DNA from: an uncultured Sunxiuqinia sp.
Lineage (GTDB): Bacteria > Bacteroidota > Bacteroidia > Bacteroidales > Prolixibacteraceae
Assembly: GCF_963678245.1 (NCBI RefSeq)
Contig: NZ_OY782767.1
Span: 248,001 to 312,000 of the forward strand
DNA length: 64,000 nucleotides
Direction of reading: 5' to 3'
Below the pieces are notes generated by a model. It searched no databases, was not told where the DNA came from, and was given only the letters and a program-made list of their open reading frames with translations. The number at the start of each line of letters is the position of its first letter. The stretch's first letter is position 1. Positions 1-64,000 of this stretch are shown piece after piece. The translations under genes were made by a program, and so were the position numbers.

Positions 1-567
1 TGGAGGACGAAGAAAACCACGTTCGATCATTCCTGGTTCATCGGGATACAATATTTCTTTATTTTGTTTGGCAAACTCATGCTGCCACTCCGATTTGAAG
101 TCTTTGGGTTGCGAATAAAGCCAGTGATGATAGTCCCACCATTTTTTCCCTTGGCCGTCGATTTTACCTCGTCCGGTAATTGCAATATTTTCGGCTTCGA
201 ATGCATAAAAAAGAGGTGCGAAATTAAAGACATCAATACCTTCCCAGCGAGATTGCACCATGGGTAAATAATCATTGAAATCGTCAGAAAATTTCAATAT
301 TGCACCCGCATCTAAATGGATAGTAATATTGCTTTTTAACACGATTGGGCCGGTTAAATATTCGCCTGCCGGAAAATAGATCGTTCCTCCACCTGCTTTA
401 CTGGCAAGTTCAATTGTGTGTTCGATGATATCAGTTATTTTTTGTTTTCCTTGATTGGTTGCCCCATGATCAAGGATGTTGAAGCTATTTTGAGCAATAG
501 CTGAGAATCCCATGGTAAGGGTAAATAAGGTAAGTAATAGTTTGTACTTTGCTTGATTTGCGATCAT
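1..567 (-). CDS. GH28 family pectinase (polygalacturonase-like), 3' part outside the window
   Basis: The reading frame starts at an ATG at 567 and stays open to the window edge, giving 189 codons. It begins with a Sec signal peptide (hydrophobic core about residues 8-22, ending AIAQ). The mature N-terminus has the beginning of a right-handed beta-helix as in GH28: GGGTIYFPAGEYLTGPI, then LKSNITIHLDAGA, then ITGRGKIDGQG about residue 130. GH28 enzymes hydrolyse alpha-1,4-galacturonan or rhamnogalacturonan linkages; the catalytic Asp residues would lie beyond the window. It is divergent from the acid-sugar operon and shares a 735-bp control region with LacI-type operator sequences, so it is probably co-regulated with it. 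The exact substrate cannot be called from this fragment. Confidence 0.85.
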   Translation of the reverse strand, partial: MIANQAKYKLLLTLFTLTMGFSAIAQNSFNILDHGATNQGKQKITDIIEHTIELASKAGGGTIYFPAGEYLTGPIVLKSNITIHLDAGAILKFSDDFNDYLPMVQSRWEGIDVFNFAPLFYAFEAENIAITGRGKIDGQGKKWWDYHHWLYSQPKDFKSEWQHEFAKQNKEILYPDEPGMIERGFLRPP

Positions 568-679
568 AGTTCGTCGATTCGTTTTATCAATATTAATTGG
601 CCTGATTTTTAGCAGCCTGAGAAGGAGATAGAATGATTCATTAGACTTTCATTTTGTCGTTCAGACTGATTTTATAAGA

Positions 680-709
680 CAAATATAAATGTAAAAAATA
701 TAAAAACAA
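680..709 (-). promoter_or_regulatory. Bacteroidota-type promoter of the GH28 gene
   Basis: Read on the minus strand, TATATTTG (680-687) is a perfect match to the Bacteroidota -7 consensus TAnnTTTG. A TTG (707-709) lies 19 bases upstream, the expected place of the -33 TTTG box. The GH28 start is about 110 bp downstream. Confidence 0.65.
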
Positions 710-723
710 TGAAAACGATTACA
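710..723. promoter_or_regulatory. Degenerate LacI/GalR-type operator next to the GH28 promoter
   Basis: TGAAAACGATTACA matches the perfect palindrome at 1144-1157 in 12 of 14 positions, with the same central CG. It directly abuts the -33 box of the GH28 promoter, where a bound regulator could block or help RNA polymerase. Confidence 0.5.
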
Positions 724-1109
724 CATTTATTGATGCTGTGTGTGTTGATTTTTACGAAGTCGTGGTTAGCTGTTGTTGGCGAAGTGATGTTAATATAATA
801 TTCTAAAGCTTACTTTTAGTTTAATTGAATTATTATCCGAATTGTAGTTAATGTTCTTATAATAAAAACTATATATTGGCGTTTATGTTGATTTTATCAG
901 AGGGGAAATAAATGGTTTTTGAATAGTATCTCTTCACATGCTATTTCTTAAAGATTAAGAACCCCGATCGTGAACATTCACGTAAAAGTTGACAATTTGT
1001 TCTGGATTGATTTAGTTACCACTAATTAATCGTTGAAATTTAGATGTATTGTTAACATCCAGTGTTTGAGATGCGTGTGTCGAGCTTGCTATGCTTGTCA
1101 ATAGTTGGA

Positions 1110-1140
1110 TTTGCATAAAAATAAAAAAAGGTATAAATTG
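1110..1140 (+). promoter_or_regulatory. Probable promoter of the acid-sugar operon
   Basis: TTTG at 1110-1113 is followed after 20 bases by a TATAAATTG stretch (1132-1140), an imperfect version of the Bacteroidota -33/-7 pair. The LacI-type palindrome starts four bases downstream, which supports the placement. The leader to the first gene would be about 155 nt. Confidence 0.45.
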
Positions 1141-1143
1141 CGC

Positions 1144-1157
1144 TGTAAACGTTTACA
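1144..1157. promoter_or_regulatory. Perfect LacI/GalR-type operator TGTAAACGTTTACA
   Basis: A perfect 14-bp palindrome with the central CG and the AAACGTTT core typical of LacI/GalR-family operators. It lies just downstream of the predicted -7 box, around the expected transcription start, the classic place for a repressor. No LacI-family gene is in the window, so the regulator must be encoded elsewhere, perhaps to the left. Confidence 0.65.
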
Positions 1158-1302
1158 TGTCATGATTGCCATCTTTTTTAACTCTTGATATTTCAGGGGG
1201 GGGGCGCTGTGGACGTTGCTTGCTTGTGATTTTTTTTAGGTTAACAATTGAGTAGAGGCGTTAATCGTAGGTGTGCTTATTCATCTTCGAACATAAATTA
1301 AA

Positions 1303-2448
1303 ATGAATAGAATTTTACTTCAACAACCGTCAAGCATTGTGTTTGGCGAAGATAGTCTTGTAACGTTTACGGAAGACTATTTAAATATGAAACATAAATC
1401 GTTATACCTGTTGACAATTAGTCCGGTATTGCCTTTGCTGGGCGATTTATTAAAGACTTTTGAAAAAGAAGGAATCCGGGTTGAAATTAACACCGGAATA
1501 GAAGGAGAACCTTCATTTCGTGATTTTGAAAAGGTTCTATTAGAAGCTCGAAACTTCGGTGCCGATAGCGTGGTTGGAATTGGAGGTGGAAGTGTTTTGG
1601 ATGTCGCAAAGTTTTTAGCAGCAATGCTGAAAAATGACCAAAATATATCAGACGTCATAGGAATAGGCTTGCTCAAGGAGCGAAGAACTTATTTGGCCTG
1701 TTTGCCAACCACCAGTGGCACAGGAAGCGAAGTTTCTCCAAATGCGATATTTCTTGATGAAAAAGATGGTGGCAAAAAGGGTGTAATCAGTCCGTTCCTT
1801 GTGCCCGATGGCGCATATATCGATCCAGCCTTAACAGTTGGAGTTCCGGCAGCAGTTACTGCAGCAACCGGTATCGATGCTTTGACACACTGTTTAGAGG
1901 CATATGTTAATCGGTTTGCTCATCCCGTGGTCGATCTGTGGGCTTTGGAAGGAATCCGGTTAATCAGTCAAAATTTAGAGAAATCCTGTATAGACGGTAA
2001 CGATATAGATGCTCGCACGGCAGTTGCTTTAGGAAGTGTATATGGCGGAATGTGCCTAGGGCCGGTTAATACGGCTGCAGTGCATGCGTTGGCGTATCCG
2101 TTGGGAAGTATTTACGAAGTTCCACACGGATTGTCGAATGCCCTGCTGTTGCCTTATGTTATGGAGTACAACATGCCTGAGGGTAACGAACGTTTGGCCG
2201 GAGTAGCAAAAGCGTTAGGCGTTACTCAATCCGGAGCTGATTCGGAGCTGGCCTTGGCCGGAGTATTAAAGATTAAAGAATTGATTGCTGCCTGCGGTTT
2301 GCCAAGTCGTTTGTCTGAAATAGACATCAAAAAGGAAGACATTGAAAAGATGGCAGATGCAGCTATTTTAGTTCAACGTCTTTTAAATAATAATGTAAAG
2401 GAATTAACAAAAGAGGACATTGTTTCGATCTACAAAAAAGCGTACTAG
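1303..2448 (+). CDS. Iron-containing alcohol dehydrogenase; predicted aldehyde reductase for a four-carbon uronate
   Basis: A 381-residue group III Fe-dependent alcohol dehydrogenase. The N-terminal dinucleotide-binding domain has GGGS at residues 94-97. The metal site is complete: Asp192 and His196 in GIDALTHCLEAY, His261, and His275 in EVPHGLSNA. The family interconverts alcohols and aldehydes with NAD(P)H. It is the first gene of a tight operon, 3 bp before the aldolase gene, followed by PdxA2, a DUF1537 kinase and a symporter. From that context I infer that it reduces the aldehyde released by the aldolase, most economically 2,3-dihydroxy-4-oxobutanoate to D-threonate. A lactaldehyde-reductase type role is an alternative. 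The family is certain; the substrate is inferred. Confidence 0.9.
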   Translation: MNRILLQQPSSIVFGEDSLVTFTEDYLNMKHKSLYLLTISPVLPLLGDLLKTFEKEGIRVEINTGIEGEPSFRDFEKVLLEARNFGADSVVGIGGGSVLDVAKFLAAMLKNDQNISDVIGIGLLKERRTYLACLPTTSGTGSEVSPNAIFLDEKDGGKKGVISPFLVPDGAYIDPALTVGVPAAVTAATGIDALTHCLEAYVNRFAHPVVDLWALEGIRLISQNLEKSCIDGNDIDARTAVALGSVYGGMCLGPVNTAAVHALAYPLGSIYEVPHGLSNALLLPYVMEYNMPEGNERLAGVAKALGVTQSGADSELALAGVLKIKELIAACGLPSRLSEIDIKKEDIEKMADAAILVQRLLNNNVKELTKEDIVSIYKKAY

Positions 2449-2451
2449 CGA

Positions 2452-3375
2452 ATGGAACCTGAGAAAAAATACCATGGAGTAATTGTGCCAATGATTACTC
2501 CACTTAAACAAGATAATACGATTGATGGAGAATCGGTTGGGCGCATTGTTGGGCTACTCAAGAATGCTGGTGTATATCCATTTATTTTAGGAACTACCGG
2601 AGAGGCTCCGTCTATTTCGGATGAACAAAAAGATCGAATGGTTGCTGAGACCGTAAAATACGTCGGTGCAGACTGCCTGGTGTATGCGGGTATTTCCTCC
2701 AACTGCTTTGACGAGTCAGTAACAATGGCTCATAAGTATCATGCGATGGGAGTTGATGTCGTTGTTGCAACACTTCCGGCCTATTATCCAATGAACAATC
2801 AACAAATGGTGAGTTATTTCACAGATTTAGCTGATCAGATGCCTTGTCCTTTGATTATCTATAACATGCCGGCAACCGTTAAGATTTCAATTCCCTTGGC
2901 GGTTCTTGATCAATTAAGCAAGCATCCTAATATTGTTGGAACAAAAGATTCGGAGCGAGATATGGAACGTTTAGATCGTTCTATTGAATTGTGGAAAGAT
3001 CGGCCTGATTTTGTCCACCTTTTAGGCTGGGCTGCTCAGTCGGCTTACGCTTTAAAAAAAGGATCCGATGGTATTGTACCAAGCACCGGCAATTTTGTGC
3101 CTGAGTTGTATGAGGATTTGTATCAATCGACTTTGGAAGGGAAGTTTGAACGAGCAGAGGATTTGCAGCAGCAAACGAACGATTTGTCATTGCTCTATCA
3201 AAAAGACCGAATTTTAAGCCAATCAATTCCAGCGTTAAAGTCAATTCTGGCTGTAATGGGGATTTGCGGAACTCAGGTTTTGCCACCAATGTATCGTTTA
3301 CACGATGAAGCAGTATTTCAGAATAATATAAAAGAAGAATTACAAAAATTAGAAATTATTCAGCTCAATGAGTAA
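2452..3375 (+). CDS. Dihydrodipicolinate synthase/N-acetylneuraminate lyase family aldolase; predicted 2-keto-3-deoxy acid aldolase
   Basis: A 307-residue class I aldolase of the DapA/NanA superfamily. Visible motifs are GTTGE (residues 47-51, pyruvate carboxylate binding), Tyr137 in IIYNMP and the Schiff-base Lys165 in IVGTKDSERD. Members form or cleave a pyruvate C-C bond. The neighbours are sugar-acid enzymes and not lysine genes, so I read it as a catabolic 2-keto-3-deoxy acid aldolase yielding pyruvate plus an aldehyde. With GH143/GH142-like genes downstream, DHA from RG-II is my preferred substrate. KDG, Kdo or keto-deoxy-rhamnonate cannot be excluded. Its 3' end overlaps pdxA2 by 8 bp, which suggests translational coupling. 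Confidence 0.9.
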   Translation: MEPEKKYHGVIVPMITPLKQDNTIDGESVGRIVGLLKNAGVYPFILGTTGEAPSISDEQKDRMVAETVKYVGADCLVYAGISSNCFDESVTMAHKYHAMGVDVVVATLPAYYPMNNQQMVSYFTDLADQMPCPLIIYNMPATVKISIPLAVLDQLSKHPNIVGTKDSERDMERLDRSIELWKDRPDFVHLLGWAAQSAYALKKGSDGIVPSTGNFVPELYEDLYQSTLEGKFERAEDLQQQTNDLSLLYQKDRILSQSIPALKSILAVMGICGTQVLPPMYRLHDEAVFQNNIKEELQKLEIIQLNE

Positions 3376-4405
3376 CTCAAATAATCTACCCATTTTGGCA
3401 ATTACAATGGGCGACCCGGCAGGAGTCGGTCCGGAGATTGCCGTTAAGACCTTTGCGAATCCGCAAACCTATGAAATTTGCAAGCCTTTGTTGGTTGGCA
3501 ATACCAGTATTTTGAAGAAGGCGATCAATTTGCTCCAATCCGAACTTCAGATTAATAGCGTTGACGATGTTGATCAAGCTCGCTTTCAGCATGGAACGAT
3601 CGATATTTTTAATTTGGACGTTGAAGATCCTGATGAGATAGAATTTGGAGTTGTTTCTGCTGTGGCGGGTGATCTGGCTTTTCGCACGGTTAAGCAGGCC
3701 ATTGATCTGGCACTTGCCACGAAGGTTGATGGCACGGTTACCGGACCAATCCACAAAGGAGCGATTCACGCGGCAGGGCATCACTTTTCGGGACACACTG
3801 AAATTTACGCACACTACACAAACACTTCGAAATATGCCATGTTGCTGGCCGAAGAAGACCTTCGGGTGATTCATGTAAGCACCCACGTTTCGTTGCGTCA
3901 GGCCTGCGATAATGTTAAACGAGACCGCGTTGTTGAGGTGATTCACCTGCTAAATGACAGCCTGAAAAAGCTCGGAATTGAAAATCCGAAGATTGGAGTA
4001 GCAGGATTAAATCCTCATTCGAGCGACGACGGACTATTTGGATACGAAGAAAAGGAAGAGATTAAACCAGCCTTGAAAGAAGTTCAAGCCGAAGGAATTG
4101 ATGCCGAAGGACCTGTGCCGCCGGATACTCTTTTTGCTTTGGCTACGGGAGGAAAATTCGATGGCTGTGTGGCTATGTATCACGATCAGGGACACATTCC
4201 TTTTAAAGTTGTCGGCTTCAATTGGGACAAGGAAAAGAAGGTTATGAAAAGTGTGAAAGGAGTGAATATTACTTTGGGACTTCCGATCATCCGTACATCG
4301 GTAGATCATGGAACTGCGTTTGAAATCGCCGGAAAAGGAGTCGCCAGTCCGGATGCACTTTTATTAGCCATACAATATGCCACAAGACTACATCAGTCGA
4401 ATTAA
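3368..4405 (+). CDS. pdxA2: PdxA2-type 4-phospho-D-threonate 3-dehydrogenase
   Basis: A 345-residue PdxA-family NAD-dependent dehydrogenase/decarboxylase. Family motifs run in order: ITMGDPAGVGPEI at the N-terminus, GPIHKGAIHAAG with GHTE, AGLNPHSSDDGLFG, MYHDQGHIPFKV and RTSVDHGTAFEIAG, with the metal-binding His residues present. Biosynthetic PdxA acts on 4-phospho-hydroxythreonine. Paralogues next to DUF1537 kinases (PdxA2) oxidatively decarboxylate 4-phospho-D-threonate to dihydroxyacetone phosphate and CO2. Here the DUF1537 gene follows after 11 bp, so I assign the catabolic role. It would regenerate the NADH spent by the alcohol dehydrogenase. A role in vitamin B6 synthesis is less likely in this operon. 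Confidence 0.88.
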   Translation: MSNSNNLPILAITMGDPAGVGPEIAVKTFANPQTYEICKPLLVGNTSILKKAINLLQSELQINSVDDVDQARFQHGTIDIFNLDVEDPDEIEFGVVSAVAGDLAFRTVKQAIDLALATKVDGTVTGPIHKGAIHAAGHHFSGHTEIYAHYTNTSKYAMLLAEEDLRVIHVSTHVSLRQACDNVKRDRVVEVIHLLNDSLKKLGIENPKIGVAGLNPHSSDDGLFGYEEKEEIKPALKEVQAEGIDAEGPVPPDTLFALATGGKFDGCVAMYHDQGHIPFKVVGFNWDKEKKVMKSVKGVNITLGLPIIRTSVDHGTAFEIAGKGVASPDALLLAIQYATRLHQSN

Positions 4406-4416
4406 TAAATATAGAG

Positions 4417-5580
4417 ATGATAGCTGTTATAGCAGATGATTTTACAGGAGCCGCAGAGATTGGGGGAATTGGGTTAAGACACGGATTGAGGGTAATGATT
4501 GAAACGAGTGTGGAGAAGGTTGACGATATTGATTTATTAGTTATCGCTACAAACACCAGATCATTAAATGAGGAAGAAGCATCCACAGCGATTGATAGAA
4601 TTGTAAAGAAACTGTTGATGCTTGAACCGACTTTCATTTTTAAAAAATTGGATTCTGTACTTCGGGGGAATGTTAATGCAGAACTACATGCTCAAATGAA
4701 AGCTTCTGGCAAGAATCTTGCGGTTGTTGTTGCAGGAAACCCTTATTTCAAACGAATTATTAAAAACGGAATTTACTATATTGAAGATGTTCCTTTGGCC
4801 GAAACCTCGTTCGGAAATGATCCGGAGTATTCAATCAATTCATCATCAGTTGTTGACTTGTTGAGCAGCAGTTGTTTAGTTGCGAAGTCGGTAAAACCAA
4901 CGGATGAATTACCGAAAAGCGGCTTGATAATTGGCGACATAACGAATGATGTTGAAATGAAGAAATGGAGTCATCGTCTTGACAATAATATGGTGGTCGC
5001 AGGAGGAGCAGGCTTTTTTGATTCGCTCTTGTGTGGTATTTTTGGGGATGAAGAAAACAACTACACGGGAAGGGACTATACGTTTGGGAAGCGCTCACTT
5101 TTCGTGTTCGGAAGTGCTTACCCAAAACCACCGGATATGGATGGGCTTACGCTAAATAATAATATCTCGGTTTTTAACATGCCTGATGAAATCTTCAATA
5201 ATGCCAATTACGATTCCATGTGTATGCAGACTTGGATTGAAAACGTTGTTGACGCGTTGAAAACAAATAAAAATGTTTTTGTATCGATAAAGCATAAATT
5301 TTGTGATGAAGAAGGATTGTCAGTTCGACTTAGCAGAAGCATTGGCGAATTGGTGGCTGGCGTTATCGAATCGATTGATCTTGATGATCTTTTTATTGAA
5401 GGTGGAGCAACAGCTTCTTCTATTTTCAATTGTTTGTACATTAAAAGGTTGGTTCCTTTTGGGGAGTTGGAACCTGGAATTATCCAAATGAATCCTGTTA
5501 GATATCCAAATCTAAAAGTAACCACTAAGCCGGGAAGTTATAAATGGCCAAAAAATAAAATTCACTTCATAAAAAACTAA
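4417..5580 (+). CDS. Four-carbon acid sugar kinase (DUF1537 family), predicted D-threonate 4-kinase
   Basis: A 387-residue DUF1537-family kinase. The N-terminal sugar-binding domain opens with IADDFTGAAEIGG and has KKLDSVLRGNV near residue 80. The C-terminal nucleotide-binding domain has FIEGGATASSIF, where GGDTA is usual, and ends in a TTKPGSYKWP version of the family's TKsGgfG motif. The family phosphorylates D-threonate, L-threonate or D-erythronate at O4. Pairing with PdxA2 is the signature of the D-threonate branch (DtnK). It is slightly shorter than the usual 410-430 residues, and GGDTA is GGATA, so nucleotide-site details may differ. The gene is co-transcribed with its neighbours by spacing. 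Confidence 0.85.
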   Translation: MIAVIADDFTGAAEIGGIGLRHGLRVMIETSVEKVDDIDLLVIATNTRSLNEEEASTAIDRIVKKLLMLEPTFIFKKLDSVLRGNVNAELHAQMKASGKNLAVVVAGNPYFKRIIKNGIYYIEDVPLAETSFGNDPEYSINSSSVVDLLSSSCLVAKSVKPTDELPKSGLIIGDITNDVEMKKWSHRLDNNMVVAGGAGFFDSLLCGIFGDEENNYTGRDYTFGKRSLFVFGSAYPKPPDMDGLTLNNNISVFNMPDEIFNNANYDSMCMQTWIENVVDALKTNKNVFVSIKHKFCDEEGLSVRLSRSIGELVAGVIESIDLDDLFIEGGATASSIFNCLYIKRLVPFGELEPGIIQMNPVRYPNLKVTTKPGSYKWPKNKIHFIKN

Positions 5581-5590
5581 CAACTAATCA

Positions 5591-7162
5591 ATGCAACCTA
5601 CGACTTCTATTCACCTAATCGATTACATCATTATCGTACTAACTCTTGTTGTTTCCCTTGGAGTTGGAATTCGTTTTGCGAGACAGCAAAAAAGCACTGG
5701 CAAATATTTTACGGGGGGAGGAACTCTGCCTTCATGGGCCATTGGGATGTCTATTCTCGCCACACTAATCAGTAGCATTACATTTCTAGCCTATCCAGGT
5801 GAAGGATACGGTTCAAACTGGATCAGACTGGTGCAGGGATTAATGGTGCCCATTGTATTAGTTTTCGCCATTGGCTTTATTGTGCCTTTATTCCGACATG
5901 TAATACGCTTGAGTGCCTATGAGTATTTCGAACGACGCTTTGGCTTTTTTGCGCGGCTTTACAGCTCTCTGGGGTTTATCTTGACACACTTTGCAAAAAT
6001 GGGAACTGTTTTTTATATCATTTCACTTGCATTAGGAAAAATGATTGGGATGGATACGGTTACGATTATTTGGATAATCGGAATTGCAGTGATTATATTG
6101 ACCATGCTTGGCGGAATTGAAGCAGTTATCTGGTTGGATGTGATCCAGGGATTTATGCTAATTTTTGGAGGAATTGTGACGCTGATTATTTTGCTGTTCA
6201 GTACCGACGGAGGGCCGTCTGAAATTTGGTCGGTAGCGATGGAAAACGGAAGAATTGGTTTTGGCCCGTTTGACTGGGATTTTGTCAACCTTACATTTTG
6301 GGTAATGGCACTAAATGGTATTTTTTACGCCATTCAGAAATATGGAACTGATCAAACGATCGTACAACGGTATTTAACTGCAAAGTCAGACAAGGAAGCG
6401 ATCAAGGCGTCATTAATTGGTGTTCTGCTCAGTGTGCCGGTTTGGGCGTTATTCATGTTTATCGGAACGGCTCTGTTTTCTTATTATCAAATATCGCAAG
6501 ATGTTTTGCCGGAGGGAATTAAAAATGATGCGGTCTTTCCAATTTTCATTGTATCTAAGTTACCGGTTGGTGTAGTTGGTTTAATTATATCGGCATTAAT
6601 TGCAGCGGCAGTTTCCAGTTTAGACTCAGATTTAAATTGCTTATCTGCAATTGTTTTAGAGGATTACTACCTTCGGTTTCGTCCAAAGAGTTCTGAAAAA
6701 GAACAGGTCTTGGTGAGTAAAATCTTTATTGTCCTTGCAGGTCTTGGTGCGATTGGAGTAGCCTTGTTTTACGTTCATGCGGGCGGCAAAGGAGTGTTGG
6801 GTATAATTTTCACTTTATATGCGATATTCTCAGGAGGAATTGCCGGAATGTTTCTACTTGGAATTTTTTCAAAAATACCCAACAAGCAAGGGCTTTACTT
6901 TGGAATTGGAGCCAGCGTATTATTTACGGCCTACGCTTTGTTAACATCTACACCAATCGGGGCTGCTAGTGGGAAGGAGTCTTTGTTGATTGACTTGGGT
7001 GCTTTCAATTTCACCCAACACAAATACATGATCGGGGTCTATAGTCATGTGGTATTGTTTGTGGTTGCTTTTATTGCAAGTTTCTTCTTTAAATCGAAAG
7101 AAATTGATGACCGCTTAACATATAAAGGGTGGTTGAAGTACAAACGAACAAATGCGGTTTAA
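5591..7162 (+). CDS. Sodium:solute symporter (SSS family), predicted acid-sugar uptake
   Basis: A 523-residue multi-spanning membrane protein with about 13 hydrophobic segments. It has the SSS N-terminal pattern: first helix, then the STGKYFTGGGTLPSWAIG loop and the SILATLISSITFLAYPGEGY segment. A conserved serine-rich helix, AAAVSSLDSDLN, lies near residue 340. SSS carriers couple substrate entry to Na+ and often import sugar acids. It starts 10 bp after the kinase gene and closes the catabolic operon, so it probably moves the acid sugar, here proposed to be DHA, across the inner membrane. The substrate is not visible from sequence. Confidence 0.88.
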   Translation: MQPTTSIHLIDYIIIVLTLVVSLGVGIRFARQQKSTGKYFTGGGTLPSWAIGMSILATLISSITFLAYPGEGYGSNWIRLVQGLMVPIVLVFAIGFIVPLFRHVIRLSAYEYFERRFGFFARLYSSLGFILTHFAKMGTVFYIISLALGKMIGMDTVTIIWIIGIAVIILTMLGGIEAVIWLDVIQGFMLIFGGIVTLIILLFSTDGGPSEIWSVAMENGRIGFGPFDWDFVNLTFWVMALNGIFYAIQKYGTDQTIVQRYLTAKSDKEAIKASLIGVLLSVPVWALFMFIGTALFSYYQISQDVLPEGIKNDAVFPIFIVSKLPVGVVGLIISALIAAAVSSLDSDLNCLSAIVLEDYYLRFRPKSSEKEQVLVSKIFIVLAGLGAIGVALFYVHAGGKGVLGIIFTLYAIFSGGIAGMFLLGIFSKIPNKQGLYFGIGASVLFTAYALLTSTPIGAASGKESLLIDLGAFNFTQHKYMIGVYSHVVLFVVAFIASFFFKSKEIDDRLTYKGWLKYKRTNAV

Positions 7163-7206
7163 GCTTGCGGCATTGGTTTTGTATTGAATCTGATCATAAC
7201 GAATTT

Positions 7207-7240
7207 AGGTGATCACCTTTGATTTAAAACTCTAAATCAA
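7207..7240. promoter_or_regulatory. Two adjacent inverted repeats upstream of the secreted-enzyme genes
   Basis: AGGTGATCACCT (7207-7218) is a perfect 12-bp palindrome. Directly after it, TTGATTTA (7219-7226) and TAAATCAA (7233-7240) form an 8-bp stem with a 6-nt loop, ending one base before the start codon at 7242. The first could be an operator. The second would put the start codon beside a hairpin, so it may act on translation or on transcript processing between the catabolic and secreted-enzyme genes. Confidence 0.4.
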
Positions 7241-7241
7241 C

Positions 7242-10200
7242 ATGAAAATGTATATTAAATCAGAAAAGGCAATTTCATATAGTGTCATAATATTATTGGT
7301 CTTGAGTAGTATGCCGTTTTATGGATTCGCTCAAGCTCCAGATTTGAAGCCTGTATCGGTTTCTAAAGATGGTCGTTTGTTATACGGAAAAGACGAAGAC
7401 GGCAATCGGGTTCCCGATTTTAGCTATGCTGGATATAAAGCCTCTGAATCAGAAATCCCTTTCGTCGAACCGAAAGTCGTTGTTGCTCCGGTTGAAGGTG
7501 ACGCAACACATACTATTCAAAAAGCATTGAATTATGTCGCCTCTTTACCTTTAGATGAGAATGGCTTTCGAGGAGCAGTTTTGCTACAGAAAGGTACGTT
7601 TAAAGTCAATGGACGGCTGGTGATTAATGGCTCAGGTGTTGTGCTACGTGGAAGTGGTTTTGGCGACAACGGAACTACATTAATAGCTGCGGGAAAAGAC
7701 CGGCAGACCTTTATTCGGGTTCTGGGGAAAAATGATCATCTTTTTGCCGATACAACGAGTATTTCTAATTCACACGTACCCGTAAATGCGATGAGTTTTG
7801 TGGTTGAAAATACTGATTATTACAAAGTTGGCGACCCAGTTATTGTTCATCGTCTATCGACTCAAAAGTGGATTGAACGACTAAGTATGGTTGAATTTGG
7901 TGGAGATGAAACGGGATGGATTGGCTGGAAACCCGGAAATCGCGATATCTATTGGGATCGAACGATTTCCGCAATCGAAGGAGATACCATTTTCATTAAT
8001 GCTCCGCTAACAACTGCATTAGATACGACTTGGGGAACTAGTGAAATCATAAAATATAACTGGAAAGGACGAATCAACAACATTGGGATTGAAAATCTAA
8101 ATTTGGAGTCGGCTTTTGATGAAACGAATTTGAAAGATGAAAACCATTGTTGGTCAGCTATAACTATTGAGAATGCTGAAAATGTATGGGTACGTCAGCT
8201 AACTTTTAAGCATTTTGCCGGGTCGGCAGTTGCTGTTTATGAAACCGCTAAAAAAGTAACGGTTCAGGATTGTGTTTCAACAGATCCGGTTTCTGAAATC
8301 GGCGGACAGCGTCGATATACCTTTTTCACAATGGGGCAACAAACTTTGTTTCAACGCTTGTATGCCGAATATGGTTATCATGATTTTGCCCTTGGTTTTT
8401 GTGCTGCCGGGCCAAACGTTTTTGTGCAATGTGAATCGCATTTGCCCTACGAATACAGTGGGACAATCGACAGTTGGGCATCCGGTGTTTTATTCGATAT
8501 TGTGAATGTTGATGGACATGTCATTTCCTTTAAAAATCAAATGCTTAACCACCAGGGAGCTGGCTGGACTGCTGCCAATTCCATGCTTTGGCAATGCTCT
8601 GCTGCGCTGATCGAAAACTATGTGCCGCCTACAGCTATGAACTGGAGTTACGGTGCCTGGAGTCAATTCTCCGGCAATGGATATTGGGCTGAAGAAAATA
8701 ACCATGTCATACCCCGAAGTTTGTTTTATGCACAGCTAGCTGATCGACTGGATAAGAAAACCGAGGAGTTTGCTGATCAGGTAATGCCCTTCGACGATAA
8801 CTCTACAAGTAGCCCTACTGCCGAACAAGCTCAGGAATTAACGGAACAAGCTTACTCTCCGGCGCTACGTTTGGAAGATTGGATTATGCAAGCGGACGAC
8901 CGCGACCCAATTTCACTGGAAAGAGCAACTGCAATAAGAGCAAGCGAATTAAAAGACAAGAAGAAAATTACAACGGAAGTTCTTCATCCAATTACTGTTG
9001 AAAACGGGAAATTGGTTAAAGATGATTTGGTTTTAACCGGCATGCGCTTTACTGTACCTTGGTGGAGGGGAGTGGCTCGTCCTTATGCTACGAAGAAGGC
9101 AACTCCTGCTGTTACTCGTTATGTCCCGGGCCGAAATGGTCACGGATATACCGACAACCTGAATGAGGTGATTGACTGGATGGATGAATACAACATGGCT
9201 GGTCTCGAACACAACTATGGTTTGTGGTATGATCGTCGTCGAGACGATCATGAGCGAGTTCGGAGGATGGATGGTCAGGTTTGGGCTCCATTTTACCAGC
9301 AGCCTTTTGCCCGAAGCGGACAAGGAACCGCCTGGGATGGATTGAGTAAATACGACTTAACCAAATATGATGATTGGTACTGGAATCGACTAGCTGATTT
9401 TGCCGATTTGGCTGACAAAAACGGCAAGCTGTTGGTGCATCACAACTATTTTCAGCATAACATTTTAGAAGCCGGAGCTCACTGGGCTGACAGTCCGTGG
9501 CGACCTGCGAACAATATTAATAACACCGGTTTTCCAGAGCCGGTGCCTTATGCGGGAGATAAGCGGATTTATATGGCCAAACAGTTTTATGATGAAAGCC
9601 ATCCGGTACGCCGAAAATTGCACCAGGCCTATATTCGTCAGTGCTTGAACAATTTTGCGGATAATTCAAACGTCCTTCAGCTGATTAGTGCCGAATATAC
9701 AGGCCCACTTCATTTTACAGAGTTCTGGTTAGAAACGATTGGCAATTGGCAAAAGGAAACCGGGAAAGATAAATTGATAGGATTGAGTACCACCAAGGAT
9801 GTGCAAGATTCTATTTTGGCGAATAAGAAATATGCAGACCTGATTGATGTAATTGACATTCGCTATTGGAGCTATCGCGAAGACGGAAAGTTGTATGCGC
9901 CACTGAGCGCTCAGCAGTTGGCTCCGCGTCAGCATGCACGACAGGTAAAACCCGGCAAACGCTCATTCAGCTCTGTTTATCGTTCGGTGTTTGAATATAC
10001 GTTTCGATACCCTGAAAAGGCTGTTGTTTTTTCTGAAGGCCGATATAATGTATATGGTTGGGCTGCTTTTATGGCCGGAGGTTCTCTTGTGGTTCTCCCC
10101 GAAAATTTGCCAACCGAGTTTTTAACCGATGCCATTTCGATGCGGCCCGTTAAGCCGGATGGCAACCCTGAAGAAGAGTGCAGCTTGGAAAGTGACAATG

Positions 10201-10400
10201 CACTTATCATTTATTCGCAGAACAAATCAGAACTTTCGATTGACCTGACTGGAAGGAAAGGACGATATGTCGTTAAATTTATTCAACCTCCAGATGGGAC
10301 TTTACTCGATAAAGAGACTATAATAAAGGGAGGCGAAAAACAAGCGATTAAACTGCCTCAAAAATCATCACTCATAACTTGGATTAAAAAACAACAATAA
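7242..10400 (+). CDS. Secreted two-domain protein: pectate-lyase-like beta-helix plus C-terminal barrel-like domain (DUF6298-like)
   Basis: A 1052-residue protein with a signal peptide (hydrophobic residues about 12-30, ending GFAQA). Residues about 80-560 look like a pectate-lyase-3/beta-helix domain: THTIQKALNYVASLP, then VLLQKGTFKVNG, then GVVLRGSGFGDNGTT, followed by helix rungs. Residues about 600-1000 form a second domain that looks like an (alpha/beta)8 hydrolase. It has two candidate acidic sites, ISAEYTG and FSEGRYN, and ends in a small beta-sandwich-like tail (SSLITWIKK). The domain name is tentative. It heads the row of secreted enzymes and lies 12 bp before a GH140-like gene. The likely substrate is a pectin side chain; lyase or hydrolase chemistry cannot be decided here. 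Confidence 0.75.
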   Translation: MKMYIKSEKAISYSVIILLVLSSMPFYGFAQAPDLKPVSVSKDGRLLYGKDEDGNRVPDFSYAGYKASESEIPFVEPKVVVAPVEGDATHTIQKALNYVASLPLDENGFRGAVLLQKGTFKVNGRLVINGSGVVLRGSGFGDNGTTLIAAGKDRQTFIRVLGKNDHLFADTTSISNSHVPVNAMSFVVENTDYYKVGDPVIVHRLSTQKWIERLSMVEFGGDETGWIGWKPGNRDIYWDRTISAIEGDTIFINAPLTTALDTTWGTSEIIKYNWKGRINNIGIENLNLESAFDETNLKDENHCWSAITIENAENVWVRQLTFKHFAGSAVAVYETAKKVTVQDCVSTDPVSEIGGQRRYTFFTMGQQTLFQRLYAEYGYHDFALGFCAAGPNVFVQCESHLPYEYSGTIDSWASGVLFDIVNVDGHVISFKNQMLNHQGAGWTAANSMLWQCSAALIENYVPPTAMNWSYGAWSQFSGNGYWAEENNHVIPRSLFYAQLADRLDKKTEEFADQVMPFDDNSTSSPTAEQAQELTEQAYSPALRLEDWIMQADDRDPISLERATAIRASELKDKKKITTEVLHPITVENGKLVKDDLVLTGMRFTVPWWRGVARPYATKKATPAVTRYVPGRNGHGYTDNLNEVIDWMDEYNMAGLEHNYGLWYDRRRDDHERVRRMDGQVWAPFYQQPFARSGQGTAWDGLSKYDLTKYDDWYWNRLADFADLADKNGKLLVHHNYFQHNILEAGAHWADSPWRPANNINNTGFPEPVPYAGDKRIYMAKQFYDESHPVRRKLHQAYIRQCLNNFADNSNVLQLISAEYTGPLHFTEFWLETIGNWQKETGKDKLIGLSTTKDVQDSILANKKYADLIDVIDIRYWSYREDGKLYAPLSAQQLAPRQHARQVKPGKRSFSSVYRSVFEYTFRYPEKAVVFSEGRYNVYGWAAFMAGGSLVVLPENLPTEFLTDAISMRPVKPDGNPEEECSLESDNALIIYSQNKSELSIDLTGRKGRYVVKFIQPPDGTLLDKETIIKGGEKQAIKLPQKSSLITWIKKQQ

Positions 10401-10412
10401 ACCTTATAAAAT

Positions 10413-11816
10413 ATGTTACGAAATTTATTGATCATTACGATAGCTGTATTTTTTGCTGTTGGTTGTACTTCAACCTCAAAGGAAGAAAAGAAAGAAGATA
10501 CGGGTTTACCGCTTTTAAAAGTGTCTGAAAACGGACATTATTTTGTTGAAGAAAATGGCGATCCGTTTTTTTGGTTAGGCGATACTGGTTGGCTGCTATT
10601 TTCAAAGCTTAATCAGGAAGATGCGGTGAAATATTTGGAAATCCGCAAAGAGCAAGGATACAATGTTATTCAAGTAATGGTATTGCACAGCGTAGGAGCT
10701 GTCAATATTTATGGCGATTCAGCCTTAGTAAACGCGAATGTGGCAAAACCGGTGGTTACCGAAGGAAACGCATTTGACGACTCGCTACAATATGATTATT
10801 GGGATCATATGGATTATGTGATTGATCAGGCTGCCGAAAAAGGATTGTACATGGCCTTGGTTCCGGTATGGGGAGGTAACGTAAAAAGTGGTTATGTATC
10901 AAGAGAAGAAGCTACTGTTTATGGCAAGTGGATAGCCGATCGCTACAAAGACCGCAAAAATATAATTTGGCTGAATGGTGGTGACACCATGGGGAACGAT
11001 TCAACGGCTACCTGGAATAATCTGGGGAATGCGATCAATGATACTGACCCGAATCACCTGATTACATTTCACCCACGTGGACGGATGCAGTCTTCTGACT
11101 GGTTCGCTAACGAAGCTTGGTTGGATTTTAACATGATCCAGTCCGGACACCGAAATTACGAGCAGGACGATACAGAGCGCTCGTACGGTGAAGATAATTG
11201 GCGTTACATGCAAACCGATTGGGATATGACTCCGGCTAAACCAACTATTGATGGCGAGCCTTCTTACGAAGGAATTCCTCAGGGCTTACACGATACACTG
11301 CAACCATTTTGGAATGATGATGATGTTCGTCGTTATGCATATTGGTCTGTATTTTCCGGAGCATTCGGCTATACTTATGGGCACAGTGCTGTGATGCAGT
11401 TTTATAAGCCGACTGATAATGAACCGGCATACGGAGCCAGAGAATATTGGACAGAAGCAATTTACGCTCCGGGAGCCAAACAGATGGTTCACCTGAAAGA
11501 TTTGATGCTATCGCGTTCTTATTTGGATAGAGTGCCCGATCAAAGTTTGATTGCCGGTGAAAATGGTGAGCGGTATGATTACTTAATCGCTACTCGTGGT
11601 TCAAATTATGCCTTTATCTACACGTACACCGGAAGAAATATTCCTGTTGATATGGAGCAGTTTAAAGCTGACAAAGTAAAGGCAAACTGGTTTGATCCCC
11701 GAAATGGAGAAACTACGGCCATCGGTGAGTTTGAGACCCAAGGTGTTCAGGAATTTGATGCTCCGGGTGAAAAAGAGAATGGTAACGACTGGGTGTTGAT
11801 TCTTGATGAAGTATAG
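10413..11816 (+). CDS. GH140-like apiosidase (DUF4038 family) lipoprotein
   Basis: A 467-residue lipoprotein (lipobox AVGC, Cys18), so probably membrane-anchored. The DUF4038 signature starts at residue 36: KVSENGHYFVEENGDPFFWL, then GDTGW. The barrel carries two acidic residues in the places expected for GH140 catalysis: Asp191 in WLNGGDTMGND and Glu282 in TIDGEPSYEG. The last about 90 residues form the beta-sandwich tail common to the family. The founding GH140 enzyme (BT1012) is an endo-apiosidase that cuts apiose at the base of RG-II side chains A and B. GH140 membership rests on these motifs. The GH142/GH143 neighbours point to RG-II too. Confidence 0.8.
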   Translation: MLRNLLIITIAVFFAVGCTSTSKEEKKEDTGLPLLKVSENGHYFVEENGDPFFWLGDTGWLLFSKLNQEDAVKYLEIRKEQGYNVIQVMVLHSVGAVNIYGDSALVNANVAKPVVTEGNAFDDSLQYDYWDHMDYVIDQAAEKGLYMALVPVWGGNVKSGYVSREEATVYGKWIADRYKDRKNIIWLNGGDTMGNDSTATWNNLGNAINDTDPNHLITFHPRGRMQSSDWFANEAWLDFNMIQSGHRNYEQDDTERSYGEDNWRYMQTDWDMTPAKPTIDGEPSYEGIPQGLHDTLQPFWNDDDVRRYAYWSVFSGAFGYTYGHSAVMQFYKPTDNEPAYGAREYWTEAIYAPGAKQMVHLKDLMLSRSYLDRVPDQSLIAGENGERYDYLIATRGSNYAFIYTYTGRNIPVDMEQFKADKVKANWFDPRNGETTAIGEFETQGVQEFDAPGEKENGNDWVLILDEV

Positions 11817-11874
11817 CATTCATATTGATTTCTGAATTTTTGGAATTGGAAAACTTCAATTTAATTGATTTGAA

Positions 11875-13719
11875 ATGATAAAACTGAATAAAATATTACT
11901 CGTATCCGCCTTGTTATTAAGTGGAGTGGGAGTAGCTTCAGCTCAGGAAATCCCTCATTTTACAGGGAGCGAGCTCAACAATCCTGACTATCATCATGGG
12001 CAACTGAGCCCGGCAATGGGCGTACATAACATTCAGGTGATGCGCGCCAATCGCGAACTTCCCGAAACTGCTGATGATTTTGGATGGACATACAACCATG
12101 CGCCTATGTTGGCGTATTGGAACAATACGTTCTTTTTGGAATATTTAAGTGATCCGGTTGGAGAGCACGTTCCACCGGGACAAACCTTTTTGGTGACTTC
12201 AAATGATGGTTACGGATGGTCGAAGCCTGAGGTTGTTTTTCCTCCGTATTCCATTCCGGACGGAACGCAAAAGGAGGGAAGTGATCAAGTGGCAAAAGAC
12301 TTGCTGTCGGTAAATCATCAGCGAATGGGATTTTATGTTTCTTCTGATGATCGTTTATTTGCCATAGCCTACATTGCTATTTCTATTGATGCGCACGACA
12401 GCCCGAACGATGGAAAAGGAATTGGAAGAGTGGTACGCGAAATTCATAGAGATGGTTCCTTCGGCCCGATCTATTTCATTCGTTATAATGAAGGGTGGAG
12501 CAAAAAAAATACGGACTATCCCTTTTATATGAAGAGCAAGGATAGAGGGCTTGTTAAAGCCTGTGAGAAAATGCTATCCGATCCTCTTGTTCAACAGCAG
12601 TGGAACGAAGAAGCGGATCGGGATGATCCGTTAATTCCCATACAAAAACAGTATAAAGCTTTCTCGTACTATCACTTGCCAAATGGGAGCGTGATTGGCT
12701 TGTGGAAGCATGCCCTCGCCGCGGTGAGTGAAGATGAAGGGAAAACCTGGACAACGCCTACTCGTGCCCCTGGATTTGTAAACAGCAATGCTAAGATTTG
12801 GGGACAAAAAACGTCGGACGGACGTTATGCGACGGTTTATAACCCGTCCGATTTTCGCTGGCCTTTAGCTATTTCCGTGAGTGAGAATGGTCTCAATTAT
12901 GAAAATTTACTTTTGGTGAATGGTGAAATTACAACCATGCGTTATGGTGGTAACTATAAATCTTATGGTCCGCAATATGTTCGTGGTATTCAGGAAGGTA
13001 ATGGTACCCCTCCTGATGGAAACCTTTGGATAACTTACAGCATTAATAAGGAAGATATCTGGGTTTCAACAATTCCAGTGCCTGTTAAAGCGAAGGCCGA
13101 AACCCATGTTGATGAAGATTTTTCTGGGATGGATTCGGAATCAGCTTTAGATAAATGGAATCTTTTTAGTCCGGTTTGGGCGCGCGTTGGTATTGAGAAC
13201 GATGCTGATGGAACATCTTGTCTGACCTTAAAAGACAAAGATGAATTTGACTATGCCAAAGCCAAACGTTTGTTTCCGGCATCCGATTCGGTGAGCGTTG
13301 AATTTACAATTGAAGCAGAGCAAAATGACCATGGCCTGCTGCATGTTGAATTGCAAGATGAAGAAAACACCGGAACGTTGCGCCTTATTTTTGATAAGGA
13401 TGGGATACTGAAACACAAAGCAGGCTATCGTTTACGGAATATTATGGAGTACGAAGCCGGTGAAAAATACACCATTCGTATTGAAGCGACCACTTGGTCT
13501 CGTTTTTATGATGTGTATGTAAATGGTGAAAAGAAAACCACTGGCTTGAGTTTTGCACCGGTTCACGAAGTCCAAAGCATTCAGTTTCGTACTGGAGAGG
13601 TTCGCCGTTTTCCAACTGTCGATACGCCGACTGATCAAAATTTTGATGTTCCTCAAAGCAGAAAGCCTGTTGACGAAGCTGTGTTCCGCATTTATTCGTT
13701 GAAAACTGAAAAATTATAG
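11875..13719 (+). CDS. GH143-like secreted beta-propeller (predicted DHA hydrolase)
   Basis: A 614-residue protein with a signal peptide (ending VASAQ) and an N-terminal sialidase-like propeller over residues about 25-400, with TSNDGYGWSKP and SEDEGKTWTTP Asp-box-type repeats. A concanavalin/LamG-like beta-sandwich follows (about 410-610). The region around YHHGQLSPAMGVHNIQVMRA and GWTYNHAPMLAYWN resembles, as I recall it, the N-terminal GH143 half of BT1020, which releases DHA (3-deoxy-D-lyxo-2-heptulosaric acid) from RG-II chain D. The next gene, 4 bp downstream, matches the other half of BT1020. A generic exo-sialidase annotation would be misleading. The family call is from memory and not from an alignment. 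Confidence 0.65.
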   Translation: MIKLNKILLVSALLLSGVGVASAQEIPHFTGSELNNPDYHHGQLSPAMGVHNIQVMRANRELPETADDFGWTYNHAPMLAYWNNTFFLEYLSDPVGEHVPPGQTFLVTSNDGYGWSKPEVVFPPYSIPDGTQKEGSDQVAKDLLSVNHQRMGFYVSSDDRLFAIAYIAISIDAHDSPNDGKGIGRVVREIHRDGSFGPIYFIRYNEGWSKKNTDYPFYMKSKDRGLVKACEKMLSDPLVQQQWNEEADRDDPLIPIQKQYKAFSYYHLPNGSVIGLWKHALAAVSEDEGKTWTTPTRAPGFVNSNAKIWGQKTSDGRYATVYNPSDFRWPLAISVSENGLNYENLLLVNGEITTMRYGGNYKSYGPQYVRGIQEGNGTPPDGNLWITYSINKEDIWVSTIPVPVKAKAETHVDEDFSGMDSESALDKWNLFSPVWARVGIENDADGTSCLTLKDKDEFDYAKAKRLFPASDSVSVEFTIEAEQNDHGLLHVELQDEENTGTLRLIFDKDGILKHKAGYRLRNIMEYEAGEKYTIRIEATTWSRFYDVYVNGEKKTTGLSFAPVHEVQSIQFRTGEVRRFPTVDTPTDQNFDVPQSRKPVDEAVFRIYSLKTEKL

Positions 13720-13723
13720 TTGA

Positions 13724-15289
13724 ATGTACAAGTTAAAAAATACAATAAAATTAACACTCATTATTGCTTTCACCTGGATGAGTTTATTGCCTGCTACGGC
13801 AAGCCAAAAGGGAAAGAGCAATGAAAAACAGATCCTTCAAGCCAAGGATTTTAAGCACTATGTCGATTATTTTAATCGCATGGAAGATGAAAATATTACC
13901 GGCGCTATCCCGAATGCCGAATCATGGGAATGGATGAAAGCCAATATCCCGTTGTTCGAATGTCCGCAAGCCAATTTTGAGGAAATGTATTACTACCGTT
14001 GGTGGACTTTGCGCAAACACATCAAAGAGACTCCCAAAGGATATGTGATGACTGAGTTTCTGGTCCAACGTCCATATGCTGATAAATACAACATGATTAG
14101 TTGTGCCTTGGGGCATCACATATACGAATCCCGCTGGTTGCGCGATCGCGAATATGTGAACGACTATGTTCATGTTTGGTTTCGGGGTAATGAAGGTGGA
14201 AAAATGAATAAGCTTCTCAAGTTCAGTAGTTGGACGGCCAATGCACTTTACAACAAATACCTGGTTGATGGAAACAAAGAGTATTTGGTGGATATGTTAC
14301 CTGATTTACTTTCAGAATACGAAGCGTGGGAAATTGAAAAAAAAACACCTTCTGGCCTGTTTTGGCAATACGATGTTCGCGATGGCATGGAAGAGCAGAT
14401 TAGTGGTGGACGCCACGTGAAAAACAAGCGCCCAACGATTAACAGCTACATGTATGGAAATGCAAAAGCCATTGCTAAAATTGCAAGTTTGGCCGGAAAG
14501 AAGAAAGTTACTGAAAAATATGAAGCCAAAGCTGATACCTTACAAAAACTGGTGAATAATAGCCTTTGGAATGCTGAGGCGAATTTCTACGAAACGGTTA
14601 ACGAAAAAGGAGGTTTTGCGGAGGTGCGCGAAGAAATTGGATTCATTCCATGGTATTTCAACTTACCACAGGAAAAGCAGGAAAGTGCATGGGAACAGGT
14701 AAAAAGCACCCAAGGGTTTTTAGCTCCTTTTGGACTTACAACTGCTGAGCGCAGTCACCCAGAGTTTCGTTCTCACGGCTGTTGCAGCTGCGAGTGGGAT
14801 GGTGCCATTTGGCCATTTGCAACGTCACAAACCATGACTGCCATGGCTAACCTGATCAATAATTACGACCAGGATGTGGTGAACGATTCCATTTATTTTA
14901 GACTAATGGAGTTGTATGTTGAATCTCAATATTACCGCGGTCGCCCATATATTGGAGAGTACTTGGATGAAGTAACCGGCTATTGGCTTAAAGGAGATCA
15001 GGAGCGGAGCCGCTACTACAATCATTCAACTTTTAATGACTTAATTATTACCGGGCTGGTTGGTCTGCGTCCTCGTGATGATCAGAAAATTGAAGTGAAC
15101 CCCTTGATTCCGGAAGATAAATGGGATTGGTTTTCGCTGGATCAAGTTTCTTATCAAGGGAAAAGTGTCAGCATCATTTGGGATAAAACGGGCGAAAAAT
15201 ACAAGTTAGGGAAAGGCCTTATCGTTTTAGTCGATGGGAAAGAGGTTGGACGAAGTGAGCACCTGGAACACCTGATTTGTAAATACTAA
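13724..15289 (+). CDS. GH142-like (alpha/alpha)-barrel glycosidase (predicted beta-L-arabinofuranosidase)
   Basis: A 521-residue secreted protein (signal peptide ending PATAS). It has the MGH1/GH63-like (alpha/alpha)6 pattern: ESRWLRDREYVNDYV, then WQYDVRDGMEEQISGG near residue 218, then CCSCEWDGAIWPFATSQ and a C-terminal GLRPRDDQKIEVNPL segment. Acidic residues in RDGMEE and CEWDG are the obvious catalytic candidates. I read it as GH142, the beta-L-arabinofuranosidase half of BT1020 that removes terminal arabinose from RG-II chain D before DHA is released. Here it is a separate gene 4 bp after the GH143-like gene, which suggests that the two activities are made together. Other MGH1-type activities remain possible. 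Confidence 0.65.
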   Translation: MYKLKNTIKLTLIIAFTWMSLLPATASQKGKSNEKQILQAKDFKHYVDYFNRMEDENITGAIPNAESWEWMKANIPLFECPQANFEEMYYYRWWTLRKHIKETPKGYVMTEFLVQRPYADKYNMISCALGHHIYESRWLRDREYVNDYVHVWFRGNEGGKMNKLLKFSSWTANALYNKYLVDGNKEYLVDMLPDLLSEYEAWEIEKKTPSGLFWQYDVRDGMEEQISGGRHVKNKRPTINSYMYGNAKAIAKIASLAGKKKVTEKYEAKADTLQKLVNNSLWNAEANFYETVNEKGGFAEVREEIGFIPWYFNLPQEKQESAWEQVKSTQGFLAPFGLTTAERSHPEFRSHGCCSCEWDGAIWPFATSQTMTAMANLINNYDQDVVNDSIYFRLMELYVESQYYRGRPYIGEYLDEVTGYWLKGDQERSRYYNHSTFNDLIITGLVGLRPRDDQKIEVNPLIPEDKWDWFSLDQVSYQGKSVSIIWDKTGEKYKLGKGLIVLVDGKEVGRSEHLEHLICKY

Positions 15290-15315
15290 CTCGGAATCAA
15301 TAAAAAACGATACCA

Positions 15316-15993
15316 ATGAAAAAATCATTACTAATAGCTTCTGTTTTTGTAGCAGTGTCTTTCTTGTACACTCCGGCTACCGAGGCAAATTGTTCCGTGC
15401 ACCCACCAGTCGTTAGCAATCAATTATCCGATCAGGAACAGAAAGCAACAAAGTGGGTGAAATCGCTAGAGTTGACCGATAAAGCGAAAGAAGAGCGTGT
15501 AATAGACATTGTAGCTGAACATCTGACTGCTGTGAAAACATGGCACAATGAGCATCCCGGATCAGCGGTTCCTGCCGGAGTAAATCCAAGGACAGGGGAA
15601 AAACTGACCGAGCTGGATCGACAAATGATTGCCGATTCAGCCATGCCCGAAAGTGTGCATGAGAATTTAATGAACGGACTTCGTAAAGACTTGACAGAAG
15701 AGCAGGTTGAGGCTATTTTGGATAAATACACCGTAGGTAAGGTTGACTTCACTATGCGTGGTTACCACGCCATTGTGCCAGACCTAACCGATGAAGAAGC
15801 TGCTGTAATTTTAGGACATTTAAAGGAGGCTCGAGAAATGGCAGTCGATTATAAACAGATGAAGGAGATCTCTGCTATTTTCGAAATCTACAAAACGAAA
15901 TGCGAGAAATACTTAAATAGTAACGGACGAGATTGGCACCAGCTTTATAAGGCCTTTGTCAAAAAAATAAAAGAAGAAAAAAACAAAGAGTAA
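15316..15993 (+). CDS. DUF3826 domain protein, secreted, function unknown
   Basis: A 225-residue protein with a signal peptide (MKKSLLIASVFVAVSFLY) and a mostly helical, charged body. The pattern KATKWVKSLELTDKAKEERV and the later YKQMKEISAIFEIYKTKCEK fit DUF3826, a family I know from polysaccharide-utilisation loci without an assigned activity. It lies 26 bp after the GH142-like gene, in the same run. It has no recognisable catalytic motif, so a binding or chaperone role for secreted enzymes is possible but not shown. Confidence 0.7.
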   Translation: MKKSLLIASVFVAVSFLYTPATEANCSVHPPVVSNQLSDQEQKATKWVKSLELTDKAKEERVIDIVAEHLTAVKTWHNEHPGSAVPAGVNPRTGEKLTELDRQMIADSAMPESVHENLMNGLRKDLTEEQVEAILDKYTVGKVDFTMRGYHAIVPDLTDEEAAVILGHLKEAREMAVDYKQMKEISAIFEIYKTKCEKYLNSNGRDWHQLYKAFVKKIKEEKNKE

Positions 15994-16160
15994 GCTTTGC
16001 ATAGCTAATTTAAAGCGTGCATTGGATATGAAATGAGCATGATCAATATTTTGCTCAGACAGGGGATGATTATTGGGAGCTGCATGTGCTGGTACACTAT
16101 ACTATAGCATTCCAGAGGAGTGTGGAAATTGCTCAAACTTAAATTGAAAAATATAAACAT

Positions 16161-17264
16161 ATGAAATTATATTTCAGAAATAGTCTAATTGTGATGTTTG
16201 TTCTTGCTTGTCTTTTTTCAGTTGAGTCAAATGCACAGGAAAATCGATGGAAAAAAGGAATAGTAAAAGAACAGTTTATATACGAAGAAGATGTTTATCC
16301 TTCTTGTCATGCCGGAACGTTGGCTGAGACACCTGATGGTATTGTTGCTGCTTGGTTTGGTGGCACACGCGAACGAAACCCGGATGTGACCATCCGTTTC
16401 AGTCGTTTGGTCGATGGTGAGTGGACAAAGTCGGTTGAAGTGGCCAACGGGGTGCAAAACGATACGCTGCGTTATCCAACTTGGAATCCGGTTTTGTATC
16501 AAATTCCTGATGGCGATTTGCTGTTGTTTTATAAAGTTGGACCAAGTCCTTCCGGTTGGTGGGGCATGCTAAAGCGTTCTACCGACAATGGAATAACGTG
16601 GAGCGAAGCCGAAAAACTACCAGATGGCTTTATTGGCCCGGTAAAAAATAAACCTTTGTTATTAGGTAACGGCGATTTGATCTGCGGGTCAAGTACTGAA
16701 GGAGGACAGGGGTGGCAGGTTCATTTCGAATTGACCCCTGATTTTGGTAAAACCTGGCGTAAGGTTGGCCCAATTAATAGCCCAAGCATCTATCAAATTA
16801 TTCAGCCCAGCGTTTTGAAACACCAAGACGGGGGTTTGTCTATTTTATGCCGAAGTAAAAACAGCGTATTGGTTGATTCGTATTCTTCGGACAATGGCGA
16901 AACATGGTCGTTGCCACAAGCTTCAGGACTTCCAAATAACAATTCAGGAACCGATGCCGTTTCGTTGAAAGATGGCCGTCAACTGGCTGTTTACAACCAC
17001 GTAAAAACACCCATTGGCGCTAAAAAAGGTTATCGCACACCACTTAATGTAGCGGTTTCCGATGATGGCAAACACTGGTCTGCAGCGCTTGTATTGGAAG
17101 ATTCCGAAATCAGTCAGTATTCTTATCCGGCAGTAATTCAGTCGGCTGATGGCATGGTGCATTTCATTTACACCTGGCGTCGTGAACGAATGAAATACGT
17201 AAAAGTTGATCCGACAAAATTGGAATTGACTGAAATTATTGATGAAAAGTGGCCCGAAAAATAA
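16161..17264 (+). CDS. Secreted sialidase-like BNR propeller (367 residues), pectin-associated
   Basis: It starts with a signal peptide (ending ESNAQ). The body is a BNR_2-type propeller: YPSCHAGTLAETPDGIVAAW, then FGGTRERNPDVTIRFSR, then Asp-box repeats STDNGITWSE, SSDNGETWSL and SDDGKHWSA. Proteins with this layout are usually auto-annotated as exo-alpha-sialidases, but nothing here points to sialic acid. The family also contains rhamnosyl-glucuronate lyases and ulosonic-acid hydrolases. In an RG-II context, Kdo of side chain C or a Rha-GlcA linkage are candidate targets. A 167-bp gap precedes it, so it may have its own promoter. The activity is unresolved. Confidence 0.7.
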   Translation: MKLYFRNSLIVMFVLACLFSVESNAQENRWKKGIVKEQFIYEEDVYPSCHAGTLAETPDGIVAAWFGGTRERNPDVTIRFSRLVDGEWTKSVEVANGVQNDTLRYPTWNPVLYQIPDGDLLLFYKVGPSPSGWWGMLKRSTDNGITWSEAEKLPDGFIGPVKNKPLLLGNGDLICGSSTEGGQGWQVHFELTPDFGKTWRKVGPINSPSIYQIIQPSVLKHQDGGLSILCRSKNSVLVDSYSSDNGETWSLPQASGLPNNNSGTDAVSLKDGRQLAVYNHVKTPIGAKKGYRTPLNVAVSDDGKHWSAALVLEDSEISQYSYPAVIQSADGMVHFIYTWRRERMKYVKVDPTKLELTEIIDEKWPEK

Positions 17265-17271
17265 CAAGACG

Positions 17272-18666
17272 ATGAGTAAAAATAAAAAGATTCTTTTTCT
17301 GTTTGCACTTTTGTTTTCGGTTTTTCTAGTCGAAGCGCAAAACTCAGATACTAAATATAGTCGGAACTTGGAGGATGTTTTGCTGGATATTGAAAAGCAA
17401 TATCAGGTCGATCTTAGTTTTGCAGGCAGTATGGTTCGTGGTAAAATGCTGGATTATGCCAATTGGCGCTTTCGACCAACCATTGAGGAGACGCTGAAAA
17501 ATGTACTGACCCCTTTCGATCTGGTTTTCGAGAAGCAAGATGATAATACCTATCGCATCTCGCACTTTCGTTATTCTAAAATTACCCTGAGAGAGGGAGT
17601 TGAGCGATTGGATTACATGAAAACATTGTATGAAGATCAGAAATCATGGGAAGTGCGAAAGGCTGAATTAAAAGAGTGTATGCTTGCTATTTTTCATTTC
17701 TATGATCTGCCCCAATGGCCGGACTCTGATCCGATTGTTACCAACAAAAGGAAGATGAAGGGCTATCAGGTTGAAAATATAGCATTGGAAGTTTTGCCCG
17801 GACTATACACCACCGGATCGATTTATAAGCCTGCAAAATTGAAAGGTAAAGTTCCCGTAATTCTTTGCCCTAATGGTCATTTTACCAATGGTCGTTATAA
17901 CGAAGATATGCAAATACGCTGTGCAATGCTCGCTCAAATGGGAGCCATTGTCATGAATTACGATCTGTTTGCCTGGGGCGAGAGTTTGCTTCAATTTGAG
18001 GATCATAAGCAAAGTACTGCGCAACTGGTTCAGGTGCTCAGCAGCGAACGAATACTGGATTATTTATTGTCGCTCAATCATGCTGACCCTGATCGGGTCG
18101 CAATTACGGGAGGGTCTGGTGGTGGTAGCCATACGATGCTGATGTCGGCTATCGATGAGCGAATCAATGTGAGTGTGCCGGTGGTGATGCTGTCGTGCTA
18201 CTTTTACGGCGGTTGCCCTTGCGAAAGTGGTCAGCCAATTCACCTGTGTGGTGGAGGAACCAACAATGTTGAGATTGCCGCTATGTTTGCGCCCAAACCA
18301 CAACTGGTTATTTCCGATGGCGGCGATTGGTCGAATCATGTGCCGGAATATGAGTTTCCGTTTATGCAGCGGACTTATGGCTTTTACAATCAACTCGATC
18401 ATGTAAAAAATGTGCATTTACCTGAAGAAGGACATGACTACGGTCGCTCGAAACGTATTGCCATGTACGATTTTATGGGCGAGTTTTTACAGTTGGATAC
18501 CGTCCGCGTTAAAGACAAGAGTGGAAATTATGATGAATCGAACAGCGTGATTGAAGATGAAGCAGCCATGTATGTTTTTAGTAATGATAAGGCTAATCTA
18601 CCGGAGAATGCCATTCACGGAATTGATGAGCTTGAAAAAGTGCTGGAGACGAGCTTTGGTGAGTAA
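17272..18666 (+). CDS. STN-domain/alpha-beta-hydrolase fusion, secreted esterase-like
   Basis: I place the start at the ATG at 17272, because it opens directly into a signal peptide (MSKNKKILFLFALLFSVFLV, then EAQ). An upstream in-frame ATG would add 11 charged residues and overlap the previous gene. Residues about 28-100 look like an STN domain (EDVLLDIEKQYQVDLSFAG to NTYRIS), normally found at the front of TonB-dependent receptors and secretins. The rest is an alpha/beta hydrolase: nucleophile elbow GGSGGGS, an acid in ISDGGDW and His in LPEEGHDYG. Acetyl-esterase activity on pectin fits the context and is inferred. It is the last gene of the secreted-enzyme run. Confidence 0.75.
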   Translation: MSKNKKILFLFALLFSVFLVEAQNSDTKYSRNLEDVLLDIEKQYQVDLSFAGSMVRGKMLDYANWRFRPTIEETLKNVLTPFDLVFEKQDDNTYRISHFRYSKITLREGVERLDYMKTLYEDQKSWEVRKAELKECMLAIFHFYDLPQWPDSDPIVTNKRKMKGYQVENIALEVLPGLYTTGSIYKPAKLKGKVPVILCPNGHFTNGRYNEDMQIRCAMLAQMGAIVMNYDLFAWGESLLQFEDHKQSTAQLVQVLSSERILDYLLSLNHADPDRVAITGGSGGGSHTMLMSAIDERINVSVPVVMLSCYFYGGCPCESGQPIHLCGGGTNNVEIAAMFAPKPQLVISDGGDWSNHVPEYEFPFMQRTYGFYNQLDHVKNVHLPEEGHDYGRSKRIAMYDFMGEFLQLDTVRVKDKSGNYDESNSVIEDEAAMYVFSNDKANLPENAIHGIDELEKVLETSFGE

Positions 18667-19152
18667 GTAATTTTTGCTAGTGAACTTCCAGTTAATAGAC
18701 GAATACTCCCAGTACTCCCTTTGAATTAGTTTATTCCTGTAGCTCAATTTTAATTGAATTGACTGTTGGTGTTTTTATAGCACTTTACCATCGATCAAGA
18801 AAGCCGTAGTTCATCGAATTTCATCTGATCAAGCTATTGCTCTTATTGGAAATGTAGTGGAACCTGAAACTGGACTGTCGTCCTATTCACTATCAAATGC
18901 CTGTTACCTTGTAGAAGCTAGTTGCGTTTTTATACTGACTATGCTACTAAATATCTCATTCTGAGGCCCCGTTCAGTCTAGCTCTTTAATTGTTATCCTT
19001 TGCACAGGGGCGAAGGTTTTGATAGAATTGGATTCTTGCCAAATGCTGTTTACATCTGTCTCCATTCCGGAATACAACATCAATAATTGTACAAACAATT
19101 TTAATTCCTGAGCGTTCTATATAATGAATAAAAACTTTAAAGTGTTAGTAAT
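18667..19152. other. Intergenic region at the border of the accessory island
   Basis: About 485 bp between the esterase gene and a small membrane-protein gene. I see no terminator hairpin, RNA gene or known repeat. A plus-strand frame of about 69 codons (around 18760-18960) is open but has no start codon and no recognisable motif. Confidence 0.5.
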
Positions 19153-19362
19153 ATGGAATTTAGCGAGAAAATGAAAGACGAATTAGAAGGAAGAATCAAA
19201 AAACTTGAAAACTTTGTTGCAGACAAAGGAATAGGCTCGAAACAGCTTGAAAAAGCAAAAAATGCGCAACGTAATGTGAATTTAGCCGTCTTTGGGGGCA
19301 GTTTAATCACTATTGCAGGAATTACCGTGTGGGCATTGCGTAGCAATAGTAAAGAAGATTAA
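19153..19362 (+). CDS. Small single-span membrane protein, function unknown
   Basis: A 69-residue protein. It has a charged, heptad-like helical N-terminus (EKMKDELEGRIKKLENFVAD) followed by one hydrophobic segment at about residues 47-63 (LAVFGGSLITIAGITVWAL) and a short polar tail. The composition is convincingly protein-like, but I recognise no family. It stands alone between the pectin locus and degenerate insertion sequences. It may be a cargo gene of the island or a genuine chromosomal gene. Confidence 0.5.
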   Translation: MEFSEKMKDELEGRIKKLENFVADKGIGSKQLEKAKNAQRNVNLAVFGGSLITIAGITVWALRSNSKED

Positions 19363-19407
19363 CAGTTTTCATTATTGAAACTGGTTATTGGTGAGTAGAG
19401 TTTGCCT

Positions 19408-19800
19408 CTATTTTTTGTCTTGTTGAAATGTTGGAAACTCGGCTGAAAGTTTTCCATATTTCAACAGGAACTTAACTGGAGTTAAATACCCAGAGATGAG
19501 GTCTTTCGTTGTTATACCTCCCAAGCCAGACATTAGCATATTGTCATGCCTGTAAAAGACTTTTAAACAACTAACAGTTCAACACATCCTGCCAGAAGGT
19601 TCTGTTGAAATGTCCAATCAAACTGTTCCGTGTCGGTTTTCTTGGCTGAGTATATTCCCATTCAAGATCATTTCGAAGCTACTAATTCTCTTTTCTCAGC
19701 AGGCTTCAACGCTTTTTTCAATCCTATTTTAGAACCGTATTTTGCAAGGTTAGTAGGTCTGTATTCTTCTGATATCGAGCTAATAATTTTTTCCTATCTT
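19408..19800 (-). pseudogene. Degenerate IS3-family transposase remnant
   Basis: On the minus strand, translated pieces match the C-terminal part of an IS3-type OrfB in order but in changing frames. They are FNRTFWQDVLNC, then a stop, LFKSLL, another stop, and ANVWLGRYNNERPH. These are followed in a second frame by GYLTPVKFLLKYG, running to a stop at 19408-19410. The RYNNERPH and LTPV motifs are the end of the IS3 integrase core. Further upstream, a piece KKALKPAEKRELV (about 19700) resembles the OrfA/OrfB junction. At least two stops and one frameshift make it inactive, and most of the catalytic core is missing. Confidence 0.6.
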
Positions 19801-19850
19801 TTAACTGACTAACCCGAGATAAATTCAAACTTGAATATTTATCCTTCTAG

Positions 19851-20516
19851 TTATAAGACGTGGCCGACTGGTTCCGTGATCTCTAGCAGATGTAAGAAAT
19901 TGATTTTTCCCACTCCGGGAATAGAAGTTATATTGCTCAATAAATCACCATCGTATTGTTTTATAAGCACTTCAATCTCCTGTTCCAAAAGGACAATCTC
20001 ATCCTTAACATGACGTAGCTGACGTTTCAATGAAGTGATAATCCTGCCCGTTTTAACACCCCTGCTTTCCAGTCCCTGGATATGGTTCTTTAAGGCTGTA
20101 TTCTGCTTTAAATATAACACTACAACTTTCTGAAGCTGCTTACTCTTTTCGATGTATTCAGGTTCAGGAATCCATTGTTTAAGTGGCTGTTCCTGAGCAA
20201 ACAATGCAATCATTCGAGCATCACTCTTATCGGTTTTATTCTGCTGCAGCTTCATCTGAATAAAACGTTTAATGGTTAAAGGATTTACCACAGAAACTTC
20301 AATCCCTTTTTGGTAGAGGAAAACGGCAAGCTATTGGTAATAACTTCCAGTTGATTCCATCACGCAATGAGTGTTGGACTTCATTAATTTGTAAAACAAG
20401 CGAAAACCCTTTGAATCATTACTGTAACAATGATGCCCTGTTGATAAATCCCATACATCGAATGTCTCTTTTGAGATGTCAACTCCAATAAAATGTTTAC
20501 TTTTATACATAACCAT
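19851..20516 (-). pseudogene. IS110-family transposase, interrupted by an amber codon and truncated
   Basis: The gene starts at 20516 (MVMYKSKHFIGVDISKETFD, the DEDD RuvC-like start of IS110 transposases). It hits an in-frame TAG at 20331-20333 after ESTGSYYQ, then continues in the same frame through LAVFLYQKGIEVSVVNPL and NKTDKSDARMIALFA to ITSIPGVGK. It ends at a TAA at 19851, about 220 codons from the start. Full-length members have about 320-350 residues, so the C-terminal serine-containing domain is lost. Apart from the single stop codon the frame is intact, so the decay is fairly recent. Confidence 0.85.
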
Positions 20517-20700
20517 TAGATTATGAAAGAACGAATCTACGGTAATATAGCAACCTAAAAACAGGCTTTTAGCCCAGAGAACTGATCGTATTGCAGTAGT
20601 AAAAGAGTGGTGATAATCTTTGTTGACAGGCTCTGATGGCCTAAATTGTAACTCAACCTTACTCCACTCTTTCGTTCTTTCTGTTTATTGATAAAAGATA
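20517..20700 (-). mobile_element. Non-coding left end of the IS110 remnant, possible bridge-RNA region
   Basis: About 180 bp directly upstream of the IS110 start hold no gene. They contain an 11-bp inverted repeat (GAAAGAACGAA at 20525-20535 and its complement at 20671-20681) and small stems such as GGCTTTTAGCC. In active IS110-group elements this upstream non-coding segment is transcribed into the bridge RNA that guides recombination. The length and position fit, but I cannot define target or donor loops. Confidence 0.35.
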
Positions 20701-20720
20701 AGAAAATGTAAACTTAGGAA

Positions 20721-20829
20721 TTGTATATGGCAGGCGGGGGTTTTAGCGGTCTGACAAGTCAGACCTTGTGCCCACTTTCCTGCGGGTCTGACACGATTTC
20801 TTCTAGAAATCCCGCCCGACCATATACAA
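20721..20829. repeat. Complex palindromic unit before the PocR kinase
   Basis: Outer arms TTGTATATGG-CA-GGCGGG (20721-20738) and CCCGCC-CGA-CCATATACAA (20811-20829) are an imperfect inverted repeat. Inside lies a perfect hairpin, GGTCTGACAAGTCAGACC (20748-20765), and another GGTCTGAC at about 20785-20792. A motif GACCGTTATAGCCAATGC follows at 20832-20849. A similar motif in opposite orientation occurs after the kinase gene near 23943. The layout suggests a mobile or cassette-end unit. Confidence 0.6.
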
Positions 20830-20948
20830 ATGACCGTTATAGCCAATGCTTAAAAGACCAACTAAGTAGACAGTGCAACAGTTAAAGATAATTTCGTATC
20901 TTTCAGAAATTAGGTAATCCTTTCTTCCTGAATCAAATAGATGAAATT

Positions 20949-23930
20949 ATGACAGCAAAAATAAATATTCTTAATTTAATCGATTTTGAGAAAGTAAATA
21001 AACTCCTTGAAGGATTCAACCAATCTACTGGATTTGTTACCGCTATTTTAGACTTACAAGGAAACGTGTTGTCAAAATCAGGGTGGAGACAAATTTGTAC
21101 CCATTTTCATAGGATTAATCCGAAAACTTCAAAAAACTGTACAGTTAGCGATACGGTATTAGCTAACGAATTGGGGAATGGTGAAAAATACCATTTTTAT
21201 AAATGCTTAAATGGGTTGGTCGACGTAGCAGTACCTCTAATCATTAAAGGAGAGCATATTGCCAACTTATTTTCAGGTCAATTCTTTTTTGAAGAACCCA
21301 ATCGAAATTATTTTAAAAAACAAGCGAGAAAATTTGGTTTTCATGAAGAAGAATATCTCAGAGCACTCGAAAATGTACCGGTTGTTTCGAAGGAAAAAGT
21401 GAAAATTGCAATGGACTTTTTGCTGAATATGACACAACTTATTAGCGAAATAACCTTACAGAAACTGGAACAGGATCAGTCAAATAAAGCATTGATAGAA
21501 AGCGAAGAACGGTTAAGAACCGTCATTTCCAGCAGTGCTGACTGGGTTTGGGAAGTTGACAAGGATGGAAAATATATCTACAGCTCACAAAAAAGTATAG
21601 ACTTTTTTGGAATATCAGAGGAAGAAATTATTGGGAAAACTCCATTCGATCTTATGCCGGAAGATGAAGCAAAAAGAGTTGCTCCCATTTTTACTAAAAT
21701 AGCAGCAAAAAAACAACCAATAAAAGATTTGGAGAACTGGAGTATCGGGAAAAATGGAGAATTAATTTGCCTGCTTACCAATGCGCTCCCAATTTTAAAT
21801 AATGAAGGAGAACTTATTGGATACAGGGGAATTGATAAAAACATAACTCAACGTAAACTTTTTGAAAAAGAATTAATAAAGGCTAAAGAAAAAGCAGAAG
21901 AAAGCGAAAAAAAATACCGGGCATTTGTAGAACAGAGTTCGGAGGGGATTTATAGGATGGAGCTTGATAAACCAATGGATTTATCCTTGAATACCGAGGA
22001 GCAAATCGATTTTATATATAAGCATACATACATTGCTGAATGTAACCACCGGTTTGCTCAAATGTATGGTAATGAATCTCCTGAAGACCTTGTCGGAATA
22101 AAACAACAAGAACTTCTCGGTGGAAAAAATAATCAAAAAAACAGGCAGGCTTTCAAAAACTTTATTACATCAAATTACCGATTAACAAACGTAGAAACTG
22201 AAGAAAAAATAAAGAATGGGAAAACCATTCAACTCTTAAATAGTGCAGTTGGCTATATCGAAAACGGAAAACTACTTCGGTATTGGGGACTGAAAATTGA
22301 TATTACAGAACAAAAAAAAATGTTACAGGAATTAACTCAAGCCAAAGAAAAAGCCGAGGAAGGAGAGAGAGCATTAAAACATTCATATGATTTAATGAAA
22401 TACATAATTGAACATAACAGAAGTGCAATCGCTGTTCATGACAAAGATTACAAATACATCTTCGTAAGTCAAAGATATTTACAGGACTATCAGGTAAAAG
22501 AAAAAGAAATTATAGGAAAGCATCATTATGATGTATTCCCGGATTTACCACAAAAATGGCATGATGTCCATAAAAAAGCATTAATGGGTGAAGTATCCAG
22601 TGCCGAAAATGACCCATATTACAAAGATGACGGAACAGTTGGGTGGGCACGATGGGAATGCCGCCCATGGTACGATAGAGATAATTCTATTGGCGGTTTT
22701 ATCATTTATTCTGAAGTAATTACGGACCGTATAAATATGGAACTAAAACTCAGAGAAGCTAAAGAAAAAGCCGAGGAAAGCGACCGTTTAAAATCGGCAT
22801 TTCTGGCAAATATGAGTCACGAAATACGCACCCCGATGAATGGTATATTGGGTTTTACTGACCTTCTTTTAAATCCTGATTTAAATAGCGAGGAGCGAGA
22901 AAACTTTATAAAAATTGTACATAAAAGCGGACAGCGTATGTTGAATACGGTAAACGATATTGTTGAAGTCTCAAAAATTGAAGCAGGAATTATTAGTGTT
23001 AGAAACCAGAAAATAGATATTAATACTGAGGTAGAAGAAATAGTTCATTTTTTTAAACCTGAAGCAAATAAGAAAGGTCTGAATCTAATGATTGATTTGT
23101 TGCTGCCTGATAATAAAAAGCATATAGAAACTGACAAGGATAAACTGGGCTCCATAATTTCAAACCTAATAAAAAATGCAATAAAATATACCGAATCTGG
23201 GACGATAAAAGTTGGTTGCGGATTAAATGACTCTTTAATTGAACTTTATGTAAAAGATACAGGAATAGGAATTCCGGCTCATCGGCAAGAAGCAATTTTT
23301 AATCGATTTGAACAAGCTGATATTGCAGATGAGATGGTTTTTGAAGGTTCAGGGTTGGGACTTGCCATTGCCAAATCTTATGTGGAAATGCTGGGTGGAA
23401 AAATTTGGGTGGAAAGCAAGGAAGGAATAGGGTCAACATTTTGTTTTACGTTGCCTGCAAAAAGGAATATAACCGATAATTCATCTGCTGAAAAAAAGAA
23501 GAACTCATCCAAATACGAAAAGCCAAAATTATTAAATAGAAAACTAAAAATACTAATAGCCGATGATGATGAAACCTCCCGTAAATATCTTTACCTTTTG
23601 GTCAATGATTTTGGCAAAGAAATAATGGAGGCTGAAACAGGAGCTAAAGCTCTTGAACTTTGTCAAAAGTATTATGATATCGATTTAATTCTTATGGATA
23701 TAAAAATGCCGTTAATGGATGGCTACCAAGCAACACGCAAAATTCGGGAATTTAACAAGGATGTCGTAATAATCGCCCAAACCGCGTATGCTCTTTCAGG
23801 TGATATGGGAAAAGCATTGGAGGCAGGTTGTAACGATTATATTTCGAAACCCTTTGAAAGAACCAAATTAGAGAATTTACTACAAAAGTATTTTGGGAAA
23901 CATTTACAAAATGAGCAGTTGGTAGAATGA
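20949..23930 (+). CDS. PocR-PAS hybrid sensor histidine kinase
   Basis: A 993-residue cytoplasmic hybrid kinase with no membrane segment. Residues about 5-175 form a PocR ligand-binding domain (GFVTAILDLQGNVLSKSGW, then CTHFHRINPKTSKNC). Three PAS domains follow (about 185-300, 320-460, 475-600). HisKA has the phospho-acceptor His624 in ANMSHEIRTP. The HATPase domain has NLIKNAIKY, DTGIGIP and GSGLGLAI. A C-terminal receiver has its phospho-accepting Asp917 in LILMDIKMP. All key residues are present, so it looks functional. No output regulator is adjacent, and it lies alone between IS remnants and an integrase pseudogene, so it is probably cargo of the island. PocR domains bind small molecules such as hydrocarbon-derived alcohols in known cases; the ligand here is unknown. 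Confidence 0.9.
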   Translation: MTAKINILNLIDFEKVNKLLEGFNQSTGFVTAILDLQGNVLSKSGWRQICTHFHRINPKTSKNCTVSDTVLANELGNGEKYHFYKCLNGLVDVAVPLIIKGEHIANLFSGQFFFEEPNRNYFKKQARKFGFHEEEYLRALENVPVVSKEKVKIAMDFLLNMTQLISEITLQKLEQDQSNKALIESEERLRTVISSSADWVWEVDKDGKYIYSSQKSIDFFGISEEEIIGKTPFDLMPEDEAKRVAPIFTKIAAKKQPIKDLENWSIGKNGELICLLTNALPILNNEGELIGYRGIDKNITQRKLFEKELIKAKEKAEESEKKYRAFVEQSSEGIYRMELDKPMDLSLNTEEQIDFIYKHTYIAECNHRFAQMYGNESPEDLVGIKQQELLGGKNNQKNRQAFKNFITSNYRLTNVETEEKIKNGKTIQLLNSAVGYIENGKLLRYWGLKIDITEQKKMLQELTQAKEKAEEGERALKHSYDLMKYIIEHNRSAIAVHDKDYKYIFVSQRYLQDYQVKEKEIIGKHHYDVFPDLPQKWHDVHKKALMGEVSSAENDPYYKDDGTVGWARWECRPWYDRDNSIGGFIIYSEVITDRINMELKLREAKEKAEESDRLKSAFLANMSHEIRTPMNGILGFTDLLLNPDLNSEERENFIKIVHKSGQRMLNTVNDIVEVSKIEAGIISVRNQKIDINTEVEEIVHFFKPEANKKGLNLMIDLLLPDNKKHIETDKDKLGSIISNLIKNAIKYTESGTIKVGCGLNDSLIELYVKDTGIGIPAHRQEAIFNRFEQADIADEMVFEGSGLGLAIAKSYVEMLGGKIWVESKEGIGSTFCFTLPAKRNITDNSSAEKKKNSSKYEKPKLLNRKLKILIADDDETSRKYLYLLVNDFGKEIMEAETGAKALELCQKYYDIDLILMDIKMPLMDGYQATRKIREFNKDVVIIAQTAYALSGDMGKALEAGCNDYISKPFERTKLENLLQKYFGKHLQNEQLVE

Positions 23931-23942
23931 CAAAAAACAAAG

Positions 23943-23962
23943 CACATGGCTATACGTAGTAA
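23943..23962. repeat. Partial counterpart of the 20832-20849 motif in opposite orientation
   Basis: AGCACATGGCTATACGTAGT, just after the kinase stop codon, resembles the reverse complement of the motif before the kinase (AGCATTGGCTATAACGGTC), with roughly 14 of 20 positions alike. The following 230 bp up to the integrase remnant show no gene. The similarity is modest. Confidence 0.35.
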
Positions 23963-24194
23963 ATTTTACGTTTGTTGCTCGCATCAAAATTGTACTGGCT
24001 TGACAAGAAAATCGTCAGTAATCAGCAATAAAACTTACCACCACCGTTACAAACCATTTTGAATGTAAGCTCATTACGAAATAGAAAATGACATAGAAAT
24101 GTGTATTTTGTTACAATCAGTCTAAAAAACTTTTGAATGAGTGACTCTAAAGGAGGATTTAATCAGCAGTTGTCCTTTTCAAAAGTTCCCCCAA

Positions 24195-25400
24195 TTAATC
24201 TTGTTTATTCATTATAGTGTGAAAATCTTGCGAAATTTTTGTGTCTAATATCCGGACATAAATCTGGGTAGTTTTAAGAGAACTGTGCCCAAGTACTTTT
24301 GATACAGTTTCAATTGGCACTCCATTAGTTAATGTTATTGTTGTTGCAAATGTATGCCTGGCAACATGCATGGATAAATTCTTTTTAATTCCGCATATAT
24401 CCGCAATCTCTTTTAAATAAGCATTCTTTTTTTGGTTTGAATTTACTGGTAACAATAATCCTTTTGAAGTATTTGTTGGATAGTTTTTGTAGCGCTTTAA
24501 AATCTTTTTAGCAACAGGTAATAATGGAACTCTGCATCTGGATCCATTTTTAGTTCGATCTATAATAATCCATTTTTTTCCATCGTTTCCAGTTCTTATA
24601 TGTTGTTTTGCCAACTTTAAAAATATCAGCATAAGACAGTCCTGTATAAGTGGCAAAAAGAAAAATATCTCTAACAGTAGCAAGCCGTTCAATCTCAATC
24701 TTTTTTTTCCTTATTTTATTTAATTCCTTTTGAGTTAAAAATTCACGTTTAGGTTGTTCTGTTTTTACTTGAAACTTTAGATACGGATTCGTTGAAAGAT
24801 AATCCATTGCAACTGCAATATCCAATACTTTTTTCATGTGCTTATGGTAAACACCAGGCAGTATTTACACTTTTGTTGTATTTAGATTTTAGGTACACAT
24901 CAAAATCATTAATAAACTTGTAACCTATGTTACTAAGAGTTCCACTCCTTCTCCCCATAAACGTCAGATAAAAAGTTAAAAAGCCGGGTTTTGGAGGTTT
25001 TATAATGTTTGAGCGTTGTAGCTGAATATCCTTTGCCAATATTTGATTCAATCGTGTTCATATAAATACCAAACATTTCAATTATTCCATGCTCCTCTTC
25101 GATACCACAAAGTTTGTTTTTAATATCAACGACATCAAATTTTTTGTTCTGGGCTTCAACCTGATTATAAATATCAAGAATATTAGACGCTACTTTATCA
25201 AGACGATTATTAATTGTCTTCGCTAAACTTGATGAGCCAGTCATTCTTTCTTTTGATATATCTCAGGAATTCTGATCAACAAATATCTTTGTCGATAATT
25301 CAACACGTTTTTCATTGAGCGTAAACCTGACATAAACGGGGCAAGTTCTGTCTTCCCGCTTCTTTGATTTTTTAAGTAAAAATACAATTGTAATCCTCAT
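24195..25400 (-). pseudogene. Tyrosine recombinase (integrase) pseudogene of a Bacteroidota mobile element
   Basis: The start at 25400 gives MRITIVFLLKKSKKREDRTC, the usual N-terminus of Bacteroidota site-specific integrases. An in-frame TGA at 25263-25265 replaces what is probably a Trp codon, and the frame then goes on through the SAM-like core-binding domain. Frameshifts occur near 24935 (after SDVYGEKEW), near 24843 (after NTAWC) and near 24600-24640. The catalytic domain is recognisable: TYTGLSYADIF, then MHVARHTFATT and LGHSSLKTTQIYVR with the final Tyr. It lies directly beside tRNA-Arg, a typical integration site. The gene cannot make a working enzyme. Confidence 0.9.
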
Positions 25401-25606
25401 AATCCATAAATTTTAACAATTTAGGTCTCGCTTACTGTCTAAAAACACATTATAAATGCCACTTTTAAAACAGTAAAACGAACCAAATTAAACCAATTAA
25501 AATTAAATGAATCAGTGAGACCTGTCGAGTCTATTTAACCATAGGTCTCGATTTTGTCGCATTTTAGATGCTTTTAAAGCACTTTTTTTGATATTTATGC
25601 TAAAAA
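25401..25606. repeat. Short repeated motif TAGGTCTCG between the integrase remnant and tRNA-Arg
   Basis: TAGGTCTCG occurs at 25422-25430 and 25542-25550 in direct orientation, and an inverted GAGACC lies between them at about 25517-25522. The copies are about 120 bp apart and just upstream of the integrase start. They could be arm-type integrase binding sites or chance; no copy of the tRNA end is present in them. Confidence 0.3.
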
Positions 25607-25639
25607 AAAAGCGCTTAAGTCATTGATTTAAGCGCTTTT
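25607..25639 (-). terminator. Terminator hairpin downstream of tRNA-Arg
   Basis: AAAAGCGCTTAA (25607-25618) and TTAAGCGCTTTT (25628-25639) form a perfect 12-bp stem with a 9-nt loop, flanked by A and T runs. It lies 24 bp past the 3' end of the tRNA on the minus strand and could also act in the opposite direction. Confidence 0.8.
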
Positions 25640-25663
25640 AATGTTGTTTGGTGTTTCGCCAAG

Positions 25664-25737
<74 letters not shown>

Positions 25738-25825
25738 ATCCATAAAGCGGTTGCAAAGATATAAAAATATCAAAAAAAGCAACCACCAAAAAGCAATTTT
25801 TACTCCTTATAAAATGCAGCTTGTT

Positions 25826-26860
25826 TTAAACAAGATGAATGTTGTGTTTTCGGCACTGCTCGTACATTTCATTGGGCCAGATACTCGACTGAATTTCACC
25901 GATATGTGCTTTCCGAAGGAAATACATGCAAATACGAGACTGCCCTATTCCTCCTCCTATTGAGAGCGGAAATTCATTATTCAGCAAACGTTTGTGCCAT
26001 AGTAAGTCTTTCCGATCCTCGTTAGTCGTCAATTTTAACTGGTGAAGCAGAGCCTCCTTGTCTACTCGAATTCCCATGGAAGATATTTCGAATGAGCTCT
26101 GCAGGGTGGGGTTCCAGATAACAATATCGCCGTTTAACCCTTTGTATCCGGCTTTTGTTTCCGTCGACCAGTCATCGTAGTCAGGGGCGCGCCCATCATG
26201 CTTTTTCCCGCTAGGAAGTGAGCCTCCAATTCCGATAATAAATACGGCTCCGTATTTTTTTGCTACTTCATTTTCACGCTCCTTGGAGGTAAGTGTAGGA
26301 TACTCGGCCTCCAGGTCTTCGGCATGGATAAACGTAATTTCTTCTGGCAATATCGGCTTGATTTGAGGATAATGCTCATAGACAAAAAACTCCGTTCGCA
26401 ATAAGACAGTATAAATTTTACGGACTAGCTTTTTAAGAAAATGTAGATTCCTTTCTTCATTCGAGATCACACGTTCCCAATCCCATTGATCAACGTACAA
26501 TGAATGGATGTTGGTCAGCTCTTCATCCGGGCGAATTGCGTTCATATCGGTGTAAATTCCGTAGCCGGCCTCAACATCTAAATCTGCCAATGTCATTCGC
26601 TTCCACTTGGCCAATGAATGCACAACTTCCGCAACCTGATCATTTAATTCCTTTACGGGGAAAGTAACCGGACGCTCTATACCATTTAAATCATCATTAA
26701 TACCAGTTCCTTTCATCACAAAAAGTGGAGCTGTAATTCGACTCAACTTCAGCTCGGAAGACAGATCTTGCTGGAAAAAATCCTTCACTAACTTGATGGC
26801 CTTTTCTGTCTGTTTTAAGTCCAGATGAGACTTGTAGTTTTCTGGAAAATATAATTTCAT
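25826..26860 (-). CDS. asnA: Aspartate-ammonia ligase (asparagine synthetase A)
   Basis: I start it at 26860 (MKLYFPENYKSHLDLKQTE, 344 residues), because known Bacteroidota AsnA proteins begin in the same way; an upstream ATG would add 14 unrelated residues. The enzyme makes asparagine from aspartate, ammonia and ATP, and has a class II aminoacyl-tRNA-synthetase fold. Family motifs include TAPLFVMKGTGINDDLNG, VHSLAKWKRMTLADLDVEAG, YTDMNAIRPDEEL, HSLYVDQWDWE and the C-terminal GGGIGQSRICMYFL. It is a single-gene unit downstream of nothing related. Confidence 0.95.
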   Translation of the reverse strand: MKLYFPENYKSHLDLKQTEKAIKLVKDFFQQDLSSELKLSRITAPLFVMKGTGINDDLNGIERPVTFPVKELNDQVAEVVHSLAKWKRMTLADLDVEAGYGIYTDMNAIRPDEELTNIHSLYVDQWDWERVISNEERNLHFLKKLVRKIYTVLLRTEFFVYEHYPQIKPILPEEITFIHAEDLEAEYPTLTSKERENEVAKKYGAVFIIGIGGSLPSGKKHDGRAPDYDDWSTETKAGYKGLNGDIVIWNPTLQSSFEISSMGIRVDKEALLHQLKLTTNEDRKDLLWHKRLLNNEFPLSIGGGIGQSRICMYFLRKAHIGEIQSSIWPNEMYEQCRKHNIHLV

Positions 26861-27018
26861 ATTGTACAAATTAGAACTGTCAGTCGACAGCAACAAATTC
26901 AATTAATAATTACTTCGTGCTAAAATTAGAAAGAATCTTTCAGTTTAATAAAAAACAGACCTCTAAATTGAAAAATCGAAAGGGATATAACCTTTTCGAG
27001 ATTTACTCCCAATTCTGA

Positions 27019-27046
27019 TTGTTCATCATTAAAGTTGCTATTTTTG
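27019..27046 (+). promoter_or_regulatory. Promoter of the MFS transporter gene
   Basis: TATTTTTG (27039-27046) fits the -7 consensus TAnnTTTG, with TTG (27019-27021) 17 bases upstream. The start codon at 27054 is only 8 bases past the -7 box, so the transcript would be leaderless or nearly so. Confidence 0.55.
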
Positions 27047-27053
27047 CTGCGTC

Positions 27054-28217
27054 ATGAATCTATTTAGACATCCAAATATTGTCAATCTCTACCTGATTAA
27101 ATTCTCTAAATGGTTCAATTTGGTCATGCCTGTTGTGGTGATTTTTTATCAGGAGAATGGACTAAGTATGCAGGAAATTTTCTGGCTCAAATCTATTTAT
27201 TCGGTTGCTATTGTGGCTATGGAAATCCCATCGGGTTATCTAGCGGATGTTTGGGGACGTAAAAAGACCTTGATTCTGGGAGCACTGTTAGGAACGGCCG
27301 GATTTGCAATGTATAGTTTCTCCTTTGGATTTTGGGCTTTTGCCATGGCTGAAATAGTTTTAGGTATTGGACACAGTTTTGTCTCGGGAGCAGATACAGC
27401 AATGCTTTATGATAGCCTAAAGGCTTCAAAACAAGAGAACGAATACATGAAACAGGAAGGCTGGATTACATCGTCAGGGAACTTTGCTGAAGCTATTGCG
27501 GGAGTTAGTGGCGGGTTATTAGCCGCCCTAAGCTTAAGGATGCCCTTTTATTTTCAATTCGCTGTATCCTCAGTTGCCATTCCGGCAGCGTTTCTTTTAA
27601 GAGAACCTCAAATACATGCTAAAGCAATCGCAAAAAATTTTAGTAGCATTCTAAAAACCATTCGTCAAACTTTTCAACATCGCGAACTACGGTCTGCATT
27701 ACTGGTTTCATCATTTACCGGAACCGCGTCGTTAACCTTTGCGTGGTTTGTTCAGCCCTATTTTAAAGCGATAAATTTGCCACTTCCGCTATTTGGTACC
27801 ATGTGGACTTTACTGAACCTTTCGGTTGGGCTTTCATCCATGATATCGTATAAAGTAGAAAGCAAGCTAGGACAGCGAAAATCTCTACTATTAATTATTA
27901 TCGGATTGTCTGTTGGATATTTACTCTCAGCCTGGCAAGTCAGTCTGGCCGGATTATCAATCCTATTTTTCTTTTACCTTATTAGGGGTATTGCACATCC
28001 GATTCTTAAAAACTACATTAATGGTTATACGCAGTCCGAAGTGAGGGCTACCATCTTATCAATTAGAAATTTTGTAATCCGTATCAACTTTGCTGTGATT
28101 GGTCCGGCACTGGGGTATTTAACCGATCAGTTCAATTTATCAACCGCATTGTTTTGTGCCGGAATAAGCTATTTGATAGTTACACTAATCGTTGCACTTC
28201 CTCTTCTTCAAAAGTAA
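27054..28217 (+). CDS. Major facilitator superfamily transporter
   Basis: A 387-residue protein with about 12 hydrophobic segments. The MFS motif A-like loop SGYLADVWGRKKTLILGA lies between helices 2 and 3 at about residues 57-75, and a central hydrophilic loop is at about 180-205. The best visible fit is a drug/metabolite exporter of the DHA1 type; the substrate is not evident. The gene stands alone between asnA (divergent) and a convergent MBL hydrolase gene whose 3' end lies 14 bp away. Confidence 0.85.
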   Translation: MNLFRHPNIVNLYLIKFSKWFNLVMPVVVIFYQENGLSMQEIFWLKSIYSVAIVAMEIPSGYLADVWGRKKTLILGALLGTAGFAMYSFSFGFWAFAMAEIVLGIGHSFVSGADTAMLYDSLKASKQENEYMKQEGWITSSGNFAEAIAGVSGGLLAALSLRMPFYFQFAVSSVAIPAAFLLREPQIHAKAIAKNFSSILKTIRQTFQHRELRSALLVSSFTGTASLTFAWFVQPYFKAINLPLPLFGTMWTLLNLSVGLSSMISYKVESKLGQRKSLLLIIIGLSVGYLLSAWQVSLAGLSILFFFYLIRGIAHPILKNYINGYTQSEVRATILSIRNFVIRINFAVIGPALGYLTDQFNLSTALFCAGISYLIVTLIVALPLLQK

Positions 28218-28231
28218 CGCAGGAGAAAAAA

Positions 28232-29023
28232 TTACATACTCAGCTTTAATCCATCGTAAGCCAGATGCACATTGTCAGGTAATTGTTGTTCTACATTCTC
28301 ATGAAGTCCCATCAGGTGCGAGATATGAGTGAGGTAGGCTTGTTTCGGTTTTACTTCTTTAATCAGCTCCAACGCCTCTTTCAAATTGAAGTGGGAAATG
28401 TGCTTTTCAATTCGAAGCGCATTAACCACTAGCATATCCAAATCCTGGAGTTTTTGCTTCTCTTCGTCTTCAATTCGATTAATATCGGTGAGGTAAGCCA
28501 TTTTACCAATCCGAAACCCAAACACTGGGAGTTTATGATGGTAGCCGCGAATTGGCATTACATCAACCGAATTCACTTTGAATGGTTTGTTTTCAACCAA
28601 ATGTAGATTCATTTGCGGAATTCCGGGGTACTTATTTTTTTCGAACACATAATCGAAAACCCGTTTGATGGAATTTTGAACCCGCAGCTCTGCATAAATA
28701 TCGGTCGGATGTTTTTGCACCCAATTAAAAGCCCGGATGTCATCCAAACCAAAAATATGATCAGTATGCTCGTGGGTAATTAAGATAGCATCTAGCTTCT
28801 TCAATCCAATTCGCAACATTTGCTGTCGAAAGTCAGGCCCTGCATCAATCACAACTTTCTGGTTGTCAGCCTCAATAAAAAGCGCCGATCTCAAGCGTTT
28901 ATCTCTGGCATTAGTCGATTGGCATGTCGCACAATCACACGCCACCACCGGAACTCCCTGCGAAGTCCCTGTTCCTAAAAATTCGATTTTAAAATTCAAT
29001 GCTTTCTCCATGTATTTGGGCAA
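28232..29023 (-). CDS. MBL-fold metallo-hydrolase (PhnP-like phosphodiesterase family)
   Basis: A 263-residue metallo-beta-lactamase-fold enzyme. It opens with IEFLGTGTSQGVPVVACDC, the PhnP/RNase Z-type start with Cys residues, and has the two-metal motif THEHTDHIFGLDD near residue 82 and the late SHFN/HISH histidines. PhnP relatives cleave cyclic phosphodiesters; in Bacteroidota this orthologue's substrate is not known to me. A start at the fifth codon (29011, MEKALNFKIEF) is equally possible. It is divergent from the methylase gene. Confidence 0.85.
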   Translation of the reverse strand: MPKYMEKALNFKIEFLGTGTSQGVPVVACDCATCQSTNARDKRLRSALFIEADNQKVVIDAGPDFRQQMLRIGLKKLDAILITHEHTDHIFGLDDIRAFNWVQKHPTDIYAELRVQNSIKRVFDYVFEKNKYPGIPQMNLHLVENKPFKVNSVDVMPIRGYHHKLPVFGFRIGKMAYLTDINRIEDEEKQKLQDLDMLVVNALRIEKHISHFNLKEALELIKEVKPKQAYLTHISHLMGLHENVEQQLPDNVHLAYDGLKLSM

Positions 29024-29090
29024 AACTACAAAAAATAGATTTTCTTATGTGGGGTGTGTAAATTAATTAATTTTGAAGAAAATTTGAACT

Positions 29091-29792
29091 ATGGCAAGCT
29101 TGTACCTCATCCCAATTACTTTGGGCGATAGTGAACTCAATACCGTTATTCCTGAAAATCACAAGAGAATCATTCTTTCAATCTCTCATTTTATTGTTGA
29201 AAATATTCGTACGACACGTCGTTTTCTTAAAAAAGTGGACCGGAATATTGACATTGACTCTCTTCATTTTTACGAATTGAATAAACATACCAACAAGAAC
29301 CAACTCCACTCATACTTAGACCCCATAAAGCAAAACTTGCCGGTAGGAATTATGTCGGAAGCCGGATGCCCCGGTGTTGCCGACCCTGGAGCCGAGGTTG
29401 TACGAATTGCCCATGAACAAAGCGTCCGCGTAGTCCCACTTGTTGGGCCATCATCCATTTTATTAGCTATGATGGCCTCGGGGATGAACGGACAGAATTT
29501 TGCATTTAACGGCTATCTGCCCATCAAAAAGGGAGAAAAAGCTATGCAAATTAAGCATCTCGAAAGTAGAATTTATAGTGAAAACCAAAGCCAGCTTTTT
29601 ATTGAGGCTCCCTACCGAAATTTGCAACTACTTGATGACTTACTGCAAAACTGCCAGCCACAAACCGAGTTGTGCGTTGCCTGTGATTTAACCTTGGAAA
29701 CAGAATTCATTAAAACGCAGAGTATTTCTAACTGGAAAAAATCGAAACCAGACATCCAGAAACGACCGGCAATATTTATTTTGGGGAAATAG
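29091..29792 (+). CDS. Tetrapyrrole-methylase-fold SAM methyltransferase, RsmI-like
   Basis: A 233-residue protein of the RsmI/YraL group. Recognisable stretches are VENIRTTRRFLKKVD, VGIMSEAGCPGVADPGAEVV (the GxPxxxDPG-type loop) and VVPLVGPSSILLAMMASGM, followed by GYLPIKKGEK. RsmI 2'-O-methylates C1402 of 16S rRNA. Bacteroidota carry a shorter paralogue as well, and this one, at 233 residues, is probably that paralogue. The target is likely RNA but unproven. Confidence 0.85.
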   Translation: MASLYLIPITLGDSELNTVIPENHKRIILSISHFIVENIRTTRRFLKKVDRNIDIDSLHFYELNKHTNKNQLHSYLDPIKQNLPVGIMSEAGCPGVADPGAEVVRIAHEQSVRVVPLVGPSSILLAMMASGMNGQNFAFNGYLPIKKGEKAMQIKHLESRIYSENQSQLFIEAPYRNLQLLDDLLQNCQPQTELCVACDLTLETEFIKTQSISNWKKSKPDIQKRPAIFILGK

Positions 29793-29812
29793 GTTTTGTT
29801 TCGAACTAAGTT

Positions 29813-30874
29813 TCAACAAAAGAACAACTTAAATTCGTGTTCAAAATTTGGCGTGAAAATGCTGTTGCCTAAACTATTCTCAAGTTGCTTTTTTGTCCAA
29901 AATCGCCCCTCAGTTACTTCGTCCGAATGAAGATGGATTCCTTGAAAGTCGTTGGTGACAAAAACATAAACCAACTCGCGTTCCAAGTCCGATTCCCAAA
30001 TGTATTGTTTGACTAGTTTTGCTGAGAATTCTTTTAAACCGATCTCTTCCCAAGCTTCGCGCCTTAAGGCTGTTTGCAAGTCCTCTCCAAACGAGATATG
30101 TCCACCAACGGCAGTATCCCATTTTCCGGGTTGCACCAGCTTATCTAAGGGGCGTTTTTGTAAGTAAATATCACCTTTACGGTTCAACACATGCAGATGC
30201 ACTACGGGATGAAGTAATTTTTCGCCATTGTGACAAACCGAACGCGGAGCTTTGCCAAGTACTTTCCCCTGTTCATTTACTATAGGTAGCTGTTCTTCGG
30301 TTGAAAGCTGCTTCTGTTTTCTTTTCTGCTTTGCAAATTCAATAATAAATACCACCCCAAACAAGATATAAAACAAGCCACCACTTATAAATGCCCACGC
30401 CTCATTCGACATGTAAAATACGGCATAAAAAACCAAGGCTGTGTGTGCTAGAAAAACAAAAAACATTAGCTTTAGACTTTGTCGCATTTTACTCATCTGA
30501 ACTTCAGAGATCTCCATTCCTTTCATGTATCGGCGGCTCATCAGTTCAACTATATTAACCTTTGAAAAGGCAGATAAGGCTATAACGGCACAGAGGATAA
30601 GTTCTATCAGCGCAGGTTTTAATTTGAAAAAGATATCGTTATCCAGGAGAATTGAAATTCCTCCTAAAGCGATCAAGAGTAGCGTATCAAAAAGCACAAA
30701 CCGATCAAAGCGTTTTTCCTTCACTCGAATCCAAGTCATTTCAATTATGCCAATGATCAAGGCCGCAATTACCCCAGCTTTCGTTCCCCAAATTTCGTCA
30801 ACGGCTATAAAAGCAAATAAGGGGATAAAGCCCGGAAGTAACTTCTTTAGAAATTCAATTCGTTGGTTCTGCAT
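29813..30874 (-). CDS. Membrane protein-Nudix hydrolase fusion (IspZ/YciB-like N-terminus)
   Basis: A 353-residue protein in two parts. Residues about 1-185 contain five or six membrane segments with a septation-protein (IspZ/YciB)-like layout, ending in a basic KQKRKQKQ linker. Residues about 190-350 are a Nudix domain with a full box, GGHISFGEDLQTALRREAWE then EIGL. It resembles the IDI/YfcD type that hydrolyses nucleoside diphosphate-linked or prenyl-like diphosphates. The fusion would place the hydrolase at the inner membrane. The substrate is unknown. Confidence 0.85.
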   Translation of the reverse strand: MQNQRIEFLKKLLPGFIPLFAFIAVDEIWGTKAGVIAALIIGIIEMTWIRVKEKRFDRFVLFDTLLLIALGGISILLDNDIFFKLKPALIELILCAVIALSAFSKVNIVELMSRRYMKGMEISEVQMSKMRQSLKLMFFVFLAHTALVFYAVFYMSNEAWAFISGGLFYILFGVVFIIEFAKQKRKQKQLSTEEQLPIVNEQGKVLGKAPRSVCHNGEKLLHPVVHLHVLNRKGDIYLQKRPLDKLVQPGKWDTAVGGHISFGEDLQTALRREAWEEIGLKEFSAKLVKQYIWESDLERELVYVFVTNDFQGIHLHSDEVTEGRFWTKKQLENSLGNSIFTPNFEHEFKLFFC

Positions 30875-30912
30875 CTAAAAATAAAACCCGCAAAAGCGGG
30901 TTTCAAAATTAT

Positions 30913-31413
30913 TTAGTTTGTAGTATCACTAAGTTTATAGTGCTTATAAACCTCCACATCAAAAATCAATGTTGAAAAGCGTGGAAGTCCAGAAGATGTT
31001 GTGGCTTTATACGCTAAATTTGAAGGAATAATAAAAGTAGCCTTTCCTCCTTGCGTCATATAAGTTACTCCCTCGCTCATTCCTGTAATCACATCAGTAG
31101 AGCCTACTATAAACTCAAGAGGTTCGTAATTACCTGAAGCATCGAAAACAGTGCTGTCGATTAACATCCCGGTATAAAAAATCTTTACCCGATCACCTAC
31201 TTTTATCGAATCACCAGTCCCTTTTACTTGCTCGATATAGTACAAGCCCGACTCGGTGGGCTCTGTCGTAATCCCGTTAGTCTCAATATACTCATTGAGC
31301 CTAGCCAGTTCTTCTGCTCTTAGCTTCTCTAAATCAAGGCCATTATTTTTACATGAAACGGCTGCAACCAGCGCATAACCCAAAAGAGCAAAAAAGAAAA
31401 ACAACTTTTTCAT
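30913..31413 (-). CDS. FKBP-type peptidyl-prolyl isomerase, lipoprotein
   Basis: A 166-residue lipoprotein (lipobox AVSC, Cys21) with a C-terminal FKBP domain: VKGTGDSIKVGDRVKIFYTG, then the FDASG turn, then EGVTYMTQGGKATFIIPSNL and a closing LIFDVEVYK. It should assist folding of envelope proteins at proline bonds. It lies 110 bp downstream of a second FKBP gene with similar layout and is probably a tandem duplicate within one transcription unit. Confidence 0.9.
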   Translation of the reverse strand: MKKLFFFFALLGYALVAAVSCKNNGLDLEKLRAEELARLNEYIETNGITTEPTESGLYYIEQVKGTGDSIKVGDRVKIFYTGMLIDSTVFDASGNYEPLEFIVGSTDVITGMSEGVTYMTQGGKATFIIPSNLAYKATTSSGLPRFSTLIFDVEVYKHYKLSDTTN

Positions 31414-31523
31414 ATGATTATAATTGTTTGTTTAAAAAGGTATCATATGTAACTTGCTTGATAATAACTCCTTTGATTGAAAATTATTTATCAAGCTTGT
31501 TTCATATAAAATTCCGATCTGTT

Positions 31524-32045
31524 TTATTCGTAAATATCTTCTAATTTAATAATAAATACCAAGGTGGTGTATGGTGGAATTGATCTATCCCCACTTCCAC
31601 TTGAACCGTAAGCATAATCAGAGGGGATAATAAATACCCCTTCAGCTCCTTTGTTCAAATGCATCAACGCATCATCGAATCCAGAAATCAATTTGCCTGG
31701 AGTGAATGTAAACTTCCAAATACTATCAGCATAATTATATGCTGATGCATCAAAAAACCTTCCATTGTCAGGTCTATATCCTTGGTAGTTAACCCCAATA
31801 GAATCTCTCGTTTGAACGAAATCTCCTTCACCCTCTTTAGTAATTGAATAATAAACACCCAGGTCTGTCGTGTCTATATCATATCCTCTGTCCATCAACG
31901 TGTCTAAATACTCACCAAGCAAAGCATCTTCGCGAGCTGCAGTATAGTTAATTGGGTCTACAATCGGATCATTATCAAAGCATGAGTATACACTTACAAC
32001 AATAACAGCGAGCAATAAAAATTTTAAAAACTTCATTTTTTTCAT
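31524..32045 (-). CDS. FKBP-type peptidyl-prolyl isomerase, lipoprotein (second copy)
   Basis: About 173 residues from the ATG at 32045. A GTG at 32051 overlaps the upstream gene's stop codon and is a possible alternative start. The lipobox is VYSC. The FKBP domain runs from KEGEGDFVQTRDSIGVNYQG to LVFIIKLEDIYE, with the ISGFDDALMHLNKGAEGVF segment and IIPSDYAYGSSG forming the active-site region. It follows the DHH phosphoesterase gene almost without a gap. Confidence 0.9.
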   Translation of the reverse strand: MKKMKFLKFLLLAVIVVSVYSCFDNDPIVDPINYTAAREDALLGEYLDTLMDRGYDIDTTDLGVYYSITKEGEGDFVQTRDSIGVNYQGYRPDNGRFFDASAYNYADSIWKFTFTPGKLISGFDDALMHLNKGAEGVFIIPSDYAYGSSGSGDRSIPPYTTLVFIIKLEDIYE

Positions 32046-32047
32046 TA

Positions 32048-33082
32048 TCACGATTTTGTTTTAACTAATTTTTCCTGATAAACCGGAAGCAGTTTCCTGT
32101 ATTTATCAAGGGTTTCGGTTAATGATGCATAAACCTCCCCTCCGGCTGCGTTGCAATGTCCTCCTCCATTAAAGTTTTCTGAGGCAAACTCATTAACAGC
32201 AAATTCGCCTTTTGATCTAAAAGACGCTTTTATCATTCCATCCTTTTCTGAAAAAAGGGTGCTAAAATGGATTCCACGAATCGACAACGGATAATTCACA
32301 AAGCCTTCGCTATCTCCTTTTACAAAGTTAAATTTAGCTTGCGTTTCCTTGGTCAAATAAATAACTGCTGCATGGTATTCCGGGAAAACTTCCATACACT
32401 CGTTCAGGCAATATCCCAATAGGCGCATGCGATCTGCAGAATAATTATCAAACACCTGGCTATGAATATAATCCTGATCAATGCCAAATTTTAGCAATTC
32501 TCCTACAGTCTGAAACGTTTGCGGATCAGAAACATTGTAATCAAACGATCCGGTATCAGTCATTATGCCACAAAAAAGGCATTCGGCGGCACTCTTATTC
32601 ATGTATTGTTGAAAATCGAGCGCCCTGATAACATGAAAGACCAACTCCGCTGTTGATGAACATTCCGGGTGAGAGATAATAACATCAGCAAAATCCTGTG
32701 GATACGGATGGTGATCAATCAATACCGTTGATTTTGAATAGTTCTTTACCAGCTCTTTCATCTTTCCGGTTCTTGAAAGGTGATTGAAATCCACACAAAT
32801 TAACAGGTCTGAATTGTCCAGAAGCTGTTCGACCTTTTTAGGCTCAGAAGAATAAAAAGTAACTGATTCATGATCGTCCATCCAATTAAAAAAATCAGCA
32901 TATTTATTAACGCAAACAACATTCGCCTGTAAACCCGAGTTTTTTATGATGTGTGCCATTCCCAAAGCCGACCCGATTGCATCTCCATCAGGGTTTACAT
33001 GAGGTAAAATAACAACTCGCCGATTGGGCTCAACAATGAGCTCCTTAAAAGCGTTTATTAAATCTAATTTCAGTTCTTTCAA
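32048..33082 (-). CDS. DHH-family phosphoesterase (NrnA-like nanoRNase/pAp phosphatase)
   Basis: A 344-residue DHH/DHHA1 protein. Metal-binding motifs are HVNPDGDAIGSALG (near residue 27), ICVDFNH, TVLIDHHPYPQDF and, in the DHHA1 domain, NGGGHCNAAGG. NrnA degrades short RNA oligonucleotides and dephosphorylates pAp; Bacteroidota bifunctional members look like this. It is the first gene of a unit with the two FKBP lipoprotein genes, with stop and start codons nearly touching, and it is divergent from ndk. Confidence 0.92.
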   Translation of the reverse strand: MKELKLDLINAFKELIVEPNRRVVILPHVNPDGDAIGSALGMAHIIKNSGLQANVVCVNKYADFFNWMDDHESVTFYSSEPKKVEQLLDNSDLLICVDFNHLSRTGKMKELVKNYSKSTVLIDHHPYPQDFADVIISHPECSSTAELVFHVIRALDFQQYMNKSAAECLFCGIMTDTGSFDYNVSDPQTFQTVGELLKFGIDQDYIHSQVFDNYSADRMRLLGYCLNECMEVFPEYHAAVIYLTKETQAKFNFVKGDSEGFVNYPLSIRGIHFSTLFSEKDGMIKASFRSKGEFAVNEFASENFNGGGHCNAAGGEVYASLTETLDKYRKLLPVYQEKLVKTKS

Positions 33083-33197
33083 AATTCAAATATTTTAACC
33101 GGCTACAAATATAAAAATAATGCACCCGGTATTTAATTTTAGTTAATTAATTTTCTATTTTCGTTTGAATTATCAAACCTAACACAAATTACACAAA

Positions 33198-33623
33198 ATG
33201 GCTGGAAAACGAACTCTTACCATCATCAAACCAGGTGCCGTTGAACGAAACCTGATTGGGCCAATCCTGACAAAAGTTAATGAAGCAGGATTTGTCATCA
33301 AAGCTTTAAAATACACCAAGTTAAAAAAAGAACAAGCAGGTGCTTTTTATGCGGTGCATAAAGACAGGCCGTTCTATAAAGATTTAGTGAAATTTATGAG
33401 CTCTGCACCAATCGTAGTTGCTATTCTTGAAAAAGAAAATGCTGTTGAAGATTTCCGCGCTTTAATTGGAGCAACAGATCCTTTAGAGGCCGGAGAAGGA
33501 ACTATTCGTAAAATTTTTGCGGAATCGAAAACCCACAATGCTATTCATGGGTCAGATAGCGATGAAAATGCAATTAAGGAAAGTGATTTTTTCTTCTCCA
33601 GAATTGAACGATTTTCAATTTAA
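33198..33623 (+). CDS. ndk: Nucleoside diphosphate kinase
   Basis: A 141-residue kinase, the usual length. It has [17 protein letters not shown] at the N-terminus, the nucleotide-binding loop, and the phospho-histidine in [13 protein letters not shown]. It balances NTP pools by ping-pong phosphate transfer. The C-terminus overlaps the convergent dciA gene by 4 bp. A TATTTTCG sequence about 45 bp upstream is a near-consensus -7 box. Confidence 0.97.
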
Positions 33624-33910
33624 CGAAAAATAATCTCTTTGATTATATTCTCGCCCGCTTGTTCATTCAGGCGGGCTTTTAATTGCTCTTTCATCATTAC
33701 CAACTCACTTCGTAAAGCCGGTGAGCTGGTTTTTACAAACAAGGTTCCATTGGTAATTCGGAGCGACTCGGTGTATTTTGCAATCATCGGGCCAACCACT
33801 TTTTCCCACGAAGCGATCAAGTCAACTTCTGTTAATTTTTTTCCAAGTCTGTTTTCCTTGATATAATCCTTTAATATTTCACTCAGTTTTTGTGTATTGC
33901 TCCGTCTCAT
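33620..33910 (-). CDS. DUF721/DciA-like protein
   Basis: A 96-residue protein. It shows the DciA/DUF721 pattern of an N-terminal helix followed by [40 protein letters not shown] and [13 protein letters not shown]. DciA loads or helps the replicative helicase in bacteria lacking DnaC. It overlaps recF by 4 bp in the same direction, an arrangement common in Bacteroidota, so the two are co-transcribed. Confidence 0.9.
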
Positions 33911-35016
33911 TTTGTTACCTCGTTTACTGTTCCGTCGTTTACCTGAAAAATTTTAAAATCAGCCTCAATCTCCTCAATCATCTGATCTAAATGCTCCCGA
34001 TTGGTATCAGTTATAAATATCTGTCCAAAATGATCGTCTGCCACTAATTTCACAATTTGCTCTACCCGATATTTATCCAGTTTATCGAAAATATCATCTA
34101 GTAGAAGAATAGGGGTCATTCCCGATAAATCCTTGATAAAATCAAATTGCGCTAGTTTTAGAGCAACCAAGTAGGTTTTCTTTTGTCCCTGCGAACCAAT
34201 TTTTTTTATGGGATAATCTCCTAAATTGAAGAGAATATCGTCCTTATGAATTCCAACCGAAGTATATTGTAACATGCGGTCTTTGGGTATCGACTCTTTT
34301 AACAGCTCAGCAAAGTCGTGGTCGTAAAGTTTTGATTCGTGTACCATCTCAATTCGTTCTTTCCCTGAAGAAATCAACTCATAATAATGCTGAAAAATTG
34401 GCTGTAATTTTTGCAAATATTCAACCCTTTTTTCATGAATCAGTTTTCCGTAATGAACCATCTGGTCACTCCACACTTCGAGGCTTTCTTCGCTATAAAA
34501 GCGATCGGCAGTAAACTGTTTCAATAGTTTATTGCGCTGTAATAACGCTCTGTTGTAACGAATAAGATTATCAAGATAAACCTGATCGTACTGCGAAATA
34601 ATCGAATCAAGAAAACGCCTGCGTTCATCACTACCTCCTAAAATCAAATTCATATCTGATGGCGTGACAATAATTAACGGAAGCAAGCCGATATGCTCCG
34701 ATAATTTTTTGTACTCTTTCTTATTTCGTTTGAAATGTTTCTTTTGCCCCCGCTTCAAACCACAGTAAATATTTTCTTCTTTCTCCAATCGATGGTATTT
34801 CCCGTGAATAACAAAAAACTCTTCATCGTGCATAATATTCAGTCCATCAATGGAGCTGATAAAACTTTTGCAAAACGATAAATAATAAATCGCATCCATC
34901 AAATTTGTTTTTCCGGCTCCATTATTACCAATAAAACAATTCAGATTTGCAGAAAATTTCAGATCAGCTTCCCCGAAATTTTTAAAATTAACCAGCGATA
35001 GATTTTTAATATACAT
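33907..35016 (-). CDS. recF: DNA replication and repair protein RecF
   Basis: A 369-residue SMC-like ATPase. The N-terminus MYIKNLSLVNFKNFGEADLK is typical. Walker A is IGNNGAGKTNLMDAIYYLS (near residue 30), and the signature and Walker B are KKIGSQGQKKTYLVALKLAQ and PILLLDDIFDKLD. RecF loads RecA at gaps through RecOR. It is the first gene of a two-gene unit with the DciA-like gene and is divergent from a TPR-protein gene across 248 bp. Confidence 0.96.
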   Translation of the reverse strand: MYIKNLSLVNFKNFGEADLKFSANLNCFIGNNGAGKTNLMDAIYYLSFCKSFISSIDGLNIMHDEEFFVIHGKYHRLEKEENIYCGLKRGQKKHFKRNKKEYKKLSEHIGLLPLIIVTPSDMNLILGGSDERRRFLDSIISQYDQVYLDNLIRYNRALLQRNKLLKQFTADRFYSEESLEVWSDQMVHYGKLIHEKRVEYLQKLQPIFQHYYELISSGKERIEMVHESKLYDHDFAELLKESIPKDRMLQYTSVGIHKDDILFNLGDYPIKKIGSQGQKKTYLVALKLAQFDFIKDLSGMTPILLLDDIFDKLDKYRVEQIVKLVADDHFGQIFITDTNREHLDQMIEEIEADFKIFQVNDGTVNEVTK

Positions 35017-35225
35017 GAAGAAAAATTCTTTAGGCCAAACAAAACTAAGAAAATAAAAAATGAAGCATGAGGCATTTTGTTTTCTGTTGAAAAAAATAAT
35101 TGACTATGGCTGTATTTCGGGTCTGAATAAGGATTCTATCGGTTTTAGAAACGATAATAACAGCGACATGTTGATTAATATTAAATTTTATAAACCTTTC
35201 CTGCTCTTTATTTTATAAAAAAACA

Positions 35226-35233
35226 TATTTTTG
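35226..35233 (+). promoter_or_regulatory. -7 box of the TPR-protein gene
   Basis: TATTTTTG matches the TAnnTTTG consensus, about 32 bp before the start codon at 35265. No clear TTTG is visible at the expected -33 position. Confidence 0.5.
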
Positions 35234-35264
35234 CGTCACAAAATTGGAATAATCTATTTAAAAG

Positions 35265-35957
35265 ATGGCAAAAAATAAGGACACCAGAGAGCAAGATGGC
35301 TTTTCAGAAGTTGAAAGTACGTTGACAAAAACTGAGCAGATCATTGAAGACAACCAAAAAATTCTAGTAATTGTTGTTGGCGTAATTGTAGCAATTGTAG
35401 TCGCTTACCTTGGTTTTACAAGATTATATATTCAGCCTCGTGAACTGGACGCCCAAGAGCAAATGTTCATGGCGGAGCAGTATTTTGAAAAAGATTCTTT
35501 CAATCTGGCAATTAATGGAGATGGAAATTACCTTGGTTTTTTAGACATTATAGAAGACTACGGAATGACCGATGCTGGAAACCTGTCTAATTATTACACA
35601 GGAATCTCGTATTTGAAATTAGGAGAATATGAAGCAGCGCTGGATTATTTGAACGAATTTGATACAGATGATCTGTTGTTAGTTCCGGTTACCGAAGGAG
35701 CAAAAGGCGATGCCTATCTCGAACTTGGTGAATCAGACAAAGCTCTGTCTGCCTATAAAAAAGCTTATAAAGCTTCGGAAAACGAATTCACCACGCCTAT
35801 TTACATGATGAAAGCGGCTAACTTATTGGAGGAAGAAGGGGATTTGGACGATGCGTTAGAAATTTATCAAACTATAAAGGAAAAGTATTCAACGTCAAAT
35901 GAAGGACGCAGCGTTTCAAAATACATCGCTCGCGTAGAAATTAAGCAGAATAAATAA
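35265..35957 (+). CDS. Membrane-anchored tetratricopeptide-repeat protein
   Basis: A 230-residue protein with one membrane span at about residues 32-52 ([19 protein letters not shown]) and a C-terminal TPR region ([20 protein letters not shown], then [20 protein letters not shown], then [20 protein letters not shown]). The layout resembles YfgM-type proteins, which work near the Sec translocon, but orthology is not certain. A terminator follows at 35980-36001. Confidence 0.85.
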
Positions 35958-35979
35958 CATCAATTAATATATTTCTGAA

Positions 35980-36001
35980 AATCCCCTCATCGCAGGGGAT
36001 T
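35980..36001 (+). terminator. Terminator of the TPR-protein gene
   Basis: AATCCCC (35980-35986) and GGGGATT (35995-36001) form a 7-bp stem with an 8-nt loop followed by a T run. The T run leads straight into the -7 box of ribH. Confidence 0.8.
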
Positions 36002-36004
36002 TTT

Positions 36005-36012
36005 TATTTTTG
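36005..36012 (+). promoter_or_regulatory. -7 box of ribH, overlapping the upstream terminator tail
   Basis: TATTTTTG fits TAnnTTTG and lies 17 bp before the ribH start at 36029. The -33 region would fall inside the terminator hairpin of the preceding gene. Confidence 0.5.
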
Positions 36013-36028
36013 TAGAAAAATTAAAAGT

Positions 36029-36517
36029 ATGGCAACAAAAAATTTATCAGCATACGACATCGAATCTGTTCCTTTGGCAAAAGGTTATAAAGTTGGAATT
36101 GTAGTCGCTGAGTGGAATTATGAAATTACAGGCGCTCTTGCACAGGGAGCTATTAACACTTTAAAGAAGCATGATGTTGCAGACGATGACATCCAGATTA
36201 AGCATGTGCCGGGAACTTTTGAGCTTCCGCTTGGAGGACAGTTTCTTGCTGAGTATAGCGATGTTGATGCAATCATACTGATTGGTTGTGTTATTCAGGG
36301 AGATACTCGTCATTTCGATTTTATTTGCAATGGCGTAACTGCTGGAACAACTGATTTAAACCTAAAATATAACAAACCCTTTATTTTTGGGGTTCTAACA
36401 ACCAACAACGAACAGCAGGCTTTAGATCGTGCCGGCGGTAAACTAGGTAACAAAGGCGACGAAGCTGCAATTACAGCAATCAAGATGATTGCACTTCAGA
36501 AAGAAATGAAAGCATAA
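36029..36517 (+). CDS. ribH: 6,7-dimethyl-8-ribityllumazine synthase
   Basis: A 162-residue protein, the normal RibH length. It carries [56 protein letters not shown] and [19 protein letters not shown]. The catalytic His is in the RHFDF segment. It condenses the ribityl-pyrimidine with dihydroxybutanone phosphate to form lumazine, the riboflavin precursor, and normally assembles as a pentamer or icosahedron. It is a single gene with its own terminator. Confidence 0.97.
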
Positions 36518-36519
36518 AA

Positions 36520-36546
36520 AAAAGGGGATCAACCAAATCCCCTTTT
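36520..36546. terminator. Bidirectional terminator after ribH
   Basis: AAAAGGGGAT (36520-36529) and ATCCCCTTTT (36537-36546) form a perfect 10-bp stem with a 7-nt loop. It can stop both ribH and the convergent gene that ends at 36587. Confidence 0.85.
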
Positions 36547-36586
36547 CATTTTCTACTAACTAAAACTAAACCCCTTTTCAACTAGT

Positions 36587-36997
36587 TTACTTTCCTGGTC
36601 TGACACTGCCTCCTCGTTGATCGGACGAACGTCTTTTCTTCATTCGCTCTTGTCGTTGTTTCTGCATTTCATCAAACTTTTCAGCTTGCTCTTTTGTCAA
36701 GAGACTACGAATTTCAACATTTCTGTTTTTCATCGTTTCGCGCATTTTAGGAAATAAGGCCTTGCGAGCGTCCTCGTCAGCAGCGTTTTTCATCTCCTCA
36801 CGCATCTTTTCGAATGTTGCCTGATACTTTTTATTGATCTCGTGCAGCTTGACTTGTTGAGCTTCATCAAGCCCAAGTTCCTCCACCATTCTCTTTTCCA
36901 TTTCTTCAGGACTCTTACGTTGACCCTGTCCTGGCTGTGCATAGCTAAATCCGACAACGGTAATCAATAAAACAACCAATAATTGTATTCTTTTCAT
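36587..36997 (-). CDS. Small periplasmic helical protein, Spy/CpxP- or DUF4890-like
   Basis: A 136-residue protein with a signal peptide (ending FSYAQ) and a highly charged helical body: MEKRMVEELGLDEAQQVKLH, a K/E/R-rich middle and SLLTKEQAEKFDEMQKQRQE, ending in a basic tail. The L-T-x-E-Q-x-x-K pattern is typical of Spy/CpxP-like chaperones and DUF4890. It may act in envelope stress, but there is no direct evidence. It is divergent from the nucleotidyltransferase gene. Confidence 0.75.
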   Translation of the reverse strand: MKRIQLLVVLLITVVGFSYAQPGQGQRKSPEEMEKRMVEELGLDEAQQVKLHEINKKYQATFEKMREEMKNAADEDARKALFPKMRETMKNRNVEIRSLLTKEQAEKFDEMQKQRQERMKKRRSSDQRGGSVRPGK

Positions 36998-37107
36998 TGG
37001 AATATTTTTAAATGTTTAGTTTTATTGACTCTAAAAAACTCATTTCGTTTAATCACCACATTTCCTTTCATGAAAGATTCCACTATTTTTACCCAAAAGA
37101 TAGAATT

Positions 37108-37845
37108 ATGCAAGCAATGATTTTTGCAGCCGGACTAGGAACACGGCTTCAACCACTTACTAATGACAAACCGAAAGCACTGGTAGAAATTAATGGGAAA
37201 ACTCTGCTCGAACGATGCATCGTGAATTTGCAAATGCATGGAATTCAAAAAATCATTGTCAATGTTCATCATTTTTCGGAACAAATTATCGCCTTACTTG
37301 AGGAACGGACTTTTTCAGGGTTAGACATCCAGATTTCAGATGAAAGCGAGATGCTTTTAGATACCGGAGGAGGGGTTTTAAAAGCTGCTCCGTTATTCGA
37401 TAGTCAGCAGCCTATTTTATTACTGAACGTTGATGTGCTGACAAACCTTTCTTTTCGAGAACTACGATCTTACCATCAGCGAGAAAAGGCTCTTGCAACT
37501 TTGGTTGTTCGCAGGCGTGACACCTCGCGTTATTTGCTTTTTGACAACAATCGACAACTAACGGGATGGAAGAACTACAAAACGGGTGCAACAAAAATTT
37601 CGAAGCCCAATGAGTTTGAACAATCATCCCCCAATGCTTTTAGCGGTATTCAGATTATTCAGCCCGAATTATTGAATCTCATCGAAGAGAAGGGCAAGTT
37701 TTCGATTATCGATTTATACTTGCGCTTGGCAAAATCGAACTCGATTAAAGCTTTTATTGATGACCATTCAATATGGATGGATTTAGGGAAGTATGAACAA
37801 ATGAACGAAGCCGAACAACTGGTCAAACAGCTGGATTTAAAATAA
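37108..37845 (+). CDS. Sugar nucleotidyltransferase, MurU/mannose-1-phosphate guanylyltransferase-like
   Basis: I start it at 37108 (MQAMIFAAGLGTRLQPLT); an in-frame ATG at 37012 would add 32 residues with no family likeness. The NTP-transferase signature GLGTRLQPLTNDKPKALV is at residues 8-25, and LLNVDVL carries the metal-binding Asp. The length of about 245 residues without a C-terminal beta-helix fits MurU-type cell-wall-recycling uridylyltransferases or short guanylyltransferases. The nucleotide and sugar cannot be assigned here. Confidence 0.85.
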   Translation: MQAMIFAAGLGTRLQPLTNDKPKALVEINGKTLLERCIVNLQMHGIQKIIVNVHHFSEQIIALLEERTFSGLDIQISDESEMLLDTGGGVLKAAPLFDSQQPILLLNVDVLTNLSFRELRSYHQREKALATLVVRRRDTSRYLLFDNNRQLTGWKNYKTGATKISKPNEFEQSSPNAFSGIQIIQPELLNLIEEKGKFSIIDLYLRLAKSNSIKAFIDDHSIWMDLGKYEQMNEAEQLVKQLDLK

Positions 37846-37848
37846 ATA

Positions 37849-37878
37849 AATGGCGAAGTACGTCAATACTTCGCCATT
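37849..37878. terminator. Terminator between convergent genes
   Basis: AATGGCGAAGTA (37849-37860) and TACTTCGCCATT (37867-37878) form a perfect 12-bp stem with a 6-nt loop. It lies between the nucleotidyltransferase gene and the convergent M16 protease gene. The T run is weak. Confidence 0.7.
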
Positions 37879-37900
37879 CAGTATCTAATGCTTTAGTAGG

Positions 37901-40702
37901 CTATTCTTTGGGTTTGAAAACCACATCAATCAAATCTGCTCCTTCGAAGAAAGAAGCTGCAAACTTCTGAATATCTTGTTTGGTCATTTCATTCAGTAGC
38001 CCTTCGTAATTAGCGGGATCTGCCAAGTTTATACCAGAATAATAGTAGTTATATAATGAGCTCATCCAGAAACTATTATGCTCTAAAGACTGCTGACGAT
38101 CTTTCAACAAATTTGAAACGGTCTTGTTAAAGTCGACATCCGTTGGGCCTTCTTCGATAATTTTATTGATTTCCTGATAAATCAACGATTTGAGCTTTTC
38201 TGTTCTGCTTGGATCGCAATCAAACATGATTTTAACTTGAGCTCGCTCAACCGGATATTGGCTCAATCCACTTCCAACACGAACGCCATAAGTTCCACCT
38301 TCATCTTCACGCACCGACTCGGTATAACGTAAATCAAGAATACCTTTCAGAACCTTCATCGCCAGAATGTTTTCCTGATTGTATTCAATATCATTTACAT
38401 AGGTTACATTTACATTGGCTTTGGGCGTTTCAAATGCAATCGGTATAACTTTATCTGTTTTTCCTTCCGGAGCTCTTATGCCACGGTCAACCCAGTTTTC
38501 TTCACGATCATTATCGGTTAATGATCCGAGGTATTTCCTTACCAATTCCTTCACGACTTCCTGCTCAATATTACCGACAATAAAGAAGGTAAAATCTCCC
38601 GCATCCTGAATACGATCTTTATAAATCGATTCGATTTCTTTGAAATCTACCTCTGCCAAATATTCAAGATTCATTGTTCTCACACGTGGATTGTAGTCAC
38701 TCAAGATGTAAGTTAGCGAATCCTGCATAATTTTCTGCGGATTTTTAGCCATATTCGATATGTAGGCTATATATCGAGACATTAATGCATTATGCGCTTC
38801 CTCATCAAATCGTGGTTTTTCGAAGTATAAATAAACGAGCTGTAGCAGTGTTTCAAAATCCTTTGGAGTACTTGAGCCGTTAAATCCTTCGGCCAATGAA
38901 GACAACGTTGGTGACACTTCAACTTTTTTACCTGTTAGCATTTTTTGTAAAGTGATTGCATCAAAGTCTCCAACCCCATAAGCACTAACAAAAGTCTGTG
39001 CCATTCCTGCTGATGGCACCATATCATTTTCAACTTTTGAGGTTCCTCCGTCACTGTATGCCATGAGAGAAACCGCATCTTTTTCATAATCGGCATGACG
39101 AAAAATGACTTTTACATTATTTGCGAGCGTCCATTCAACAGCATCAAAAGCATCTAATTTCTTGGTGTTGACAATTTCAGCCCCCTTCAAGTTTTTATCG
39201 ATAAGAGAAGCTCCGCCAGCAGCATCAACATAAGGTTTAATCTCCATGGATTCTACTTTTGCAATAATGTTTTTTGCTTCAGTTTCTGTCAAGTGCTCTG
39301 CATCGGTTGGACCTGTTATAACAATGGTTCTGTTTTCTTCTTTTATCCACTCTTTGGCCTTTTGGGAAACCTCTTCAGCTGTTATAGTTGGAAGTAACTG
39401 CTTGGCAAATTCATATTCAATATCAATCCCAGGAGCGGGAGTCATTGTCAAATAATATTCGGCATACTCGCGCGCGTAGCTATCGTTACTAATTTTATCT
39501 TTCTGTTTGTAGTGGCTTTCCAGTTCGGTTAAAAAATTGGTTTTGGCTCGCTCCAATTCACTCTCAGCAAACCCGTAACGTTTAATACGCTCGGTTTCGG
39601 TCATAATGGCCTCCAGTGCTCTGGCTTCATTATTTGGATTGGCTGTTGCTGCAATACTGTAGGTGTCGTAACCCCGCACAAAGCCTGATATATTAGTTGA
39701 TCCCATTATAAAAGGCGGCTCCCCTTTTTGCAACAGCTCCTGAATACGCATTCCGCTCATCGAATTGTAAAGGCTTTGAATGTAATGATTCTTTAAGTCT
39801 TCGTAGGTTTTGGGCTTTCCATCGTTGTTTTCTTCAAGAATAAAAACAGAAATATTAGACTGAGTTGCTTCTTCATCTGTTGCAACTACAAAATAAGTCT
39901 CATCGTGTGATGGAATCTTGAATGTTGGACGCTCTTCAGCATCTTTTACAGCTGGTATTGGAGAAAAAATCTCTTTCACTTTTTGCTCAACCAGTTCTAC
40001 ATTGATGTCGCCCACAATCGCAATAGCTTGCAAATCGGTTCTGTACCAATCATGATAAAAATCCCTTAATGTTTTGGGTGTATGATAGCGAATAACAGTT
40101 GTGTCACCAATAACATCGCGTACAGCCCATTTCGATCCTTTAAATAAAACAGGAAACCACTGATTCCGAAGTCTGAAACTTGCATTCCTTCGCGTTCGCC
40201 ACTCTTCCGTTATTACGCCTCTTTCGGCATCAATTTCTTCATCAGTAAGTAGTAAATAATTTGACCAATCATGAAGGACAAGCAGACAAGTATCAACTAA
40301 CCCATCATGAGTTGTTGGCACCTCGCTCAGGTTATAAACAGTTTGATTAAATGCTGTGTAGGCGTTAATATTACGTCCAAAAGCAACGCCATGGTTTTGC
40401 AAGGTATTTAAAATGCCTTTCCCTTTGAAGTTTTCAGTGCCATTGAAAGCCATATGTTCTAAAAAGTGAGCCAGACCATTTTGGTCATCATTTTCTAAAA
40501 GAGCTCCCACGTTTTGAATCATATAAAAGCTAGCTCGATCCTTGGGCTCTTCGTTGTGACGAATGTAGTAAGTCATCCCATTCTCAAGGACTCCAGTTTT
40601 TACATTCGGATCAAGTGGTACTTGATCTGTCGATTTAAACTCGGACTGTGCCAACACTGGGAGTGTTACAAACAGTAGTAAAATGCTTTTTAATCTTCTC
40701 AT
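37901..40702 (-). CDS. M16-family zinc metalloprotease (pitrilysin-like), secreted
   Basis: A 933-residue protein with a signal peptide (MRRLKSILLLFVTLPVLA) and two M16 repeats. The inverted zinc motif HFLEH is at residues 79-83 (His79, Glu82, His83), with the downstream Glu in ERGVITEEW. The second half (from about residue 500) is the inactive M16 partner, with the usual R/Y segment near LRYTESVREDEGGTYGVRVG. Such enzymes degrade peptides in the periplasm. It stands alone, convergent with the nucleotidyltransferase gene. Confidence 0.94.
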   Translation of the reverse strand: MRRLKSILLLFVTLPVLAQSEFKSTDQVPLDPNVKTGVLENGMTYYIRHNEEPKDRASFYMIQNVGALLENDDQNGLAHFLEHMAFNGTENFKGKGILNTLQNHGVAFGRNINAYTAFNQTVYNLSEVPTTHDGLVDTCLLVLHDWSNYLLLTDEEIDAERGVITEEWRTRRNASFRLRNQWFPVLFKGSKWAVRDVIGDTTVIRYHTPKTLRDFYHDWYRTDLQAIAIVGDINVELVEQKVKEIFSPIPAVKDAEERPTFKIPSHDETYFVVATDEEATQSNISVFILEENNDGKPKTYEDLKNHYIQSLYNSMSGMRIQELLQKGEPPFIMGSTNISGFVRGYDTYSIAATANPNNEARALEAIMTETERIKRYGFAESELERAKTNFLTELESHYKQKDKISNDSYAREYAEYYLTMTPAPGIDIEYEFAKQLLPTITAEEVSQKAKEWIKEENRTIVITGPTDAEHLTETEAKNIIAKVESMEIKPYVDAAGGASLIDKNLKGAEIVNTKKLDAFDAVEWTLANNVKVIFRHADYEKDAVSLMAYSDGGTSKVENDMVPSAGMAQTFVSAYGVGDFDAITLQKMLTGKKVEVSPTLSSLAEGFNGSSTPKDFETLLQLVYLYFEKPRFDEEAHNALMSRYIAYISNMAKNPQKIMQDSLTYILSDYNPRVRTMNLEYLAEVDFKEIESIYKDRIQDAGDFTFFIVGNIEQEVVKELVRKYLGSLTDNDREENWVDRGIRAPEGKTDKVIPIAFETPKANVNVTYVNDIEYNQENILAMKVLKGILDLRYTESVREDEGGTYGVRVGSGLSQYPVERAQVKIMFDCDPSRTEKLKSLIYQEINKIIEEGPTDVDFNKTVSNLLKDRQQSLEHNSFWMSSLYNYYYSGINLADPANYEGLLNEMTKQDIQKFAASFFEGADLIDVVFKPKE

Positions 40703-41463
40703 TTCTTATTATTTATTTTGAAAATAGATGCTTTTGATTACGAAAATACAATTAATTATCATAACAAATTTCAAAGTTGTTGAATTTCTCCATCTCAAAA
40801 GAATAAGTATTAAGCTCTGCTGGAAATTACACTTTGAAATAATAAATTATTGATCGGACTCCTATTGGGGGCACAAATTCCGTTGAAAGTATTAAAGCCT
40901 ATTGTTTTTATGTTTTGATGGCTCAGAGAATGAGGAGAGGCAAGGAATAGAGCTAAACTTTCTGGATATCAGATTCTCTTGAGTTCGTATTTTTGAGAAA
41001 AGTGGTCACTAGTTTTAACGCTAACCTCAAAAATTTGACTGTGGTTTTCCCAATAAATACTAGGCGTAGACATTTGGTAATAGTTTGAAAAATATGTACT
41101 TGGTGTATCCTCTCATTTAAGTATTTCTGCTTATTCAACTTTCTAAGCCCATGCTAAACAATTGAGAAAAAGCTAACAAGAAATTGGCAAGGGAATATCG
41201 TTGGGCGTTTCTATACAATGCGATGATTATTGTATAATTTCCACACTAATGAGGAGCTAAGTCTACAGTGGTAGTGTTTCAAGGTGTTGATATATAGTTT
41301 GTTGTTGGGTCTGGCACTGGTTTTGGAAAATGACATGATGATTTTTACTCATACAAAAGATAAAGTTTGTTGATGTTATAAAAAACAGAGGCATAGCTGG
41401 AAATGATATAAAACAGAGTTCAGGGAACTTTAATAATTTTTGAAAAATCATAAAAATTAAAAC
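40703..41463. other. Non-coding stretch without recognised features
   Basis: About 760 AT-rich bp between the protease start and the hemerythrin gene. Short minus-strand frames here have no family signature and no consistent codon use. I see no hairpin terminator, RNA gene or repeat. The protease promoter should be in the first 100 bp. Confidence 0.5.
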
Positions 41464-41950
41464 ATGAAGGAAAAGAAAATTACTGAAGCATTGGTTGATC
41501 ATCATAATGAAATGCGAAAACTGGTTAAGGAAATAAAGAAAGATGCAAGCAAATTTATCTTCTTAAAAAAAACACCTAGATATTCATCATGAATTGGAGG
41601 AGGATCTGTTGCTGAGTAAATTACATGGAAAGAAAGATATAAAAGACGAATCGCTGGAATCCCAGGAAGAACATGTTATTTTAAATCAAGCACTGCTTGA
41701 TCTGGCTGATTTTCCGAAAGACAACCAACGCTGGATAATTAAATTTAAGGTTTTTGATGAAATACTTGACCACCATTTGGAGGAAGAGGAAGAGGAAGAG
41801 GATTTGTTTCCTGAGGCTGAAAAGGCTTTGAGCGAAAAGGAGCTAACCGAATTGGGAGCTCAATTTATTGAACTGAAAAAGCAGCGACTGTCAGCTGTAT
41901 TGGAAACAAAACCCACTAAAGAACTGGAAGAACCCAAAGCAAAAAAATGA
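41464..41950 (+). pseudogene. Hemerythrin HHE-domain protein gene with a one-base frameshift in an A8 run
   Basis: The start at 41464 gives MKEKKITEALVDHHNEMRKL, an HHE-domain N-terminus. After FIFLKK the frame is broken at a run of eight A (41565-41572). With seven A the frame continues as KHLDIHHELEEDLLLSKL and runs to the stop at 41950, giving about 162 residues. The di-iron ligands DHH, IHHE and LDHHLEEE would all be in one protein. The 3' part can be read separately only from a TTG at 41594 and would lack half the ligands. It is either a sequencing error in the homopolymer, a recent pseudogene, or a site of slippage. Hemerythrin-like proteins sense or bind O2, NO or iron. Confidence 0.8.
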
Positions 41951-42129
41951 TATTGTTTTTATGAGGAACTGTATTAGAGCATCTTTTTAGTGAATGAAGC
42001 AACAGCATCCGAAGCGTTTGAGAATATTTCGCAGGCAATTGAAAACCACATTTATTCAAATAAATAGATCGTTGGTTTTTATGTCTGATTTTCGATCAAA
42101 ATTAGAAATACTATTGTAATAAAGCATAA

Positions 42130-43203
42130 ATGAAAAAGAAGTGGATCGTTGTTCTGGTTATAGTTGTAATCGTTATAGTTGCAAGGTTGGCTTTGCCGTA
42201 TTTTGTTACAAGTTACGTCAACAAAACATTGCGAAACATTGAAGGGTACACTGGTTCGGTCGAGGAAGTTGATATTCGACTAATCAGAGGTGCGTACGTG
42301 ATTAACCAACTTGAAATACTGAAAACCGGGGATAGCATTTCTATTCCTTTTGTTGAAGTTCGTAAAATTGATTTATCGCTTCACTGGAACGCTTTACTTC
42401 GCGGTTCTATTTCAGGTGAAGTAATTATGGAAAACCCAATTGTAAATTTTGCCGTTGCTGGATCAAAATCTTCCAAAGTTAAGCAGGATGGGGCAGAGGC
42501 CGATTGGCTGCAAACACTTAAAGAATTGATGCCATTGAAAATCAATAGATTCCAGGTTGTTGATGGGAAAATTTCTTTCAAAGATTTCTCGACCGAACCC
42601 AAGGTCGATATTTTTGTCGACAGCCTGCAATTGTTGGTCACCAACTTATCAAATGTGGAAGATAAAAGCAAACGACTTCCTTCCATGTTGAAGGCCACTG
42701 GATATTCGCTGGGTGGTGGCAACATAAACCTAGAGATGAAAATGAACGCGCTTAAGAAAATACCTGATTTTGACTTGGATTTCTCGTTTGAAGACTTGGA
42801 TTTAACAGCATTGAATGATTTCGTAAAAGCCTATACAAATACAGATATAGAACGCGGTACTTTTAACCTTTACACCGAGATGACAGCTGACAACGGCAAA
42901 CTGGAAGGTTATGTGAAACCAGTAATTCAAAACTTGCAGGTGCTGGATTGGAACAAAGAAAAAGGTGGTTTTCTGCAAAAAGTTTGGGAGTCGATTGTTG
43001 GAGCTGTAAGCGAAATATTAGAAAATCAGCAAAAAGATCAGTTGGCCACAAAAACTCCAGTTTCAGGAGATCTAAACAATTTAGATGTAGGTGTTTGGCC
43101 AACTATTTGGAATATTTTTGAAAATGCTTTTATTGAAGCACTAAGCAGAAAAATAGATGGAACTGTCGATTTTTCTACTGGAAACACAGGGGAACAGGAT
43201 TAA
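42130..43203 (+). CDS. AsmA/DUF748-like membrane-anchored protein
   Basis: A 357-residue protein with an N-terminal membrane anchor (WIVVLVIVVIVIVARLALPY, residues 4-24) and a long periplasmic part. It has AsmA/DUF748-like features: SVEEVDIRLIRGAYVINQLE, then VRKIDLSLHWNALLRGSISG, and near the end EGYVKPVIQNLQVLDW. AsmA-like proteins form beta-groove bridges that move lipids between membranes; this short member's function is unknown. The gene has its own unit, since a possible 26-codon frame and no clear terminator precede it. Confidence 0.8.
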   Translation: MKKKWIVVLVIVVIVIVARLALPYFVTSYVNKTLRNIEGYTGSVEEVDIRLIRGAYVINQLEILKTGDSISIPFVEVRKIDLSLHWNALLRGSISGEVIMENPIVNFAVAGSKSSKVKQDGAEADWLQTLKELMPLKINRFQVVDGKISFKDFSTEPKVDIFVDSLQLLVTNLSNVEDKSKRLPSMLKATGYSLGGGNINLEMKMNALKKIPDFDLDFSFEDLDLTALNDFVKAYTNTDIERGTFNLYTEMTADNGKLEGYVKPVIQNLQVLDWNKEKGGFLQKVWESIVGAVSEILENQQKDQLATKTPVSGDLNNLDVGVWPTIWNIFENAFIEALSRKIDGTVDFSTGNTGEQD

Positions 43204-43702
43204 ATAGGATCGATTTTCTTTTTGAAGATACAGACAATGAAATTTCAAGAAGTTAATTCCCAAGCTCAATAAAGCTGCTGTTTGTCAATTGCATAGACAT
43301 GCAACACGGCAGATTTTTCAATTCAGGCTGCGTAACGAAAGTTTGAATTAATAGTCGTGTTTCGAACATTATTTTGATGTTCGGATATTAAATTTGATCC
43401 CAACCCTGGCTAAGCTTTATGCCACAACAATACTTGGGAAGTCGTATTGCCTTCGCGCTTAAATGATGATGATTGTGTTTCATATTTTCAGTTTTATATC
43501 GCATTGTTGAGCGATTTGAGTTTTTGTTTGAGGATTGCTGAAAGAGTGTAACACCTGCTGTGCAAAATATTTGATCTCATTTAAAATGAATAAATCCAAT
43601 GAAAAATAAAGGTGAGAATAACATTTTTTTTATATTTGCACCGCTTAAAAAGAGAACAAGTCAGGTTGATTGAGTTACAATCTGTTTAGGTTCCTTTTTA
43701 AT
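43204..43702. other. Intergenic region before tRNA-Leu
   Basis: About 500 bp without a gene. The only feature I can support is the tRNA promoter at 43631-43638. No stable hairpin stands out after the AsmA-like gene. Confidence 0.5.
43631..43638 (+). promoter_or_regulatory. -7 box of the tRNA-Leu promoter
   Basis: TATATTTG is a perfect TAnnTTTG match about 65 bp before the tRNA. No TTTG is visible at the exact -33 position. Confidence 0.6.
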
Positions 43703-43791
43703 GCCCAGATGGTGAAATTGGTAGACACGCCAGCTTGAGGGGCTGGTGACCGATTATGGTCGTGCAAGTTCGAGTCTTGTTCTGGGCACCA
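43703..43791 (+). tRNA. tRNA-Leu (anticodon GAG)
   Basis: A class II tRNA. The acceptor GCCCAGA pairs with TCTGGGC. There is a D-arm with TGGTGAAATTGGTAGACA, an anticodon stem CCAGC/GCTGG around loop TTGAGGG (anticodon GAG), a long variable arm (TGACCGATTATGGTCG) and a T-loop TTCGAGT. The 3' CCA is encoded at 43789-43791. It reads CTC/CTT codons. Confidence 0.95.
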
Positions 43792-43814
43792 AGGAGTTGA
43801 AAAATCAGCTCCTT
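43791..43814 (+). terminator. Terminator of tRNA-Leu
   Basis: AAGGAGTTGA (43791-43800) pairs with TCAGCTCCTT (43805-43814) through one G-T pair and a 4-nt loop, followed by a T run. The stem begins at the last base of the CCA end. Confidence 0.85.
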
Positions 43815-43930
43815 TTTTATTTTCAGAGCCAACCACTTATTACGGATTACGTTTACAAAAGCTCCTTTCATTTTTCTTCTCATGCACCTCTTTTATAAAT
43901 AATTTGTCACTCAATCGATTTTAGCTATTT

Positions 43931-43944
43931 GTGTTATAGAACAC
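43931..43944. promoter_or_regulatory. Candidate operator upstream of araR
   Basis: GTGTTATAGAACAC is a near-perfect palindrome (12 of 14 positions) about 50 bp before the -7 box of the araR operon. It is a candidate site for AraR itself. The published AraR consensus was not compared. Confidence 0.3.
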
Positions 43945-43993
43945 TTATGCGAAAAAAGCAGTGAAGTTTAATAAAAGTAAAAAATACTTTTTA

Positions 43994-44001
43994 TAGTTTT
44001 G
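43994..44001 (+). promoter_or_regulatory. -7 box of the arabinose operon
   Basis: TAGTTTTG matches TAnnTTTG. The araR start follows about 97 bp downstream, which leaves a long leader in which regulation could act. Confidence 0.5.
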
Positions 44002-44097
44002 ACCACATGAAACGAGCATGTAAAAGTTCTTGCATAATGAAGAATGTATACGCGAAACTCAAATGATCCCTAATAAAAAGCAAATGATTATAGTTTT

Positions 44098-44805
44098 ATG
44101 AAGCTATCAAAAGAATTCTTGTCAGAATTATATGGAGATCATCCAAGGCATTATGTTGCAGTTGATTGCGTTATATTTGGTTATGATAGCGGTGAGTTGA
44201 AATTACTATTGTATCCCCGTAGCTTCGAGCCATCAAAGGGAAATTGGTCATTGCCGGGTGGTTTTGTTCAGAATGATGAATCTTCAGATCAGGCGGCAGA
44301 ACGAATATTGAAGAAGACCACGGGATTAGATGATATTTTCATGGAACAAGTTGCAGCCTTCGCTGATCCAAATCGTGAAAAATCGGCAAGGGTGATCAGT
44401 TTGGCATATTACGCTTTAGTTCGTCTTGATCGGTATGACGAAAATCTCTTAAAAGAGCATGGCGCTACCTGGTATTCGCTGGCCAAAATGCCGGAGTTAA
44501 TTTTCGATCACAATGAAATGGTTGCAAAAGCTCTTGCTAAACTTCAATTTAAGGCTGGACATGGACTTGTTGGTAAGGAGTTGTTGCCCGAAATGTTCAC
44601 TCTTACCCAGTTAAGGGGGCTGTATGAAGCAATTTTTCAGCGGGAATTTGATCCCGGGAATTTCAGAAAAAAGATTTTGTCACTTGGAGTTTTGAAAAGA
44701 TTAAACAAAAAGGATTCTAGCGAATCGAAAAAAGGAGCCTATTATTACTCTTATCAGGCTGAAGATATTAATGAAAAGGAAATCGGTCAAATTATAAAGA
44801 TCTAA
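44098..44805 (+). CDS. araR: Nudix-type transcriptional regulator of arabinose use (AraR)
   Basis: A 235-residue protein of the NrtR/AraR type. Residues about 15-145 are a Nudix domain that opens with HYVAVDCVIFGYDSGELKLL and has a decayed Nudix box (GGFVQNDESSDQAAERILKK), so it is a sensor and not a hydrolase. Residues about 150-230 are a winged helix (FTLTQLRGLYEAIFQREFDP, then GNFRKKILSLGVLKRL). AraR in Bacteroides binds DNA and is released by L-arabinose. It lies 22 bp before araA and leads the operon. Confidence 0.88.
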   Translation: MKLSKEFLSELYGDHPRHYVAVDCVIFGYDSGELKLLLYPRSFEPSKGNWSLPGGFVQNDESSDQAAERILKKTTGLDDIFMEQVAAFADPNREKSARVISLAYYALVRLDRYDENLLKEHGATWYSLAKMPELIFDHNEMVAKALAKLQFKAGHGLVGKELLPEMFTLTQLRGLYEAIFQREFDPGNFRKKILSLGVLKRLNKKDSSESKKGAYYYSYQAEDINEKEIGQIIKI

Positions 44806-44827
44806 CAAAAATAAATTGATTAACAAG

Positions 44828-46318
44828 ATGAAAATTAAAGATTTAAAATCCTACGAAGTTTGGTTTATTACAGGTAGTCAAAACCTATATGGCGAAGAAA
44901 CGCTCAAACAAGTTGATAGTCATTCGGAAAAAATCGCAAAAGCTTTTGATGCATCCCCATCAATCCCTGTAAAAATTGTGTTTAAACCTGTAGTTAAAAC
45001 TCCCGAAGAAATTTATCATTGCTGCCAAGCGGCTAACACGAATGAAAATTGTATCGGAATAATTACTTGGATGCATACGTTTTCGCCGGCTAAAATGTGG
45101 ATTCAAGGATTGAGCGTTTTAAATAAACCATTTTTACACCTTCATACACAGTTTAATCGCGATATTCCTTGGGATACCATTGATATGGACTTTATGAATC
45201 TGAATCAGTCGGCACATGGAGACCGTGAATTTGGTTTCATTTGCTCGCGCATGAGAAAAAATCGTAAAGTTGTAGTTGGCTATTGGGAAGATGAAGACGT
45301 TCAAAAAAAGGTTGGAATCTGGGCGCGTGCCGCAGTCGGTAATAATGAATCAAAAAACTTAAAGATTTGTCGTTTTGGCGACAATATGCGTTATGTGGCT
45401 GTTACAGAAGGTGATAAGGTTGAGGCACAACGAGTTCTTGGATGGCAGGTTAATGCACATGGTGTTGGAGAGTTAGTTGCCAGCATGGACACCATCTCAG
45501 AAAAAGAGGTTGATGATTTGATGGACGTGTATGCAGCTGAATATCAATTAGACGATAAATTAAATGAAAATATTCGTTACCAGGCGAAAATTGAACTTGG
45601 AATGAAAAAGTTTCTGGATGAGTATGGTTACAACGCATTTACCACCAACTTCGAAGATCTTACCGGCTTGAAACAACTCCCGGGCTTGGCAAGTCAGCGT
45701 ATGATGGCTCAGGGTTATGGGTTTGGTGCAGAAGGCGACTGGAAACAATCAGGCTTGGTGCGTATTATGAAAGCCATGTCTCAAGGTTTGGAAGGAGGAT
45801 GTTCTTTTATGGAAGATTATACTTACCACTTAGACCCAGCGCAGCCAGCCGTATTGAGTGCGCATATGTTGGAAATTTGTCCTTCTATTGCTGAAGCTAA
45901 ACCTAAGATTGAAGTACATCCATTGGGAATTGGTGGCAAAGATGCACCCGCTCGTTTGGTTTTTAATGCACCCGAGGGTGATGGAGTAAATGCGACATTA
46001 GTTGATATGGGCGGCCGGATGCGTTTAATTCTTAATCCAGTAAAATGTATGACACCAAAAGCCCTTCCGAAATTACCGGTAGCTTGTGCTTTGTGGGTGC
46101 CAATGCCAAATCTTGAAGTAGGTGCTGCTGCCTGGATTTTGGGCGGAGGGGCTCACCATACAAGTTTCAGCATGGCTCTAAATAAAGAATTTCTGGAAGA
46201 TCTTGGTGAGATGCTTGATCTTGAGATGCTTGTAATTGATAAGGATACGAAAATTTCGGAATTCAAAAAGGAGCTTAAGTGGAATGACTTGTATTATCAT
46301 CTTTCCAGAGGATTATAA
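44828..46318 (+). CDS. araA: L-arabinose isomerase
   Basis: I start it at the ATG at 44828 (MKIKDLKSYEVWFITGSQNL); a TTG 12 bp upstream is less likely. The 496 residues agree with the usual length of about 500. Family features are TGSQNLYGEETLKQV, GIITWMHTFSPAKMW, HLHTQFNRDIPW, the metal-site segments FTTNFEDL and LEGGCSFMEDYTYHL, and GGAHHTSFSMAL near the end. It converts L-arabinose to L-ribulose. It is second in the arabinose operon and could consume arabinose cut from RG-II by the predicted GH142. Confidence 0.97.
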   Translation: MKIKDLKSYEVWFITGSQNLYGEETLKQVDSHSEKIAKAFDASPSIPVKIVFKPVVKTPEEIYHCCQAANTNENCIGIITWMHTFSPAKMWIQGLSVLNKPFLHLHTQFNRDIPWDTIDMDFMNLNQSAHGDREFGFICSRMRKNRKVVVGYWEDEDVQKKVGIWARAAVGNNESKNLKICRFGDNMRYVAVTEGDKVEAQRVLGWQVNAHGVGELVASMDTISEKEVDDLMDVYAAEYQLDDKLNENIRYQAKIELGMKKFLDEYGYNAFTTNFEDLTGLKQLPGLASQRMMAQGYGFGAEGDWKQSGLVRIMKAMSQGLEGGCSFMEDYTYHLDPAQPAVLSAHMLEICPSIAEAKPKIEVHPLGIGGKDAPARLVFNAPEGDGVNATLVDMGGRMRLILNPVKCMTPKALPKLPVACALWVPMPNLEVGAAAWILGGGAHHTSFSMALNKEFLEDLGEMLDLEMLVIDKDTKISEFKKELKWNDLYYHLSRGL

Positions 46319-46361
46319 GGATTCAATAAAACTAATAAACATAAACTTAAATCTTTAACTA

Positions 46362-48092
46362 ATGGGTTTACTTGACTGGATCGTAATTGGAATTTTTGCG
46401 CTCGCCCTAATTGGTATTATTGTGTGGGTATTTAGGCAAAAAGAAGAAACCTCAGGAGATTATTTCCTTGCAGGTCGTGATGCCTCGTGGATTGCCATTG
46501 GAGCATCCATCTTTGCCTCCAATATTGGATCCGAACACTTAATTGGATTGGCAGGAGCAGGAGCTTCCAGTGGTATGGCGATGGCACATTGGGAAATTCA
46601 GGGATGGATGATTCTTATCCTTGGATGGGTGTTCGTTCCTTTTTATTCACGAAGTATGGTTTCAACCATGCCAGAATTTCTTGAACGACGTTATAATAAA
46701 GAGTCCAGAACAATATTGTCATTGATTTCCTTGGTTAGCTACGTGTTAACTAAAGTTGCTGTTACTGTATATGCCGGTGGTTTGGTCTTTCAGCAAGTGT
46801 TTGGTATTGAAACCATGTGGGGAATCGATTTCTTTTGGATTTCTGCTGTTGGCTTGGTTTTGCTAACAGCTATTTATACGGTAATTGGAGGAATGAAATC
46901 CGTTTTATATACCTCGGTTTTGCAAACGCCTATCTTGCTGTTGGGGTCAATAATTATTGTAGTCCTTGGCTTGAAAGAGCTAGGGGGCTGGGATGAAATG
47001 ATGCGCATTACCAGTGCTGTTCCTGTGAACGATTATGGTGATAGTATGACCAATTTGATTCGTAGTAATCGTGATTCGGACTTTCCTTGGTTAGGTGTGT
47101 TTATCGGGTCTGCAGTTATTGGTTTTTGGTACTGGTGTACTGACCAGTTTATCGTGCAGAGGGTTCTTTCGGGTAAAAATGAAAGAGAAGCACGTCGCGG
47201 AACTATTTTCGGAGCTTATCTGAAACTTACTCCTGTATTTTTATTTATGATTCCCGGCATGATTGCTTTTGCCTTACATCAAAAATATCTGGGTGACGGA
47301 GGGTTTTTGCCATTGCTGGAAAATGGTACACCCAATGCAGATGCTGCTTTCCCGACCCTGGTTGCAAAACTATTGCCAGCAGGTGTTAAAGGTCTTGTTG
47401 TTTGTGGTATTTTGGCTGCATTGATGAGTTCTCTGGCTTCATTGTTTAATTCATCGGCGATGTTATTTACCATTGACTTTTATAAAAAATACCGACCAAA
47501 TACCAGCGAAAATAGATTGCTTCAGGTAGGTCGTATTGCAACTGTTGTAATTGTTGTTTTAGGTATTCTTTGGATTCCGATTATGCGTAGTATCGGCGAT
47601 GTGTTGTATACCTACCTTCAGGATGTTCAATCCGTTTTAGCTCCGGGTATTGCTGCGGCCTTCCTGTTGGGAGTTGTGTCGTCTAAGCCAACACCCAAAG
47701 GGGGTATGTGGGGGATGATCTCCGGATTTATTATTGGAGTGCTACGCCTTGGGGCGAAAGTAATGTATTCAACCATGGCCGGAAATGCCGGTTATGAAGA
47801 CGTTAAGCTTTGGGCTGCTGATACTGGAGTGAATAATTTCTTTTATACCCTGTTTTATGATGTAAACTGGTTATTCTTTAGTGGAGGTATGCTTGTGTTT
47901 AGTATGGCTGTTGTTTTGGTGGTTAGTAAGTTTACAAAAGCAGCATCAGCAGAGCAACTCAAGGGATTGACATTTTCATCAGCATCTGAAGAAGATAAAG
48001 CTGCAACTCGCAAGAGCTGGAATCATTGGGATGTTATACACTCTGCAGTTATCATTGGGTTGACTGTTATATTTTATATTTATTTCTGGTAA
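46362..48092 (+). CDS. Sodium/sugar symporter (SSS family), predicted arabinose carrier
   Basis: A 576-residue protein with about 14 membrane segments, of the sodium/glucose cotransporter branch of the SSS family. It has the SGDYFLAGRDASWIAIGASI loop, SNIGSEHLIGLAGAGASSG, the STMPEFLERRY motif and WYWCTDQFIVQRVLSGKN, which are typical of sugar carriers, and a C-terminal extra segment. Its place between araA and araD indicates L-arabinose as the substrate. It is clearly different from the shorter symporter at 5591-7162. Confidence 0.92.
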   Translation: MGLLDWIVIGIFALALIGIIVWVFRQKEETSGDYFLAGRDASWIAIGASIFASNIGSEHLIGLAGAGASSGMAMAHWEIQGWMILILGWVFVPFYSRSMVSTMPEFLERRYNKESRTILSLISLVSYVLTKVAVTVYAGGLVFQQVFGIETMWGIDFFWISAVGLVLLTAIYTVIGGMKSVLYTSVLQTPILLLGSIIIVVLGLKELGGWDEMMRITSAVPVNDYGDSMTNLIRSNRDSDFPWLGVFIGSAVIGFWYWCTDQFIVQRVLSGKNEREARRGTIFGAYLKLTPVFLFMIPGMIAFALHQKYLGDGGFLPLLENGTPNADAAFPTLVAKLLPAGVKGLVVCGILAALMSSLASLFNSSAMLFTIDFYKKYRPNTSENRLLQVGRIATVVIVVLGILWIPIMRSIGDVLYTYLQDVQSVLAPGIAAAFLLGVVSSKPTPKGGMWGMISGFIIGVLRLGAKVMYSTMAGNAGYEDVKLWAADTGVNNFFYTLFYDVNWLFFSGGMLVFSMAVVLVVSKFTKAASAEQLKGLTFSSASEEDKAATRKSWNHWDVIHSAVIIGLTVIFYIYFW

Positions 48093-48104
48093 AGACAATT
48101 AGAA

Positions 48105-48791
48105 ATGTTAGAAGAATTAAAAGAACAGGTTTGTCAAGCCAATCTTGACCTCGTTGAATACGGCTTAGTTGTTTTCACTTGGGGGAATGTGAGCGGCATT
48201 GACAGAGAAAAAGGGTTAGTTGTGATTAAACCAAGCGGTGTTTCGTACGACGGTATGAAGCCTGCTGATATGGTAGTGCTCGATTTAGATGGAAATATTG
48301 TTGAAGGGCAATACAAACCATCTTCGGATACTGCAACCCATTTAGTTTTGTACCGAAACTTCAAAAATATTGGAGGCGTTGTTCATACTCATTCCGGATG
48401 GGCTACAAGCTGGGCGCAGGCCGGGAAGTCGATTCCTGCCGTAGGAACAACACATGCCGATTATTTTTATGGTGAAATACCCTGCACTCGTAAGATGACG
48501 GATGCTGAAATTAAAACAAATTATGAGCTGGAAACAGGAAATGTAATTGTGGAATGTTTTAAAGATTTGAATCCTGATTTTATGCCTGGAGTATTGGTAA
48601 ACAACCATGCTCCGTTTAATTGGGGAACAGATGCGCACAATGCAGTTCATAATGCTGTAGTTTTAGAAGAAGTTGCGAAGATGACATTTCGTTCATTTCA
48701 GTTAAATGCTGGAACTGAAATGTCGCAAACTTTATTGGATAAGCACTTTTTACGCAAGCATGGTAAAGATGCTTATTACGGTCAGAAATAA
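48105..48791 (+). CDS. araD: L-ribulose-5-phosphate 4-epimerase
   Basis: A 228-residue class II aldolase-fold epimerase. Motifs are [51 protein letters not shown], the zinc site [16 protein letters not shown], and [15 protein letters not shown]. It converts L-ribulose 5-phosphate to D-xylulose 5-phosphate for the pentose phosphate pathway. It lies 12 bp after the symporter and 29 bp before araB. Confidence 0.96.
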
Positions 48792-48820
48792 AATAATAAA
48801 ACAACAAAATCAAACTAAAA

Positions 48821-50497
48821 ATGACTCAAACTAAATATACAATTGGACTCGACTATGGATCAGACTCTGTGCGTTCTCTAATTGTAAATGTAGAAACAGG
48901 TGAGGAAGTTGCCAGTGTGGTATTCGAATATCCTCGATGGAAAAAAGGCATGTATTGCGATCCGGCAAGAAACCAATTTCGTCAACATCCTTTGGATTAT
49001 TTGGAAGGACTGGAATGCACGATTGTTGAAGCCTTAAAGCAAGCTCCTGCAGGAGTGGCCGAAAATGTGGTTGGTATTTCTGTTGATACAACTGGTTCAA
49101 CGCCGGTTGCTGTTGATGAGAAAGGAATGCCTTTGTCGTTGACTGTTGGATATGAGGAAAATCCAAACGCCATGTTTGTGCTTTGGAAGGACCATACAGC
49201 AGTAAAGGAAGCTGACGAAATTAACGAGTTAGCTCGCAAATGGGATATCGATTTTACAAAATATGAAGGTGGAATATATTCTTCGGAATGGTTTTGGGCT
49301 AAGTTACTAAAAGTTTCTCGTGATGATGCCGCTGTTTATCGCGCCGCAAATTCGTGGGTAGAACATTGCGACTGGATTCCGGCTGTTTTAGCAGGGAATA
49401 CCCGCCCCAAAACACTTAAGCGTAGCCGTTGTGCTGCTGGACATAAGGCGATGTGGCACGAGGCTTTTGGCGGACTTCCTTCAGATGAATTTTTAACAGC
49501 TCTGGACCCAATGTTGGGAGGTTTGCGCGAACGCTTGTACAAAGAAACATTTACTTGCGATGTGGCAGTTGGTAACTTGTCTAGCGAATGGGCTGAGAAA
49601 TTAGGTCTTTCAACTGACGTGGTGATTGGTGTTGGTGCTTTTGATGCTCATATGGGAGCTATTGGTGCCGAAATTGAACCATATCATTTGAGTAAAGTAA
49701 TGGGAACTTCAACCTGCGATATGTTGGTTGCTCCAATGGAAGAGGTTGGTGATAAGCTGGTTTCCGGTATTTGTGGTCAGGTTGATGGTTCAATCATGCC
49801 GGGTATGTTGGGAATGGAAGCCGGACAATCTGCTTTTGGCGATATTTATGCGTGGTTTAAGCGTGTGCTGTTATGGCCAGCTACTCAAATTCTTGCTAAA
49901 AGTGATCTAGTTAGCGAAGAGCAACGTCAGGCATTGATCGAAGAGATGTCGGATAAAATGATCGCTGAATTAACTGTTGAGGCTGAAAAATTAGCGATTG
50001 GCGAAAGTAGTGTATTGGCTATCGATTGGATGAATGGACGACGTACTCCGGATGCCAATCAAAACTTAAAAGGAGCTATTGCCGGTTTAAGTTTGGGAAC
50101 TGATGCTCCACGGATTTTTCGCGCCTTGGTTGAGGCGACTGCCTTTGGTTCAAAAGCAATTGTTGATCGTTTCCTAAATGAAGGTATTCGTATTGATGGT
50201 GTAATTGCACTGGGGGGGGTTGCTAAAAAATCGAAATTGGTGATGCAAATTGTAGCCGATGTGCTGAATATGCCAATTAAAGTTGCTCGTTCAGAACAGG
50301 CATGTGCGCTGGGTACAGCAATGGCGGCAGCGGTGGCGGCAGGTGTTTATGCAACAACCAATGAAGCTCAGAAAAAGATGGGTGGCGGATTCGAGATGGA
50401 GTATCATCCAATTCCTGAAAACGTTGAAAAATACCAAAAGTTGTATGAAGATTATGTGGCTTTAGGTGGTTTCATCGAGAAGAATCTGACAAAATAA
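48821..50497 (+). CDS. araB: L-ribulokinase
   Basis: A 558-residue FGGY-family kinase. The first domain starts TIGLDYGSDSVRSLIVNVET and has SVDTTGSTPVAVD; the second has KVMGTSTCDMLV, GMEAGQSAFGDIYAW, DWMNGRRTPDANQNLKGAIA and the FGGY-type VIALGGVAKKSKLVMQIVAD. Together these match AraB of the ribulokinase length class. It phosphorylates L-ribulose. It is the last gene of the arabinose operon, and a strong terminator follows. Confidence 0.97.
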   Translation: MTQTKYTIGLDYGSDSVRSLIVNVETGEEVASVVFEYPRWKKGMYCDPARNQFRQHPLDYLEGLECTIVEALKQAPAGVAENVVGISVDTTGSTPVAVDEKGMPLSLTVGYEENPNAMFVLWKDHTAVKEADEINELARKWDIDFTKYEGGIYSSEWFWAKLLKVSRDDAAVYRAANSWVEHCDWIPAVLAGNTRPKTLKRSRCAAGHKAMWHEAFGGLPSDEFLTALDPMLGGLRERLYKETFTCDVAVGNLSSEWAEKLGLSTDVVIGVGAFDAHMGAIGAEIEPYHLSKVMGTSTCDMLVAPMEEVGDKLVSGICGQVDGSIMPGMLGMEAGQSAFGDIYAWFKRVLLWPATQILAKSDLVSEEQRQALIEEMSDKMIAELTVEAEKLAIGESSVLAIDWMNGRRTPDANQNLKGAIAGLSLGTDAPRIFRALVEATAFGSKAIVDRFLNEGIRIDGVIALGGVAKKSKLVMQIVADVLNMPIKVARSEQACALGTAMAAAVAAGVYATTNEAQKKMGGGFEMEYHPIPENVEKYQKLYEDYVALGGFIEKNLTK

Positions 50498-50524
50498 GAA
50501 TCAATCAATTCAGATCAAATATTG

Positions 50525-50550
50525 CGGGAGCTTGTTATAACAAGCTCCCG
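50525..50550. terminator. Terminator after araB, overlapping the end of the DUF72 gene
   Basis: Positions 50525-50550 are a perfect 26-bp palindrome (CGGGAGCTTGTTA and its complement), followed by TTTGTTTTT. It ends the arabinose operon. The convergent DUF72 gene uses the distal half of it for its last codons and stop, so it can act on both transcripts. Confidence 0.85.
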
Positions 50551-51428
50551 TTTGTTTTTGAGATATCGGGGAGTTTTAAATTAGTGGCCATTTGTTTATT
50601 TACTTGCTTGATAAAGTGGGCAGAAAGAGTAGGTGATTCTTTTTCGAGATTTTGATGCACAAAAAAGTAAATGTTTTGCAGGCCTTGCTTCACCCATTTC
50701 TCGATTCGGTCTACCCAGTCATCCAGTCGTGAGAAATCGCTTGTTGGATGATTTGCTCCAACGTATCGAACAAAAGCAGTTGGCGTGGTTAATCGCATGT
50801 GTAGTAAGTCTCTTCGTCCTGCGGTGTCTGTTATAATATTGGTAACTTGGTGTGTCTCCAGAAGGGCGAAAAATTCCTTTGCAATTTCCTTATTGCTGAA
50901 CCATTCTTGGTGTCTTACTTCGCAGGCTAAAGGGATCGCTTTCGGGAATTTCTCGAAGAACATGCTTAGTCGATCAAAATTTTTATACCCGAAATTGTTG
51001 TGGAGTTGAAGAAATACCATCCCTAGCTTTTCTTCAAAGTTGATAATGTTATCGCAGTATTCCATGGTTAGTTGCTCCACGTTATTCAGGCGGTGCATGT
51101 GACTGATTGATTGTGTGATTTTTGGAAAGAACTTGAAATCTGGCGGTGTTTTTTCTTTCCAGTTGATGATCTGCTCTGCTCCAAACATGCGGTAAAAAGT
51201 TGCATTTAGCTCAATGGAATTAAATTGAGTGGAGTAGTAGGCTAACTCGTCTTTTGTTCCGCGAGGGTAAAATTTTTTCAAATCCTGCCGATTCCATTTG
51301 GCGCAGCCCACAGAGATATTTAGTGGCTGATTTGATTTGTGTTTCGATAAAAGTGCTTCAGTGTCCACATGATCCGAAGGCAATGTAAAATCAATCTGAT
51401 CCGGATGATCAACTTTTCCAAATTTCAT
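50535..51428 (-). CDS. DUF72 domain protein
   Basis: A 297-residue protein of the DUF72 (YecE-like) family. It shows ISVGCAKWNRQDLKKFYPRG, YYSTQFNSIELNATFYRMF, DFKFFPKITQSISHMHRL and MRLTTPTAFVRYVGANHPTS. The fold is a TIM barrel; the biochemical activity is unknown to me. The stop codon lies inside the araB terminator palindrome. It is 39 bp downstream of pdxH in the same direction, so the two may be co-transcribed. Confidence 0.9.
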   Translation of the reverse strand: MKFGKVDHPDQIDFTLPSDHVDTEALLSKHKSNQPLNISVGCAKWNRQDLKKFYPRGTKDELAYYSTQFNSIELNATFYRMFGAEQIINWKEKTPPDFKFFPKITQSISHMHRLNNVEQLTMEYCDNIINFEEKLGMVFLQLHNNFGYKNFDRLSMFFEKFPKAIPLACEVRHQEWFSNKEIAKEFFALLETHQVTNIITDTAGRRDLLHMRLTTPTAFVRYVGANHPTSDFSRLDDWVDRIEKWVKQGLQNIYFFVHQNLEKESPTLSAHFIKQVNKQMATNLKLPDISKTNGSLL

Positions 51429-51467
51429 AAATTGTGTATTAGAGTGGAGTTAAATAGGAATAGAGAA

Positions 51468-52100
51468 TTAAGGCGATAGTCGTTTGTATTCCCATTGATT
51501 TGATTTGATCTTGTAGTAACGGATGCGGTCGTGGAGTCTTCCGGGACGCCCTTGCCAAAATTCGATTTCTGTTGGATCGACTTGATAACCGCCCCAATGT
51601 TTAGGTTTCGGAATTGAGAGACCTTCAAACCGAGCCGTTGTTTTTCTGTACTTTTGTTCCAGCTCTTCTCTGCTTTTTAACACTTCGCTTTGTGCAGAAG
51701 TCCAAGCTCCAAGTTGACTGCCTCGTGGTCTGCTATTGAAATAGTCTTCGGAAAGACTATCCTCAACTTTTGATATGGTACCTTTTATGCGCACTTGTCG
51801 TTCAAGCTCTGCCCAAAAAAAATTAAGGGCAACATGTTTGTTATTAGAAATATGCTTCGCTTTCGTGCTATTGTAGTTTGTGTAAAAAAGAAACTTATCG
51901 TTGGATACCTCTTTCAGCAGAACAATTCTGCTATCCGGTTCATTGTTGACAGAGGTTGCCAAAACCATTGCTGTAGGTTCATTTACTTTGTTATGAATAG
52001 CTTCGTTCAGCCATAGTTTAAACAAATGAATAGGCGTTGCAGGAATGGTGCTCTCGTCCAGTGTATATTTCTGATAATTCTTTCGTATATCTCGTAGCAT
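51468..52100 (-). CDS. pdxH: Pyridoxamine 5'-phosphate oxidase
   Basis: A 210-residue FMN oxidase of normal length. Motifs are MLRDIRKNYQKYTLDEST, PTAMVLATSVNNEPDSRIVL, the FMN-binding FLFYTNYNSTKAKHI, ALNFFWAELERQVRIKG and the C-terminal WGGYQVDPTEIEFWQGRPGR with LHDRIRY. It makes pyridoxal 5'-phosphate from PNP or PMP. It is not physically linked to the pdxA2 gene at 3368, which supports a catabolic role for the latter. Confidence 0.97.
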   Translation of the reverse strand: MLRDIRKNYQKYTLDESTIPATPIHLFKLWLNEAIHNKVNEPTAMVLATSVNNEPDSRIVLLKEVSNDKFLFYTNYNSTKAKHISNNKHVALNFFWAELERQVRIKGTISKVEDSLSEDYFNSRPRGSQLGAWTSAQSEVLKSREELEQKYRKTTARFEGLSIPKPKHWGGYQVDPTEIEFWQGRPGRLHDRIRYYKIKSNQWEYKRLSP

Positions 52101-52177
52101 TTACAATTGTTTAAGATTATTTACAAACAAGATTAAAAAAAGTTTTGTTATTTAATAGTAATCAATACTAAAGAGAT

Positions 52178-52774
52178 ATGAAAATCTTATTGTCGTTTAT
52201 TCTTATTTACTTAGGATTTATTGCTGTTGCTGGAGACACTCAATTATCGGTTGGCGATAAAGCTGAACATACATCTGTGAAAATGTTGGGGGTGTCGGGC
52301 GATAAAATGTCGTTGAATGATGTTGTCGATCAAAATGGCTTAGTGCTTATATTTTCCTGTAATGCTTGTCCTTTTGTTAAAAAGTGGGAAGGGCGTTACA
52401 ATGGATTGAAGAAGTGGGCTGATGATCATGAGGTTGGGATGGTTGTAGTAAACTCGAACTATCGCAATTTCGACGGCGTTGATTCGTATGAAGCGATGCA
52501 AAAGCACGCTAAGGAACAGTCTTATAATTTTCCGTACTTAGTCGATGAAAATAGTTTATTGGCTAATGCATACGGCGGACAGACTACACCTCACGTTTTT
52601 CTTTTTAACGAAGATTTTGAGTTGGTCTATAAGGGGGCAATTGATGACAATTACGACGATGCCTCAAAAGTGGATAAAGCTTACTTGAAATCAGCAATAG
52701 AGCAACTGGCTTCAGGTAAGGAGATTGCCCAAGCGGAGACCAAACCTGTTGGTTGCAGTATTAAACGAAAATAA
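52178..52774 (+). CDS. Thioredoxin-like (AhpC/TSA-type redoxin) protein
   Basis: A 198-residue protein with a signal peptide-like N-terminus (ILLSFILIYLGFIAVAG) and a redoxin domain. The CxxC site is in LIFSCNACPFVKKWEGRYNG; then come VNSNYRNFDGVDSYEAMQKH and the cis-proline segment YGGQTTPHVFLFNE. A thiol-disulfide or peroxidase role in the periplasm is likely; partners are not visible. A strong terminator follows. Confidence 0.88.
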   Translation: MKILLSFILIYLGFIAVAGDTQLSVGDKAEHTSVKMLGVSGDKMSLNDVVDQNGLVLIFSCNACPFVKKWEGRYNGLKKWADDHEVGMVVVNSNYRNFDGVDSYEAMQKHAKEQSYNFPYLVDENSLLANAYGGQTTPHVFLFNEDFELVYKGAIDDNYDDASKVDKAYLKSAIEQLASGKEIAQAETKPVGCSIKRK

Positions 52775-52785
52775 AAATGAAAAAA

Positions 52786-52826
52786 AAACAGTAAAGCTGA
52801 TGCCTTTCACATCGGCTTTACTGTTT
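52786..52826 (+). terminator. Terminator of the redoxin gene
   Basis: Positions 52786-52802 pair with 52810-52826 to form a 17-bp stem (AAACAGTAAAGCTGATG, one G-T pair) with a 7-nt loop, preceded by an A run and ending in TTT. Confidence 0.85.
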
Positions 52827-53207
52827 AACTAATTTTCTTTCACTAAGGCTTCCTTGGCTTAGTCCATGTAGTTTCAATTAGCCAGTAGGTTATTGCTCGC
52901 AGTTAGAATAACAAATCCTTCTTCCATTCCGCATCGCACCTTCCCTTCCATTCGAGTATATGCCCCCGTCTGTTATATCGTGAATCCTATTATAGCAAAC
53001 ATCCTCTAAATACAGCAAGTCTAGGTGGATTTTTACCCTCATTTTTTTATTTATGGAAAGCGAAATAATGTCCTTCGACCTCTCTTAATATCGTAAGGAT
53101 TACCTACATTCTTATAGTGTGTTGATTTGAAATCTATTGTTGAGATCGTAAAACAGCGACGCAATATATTTAATCAATATAATTGTGGCTTTTAAAAATA
53201 GTTTTAT
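52827..53207. other. Intergenic region without recognised features
   Basis: About 380 AT-rich bp between the redoxin terminator and the J-domain gene promoter. I see no gene, repeat or further hairpin. Confidence 0.5.
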
Positions 53208-53243
53208 TATTTTTGTTATACAATGTATCACATTGTATAACAA
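53208..53243 (+). promoter_or_regulatory. Promoter with overlapping 13-bp-arm palindromic operator
   Basis: TATTTTTG (53208-53215) is a consensus -7 box. It overlaps TTGTTATACAATG (53213-53225), which is mirrored by CATTGTATAACAA (53231-53243) with a 5-bp centre. A repressor bound there would cover the transcription start of the J-domain gene at 53255. The small ribbon-helix-helix-like protein two genes down is a natural candidate for the regulator. Confidence 0.7.
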
Positions 53244-53254
53244 TTTTAAGAGAT

Positions 53255-53596
53255 ATGGAATTTCTTTCAAAAGTCAAATCAGAGCAGGAATTGATTAAAG
53301 AATTTAAGCGATTGGCCCATGTGTGCCATCCTGATAAAGGTGGTAGTGTTGAGCTTATGCAAGGTTTAAACGAAGAATACCGATCGATGAAACGGTACTT
53401 CAATGCGCATGGGACTGATTTTTCATCGATTAAAGTTCAGGATACTGTGTATGTCAATGGCACCGAATGCTGGGTGACTCATGTGTCAACATATGCTTTT
53501 ATTGCCAAAGCAAAACATAAGAATAAGTCAGCAGTGTTTGATAAAAATACAGGAAGAGCCGTCGGAAATAAGCGCTATCGGGCACGATTGTTTTAA
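53255..53596 (+). CDS. Small J-domain protein (113 residues)
   Basis: I start it at 53255 (MEFLSKVKSEQELIKEFKRL); a longer frame from 53183 would run through the operator and -7 box. Residues about 8-48 form a J-domain with the HPD motif at residues 25-27 (HVCHPDKGGS), as in DnaJ co-chaperones. The C-terminal 60 residues look like a small beta domain (VQDTVYVNGTECWVTHVSTY) with a basic end. It would stimulate a DnaK-type Hsp70; the client is unknown. No DnaJ G/F or zinc region is present. It is followed 3 bp later by a small DNA-binding-like gene. Confidence 0.75.
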   Translation: MEFLSKVKSEQELIKEFKRLAHVCHPDKGGSVELMQGLNEEYRSMKRYFNAHGTDFSSIKVQDTVYVNGTECWVTHVSTYAFIAKAKHKNKSAVFDKNTGRAVGNKRYRARLF

Positions 53597-53599
53597 AAT

Positions 53600-53785
53600 A
53601 TGTCAAAAGATCAAAAAAAGATATTAACGGGCTTTCGGCTGTCTGAAGGAAATGTGAACTTCATTGAAGATACCAGCAAACGCTTGGGGTTGAATAAAAC
53701 ATCAGCTCTGGATATGCTGCTTACAGTTGTTCGAAAAGACAAGCGTCTGTTAACGGATTTAATAAAAAAGGCGCTGGAAGAGTGA
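53600..53785 (+). CDS. Small ribbon-helix-helix-like protein (61 residues)
   Basis: A 61-residue protein: a basic start, then GFRLSEGNVNFIEDTSKRLG (a beta strand followed by a helix) and LNKTSALDMLLTVVRKDKRL. The N-terminal strand plus two helices fit the CopG/Arc ribbon-helix-helix fold used by antitoxins and small repressors, but I recognise no named family. It lies 3 bp after the J-domain gene and is surely co-transcribed. It is the likely ligand of the palindrome at 53213-53243. Confidence 0.6.
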   Translation: MSKDQKKILTGFRLSEGNVNFIEDTSKRLGLNKTSALDMLLTVVRKDKRLLTDLIKKALEE

Positions 53786-53841
53786 CTGTGATGATGCGTT
53801 AATTGGTTTTGGTTGAATTTATTTATATTTTCATTTTTTGT

Positions 53842-54156
53842 ATGTATGAAGTAAAAGTAGATATGGTTGAAGGGGATAGAGGCGAAGGCGGATCTATAAA
53901 CTTTTCCGGTGATTTTATATTTGAAAATATTCGGCGAATCAAAGAGCAGGTTGATGCAGCTTTATCCGAATGGAATCACAACAAATTAAGCATTCGTATT
54001 TCTGGTGTAACTTCATTTGATTTGAGTTTCTTGCAATTACTGGAGGGCATTACTGCTGATCTCGAAAATCGGGAGATTGAGCTAAGTGTAGAGTGGAACA
54101 TGGATGATGAAGCTCGCTTGTTGTTAGAGCATACTGGTTTTGAGAAATATACCTAA
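53842..54156 (+). CDS. STAS-domain protein of the chemosensory operon
   Basis: About 104 residues from the ATG at 53842; an upstream start at 53803 adds a hydrophobic stretch that does not fit the family. It has the STAS (anti-sigma-factor antagonist) pattern: GGSINFSGDFIFENIRRIKE, then LSIRISGVTSFDLSFLQLLE and a C-terminal helix. STAS proteins act in phospho-switches or as small scaffolds. It lies 1 bp before the cheY gene and appears to be the first gene of the chemosensory operon; its role there is not known. Confidence 0.75.
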   Translation: MYEVKVDMVEGDRGEGGSINFSGDFIFENIRRIKEQVDAALSEWNHNKLSIRISGVTSFDLSFLQLLEGITADLENREIELSVEWNMDDEARLLLEHTGFEKYT

Positions 54157-54157
54157 T

Positions 54158-54534
54158 ATGGAAGAAAAACGTAGAAAAGTAATTGTACTTGCAGAGGACT
54201 CAAAAGTATTCGAGAGGCGGTTGCTTTTGGGTTGAAGGAGCATGGTTTTGAGGTATACGATGCCGAAGATGGCAAACTAGCTTTGGCTATATTTGATGGG
54301 CGTAAAGTTGATTTGTTATTGACCGATTATCACATGCCTAATATGAATGGACTGGAACTGATTAAAAGTGTTCGCTCAGATGAATGTTACCAGTATGTCC
54401 CTATTTTAGTGCTTACTACCGAAAATCGAAAAGATCTTATTCTTGAAACGAAGAGAGCCGGAGCCACCGGTTGGGTTGTAAAACCCTTTAAAGTAGATAG
54501 ATTACTCCAAACAATTCATCGAATTATGCGCTGA
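54158..54534 (+). pseudogene. cheY: CheY-like receiver gene with a one-base deletion
   Basis: The ATG at 54158 gives MEEKRRKVIVLAEDSKV, the start of a receiver domain, but the frame then meets a stop near 54234. Adding one A near 54208 restores VIREAVAFGLKEHGFEVYDA and runs to the stop at 54534, giving about 125 residues. All receiver residues are in the joined frame: the acidic pair AED, the phospho-accepting Asp in LLLTDYHMP, the Thr in LVLTTENR and the Lys in WVVKPFK. So a single-base deletion, real or a sequence error, separates it from a normal CheY. The stop overlaps the cheA start by one base. Confidence 0.85.
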
Positions 54535-56603
54535 TGGAAAAATTTCAGAAACGCTTCGTTGACGAAGCTAACGAATATTTTGAAAGCCTGGAGTCCGCTT
54601 TGCTTTATCTCGAAAACGACTTCTCTGACACCCAGCGAATTGATGAGGTCTTTCGCATTATGCATTCTTTGAAAGGAAGTGGGGCAATGTTTGGTTTTGA
54701 TTTGCTGAGCGAAGTTACCCATGATTTGGAATCTCTTTATGAGCAGGTTCGTTCTCGGAAAATTCAACTCAATGCAAAGATTATTAGTTTCACGCTTGGA
54801 GCTGTCGATCAGCTAAAAAAGCTATTAGTGCCTAGTGCAGGTGACGAGGAGAGGCAATTGGCTGTGGAGTTGAAACGTGATGTCGCATCGCTGTTGGAAA
54901 GTCCATCATCATCTACATCATCACTTTCTACTAAAAATGCAAAAGTAGAAAATGACGAACAGGAGACTGAAAATGCCAGAAGCTTTTTTGTGTTTTTCCA
55001 GCCAAACGAGTCAATTCTTGAAAATGGGACAAACCCTCTTTACCTGATTGATGAATTGGCCACGCTCGGAGAGAGTAAAATTGAAGTTTCTTTTGACTCG
55101 CTTCCTGATTTTAAAGAATTTGATCCTCAAAAGTGTTTTGCAAGCTGGAAAGTTGTACTCTATACACAAGAAGATTTGGACACCATTCAGGATGTGTTTT
55201 TGTTTGTGCAGGATGATTCTCGTATTGAAATAATTGAATTGCAACATGGTAATGTTTTAGAGAATCAGGAAAAACTTGCCAGGTGTTTCTTCATGCCTGT
55301 CGACGAGATTGAAAGCTTAATTGGCGAGGATATTGACCAGAAGGAAAACCTAGTGCCAATTGAAAATGAGATAATGGTTTCTGAATCTGTCAAGGAGAGA
55401 GCAATGGAAGAGCCGGCTCCAAAAGCAAACGAGGAGAAACGAAACCAGTTGGTTTCCGGTGTTCGATTGGATACCATTCGTGTGAGTTCTGCCAAGATTG
55501 ATGAGTATATGAATTTAGTCAGTGAGCTGATTACTGCTCAATCACATTTGGACTTGATCGCTGAAACCCAAAAAGACTTTGAGCCCATTTCGGAGCATTT
55601 TGCCAAATTAATTCGTCAACTTCGTGATAATGCATTTAATATGAGTCTCATTCCATTAACTAATATGGCTACGCGGTTCAGGCGCTTGGTGCGTGATTTA
55701 TCGGCCGATTTAAATAAAAAAGTAAACTTGGTTACCGAAGGACTGGAAACAGAGGTGGATAAGACAATTATCGAACAGCTCGGCGAACCTCTGTTACATA
55801 TTATACGGAACTCAATAGATCATGGAATTGAGCCGATTGAACAACGCCTAGAGAATGGAAAGGAAGAAGAAGGAACAATTTTAATTAAAGCTAGCGTTGT
55901 TGGAACGTTTGTAGAGATTGAAATTGCTGATGATGGCGCTGGGATTGATTTGTCACGTATCAAGGAGAAAGCTATTAAAAAAGGATTTTTTAATGAAGGC
56001 GATTCTATTTCCGATTCAGAGCTTATTTCGGTAATTTTCAAACCGGGATTTTCGACATCAGAGATTCTATCTGATATTTCGGGGCGCGGAGTAGGAATGG
56101 ACATTGTTCGTAAACGCATTGCTGACTTGAGAGGAGATGTTGAAGTAGACACAATGATCGGAGAAGGAACAAAATTCACCATCCGTTTACCGCTTTCTAT
56201 TTCAATTATTGATGGTTTATTGACTCAGGTAAACGACGATTTGTATATTATTCCGACGGGAAATATTGAAAAAATATATGCACTGAATACCGACCAGAAG
56301 AAAAATGCACTCCGACAGGTGGTTGTTTTTGAGGATCAGGAAATTCCATACCTAGATCTGCCAATGGAGTTTAGTGCAGCTCCGAAAGAGCAAAAGCAGC
56401 AATACATGGTTGTAGTTCGATATAATAATAACCTATTTGGTTTAGTTGTGAATGATGTATTCCGAGAGCATCAGGCTGTTGTGAAACCCCTGGATCAAAT
56501 GATTGGTCATCATGAACTTTTTCTAGGCGCAAGTATAATGGGAGATGGACGGGTTACACTCGTTATTGATATAAATAAAACGATTCAAAAATTCTCAGCG
56601 TAA
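54534..56603 (+). CDS. cheA: Chemotaxis histidine kinase CheA
   Basis: A 689-residue CheA. The HPt domain has the phospho-accepting His44 in IMHSLKGSGAMFGF. A middle region (about 110-270) holds an acidic linker and a P2-like ferredoxin fold (FFVFFQPNESILENG to SWKVVLYTQED). The dimerisation domain follows from about residue 325. The ATPase domain has LLHIIRNSIDHGIEP, ADDGAGIDL and SGRGVGMDIV. The C-terminal CheW-like domain contains GLLTQVNDDLYIIPTG. All catalytic motifs are present. It receives signals from the MCP and phosphorylates CheY and CheB. It overlaps the genes on both sides by one base. Confidence 0.95.
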   Translation: MEKFQKRFVDEANEYFESLESALLYLENDFSDTQRIDEVFRIMHSLKGSGAMFGFDLLSEVTHDLESLYEQVRSRKIQLNAKIISFTLGAVDQLKKLLVPSAGDEERQLAVELKRDVASLLESPSSSTSSLSTKNAKVENDEQETENARSFFVFFQPNESILENGTNPLYLIDELATLGESKIEVSFDSLPDFKEFDPQKCFASWKVVLYTQEDLDTIQDVFLFVQDDSRIEIIELQHGNVLENQEKLARCFFMPVDEIESLIGEDIDQKENLVPIENEIMVSESVKERAMEEPAPKANEEKRNQLVSGVRLDTIRVSSAKIDEYMNLVSELITAQSHLDLIAETQKDFEPISEHFAKLIRQLRDNAFNMSLIPLTNMATRFRRLVRDLSADLNKKVNLVTEGLETEVDKTIIEQLGEPLLHIIRNSIDHGIEPIEQRLENGKEEEGTILIKASVVGTFVEIEIADDGAGIDLSRIKEKAIKKGFFNEGDSISDSELISVIFKPGFSTSEILSDISGRGVGMDIVRKRIADLRGDVEVDTMIGEGTKFTIRLPLSISIIDGLLTQVNDDLYIIPTGNIEKIYALNTDQKKNALRQVVVFEDQEIPYLDLPMEFSAAPKEQKQQYMVVVRYNNNLFGLVVNDVFREHQAVVKPLDQMIGHHELFLGASIMGDGRVTLVIDINKTIQKFSA

Positions 56604-57088
56604 TGGAAAATGAAATAATATCAGGACTTGATTCATACCTGAGTTTCCGGTTAGGGAATGAAAAGTTTGTTGTTAATATTGGTTATGTTAAACAAATACT
56701 CGAAATGACAACTATTACAAAGGTGCCTCATACGCCGGATTATTATAAAGGTGTAATCAACCTGTTTGGAGATGTATTACCGGTAATCGATGGCAGAGTA
56801 AAATTTAATTTAGAGGAAAAAGCATACGATAAAAGTACTTGTATTATCGTTTTAATGATTTCAAGTCAAGATTTGACTGCGAAATTTGGGCTTATTGTTG
56901 ACGAAGTTAATGCTGTTGTGCAAATAGCAGACGAACAGATAAAGGAGCCTCCTGAAATTGGAGGCAAATATAAAAATGAGTTGATTCACTCTATTGCCAA
57001 TGTAGATAGCGAATTTGTCATAGTACTCAATGTGGAGGTGATTTTTTCCACTGACGAGATAACACTAGTTAATCCTAATCAACCTTAA
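56603..57088 (+). CDS. cheW: Chemotaxis coupling protein CheW
   Basis: A 161-residue CheW, the normal length. It has YLSFRLGNEKFVVNIGYVKQ, ILEMTTITKVPHTPDYYKGV, INLFGDVLPVIDGRVKF and FGLIVDEVNAVVQIADEQIK. It couples the chemoreceptor to CheA. Its start overlaps the cheA stop, and it lies 11 bp before the receptor gene. Confidence 0.95.
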   Translation: MENEIISGLDSYLSFRLGNEKFVVNIGYVKQILEMTTITKVPHTPDYYKGVINLFGDVLPVIDGRVKFNLEEKAYDKSTCIIVLMISSQDLTAKFGLIVDEVNAVVQIADEQIKEPPEIGGKYKNELIHSIANVDSEFVIVLNVEVIFSTDEITLVNPNQP

Positions 57089-57099
57089 ACTATAATTCT

Positions 57100-59112
57100 A
57101 TGCGCTTTATTGATTTAAAAATAAGAACAAAGTTGTATTGGGCTTTTGGCGTGCTGTTTTTTGTTGGGCTTTTGCTCAGTGTGAACAGCTTTTATACGAT
57201 GTGGAGTTTCGAGAATGATGTAGCTGCATTAACCGAAGAATTGATTCCCGAACTACAATTGGCTACCAGCATTAGTACGGAAACACAGCAGGTTGCTTTT
57301 CATATGGAAAGCTATTTGTTGACGGGAATGTCAGAGAATTACAGAAAAGCAAAAGCAGAACTTGAGCATCTTAAGCAGACTCTTGTTGGAGGAGAACAAC
57401 TGTTGGGCCAATCAAAGCACCTTGTGCGACTCGAAGAAAAACTCAGTGCTGCTCGCATGTTAATTCCCAAATATGAGCAGACGATGCTGATGGCTTTTAA
57501 AAACAACCAGGATATCATCATCTTGATTTCAAGAATGGAAAAGAATCATGATCAAATGAATAAGCTGGGACAGGAATATTTAGAATGGCAGAACGAGTTG
57601 TTGAATGCGGAGATTAGGCGGAATGCAGTTAGTAGTTCTCGACGGGAAAAATTGAAAAGAATAAGTGACGGAATGCTGGGGTTTACGTTGGTTCATGAAG
57701 ATATCTCCAACGCAAGCAATTCATTGGATGGGGTTTCTTTTCAGAAGATGGTGGAAAGGTTTGAGAACTTATTCGTTGAACTTGAAGCCCTGAGAAACAT
57801 GGCACAGCAAGCAAAGGAGAAACAATTAGTTGATGAAATTGAGAAAGAATTGATCGCCTATCGGACTTCATTAAATTCATTGCAAGAGAAAATTGATCTC
57901 CTCCAAAAATATTCAAACGAACATCAGCAGCTTTCAAAGGAATTGGTTGATAATTCAGAGCGTTTGAGAGAAGCAGGTGTTGAAGACTCAATACAAACTT
58001 CGGAGAAATTGTCGGGAACGATAGCTAAGTCTATGACATTCAATTTCATAGTGCTTCTTGTTGCAGTTGTCGGCGCAATTCTGTTGGCGATTTTTATGGC
58101 TCGGTTGATTTCAAAGCCAATTTATAGAGGAATTGACTTTGCAAAGCAAATGGCAAACGGTGATTTTACCAATGATCTGGACGTGAATCAGTCAGATGAA
58201 ATTGGTGAGTTGCTGGAAAACCTAAAGATAATGGGATCGCAAATTAGGGATATTATTACAGGTGTTACCATGGCTGCGGATAATATGGCATCAGCAAGTA
58301 TGGAGTTGAGCTCTACCTCGCAGCATGTGTCACAAGGATCGTCTGAACAAGCTTCTTCGGCTGAAGAGATTTCTTCTTCGGTACAAGAAATGGCAGCTAA
58401 TATTCAGCAAAACACCCAAAATGCGAAAGATACTGCAGCTATCTCATCTACAGTAGAATCACATATTGTGGATAGTAAAGAAAAGGTAGATAAAACGGTG
58501 TTGGCGATTCAGGAGATAGCAGATAAAATATCTATCATTGGAGATATTGCTTTCCAAACAAATATTTTGGCCTTAAATGCATCTGTTGAAGCAGCCAGGG
58601 CAGGAGAGCATGGGCGTGGCTTTGGAGTTGTTGCTGCTGAAGTTGGGAAATTAGCTGAGCGCAGTAAAATAGCTGCTCAGGAAATTAATGTTCTTACAAA
58701 ATCAGGGGTCGTTTATGCGGGAGAAGTTGGACAACTTATGGAGCATATTGTTCCTGAAGTTAATAAAACGTCAAAACTGATTCAGGAAATTGCAGTTGCC
58801 AGTGTTCAGCAAAGTGGAGGTGCTGATCAAATTAATTCGGCCATTCAACAGTTGAACCAGGTAACTCAGCAAAATGCAGCTGCGTCGGAGCAGTTAGCGA
58901 CCAATGCAGTAGAAATGTCGAGTCAGGCTGAAAATCTTCAGGAAATAGTATCTTTTTTCAAAGTTGTGATTGACGAGAATGACAGAAAAAAGAAAAAAAA
59001 GCATACAAATACTCCGGAATTGAGAGCCGCAGATGAAAAGCATAAAAAAGAAACCAAAGGGTTTCTCTTGGATTTAGGTGATGAAGAAGATGATGAGTTT
59101 GAAAGATTTTAG
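57100..59112 (+). CDS. Methyl-accepting chemotaxis protein
   Basis: A 670-residue receptor. The first membrane span is at about residues 13-32, a helical periplasmic sensor (4-helix-bundle type) at about 33-310, and the second span at about 318-338 (FIVLLVAVVGAILLAIFMA). HAMP follows from about 340, and the signalling domain has the hairpin tip DIAFQTNILALNASVEAARA then GEHGRGFGVVAAEVGKLAER. The C-terminus is a charged linker ending in EFERF, which fits the xZxxZ (Z aromatic) pentapeptide pattern that tethers CheR or CheB. The ligand is unknown. It is the only receptor in the window, which suggests a self-contained system. Confidence 0.95.
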   Translation: MRFIDLKIRTKLYWAFGVLFFVGLLLSVNSFYTMWSFENDVAALTEELIPELQLATSISTETQQVAFHMESYLLTGMSENYRKAKAELEHLKQTLVGGEQLLGQSKHLVRLEEKLSAARMLIPKYEQTMLMAFKNNQDIIILISRMEKNHDQMNKLGQEYLEWQNELLNAEIRRNAVSSSRREKLKRISDGMLGFTLVHEDISNASNSLDGVSFQKMVERFENLFVELEALRNMAQQAKEKQLVDEIEKELIAYRTSLNSLQEKIDLLQKYSNEHQQLSKELVDNSERLREAGVEDSIQTSEKLSGTIAKSMTFNFIVLLVAVVGAILLAIFMARLISKPIYRGIDFAKQMANGDFTNDLDVNQSDEIGELLENLKIMGSQIRDIITGVTMAADNMASASMELSSTSQHVSQGSSEQASSAEEISSSVQEMAANIQQNTQNAKDTAAISSTVESHIVDSKEKVDKTVLAIQEIADKISIIGDIAFQTNILALNASVEAARAGEHGRGFGVVAAEVGKLAERSKIAAQEINVLTKSGVVYAGEVGQLMEHIVPEVNKTSKLIQEIAVASVQQSGGADQINSAIQQLNQVTQQNAAASEQLATNAVEMSSQAENLQEIVSFFKVVIDENDRKKKKKHTNTPELRAADEKHKKETKGFLLDLGDEEDDEFERF

Positions 59113-59117
59113 AATGA

Positions 59118-59969
59118 ATGAGTGTTAAATTTGCCGAAATATCAGAACAGGATTTCTTTATCCTAAGTAAAATGCTTACTGAAAAGTATGGTATAAAACT
59201 TCCGATGGAGAAGCGGATTATGTTTCAGGCCCGACTTCAAGCCCGACTCAGATGGTTGGGATATGCCAGTTTCTCCGATTATCGTGATTTTGTTCTTAAT
59301 CCGAAACACACTAGGCAGGAGTTGGGTGAGATGATCGATCTGGTTTCAACCAATAAAACAGAGTTTTTTAGAGAAAATGAACATTTTGAATTGCTAAAGA
59401 AAGATATTTTACCTCAACTGATGTCGATGATTAACTTGGAAGAGCCATTTCTAAATTGTTGGAGTGCTGGATGTTCAAAGGGACATGAGGCTTTTACACT
59501 GGCGATGATTCTTGATGATTTTGAAAAAAAATATTTGCCGGGACTTGATTTTCATATTCTTGGCACCGATGTTTCACGACAAATAATACAATATGCTCAA
59601 AAAGGCATCTATCCTTTTTCCGAGTCAGAACCGATTCCTGTGGAATTTCGGAAAAGTTATCTTCTGAGAAGTAAGGATCAAACGATTCCAAAGATTAAGA
59701 TAGTAAATGCTCTTCGTTCGCGAGTTGACTTCTGTTATGGTAACTTGATGGATGATGAATATGAATTGAAGTCTCGGTTCCAGATTATCTTTTTACGAAA
59801 TACATTGATTTATTTTGAAACTGAGACGCAAACAGCGATTCTACGGAAGGTAATCAAACAGTTACAACCAGGAGGCTTTTTATTTATTGGTCATTCGGAG
59901 TCGCTAATTAACCGCGGCTTGACAATTGAATCGGTAGCTCCAAGTGTGTATCAAAAGACGATATTATGA
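59118..59969 (+). CDS. cheR: Chemoreceptor methyltransferase CheR
   Basis: A 283-residue SAM-dependent methyltransferase. The N-terminal domain starts FFILSKMLTEKYGIKLPMEK, and the KTEFFRENEHFELLKKDILP segment is typical of CheR. The SAM loop reads WSAGCSKGHEAFTLAM where the family usually has CSTGEEPYTLAM, and FLRNTLIYF replaces FCRNVLIYF. The rest (ILGTDVSRQIIQYAQKGIYP, LQPGGFLFIGHSESL) is normal. It methylates glutamates of the MCP. Its stop overlaps the next gene by 4 bp. Confidence 0.93.
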   Translation: MSVKFAEISEQDFFILSKMLTEKYGIKLPMEKRIMFQARLQARLRWLGYASFSDYRDFVLNPKHTRQELGEMIDLVSTNKTEFFRENEHFELLKKDILPQLMSMINLEEPFLNCWSAGCSKGHEAFTLAMILDDFEKKYLPGLDFHILGTDVSRQIIQYAQKGIYPFSESEPIPVEFRKSYLLRSKDQTIPKIKIVNALRSRVDFCYGNLMDDEYELKSRFQIIFLRNTLIYFETETQTAILRKVIKQLQPGGFLFIGHSESLINRGLTIESVAPSVYQKTIL

Positions 59970-60829
59970 CAGAACAAGCAAATGAAAAACTAGAGGAACA
60001 ATGTCGGGCTTTGCTGAATAGGGTCGATGAACTTTCTACTAAGCTGTATCGGGTCAATAAAAGACTACACGATGCAGAAGCACTAAAAGGACACTTTATA
60101 AGCAATATTGCCAATGAAATTGTCAATCCGTTTTCGAGTATTACAGCATTGGCCGAAAATATTCAGCATTTGAAAGAAACCCAGATGAATGATGCAAAGA
60201 ATATGGCATCAATGATATACTCCGAAGCTTTTCATCTCGATTTTCAATTAAAAAATATTTTTGCGGCAGCTGAAGTTGAAGCCGGTTTGGATAATTTAAA
60301 ACCGGTTTCGGTAAACATTGAGAACTTATTTCATAAGGCGATCCAGTTTTTTAAAAAGCAGTCTGATCAGAAGTACATTAAAATAGAACTAAGGATACAA
60401 GATCAGAATAATGAATTAACATCGTTTGTTACTGATGAGGCGAAGTTAGAGTTGATTGTGAAGAATCTTCTGCATAATGCAATCAAATACAGTTTTGACA
60501 GCGGGATGATTTTAATAGATGTGAAAAAACTGAAGAATGAACTTTTTTGTAAGATTTGCGATTCAGGAAAGGGGATCAATGGAGAAAAAAAGCAATTTAT
60601 TTTCGATCGTTTCAAACAGCTGGACGAACGCATAAATTCAATTAATACAGGACATGGCTTAGGGCTTTCAATTGTAAGCGCATATCTAAATTTGTTAGAC
60701 GGTAAAATTGAATTATCTGATAACGGACATCAAGGCACTTGCTTTGGATTTTCAATCAAAGAACTCGATAAGGATGATGATTGGGAAGAGTTGGACCAAT
60801 TTCTGATTGATCCCGAAGAAACCTTTTAA
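59966..60829 (+). CDS. Histidine-kinase-like ATPase with Asn in place of the phospho-His
   Basis: A 287-residue soluble protein: an N-terminal coiled coil (residues 1-40), a HisKA-like helix pair and a HATPase domain. The H-box reads FISNIANEIVNPFSSI where active kinases have ANMSHEIRTPL, so the phospho-accepting His is Asn50 (codon 60113-60115). The ATP site is intact: NLLHNAIKYS, DSGKGI and GHGLGLSIVSAYL. It therefore probably binds ATP but cannot autophosphorylate at the usual site. It lies between cheR and cheD, overlapping both, so it belongs to the chemosensory module. A scaffold, trans-kinase or phosphatase role is conceivable. Confidence 0.88.
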   Translation: MTEQANEKLEEQCRALLNRVDELSTKLYRVNKRLHDAEALKGHFISNIANEIVNPFSSITALAENIQHLKETQMNDAKNMASMIYSEAFHLDFQLKNIFAAAEVEAGLDNLKPVSVNIENLFHKAIQFFKKQSDQKYIKIELRIQDQNNELTSFVTDEAKLELIVKNLLHNAIKYSFDSGMILIDVKKLKNELFCKICDSGKGINGEKKQFIFDRFKQLDERINSINTGHGLGLSIVSAYLNLLDGKIELSDNGHQGTCFGFSIKELDKDDDWEELDQFLIDPEETF

Positions 60830-61296
60830 TGTTGGTAGATCTGAAAACATATTATTTGCATCAATCAAAGATGATTGTGTCGGAAGAACCTCTGAAGGTG
60901 AATACCGTTTTGGGATCGTGCGTTTCTGTCTGCATGTTTGACACAGATTTGAAAATTGGTGGAATGAATCATTTTATGCTACCGCTTTGGAATGGTGAAG
61001 GACTAGAGAGTCCGCGATTTGGCAATGTTGCGATACCCAAGTTAATAGAAGAGTTATTGAGATTAGGTGCAACAAAGGAGAACTTAATTGCGAAGGTATT
61101 TGGAGGAGCCATGGTGTTGGTTGAAGGAGATTCGCATTTTCGAACGGGGGAACGAAATTTATCGGTTGCTCTCCGTTTACTGAATGAATACAATATACCA
61201 ATAGTAGCATCGAGCACTGGAGGAATTAGAGGAAGAAAAATACTTTTTGACACGTCGACAGGAAAGGTGCTACAGAAGTACCTAAACAAGCGATAG
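60829..61296 (+). CDS. cheD: Chemoreceptor glutamine deamidase CheD
   Basis: A 155-residue CheD. The catalytic Cys is in LGSCVSVCMFD and the His in GGMNHFMLP. AKVFGGAMVLV and GRKILFDTSTGKVLQKYL are the other family signatures. It deamidates Gln residues of the receptor and can bind CheY-P phosphatases. Its start overlaps the stop of the preceding gene. Confidence 0.95.
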   Translation: MLVDLKTYYLHQSKMIVSEEPLKVNTVLGSCVSVCMFDTDLKIGGMNHFMLPLWNGEGLESPRFGNVAIPKLIEELLRLGATKENLIAKVFGGAMVLVEGDSHFRTGERNLSVALRLLNEYNIPIVASSTGGIRGRKILFDTSTGKVLQKYLNKR

Positions 61297-61304
61297 GAAC
61301 GATA

Positions 61305-62357
61305 ATGACTGAAACAAAGATAAAAATTTTGATAATAGAGGACTCTGTCATGGTGCAGAGAGTCCTTCAGGACATTTTGAAGAAAAATGCGCGTTTTGAG
61401 ATTATCGGAATAGCCTCTGATCCGTATATTGCCGCGAAAAAAATTGCAACCGAAGTTCCTGATGTGATAACCCTGGATATTGAAATGCCTAGGATGAATG
61501 GTCTCACATTTCTTAAAAAGTTAATGAGGCAACACCCTATACCAGTGGTTGTTATTTCATCGCTAACAGAAGATCGATCTGATGTAGCTATCAAGGCGCT
61601 GGAGCTTGGTGCATCCGAAGTAATCAACAAGCCCCGATTAACCAGTAAAAAGGAAGTTGAAGAATATCAGATCAGAATAGGAGATGCGGTAATCGCTGCC
61701 GCAAAGCAAAAGAGCGGATATATGTCGATTTTTCCCAACGGAAATCTGAATGAAGTTGTGTCGACTAGTAAGCGATCTGTTTCGACGAAAAGTCAACGAC
61801 ATAAAATTATTGCTATTGGCGCTTCTACAGGGGGAGTCGAGTTAATTTCAGATATTATTAAACATCTTCGAAACGATTTGCCACCGATTGTTATTGTTCA
61901 GCACATGCCTGGTGAGTTTACGAGAGCCTTCGCAAAGCGGTTAAATCAGGACTCTGGTCTAACTGTGAAGGAGGCGGAACAAAATGATATTTTGAAAGTT
62001 GGTCATGTATACATTGCAAATGGAGATTTTCATTTAGTTGTGAAAGAGCGGGCTAATGATTATGTTTGTGACCTTGTTAATGGAGAGCTAGTTAACCGAC
62101 ACAGACCATCTGTCGATGTACTGTTCGAATCACTGACTCGCATAAGAGGTAGATTCATGGGGGTGCTCTTAACCGGAATGGGGAAGGATGGAGCAAGGGG
62201 TTTACTTGAACTTAAAGAGAAAGGAGCGGTTTGCATTGCTCAAAACGAAGAATCATCTGTCGTTTTTGGGATGCCCAAAGAAGCAATACAGCTTGGTGCA
62301 GCCGAATTTGTGGGGGACCCGTTACAGATAATAAACTGGATCAATAATTTTGCCTAA
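61305..62357 (+). CDS. cheB: Chemotaxis response regulator methylesterase CheB
   Basis: A 350-residue CheB. The N-terminal receiver has IIEDSVMVQRVLQDIL, the phospho-Asp in VITLDIEMPRMNG, and NKPRLTSKKE. The linker (about 140-160) leads to the methylesterase, whose triad segments are IGASTGGVELI (Ser), IVQHMPGEFTRAFAKRL (His) and TGMGKDGARGLLEL (Asp). It removes methyl groups from the receptor when phosphorylated by CheA. It is 8 bp after cheD. Confidence 0.96.
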   Translation: MTETKIKILIIEDSVMVQRVLQDILKKNARFEIIGIASDPYIAAKKIATEVPDVITLDIEMPRMNGLTFLKKLMRQHPIPVVVISSLTEDRSDVAIKALELGASEVINKPRLTSKKEVEEYQIRIGDAVIAAAKQKSGYMSIFPNGNLNEVVSTSKRSVSTKSQRHKIIAIGASTGGVELISDIIKHLRNDLPPIVIVQHMPGEFTRAFAKRLNQDSGLTVKEAEQNDILKVGHVYIANGDFHLVVKERANDYVCDLVNGELVNRHRPSVDVLFESLTRIRGRFMGVLLTGMGKDGARGLLELKEKGAVCIAQNEESSVVFGMPKEAIQLGAAEFVGDPLQIINWINNFA

Positions 62358-62363
62358 CTAGAA

Positions 62364-63932
62364 ATGGGATCAACTAAAAACGTACCTAGAATTTTGATCG
62401 TTGAGGATATGCCAATTAATATTGACTTGATGAAGTCAATACTGGCTAAACGTGACTATCAGATTGTTGCCGCAAAGAATGGTAAGTCGGCTATTTCAAA
62501 AGCTAAAGCTAATCGATTCGATCTTATTCTTTTAGATATAATACTTCCGGATATTGATGGCTTCGAAGTTTGTCGTGAAATAAAAAACGACAGTGCGAAT
62601 AGTGCCACTCCAATCATCTTTTTAACAGGGCAACGCGATAATGACAGTTTAGTTACGGGTTTTGAATTAGGAGCTGTTGACTATATATTGAAGCCTTTTA
62701 GCGAACAAGAGTTTTTAGCTAGGGTAAACCTTCATCTGACCTTATCGCAAACTCAAAGGGAGCTAAACGAAGCAAAAGAAGATGCCGAACAGGCTGCTAA
62801 AGAAAAGGCGATGTTTTTAGCCAATATGTCCCACGAAATTAGAACTCCGTTGAATGGAATTGTGGGGATGATAGATATTTTGAAAGGTACCGAGCTTGAT
62901 GAGCAACAAAAGGAATACCTTGAAATTGTCGATATTTCGAGCGAAACGTTATTGATGATCATCAACGATATCCTCGATTTTTCGAAAATAGAGGCTGGAC
63001 AAATTACCTTTGAAAGAATCACGTTTAAACTTGAGCGAGAAATCAATGAGGTCAAAAAGCTCTTAAATTATAAAGCTGAGCAGAAAGGTCTTGAGCTAAT
63101 CGTTGAAATAGACGAAAGTGTCCCTAAAATGATCCTCGGAGATCCACTTCGGTTGAAGCAAATTTTAATCAATCTAACCAATAATGCGATTAAGTTTACT
63201 GAAGCAGGCTTTGTGAAAATGAAAGTAAAACTAGATAAAAATTTAGGTGATAAAAACAGATTGCGTTTTGAAGTTATAGATTCAGGGATAGGTATCTCTG
63301 AGGAGAATCAGAAAAAGCTATTCAAATCATTTTCTCAGGCTGATACCAGTACAACGCGTAAGTTTGGTGGTACTGGTCTGGGCTTGGCAATTTCAAAACG
63401 ATTATCAGGTCTTATGGGAGGTGAAATTGGAGTAACTAGCGATGAAGGAAATGGTTCGATTTTTTGGTTTACTGCAGTTCTAGATATTCCAAAGGAGATT
63501 TCAAGTAAAGACGATTTAGACCAGATTGAAGTTTCTCTTGAAAAGAGTGATAAAATTGTCTTAAATATTTTATTAGCTGAGGATAATGCTATAAACCAGA
63601 AAGTGGCGATGCTAAATATTAAGAAACTCGGACACCATGTTGAATTGGCGTACAATGGAGTTGTTGCAGTAGAAATGTTTGCCAAGAAACAATTCGATTT
63701 TATCTTGATGGATATTCAAATGCCCGGCATGGATGGTATGGAAGCGACAAAGGCGATTCGAAAAATAGAGCGAGAGAGAAATGAGCAAGATCCGATTCCG
63801 ATTATAGCGCTAACCGCCAATATGTATAAAGACGATATTAAACTTTTTTTGGACTCAGGAATGAATGCTCATTTGGGCAAGCCATTTAAACCTGACGACC
63901 TGCAAGATATTATTCAAAAGAATGTGTTATAA
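62364..63932 (+). CDS. Hybrid kinase with receivers at both ends (REC-HisKA-HATPase-REC)
   Basis: A 522-residue soluble protein. The N-terminal receiver has LIVEDMPINIDLM and LILLDIILPDIDGFEV. HisKA has His157 in ANMSHEIRTPLNG. HATPase has NLTNNAIKFTEAG, DSGIGIS and GGTGLGLAIS. The second receiver has LLAEDNAINQKVA, ILMDIQMPGMDGMEA and GKPFKPDDL. It has no sensory domain, so input probably comes through phosphorylation of the first receiver, for instance by CheA. It closes the chemosensory operon 6 bp after cheB and may be its output branch. Confidence 0.93.
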   Translation: MGSTKNVPRILIVEDMPINIDLMKSILAKRDYQIVAAKNGKSAISKAKANRFDLILLDIILPDIDGFEVCREIKNDSANSATPIIFLTGQRDNDSLVTGFELGAVDYILKPFSEQEFLARVNLHLTLSQTQRELNEAKEDAEQAAKEKAMFLANMSHEIRTPLNGIVGMIDILKGTELDEQQKEYLEIVDISSETLLMIINDILDFSKIEAGQITFERITFKLEREINEVKKLLNYKAEQKGLELIVEIDESVPKMILGDPLRLKQILINLTNNAIKFTEAGFVKMKVKLDKNLGDKNRLRFEVIDSGIGISEENQKKLFKSFSQADTSTTRKFGGTGLGLAISKRLSGLMGGEIGVTSDEGNGSIFWFTAVLDIPKEISSKDDLDQIEVSLEKSDKIVLNILLAEDNAINQKVAMLNIKKLGHHVELAYNGVVAVEMFAKKQFDFILMDIQMPGMDGMEATKAIRKIERERNEQDPIPIIALTANMYKDDIKLFLDSGMNAHLGKPFKPDDLQDIIQKNVL

Positions 63933-63972
63933 TTCATTGTTTTTGTTTTATCTTCAAGGTAAAAAGGAGACT

Positions 63973-64000
63973 ATGGCTGCTGAATCATCCGATCTTTCAT
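63973..64000 (+). CDS. Start of a further gene, cut by the window end
   Basis: An ATG at 63973 begins MAAESSDLS and remains open to the edge. It is preceded by AAAAAGGAGA, a strong Shine-Dalgarno sequence that is unusual for Bacteroidota. It lies 40 bp after the hybrid kinase and may continue the chemosensory operon. Nine codons are too few to assign a function. Confidence 0.45.

Follow-up and report, generated by a model that had tools for sequence, protein, structure and literature searches.

A predicted operon for the catabolism of the RG-II sugar acid DHA in an uncultured Sunxiuqinia sp.

The operon and its neighbours

The window is the whole stretch of DNA that was analysed, 64,000 nucleotides of contig NZ_OY782767.1 (assembly GCF_963678245.1) from an uncultured Sunxiuqinia sp. 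It contains five intact open reading frames on the same strand at 1303-7162 (Table 1). They form a tight operon, with gaps of 3, -8, 11 and 10 nt. All five score above the Pfam gathering cut-offs (Fe-ADH/ADH_Fe_C, DHDPS, PdxA, SBD_N plus NBD_C, and SSF), which bears out the gene set and the families named in a preliminary description of this DNA.

Table 1. Features of the operon and its surroundings, in window positions.
Feature	Position	Strand	Basis
Perfect palindrome TGTAAACGTTTACA, candidate LacI-type operator	1144..1157	.	~145 nt before operon
Iron-containing alcohol dehydrogenase; putative reductase, C4 aldehyde to D-threonate	1303..2448	+	PF00465/PF25137
DapA/NanA-family class I pyruvate aldolase; putative DHA aldolase	2452..3375	+	PF00701; conserved residues; predicted fold
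Second PdxA; putative 4-phospho-D-threonate dehydrogenase (to DHAP + CO2)	3368..4405	+	PF04166; PdxA2-type score pattern
DUF1537 family kinase; putative D-threonate 4-kinase	4417..5580	+	PF07005 + PF17042; two-domain DUF1537 fold
Sodium:solute symporter (SSS); putative DHA importer	5591..7162	+	PF00474
DUF6298 protein of RG-II cluster	7242..10400	+	PF19815 781 bits
GH140-like apiosidase	10413..11816	+	PF13204 380 bits
GH143 (predicted DHA hydrolase), N-terminal half of BT_1020 as own gene	11875..13719	+	PF24067 398 bits, cut-off 27; 5mqr
GH142 (predicted beta-L-arabinofuranosidase, chain D), C-terminal half of BT_1020	13724..15289	+	PF22422; 5mqr
DUF3826 protein	15316..15993	+	PF12875
BNR_2 sialidase-fold protein, signal-peptide-like N-terminus (by eye)	16161..17264	+	PF13088 304 bits
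BT1017-type RG-II pectin methylesterase	17239..18666	+	424 bits to 6goc

DHA, an uncommon acid sugar with seven carbons, is part of the plant pectin RG-II, whose side chain D is the DHA chain. BT_1020 strips this side chain. The preliminary description placed GH143-like and GH142-like genes behind the operon; they do follow it, although the DUF6298 and GH140-family genes lie between the symporter and GH143. Both labels can be sharpened. The GH143 protein is a full-length propeller that aligns with residues 24-610 of 5mqr (788 bits), and the GH142 protein, with its catalytic domain, aligns with residues 612-1104 (757 bits). Since these adjacent genes match consecutive parts of one 5mqr chain, BT_1020 is split here. 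Excerpts of PMC6811678 state that the GH143 and GH142 domains both act on RG-II chain D, and part of PMC7263609 likewise gives them a chain-D hydrolase function. The apiosidase belongs to GH140 by its PF13204 catalytic domain, and the methylesterase matches BT1017 (6goc, PMC7939467). The BNR_2 protein has weak matches to sialidases. It is a recurrent neighbour of the five-gene module, with a BLAST match in 15 of the 50 five- or four-gene loci among the best 80 named loci.

The palindrome before the operon has a copy with two mismatches at 710-723, before a divergent GH28-type gene, and a LacI gene (contig C1, 240115-241110) is found some 7 kb before the start of the window. At no more than one mismatch the operator occurs in this genome only in this RG-II region and at a locus on contig C8 with GH78, sialidase-like, aldolase and symporter genes, which looks like a matching route for KDO (chain C). 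The module does not generally carry this operator, which was found in 3 of 55 upstream regions at up to two mismatches (control 0). Two promoter types were considered and rejected: the Bacteroidetes -33/-7 promoter matches once in the window where 3.3 matches are expected, and not before the operon, and sigma-70 promoters number 44 where 42.9 are expected.

Enzyme families of the operon

The aldolase is a class I member of the DHDPS/NAL superfamily by PF00701, K165, Y137 and the GTTGE motif at 47-51. K165 and Y137 are present in 58/58 aligned sequences, as are G47, T48, G50 and E51, with T49 in 57/58. We take K165 to be the Schiff-base lysine and Y137 the catalytic tyrosine. T142 is found in 55/58 sequences, a distant group has arginine at this position in 9/13. 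The clade-typical residues E168, R173 and S211 are suggested from the sequence as candidates for substrate binding. The predicted fold is closest to N-acetylneuraminate lyases, which are ulosonate lyases, and to 4xky. A housekeeping DapA role was rejected (TIGR00674, 144 bits, below the cut-off of 206); two more members of the DHDPS/NAL family are encoded elsewhere in the genome.

The dehydrogenase belongs to the iron-containing family by PF00465 and PF25137. It reaches no NCBIfam equivalog cut-off; its best scores, far below cut-off, are to the ErcA and lactaldehyde reductase models. Among its relatives with a solved structure are lactaldehyde reductase and 1,3-propanediol dehydrogenase.

The kinase is a DUF1537 family member, with SBD_N and NBD_C at 118.7 and 33.7 bits and a two-domain fold that Foldseek matches to the DUF1537 structures 1yzy, 3dqq and 5dmh (E < 1e-20). 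Its nearest NCBIfam model is D-threonate kinase, ahead of 3-oxo-tetronate kinase (54 bits), but its 127 bits to the former (NF047819, for DtnK, a name used in excerpts of PMC10971088 and PMC13185595) fall below the equivalog cut-off of 450 and the best stretch covers residues 2-153 only.

The operon PdxA is a PdxA family protein (TIGR00557, 352 bits, cut-off 290). Against the D-threonate 4-phosphate dehydrogenase model NF002891 it scores 340 bits, below the cut-off of 583, and the canonical PdxA of the same genome, which is encoded separately on contig C7, scores 232. With this canonical copy present, a vitamin B6 role for the operon protein was rejected, and the operon protein is an additional, PdxA2-type copy.

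A predicted route for DHA

We consider it very probable that the five-gene operon degrades the DHA of RG-II to ordinary metabolites (pyruvate, DHAP and CO2). Terminal L-arabinose would be removed by GH142, DHA would be freed by GH143 outside the cytoplasm and the symporter would import it. The NanA-like aldolase would then cleave DHA between C3 and C4 to give pyruvate and 2,3-dihydroxy-4-oxobutanoate, which the Fe-alcohol dehydrogenase would reduce with NADH to D-threonate. Phosphorylation by the DUF1537 kinase would give 4-phospho-D-threonate, and PdxA2 would oxidise and decarboxylate this to DHAP and CO2, regaining the NADH. The net conversion would be C7 to C3 + C3 + C1, at the cost of one ATP. 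The stereochemistry first proposed holds, as the D-lyxo centres (L,L,R) lead to D-threonate after C3-C4 cleavage and reduction.

This route is a well-supported prediction, assembled from known enzyme families. The analysis shows gene content, synteny, co-occurrence, fold, family and the shared operator motif. Each reaction in this organism, the direction of the dehydrogenase, the cofactor, the cellular location of the steps and the substrate of the transporter are inferred. The literature searched yielded no described metabolic route for DHA.

The proposed route has parts in common with several known systems. A D-threonate pathway, in which the DUF1537 kinase DtnK and PdxA2 lead to DHAP and CO2, was reportedly described by Zhang et al. 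in 2016. The operon shares its kinase and PdxA2 types, but here D-threonate would be made intracellularly from a C7 sugar acid by the aldolase and the dehydrogenase, and neither the kinase nor the PdxA reaches its NCBIfam D-threonate cut-off. Sialic acid (NanA) and galactarate/glucarate (ketodeoxyglucarate aldolase) catabolism also use a pyruvate-releasing aldolase on a 3-deoxy-2-keto acid, as the proposed route would; in the galactarate/glucarate case the aldehyde acid formed is then reduced and phosphorylated. Compared with that route the substrate proposed here is one carbon longer, the intermediate would be a tetronate rather than glycerate, and an oxidative decarboxylation by PdxA2 would follow. 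The B. thetaiotaomicron RG-II system has the same two domains joined in BT_1020 (GH143-GH142), whereas in the window they are two genes, and their cluster also holds the operon predicted to break down the sugar that they release.

Distribution of the module and alternative readings

The co-occurrence of the module with GH143, put forward earlier as a check, was examined in genome samples and in named loci. Among 295 genomes of the order the kinase is found in 10 and the GH143 propeller in 15, and all 10 kinase genomes have GH143. The module is intact in nine of the ten, in two gene orders. For these nine the association with GH143 has a hypergeometric probability of 1e-13, or 1e-10 by genus (8/8), neither value being corrected for relatedness. 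The named loci are the best 80 from a wider scan. All five genes occur in the fetched stretch in 41 of them (in one, L094, as gene copies in pieces), 39 of these on one strand within 8.5 kb. GH143-positive genomes hold 38 of the 41 five-gene and 8 of the 9 four-gene loci; GH143 itself, by best BLAST label, lies inside the fetched stretch in 9 of these 50. The check is clearly positive from module to GH143. The kinase is absent from 18 of 21 GH143 genomes in the phylum sample and from five of the 15 in the order. Genomes with GH143 therefore often lack this DHA route; the 20 kb GH143 stretches examined in genomes lacking the kinase contain no module.

Two of the five module genomes in the phylum sample (G448 and G550) lack both GH143 and GH142, and two Verrucomicrobial variants have GH142 and no GH143. 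Some module loci in genomes without GH143 lie beside other genes, sulfatase and BNR_2 genes at L167 and GH127/GH43-type genes at L168, and analogous kinase/Fe-ADH/aldolase/PdxA sets occur in Firmicutes without GH143. These loci could mean that the module has a broader class of substrates, 3-deoxy-2-ulosarates of seven carbons or precursors of tetronates, supplied by algae or bacterial polymers in addition to RG-II, with RG-II DHA as only one of them. Part of PMC10762512 describes deoxy-lyxo-2-heptulosaric acid as characteristic of prasinophyte scales and the Tetraselmis theca, which also counts for this reading. In the window itself the genes for the RG-II chain-D enzymes follow shortly after the operon, and we regard the broader role as unlikely.

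Proximity to GH143 could also reflect mere clustering of RG-II genes, with the operon serving a different sugar acid of RG-II, for instance KDO of chain C or aceric acid. Several Bacteroidota module loci do lie in or near RG-II clusters, and KDO, being likewise a 3-deoxy-2-ulosonate, is a possible substrate of a NanA-like aldolase. Cleavage of KDO would yield D-arabinose, for which an acid-sugar kinase and PdxA2 would not be needed, and the same genome has a separate aldolase/symporter pair (ALD2/SSS2), located with genes for a GH78 rhamnosidase and a sialidase-like protein. The ALD2/SSS2 pair also adjoins RG-II genes in G019, which has GH143 and lacks the kinase. The KDO route was rejected for the operon. 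GH143-like genes accompany the module at L090 and L169, and a kinase fragment at L104, with no GH140, GH142 or DUF6298 matches at L090 and L169. At genome level, G405 and G336 have a GH143-like gene with the module and no GH142 match, and G350 has one next to a partial kinase gene where the contig ends, all of which speaks for the DHA route. On the other side, PF24067 also catches propellers only 33-44% identical to that of the window, and those of these three genomes are among them. Another RG-II sugar acid is a very unlikely substrate.

Most improbable is that two unrelated units are combined, an aldolase and dehydrogenase acting on some deoxy sugar acid, such as 2-keto-3-deoxy-L-rhamnonate (giving pyruvate and lactaldehyde that is then reduced), and a kinase and PdxA2 for external D-threonate: the model scores of the dehydrogenase and the kinase/PdxA pairs without other module genes in G176 and G577 favour it, but the five genes are co-located in four orders (20, 19, 1 and 1 of the 41 five-gene loci from the best 80) across many genera as named in the record titles, and the Firmicutes kinase/PdxA pair is accompanied by distantly related aldolase and Fe-ADH genes.

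A wider reading that keeps the DHA route is offered tentatively, as somewhat less probable than not. Bacteria may hold paired RG-II ulosonate modules, one for chain D (GH143/GH142, symporter, DHA aldolase, reductase, kinase and PdxA2) and one for chain C (GH78, sialidase-like BNR_2 hydrolase, symporter and 4xky-type KDO aldolase); in this genome both would share a LacI-type operator. The DHA chemistry would have been assembled again in Firmicutes and would also serve GH143-less, sulfatase-bearing Bacteroidota, and BNR_2 proteins may be an undescribed class of DHA hydrolases that attack DHA polymers of algal or other origin.

The dismantling of RG-II by gut bacteria is known. The operon turns the gap at DHA into simple enzyme assays, with a named substrate for each step. 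If the predicted route is correct, it would give a function to DapA-family, Fe-ADH and DUF1537 clades that lie outside the reach of the NCBIfam equivalog models, and to a PdxA copy that would be labelled a vitamin B6 enzyme under the general model. It also suggests a possible recycling route for DHA from other sources, such as algal scales.

The operon and its surroundings

The module comprises five intact genes on one strand with intergenic gaps of 3, -8, 11 and 10 nt, and Pfam assigns them, 5' to 3', to the Fe-alcohol dehydrogenase (FeADH), DapA/NanA-family aldolase (ALD), PdxA, DUF1537 kinase and SSS symporter families, in agreement with the tight operon of the preliminary description. That description also placed GH143- and GH142-like genes after the operon; both are present, although a DUF6298 gene and a GH140-like gene intervene. 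In Bacteroides thetaiotaomicron BT_1020 (structure 5mqr) GH143 and GH142 form one chain, whereas here they are two adjacent genes, and the DUF3826 domain and BT1017-type esterase, which B. thetaiotaomicron combines in a single protein, are likewise separate. BT_1020 appears in PMC7263609 as a GH142 arabinofuranosidase, and PMC6811678 describes both domains as working on RG-II chain D. Upstream of the window, over 40 kb, GH28, GH88, GH95, GH2, SusC/D, GH78-type and GH106 genes are found together with a LacI regulator; the locus is therefore of RG-II type. Downstream of the RG-II cluster lies a gene for a hybrid histidine kinase carrying PocR sensory and PAS domains.

Features of the window and of contigs C1 and C8 of the same genome
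Feature	Position	Remark
LacI-type operator TGTAAACGTTTACA	window 1144-1157	perfect copy
Nine-G run	window 1196-1204	between operator and operon start
Five-gene module	window 1303-7162	FeADH, ALD, PdxA, kinase, SSS
DUF6298	window 7242-10400	downstream of module
GH140-like apiosidase	window 10413-11816	downstream of module
GH143	window 11875-13719	matches 5mqr residues 24-610, 788 bits
GH142	window 13724-15289	matches 5mqr residues 612-1104, 757 bits
DUF3826	window 15316-15993	after GH142
BNR_2 protein	window 16161-17264	between DUF3826 and esterase
BT1017-type RG-II methylesterase	window 17239-18666	match to 6goc (BT1017)
Hybrid histidine kinase	window 20949-23930	PocR and PAS domains
Operator sites, at most one mismatch	C1:234906, C1:239969, C8:40767, C8:40980, C8:43291	C8:40980 exact
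LacI gene	C1:240115-241110	preceded by one-mismatch site
L187, ALD2/SSS2 locus	C8:28000-47999; genes C8:32473-40026	GH78-type rhamnosidase, AraC, BNR_2, ALD2, SSS2 between SusC/D genes

Only two exact copies of TGTAAACGTTTACA occur in the 4.87 Mb genome, one before the operon and one on C8. Allowing one mismatch gives six sites, all within C1:228-268 kb or C8:28-52 kb, and allowing two gives 27, of which 11 lie there. These regions were picked after the sites were seen, and the clustering alone is informative, as a reversed control pattern is commoner genome-wide (57 sites vs 27). We infer that the LacI protein encoded on C1 binds this operator. A comparable site is found in only 3 of 55 other module loci. 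The nine-G run is a possible slippage site or sequencing artefact.

Predicted chemistry

The module is proposed to convert DHA into pyruvate and DHAP via D-threonate. In Fischer projection, D-lyxo places C4, C5 and C6 as L, L and R. When the chain is split between C3 and C4 and the four-carbon fragment is numbered from its carboxylate, C2 is L and C3 is R; reduction then yields D-threonate, and the stereochemical argument made previously is upheld by this derivation. Carbon and redox balance would follow from the scheme. Zhang et al. in 2016 reportedly obtained DHAP and CO2 with a D-threonate kinase and PdxA2. DtnK is described as a DUF1537 D-threonate kinase in PMC10971088. The window kinase scores 127 bits against the D-threonate kinase model and 54 against that for 3-oxo-tetronate kinase, both below the cut-off. 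The module PdxA resembles PdxA2-type models and structures more closely; for the other PdxA of the genome the best-scoring model is the general PdxA one.

The nearest folds to the predicted aldolase model (pLDDT 91) are N-acetylneuraminate lyases and 4xky, a structure from B. thetaiotaomicron that carries the label dihydrodipicolinate synthase. Across 58 aligned clade sequences, each sharing 40% identity or more with the aldolase of the window, K165 and Y137 never vary. E168 (57/58), R173 (56/58, otherwise K) and S211 (58/58) are typical of the clade and differ from the second aldolase (ALD2) and a distant group, they also occur in five nearer relatives; that they have a functional role is a guess.

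Judged by title and the start of the abstract, none of the open-access papers listed in the literature searches describes a DHA catabolic route; two of the listings covered 40 of 137 and 15 of 34 matches. The component families are known, their combination and substrate are new to us.

Distribution of the module and GH143

The module kinase is present in 10 of 295 genomes of the order, and the remaining module genes are adjacent in nine of these, one of them on a 4.1 kb contig that stops short of the dehydrogenase. In the tenth, G176, there is just a PdxA and a kinase of 25% identity. Two gene orders are seen, FeADH-ALD-PDXA-KIN-SSS and ALD-SSS-FeADH-PDXA-KIN. Among named genomes, the best 80 of at least 531 kinase relatives comprise 41 five-gene, 9 four-gene and 5 partial loci (fewer genes), 2 variants and 23 others; the five genes lie on one strand within 8.5 kb in 39/41, in four orders (20, 19, 1 and 1 loci). 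The two samples probably overlap in part; locus L077 resembles genome G108. Genes that are reshuffled yet kept together argue for a single pathway.

The GH143 propeller (PF24067) is found in 15/295 genomes of the order including all 10 with the kinase, which bears out the expected co-occurrence. For the nine module genomes the hypergeometric probability is 1e-13, or 1e-10 by genus (8/8), both uncorrected for relatedness. Among the best 80 of at least 531 relatives, PF24067 is present genome-wide in 43/50 and 10/30 named genomes, and by class in 38/41 five-gene, 8/9 four-gene, 5/5 partial, 0/2 variant and 2/23 other loci. The GH143-negative five-gene (L065, L071, L084) and four-gene (L070) loci all come from genomes titled metagenome-assembled, and incomplete assembly is a possible cause. 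By best BLAST label, GH143 lies inside the fetched stretch in only 9 of the 50 loci of this set with five or four genes; the association is mostly genome-wide rather than local.

In the phylum sample (395 genomes) the kinase profile is found in 6 genomes and GH143 in 21, with three in common. Module and GH143 occur together in the window genome, G407 and G405; G577 matches the kinase profile without a module. G448, with five genes, and G550, with four and lacking an SSS match, carry the module, and neither GH143 nor GH142 was found genome-wide. Their module neighbours are a TonB receptor, sulfatase, FGE/BNR_2 protein and GntP permease, or GH127- and GH43-type genes. PMC10762512 describes deoxy-lyxo-2-heptulosaric acid from prasinophyte scales and the Tetraselmis theca, so such a sugar also has a source outside RG-II; its use by G448 and G550 is no more than a guess. 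In the other direction, the kinase was not found in 18/21 GH143 genomes of the phylum sample and 5/15 of the order sample, and these must use another DHA route or leave DHA unused. Seven loci of one genus (f124 g190; L173-L176, L178, L185, L186) have RG-II clusters with GH143 and no module kinase genome-wide.

The kinase, a distant Fe-ADH (30-37%), an ALD2-like aldolase and PdxA share one stretch at seven loci of mostly Firmicute genomes without GH143 (L111, L113, L115, L121, L123, L124, L128). They are contiguous in L111 ([Clostridium] symbiosum) and L121 (C. ragsdalei) and more dispersed in L128, and may be the same reaction set put together a second time. Sialidase-fold BNR_2 proteins are found near the module or its look-alikes in several phyla (the window, L090, L113, L115, L121, L124, L128, L167, L169). 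Their arginines R231, R292 and R341 are kept in at least 97% of 29 aligned sequences, and they are candidate ulosonate or ulosarate hydrolases.

DHA or KDO as the substrate

A GH143-like gene is present in or near the module at L090 (G336) and L169 (G405), 33% and 38% identical to the window's GH143. At L104 (G350) only a fragment of the kinase remains at the contig end; a 44%-identical GH143 gene comes after it, and the rest of any module would lie beyond the contig. These three genomes have no GH142 match genome-wide, and variants L072 and L081 have GH142 somewhere in the genome and no GH143 in a genome-wide search. As both domains are chain-D enzymes, the GH143-only and GH142-only patterns point to the DHA chain.

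PMC12168206 assigns KDO, the alternative sugar acid, to chain C and DHA to chain D, and in PMC12282258 chain C terminates in rhamnose. ALD2 on C8 is 62% identical to the G282 copy, which scores 418 bits against 4xky. G019, G022, G068 and G176 also have ALD2/SSS2 pairs, with 46-61% (ALD2) and 61-68% (SSS2) identity to that of G282; the G282 and G019 pairs adjoin RG-II genes. With chain C built of these sugars, the C8 locus appears to be the equivalent for KDO, a candidate locus for chain C (rhamnose-KDO) with ALD2 as a candidate KDO aldolase; this would leave the kinase/PdxA2 module for DHA.
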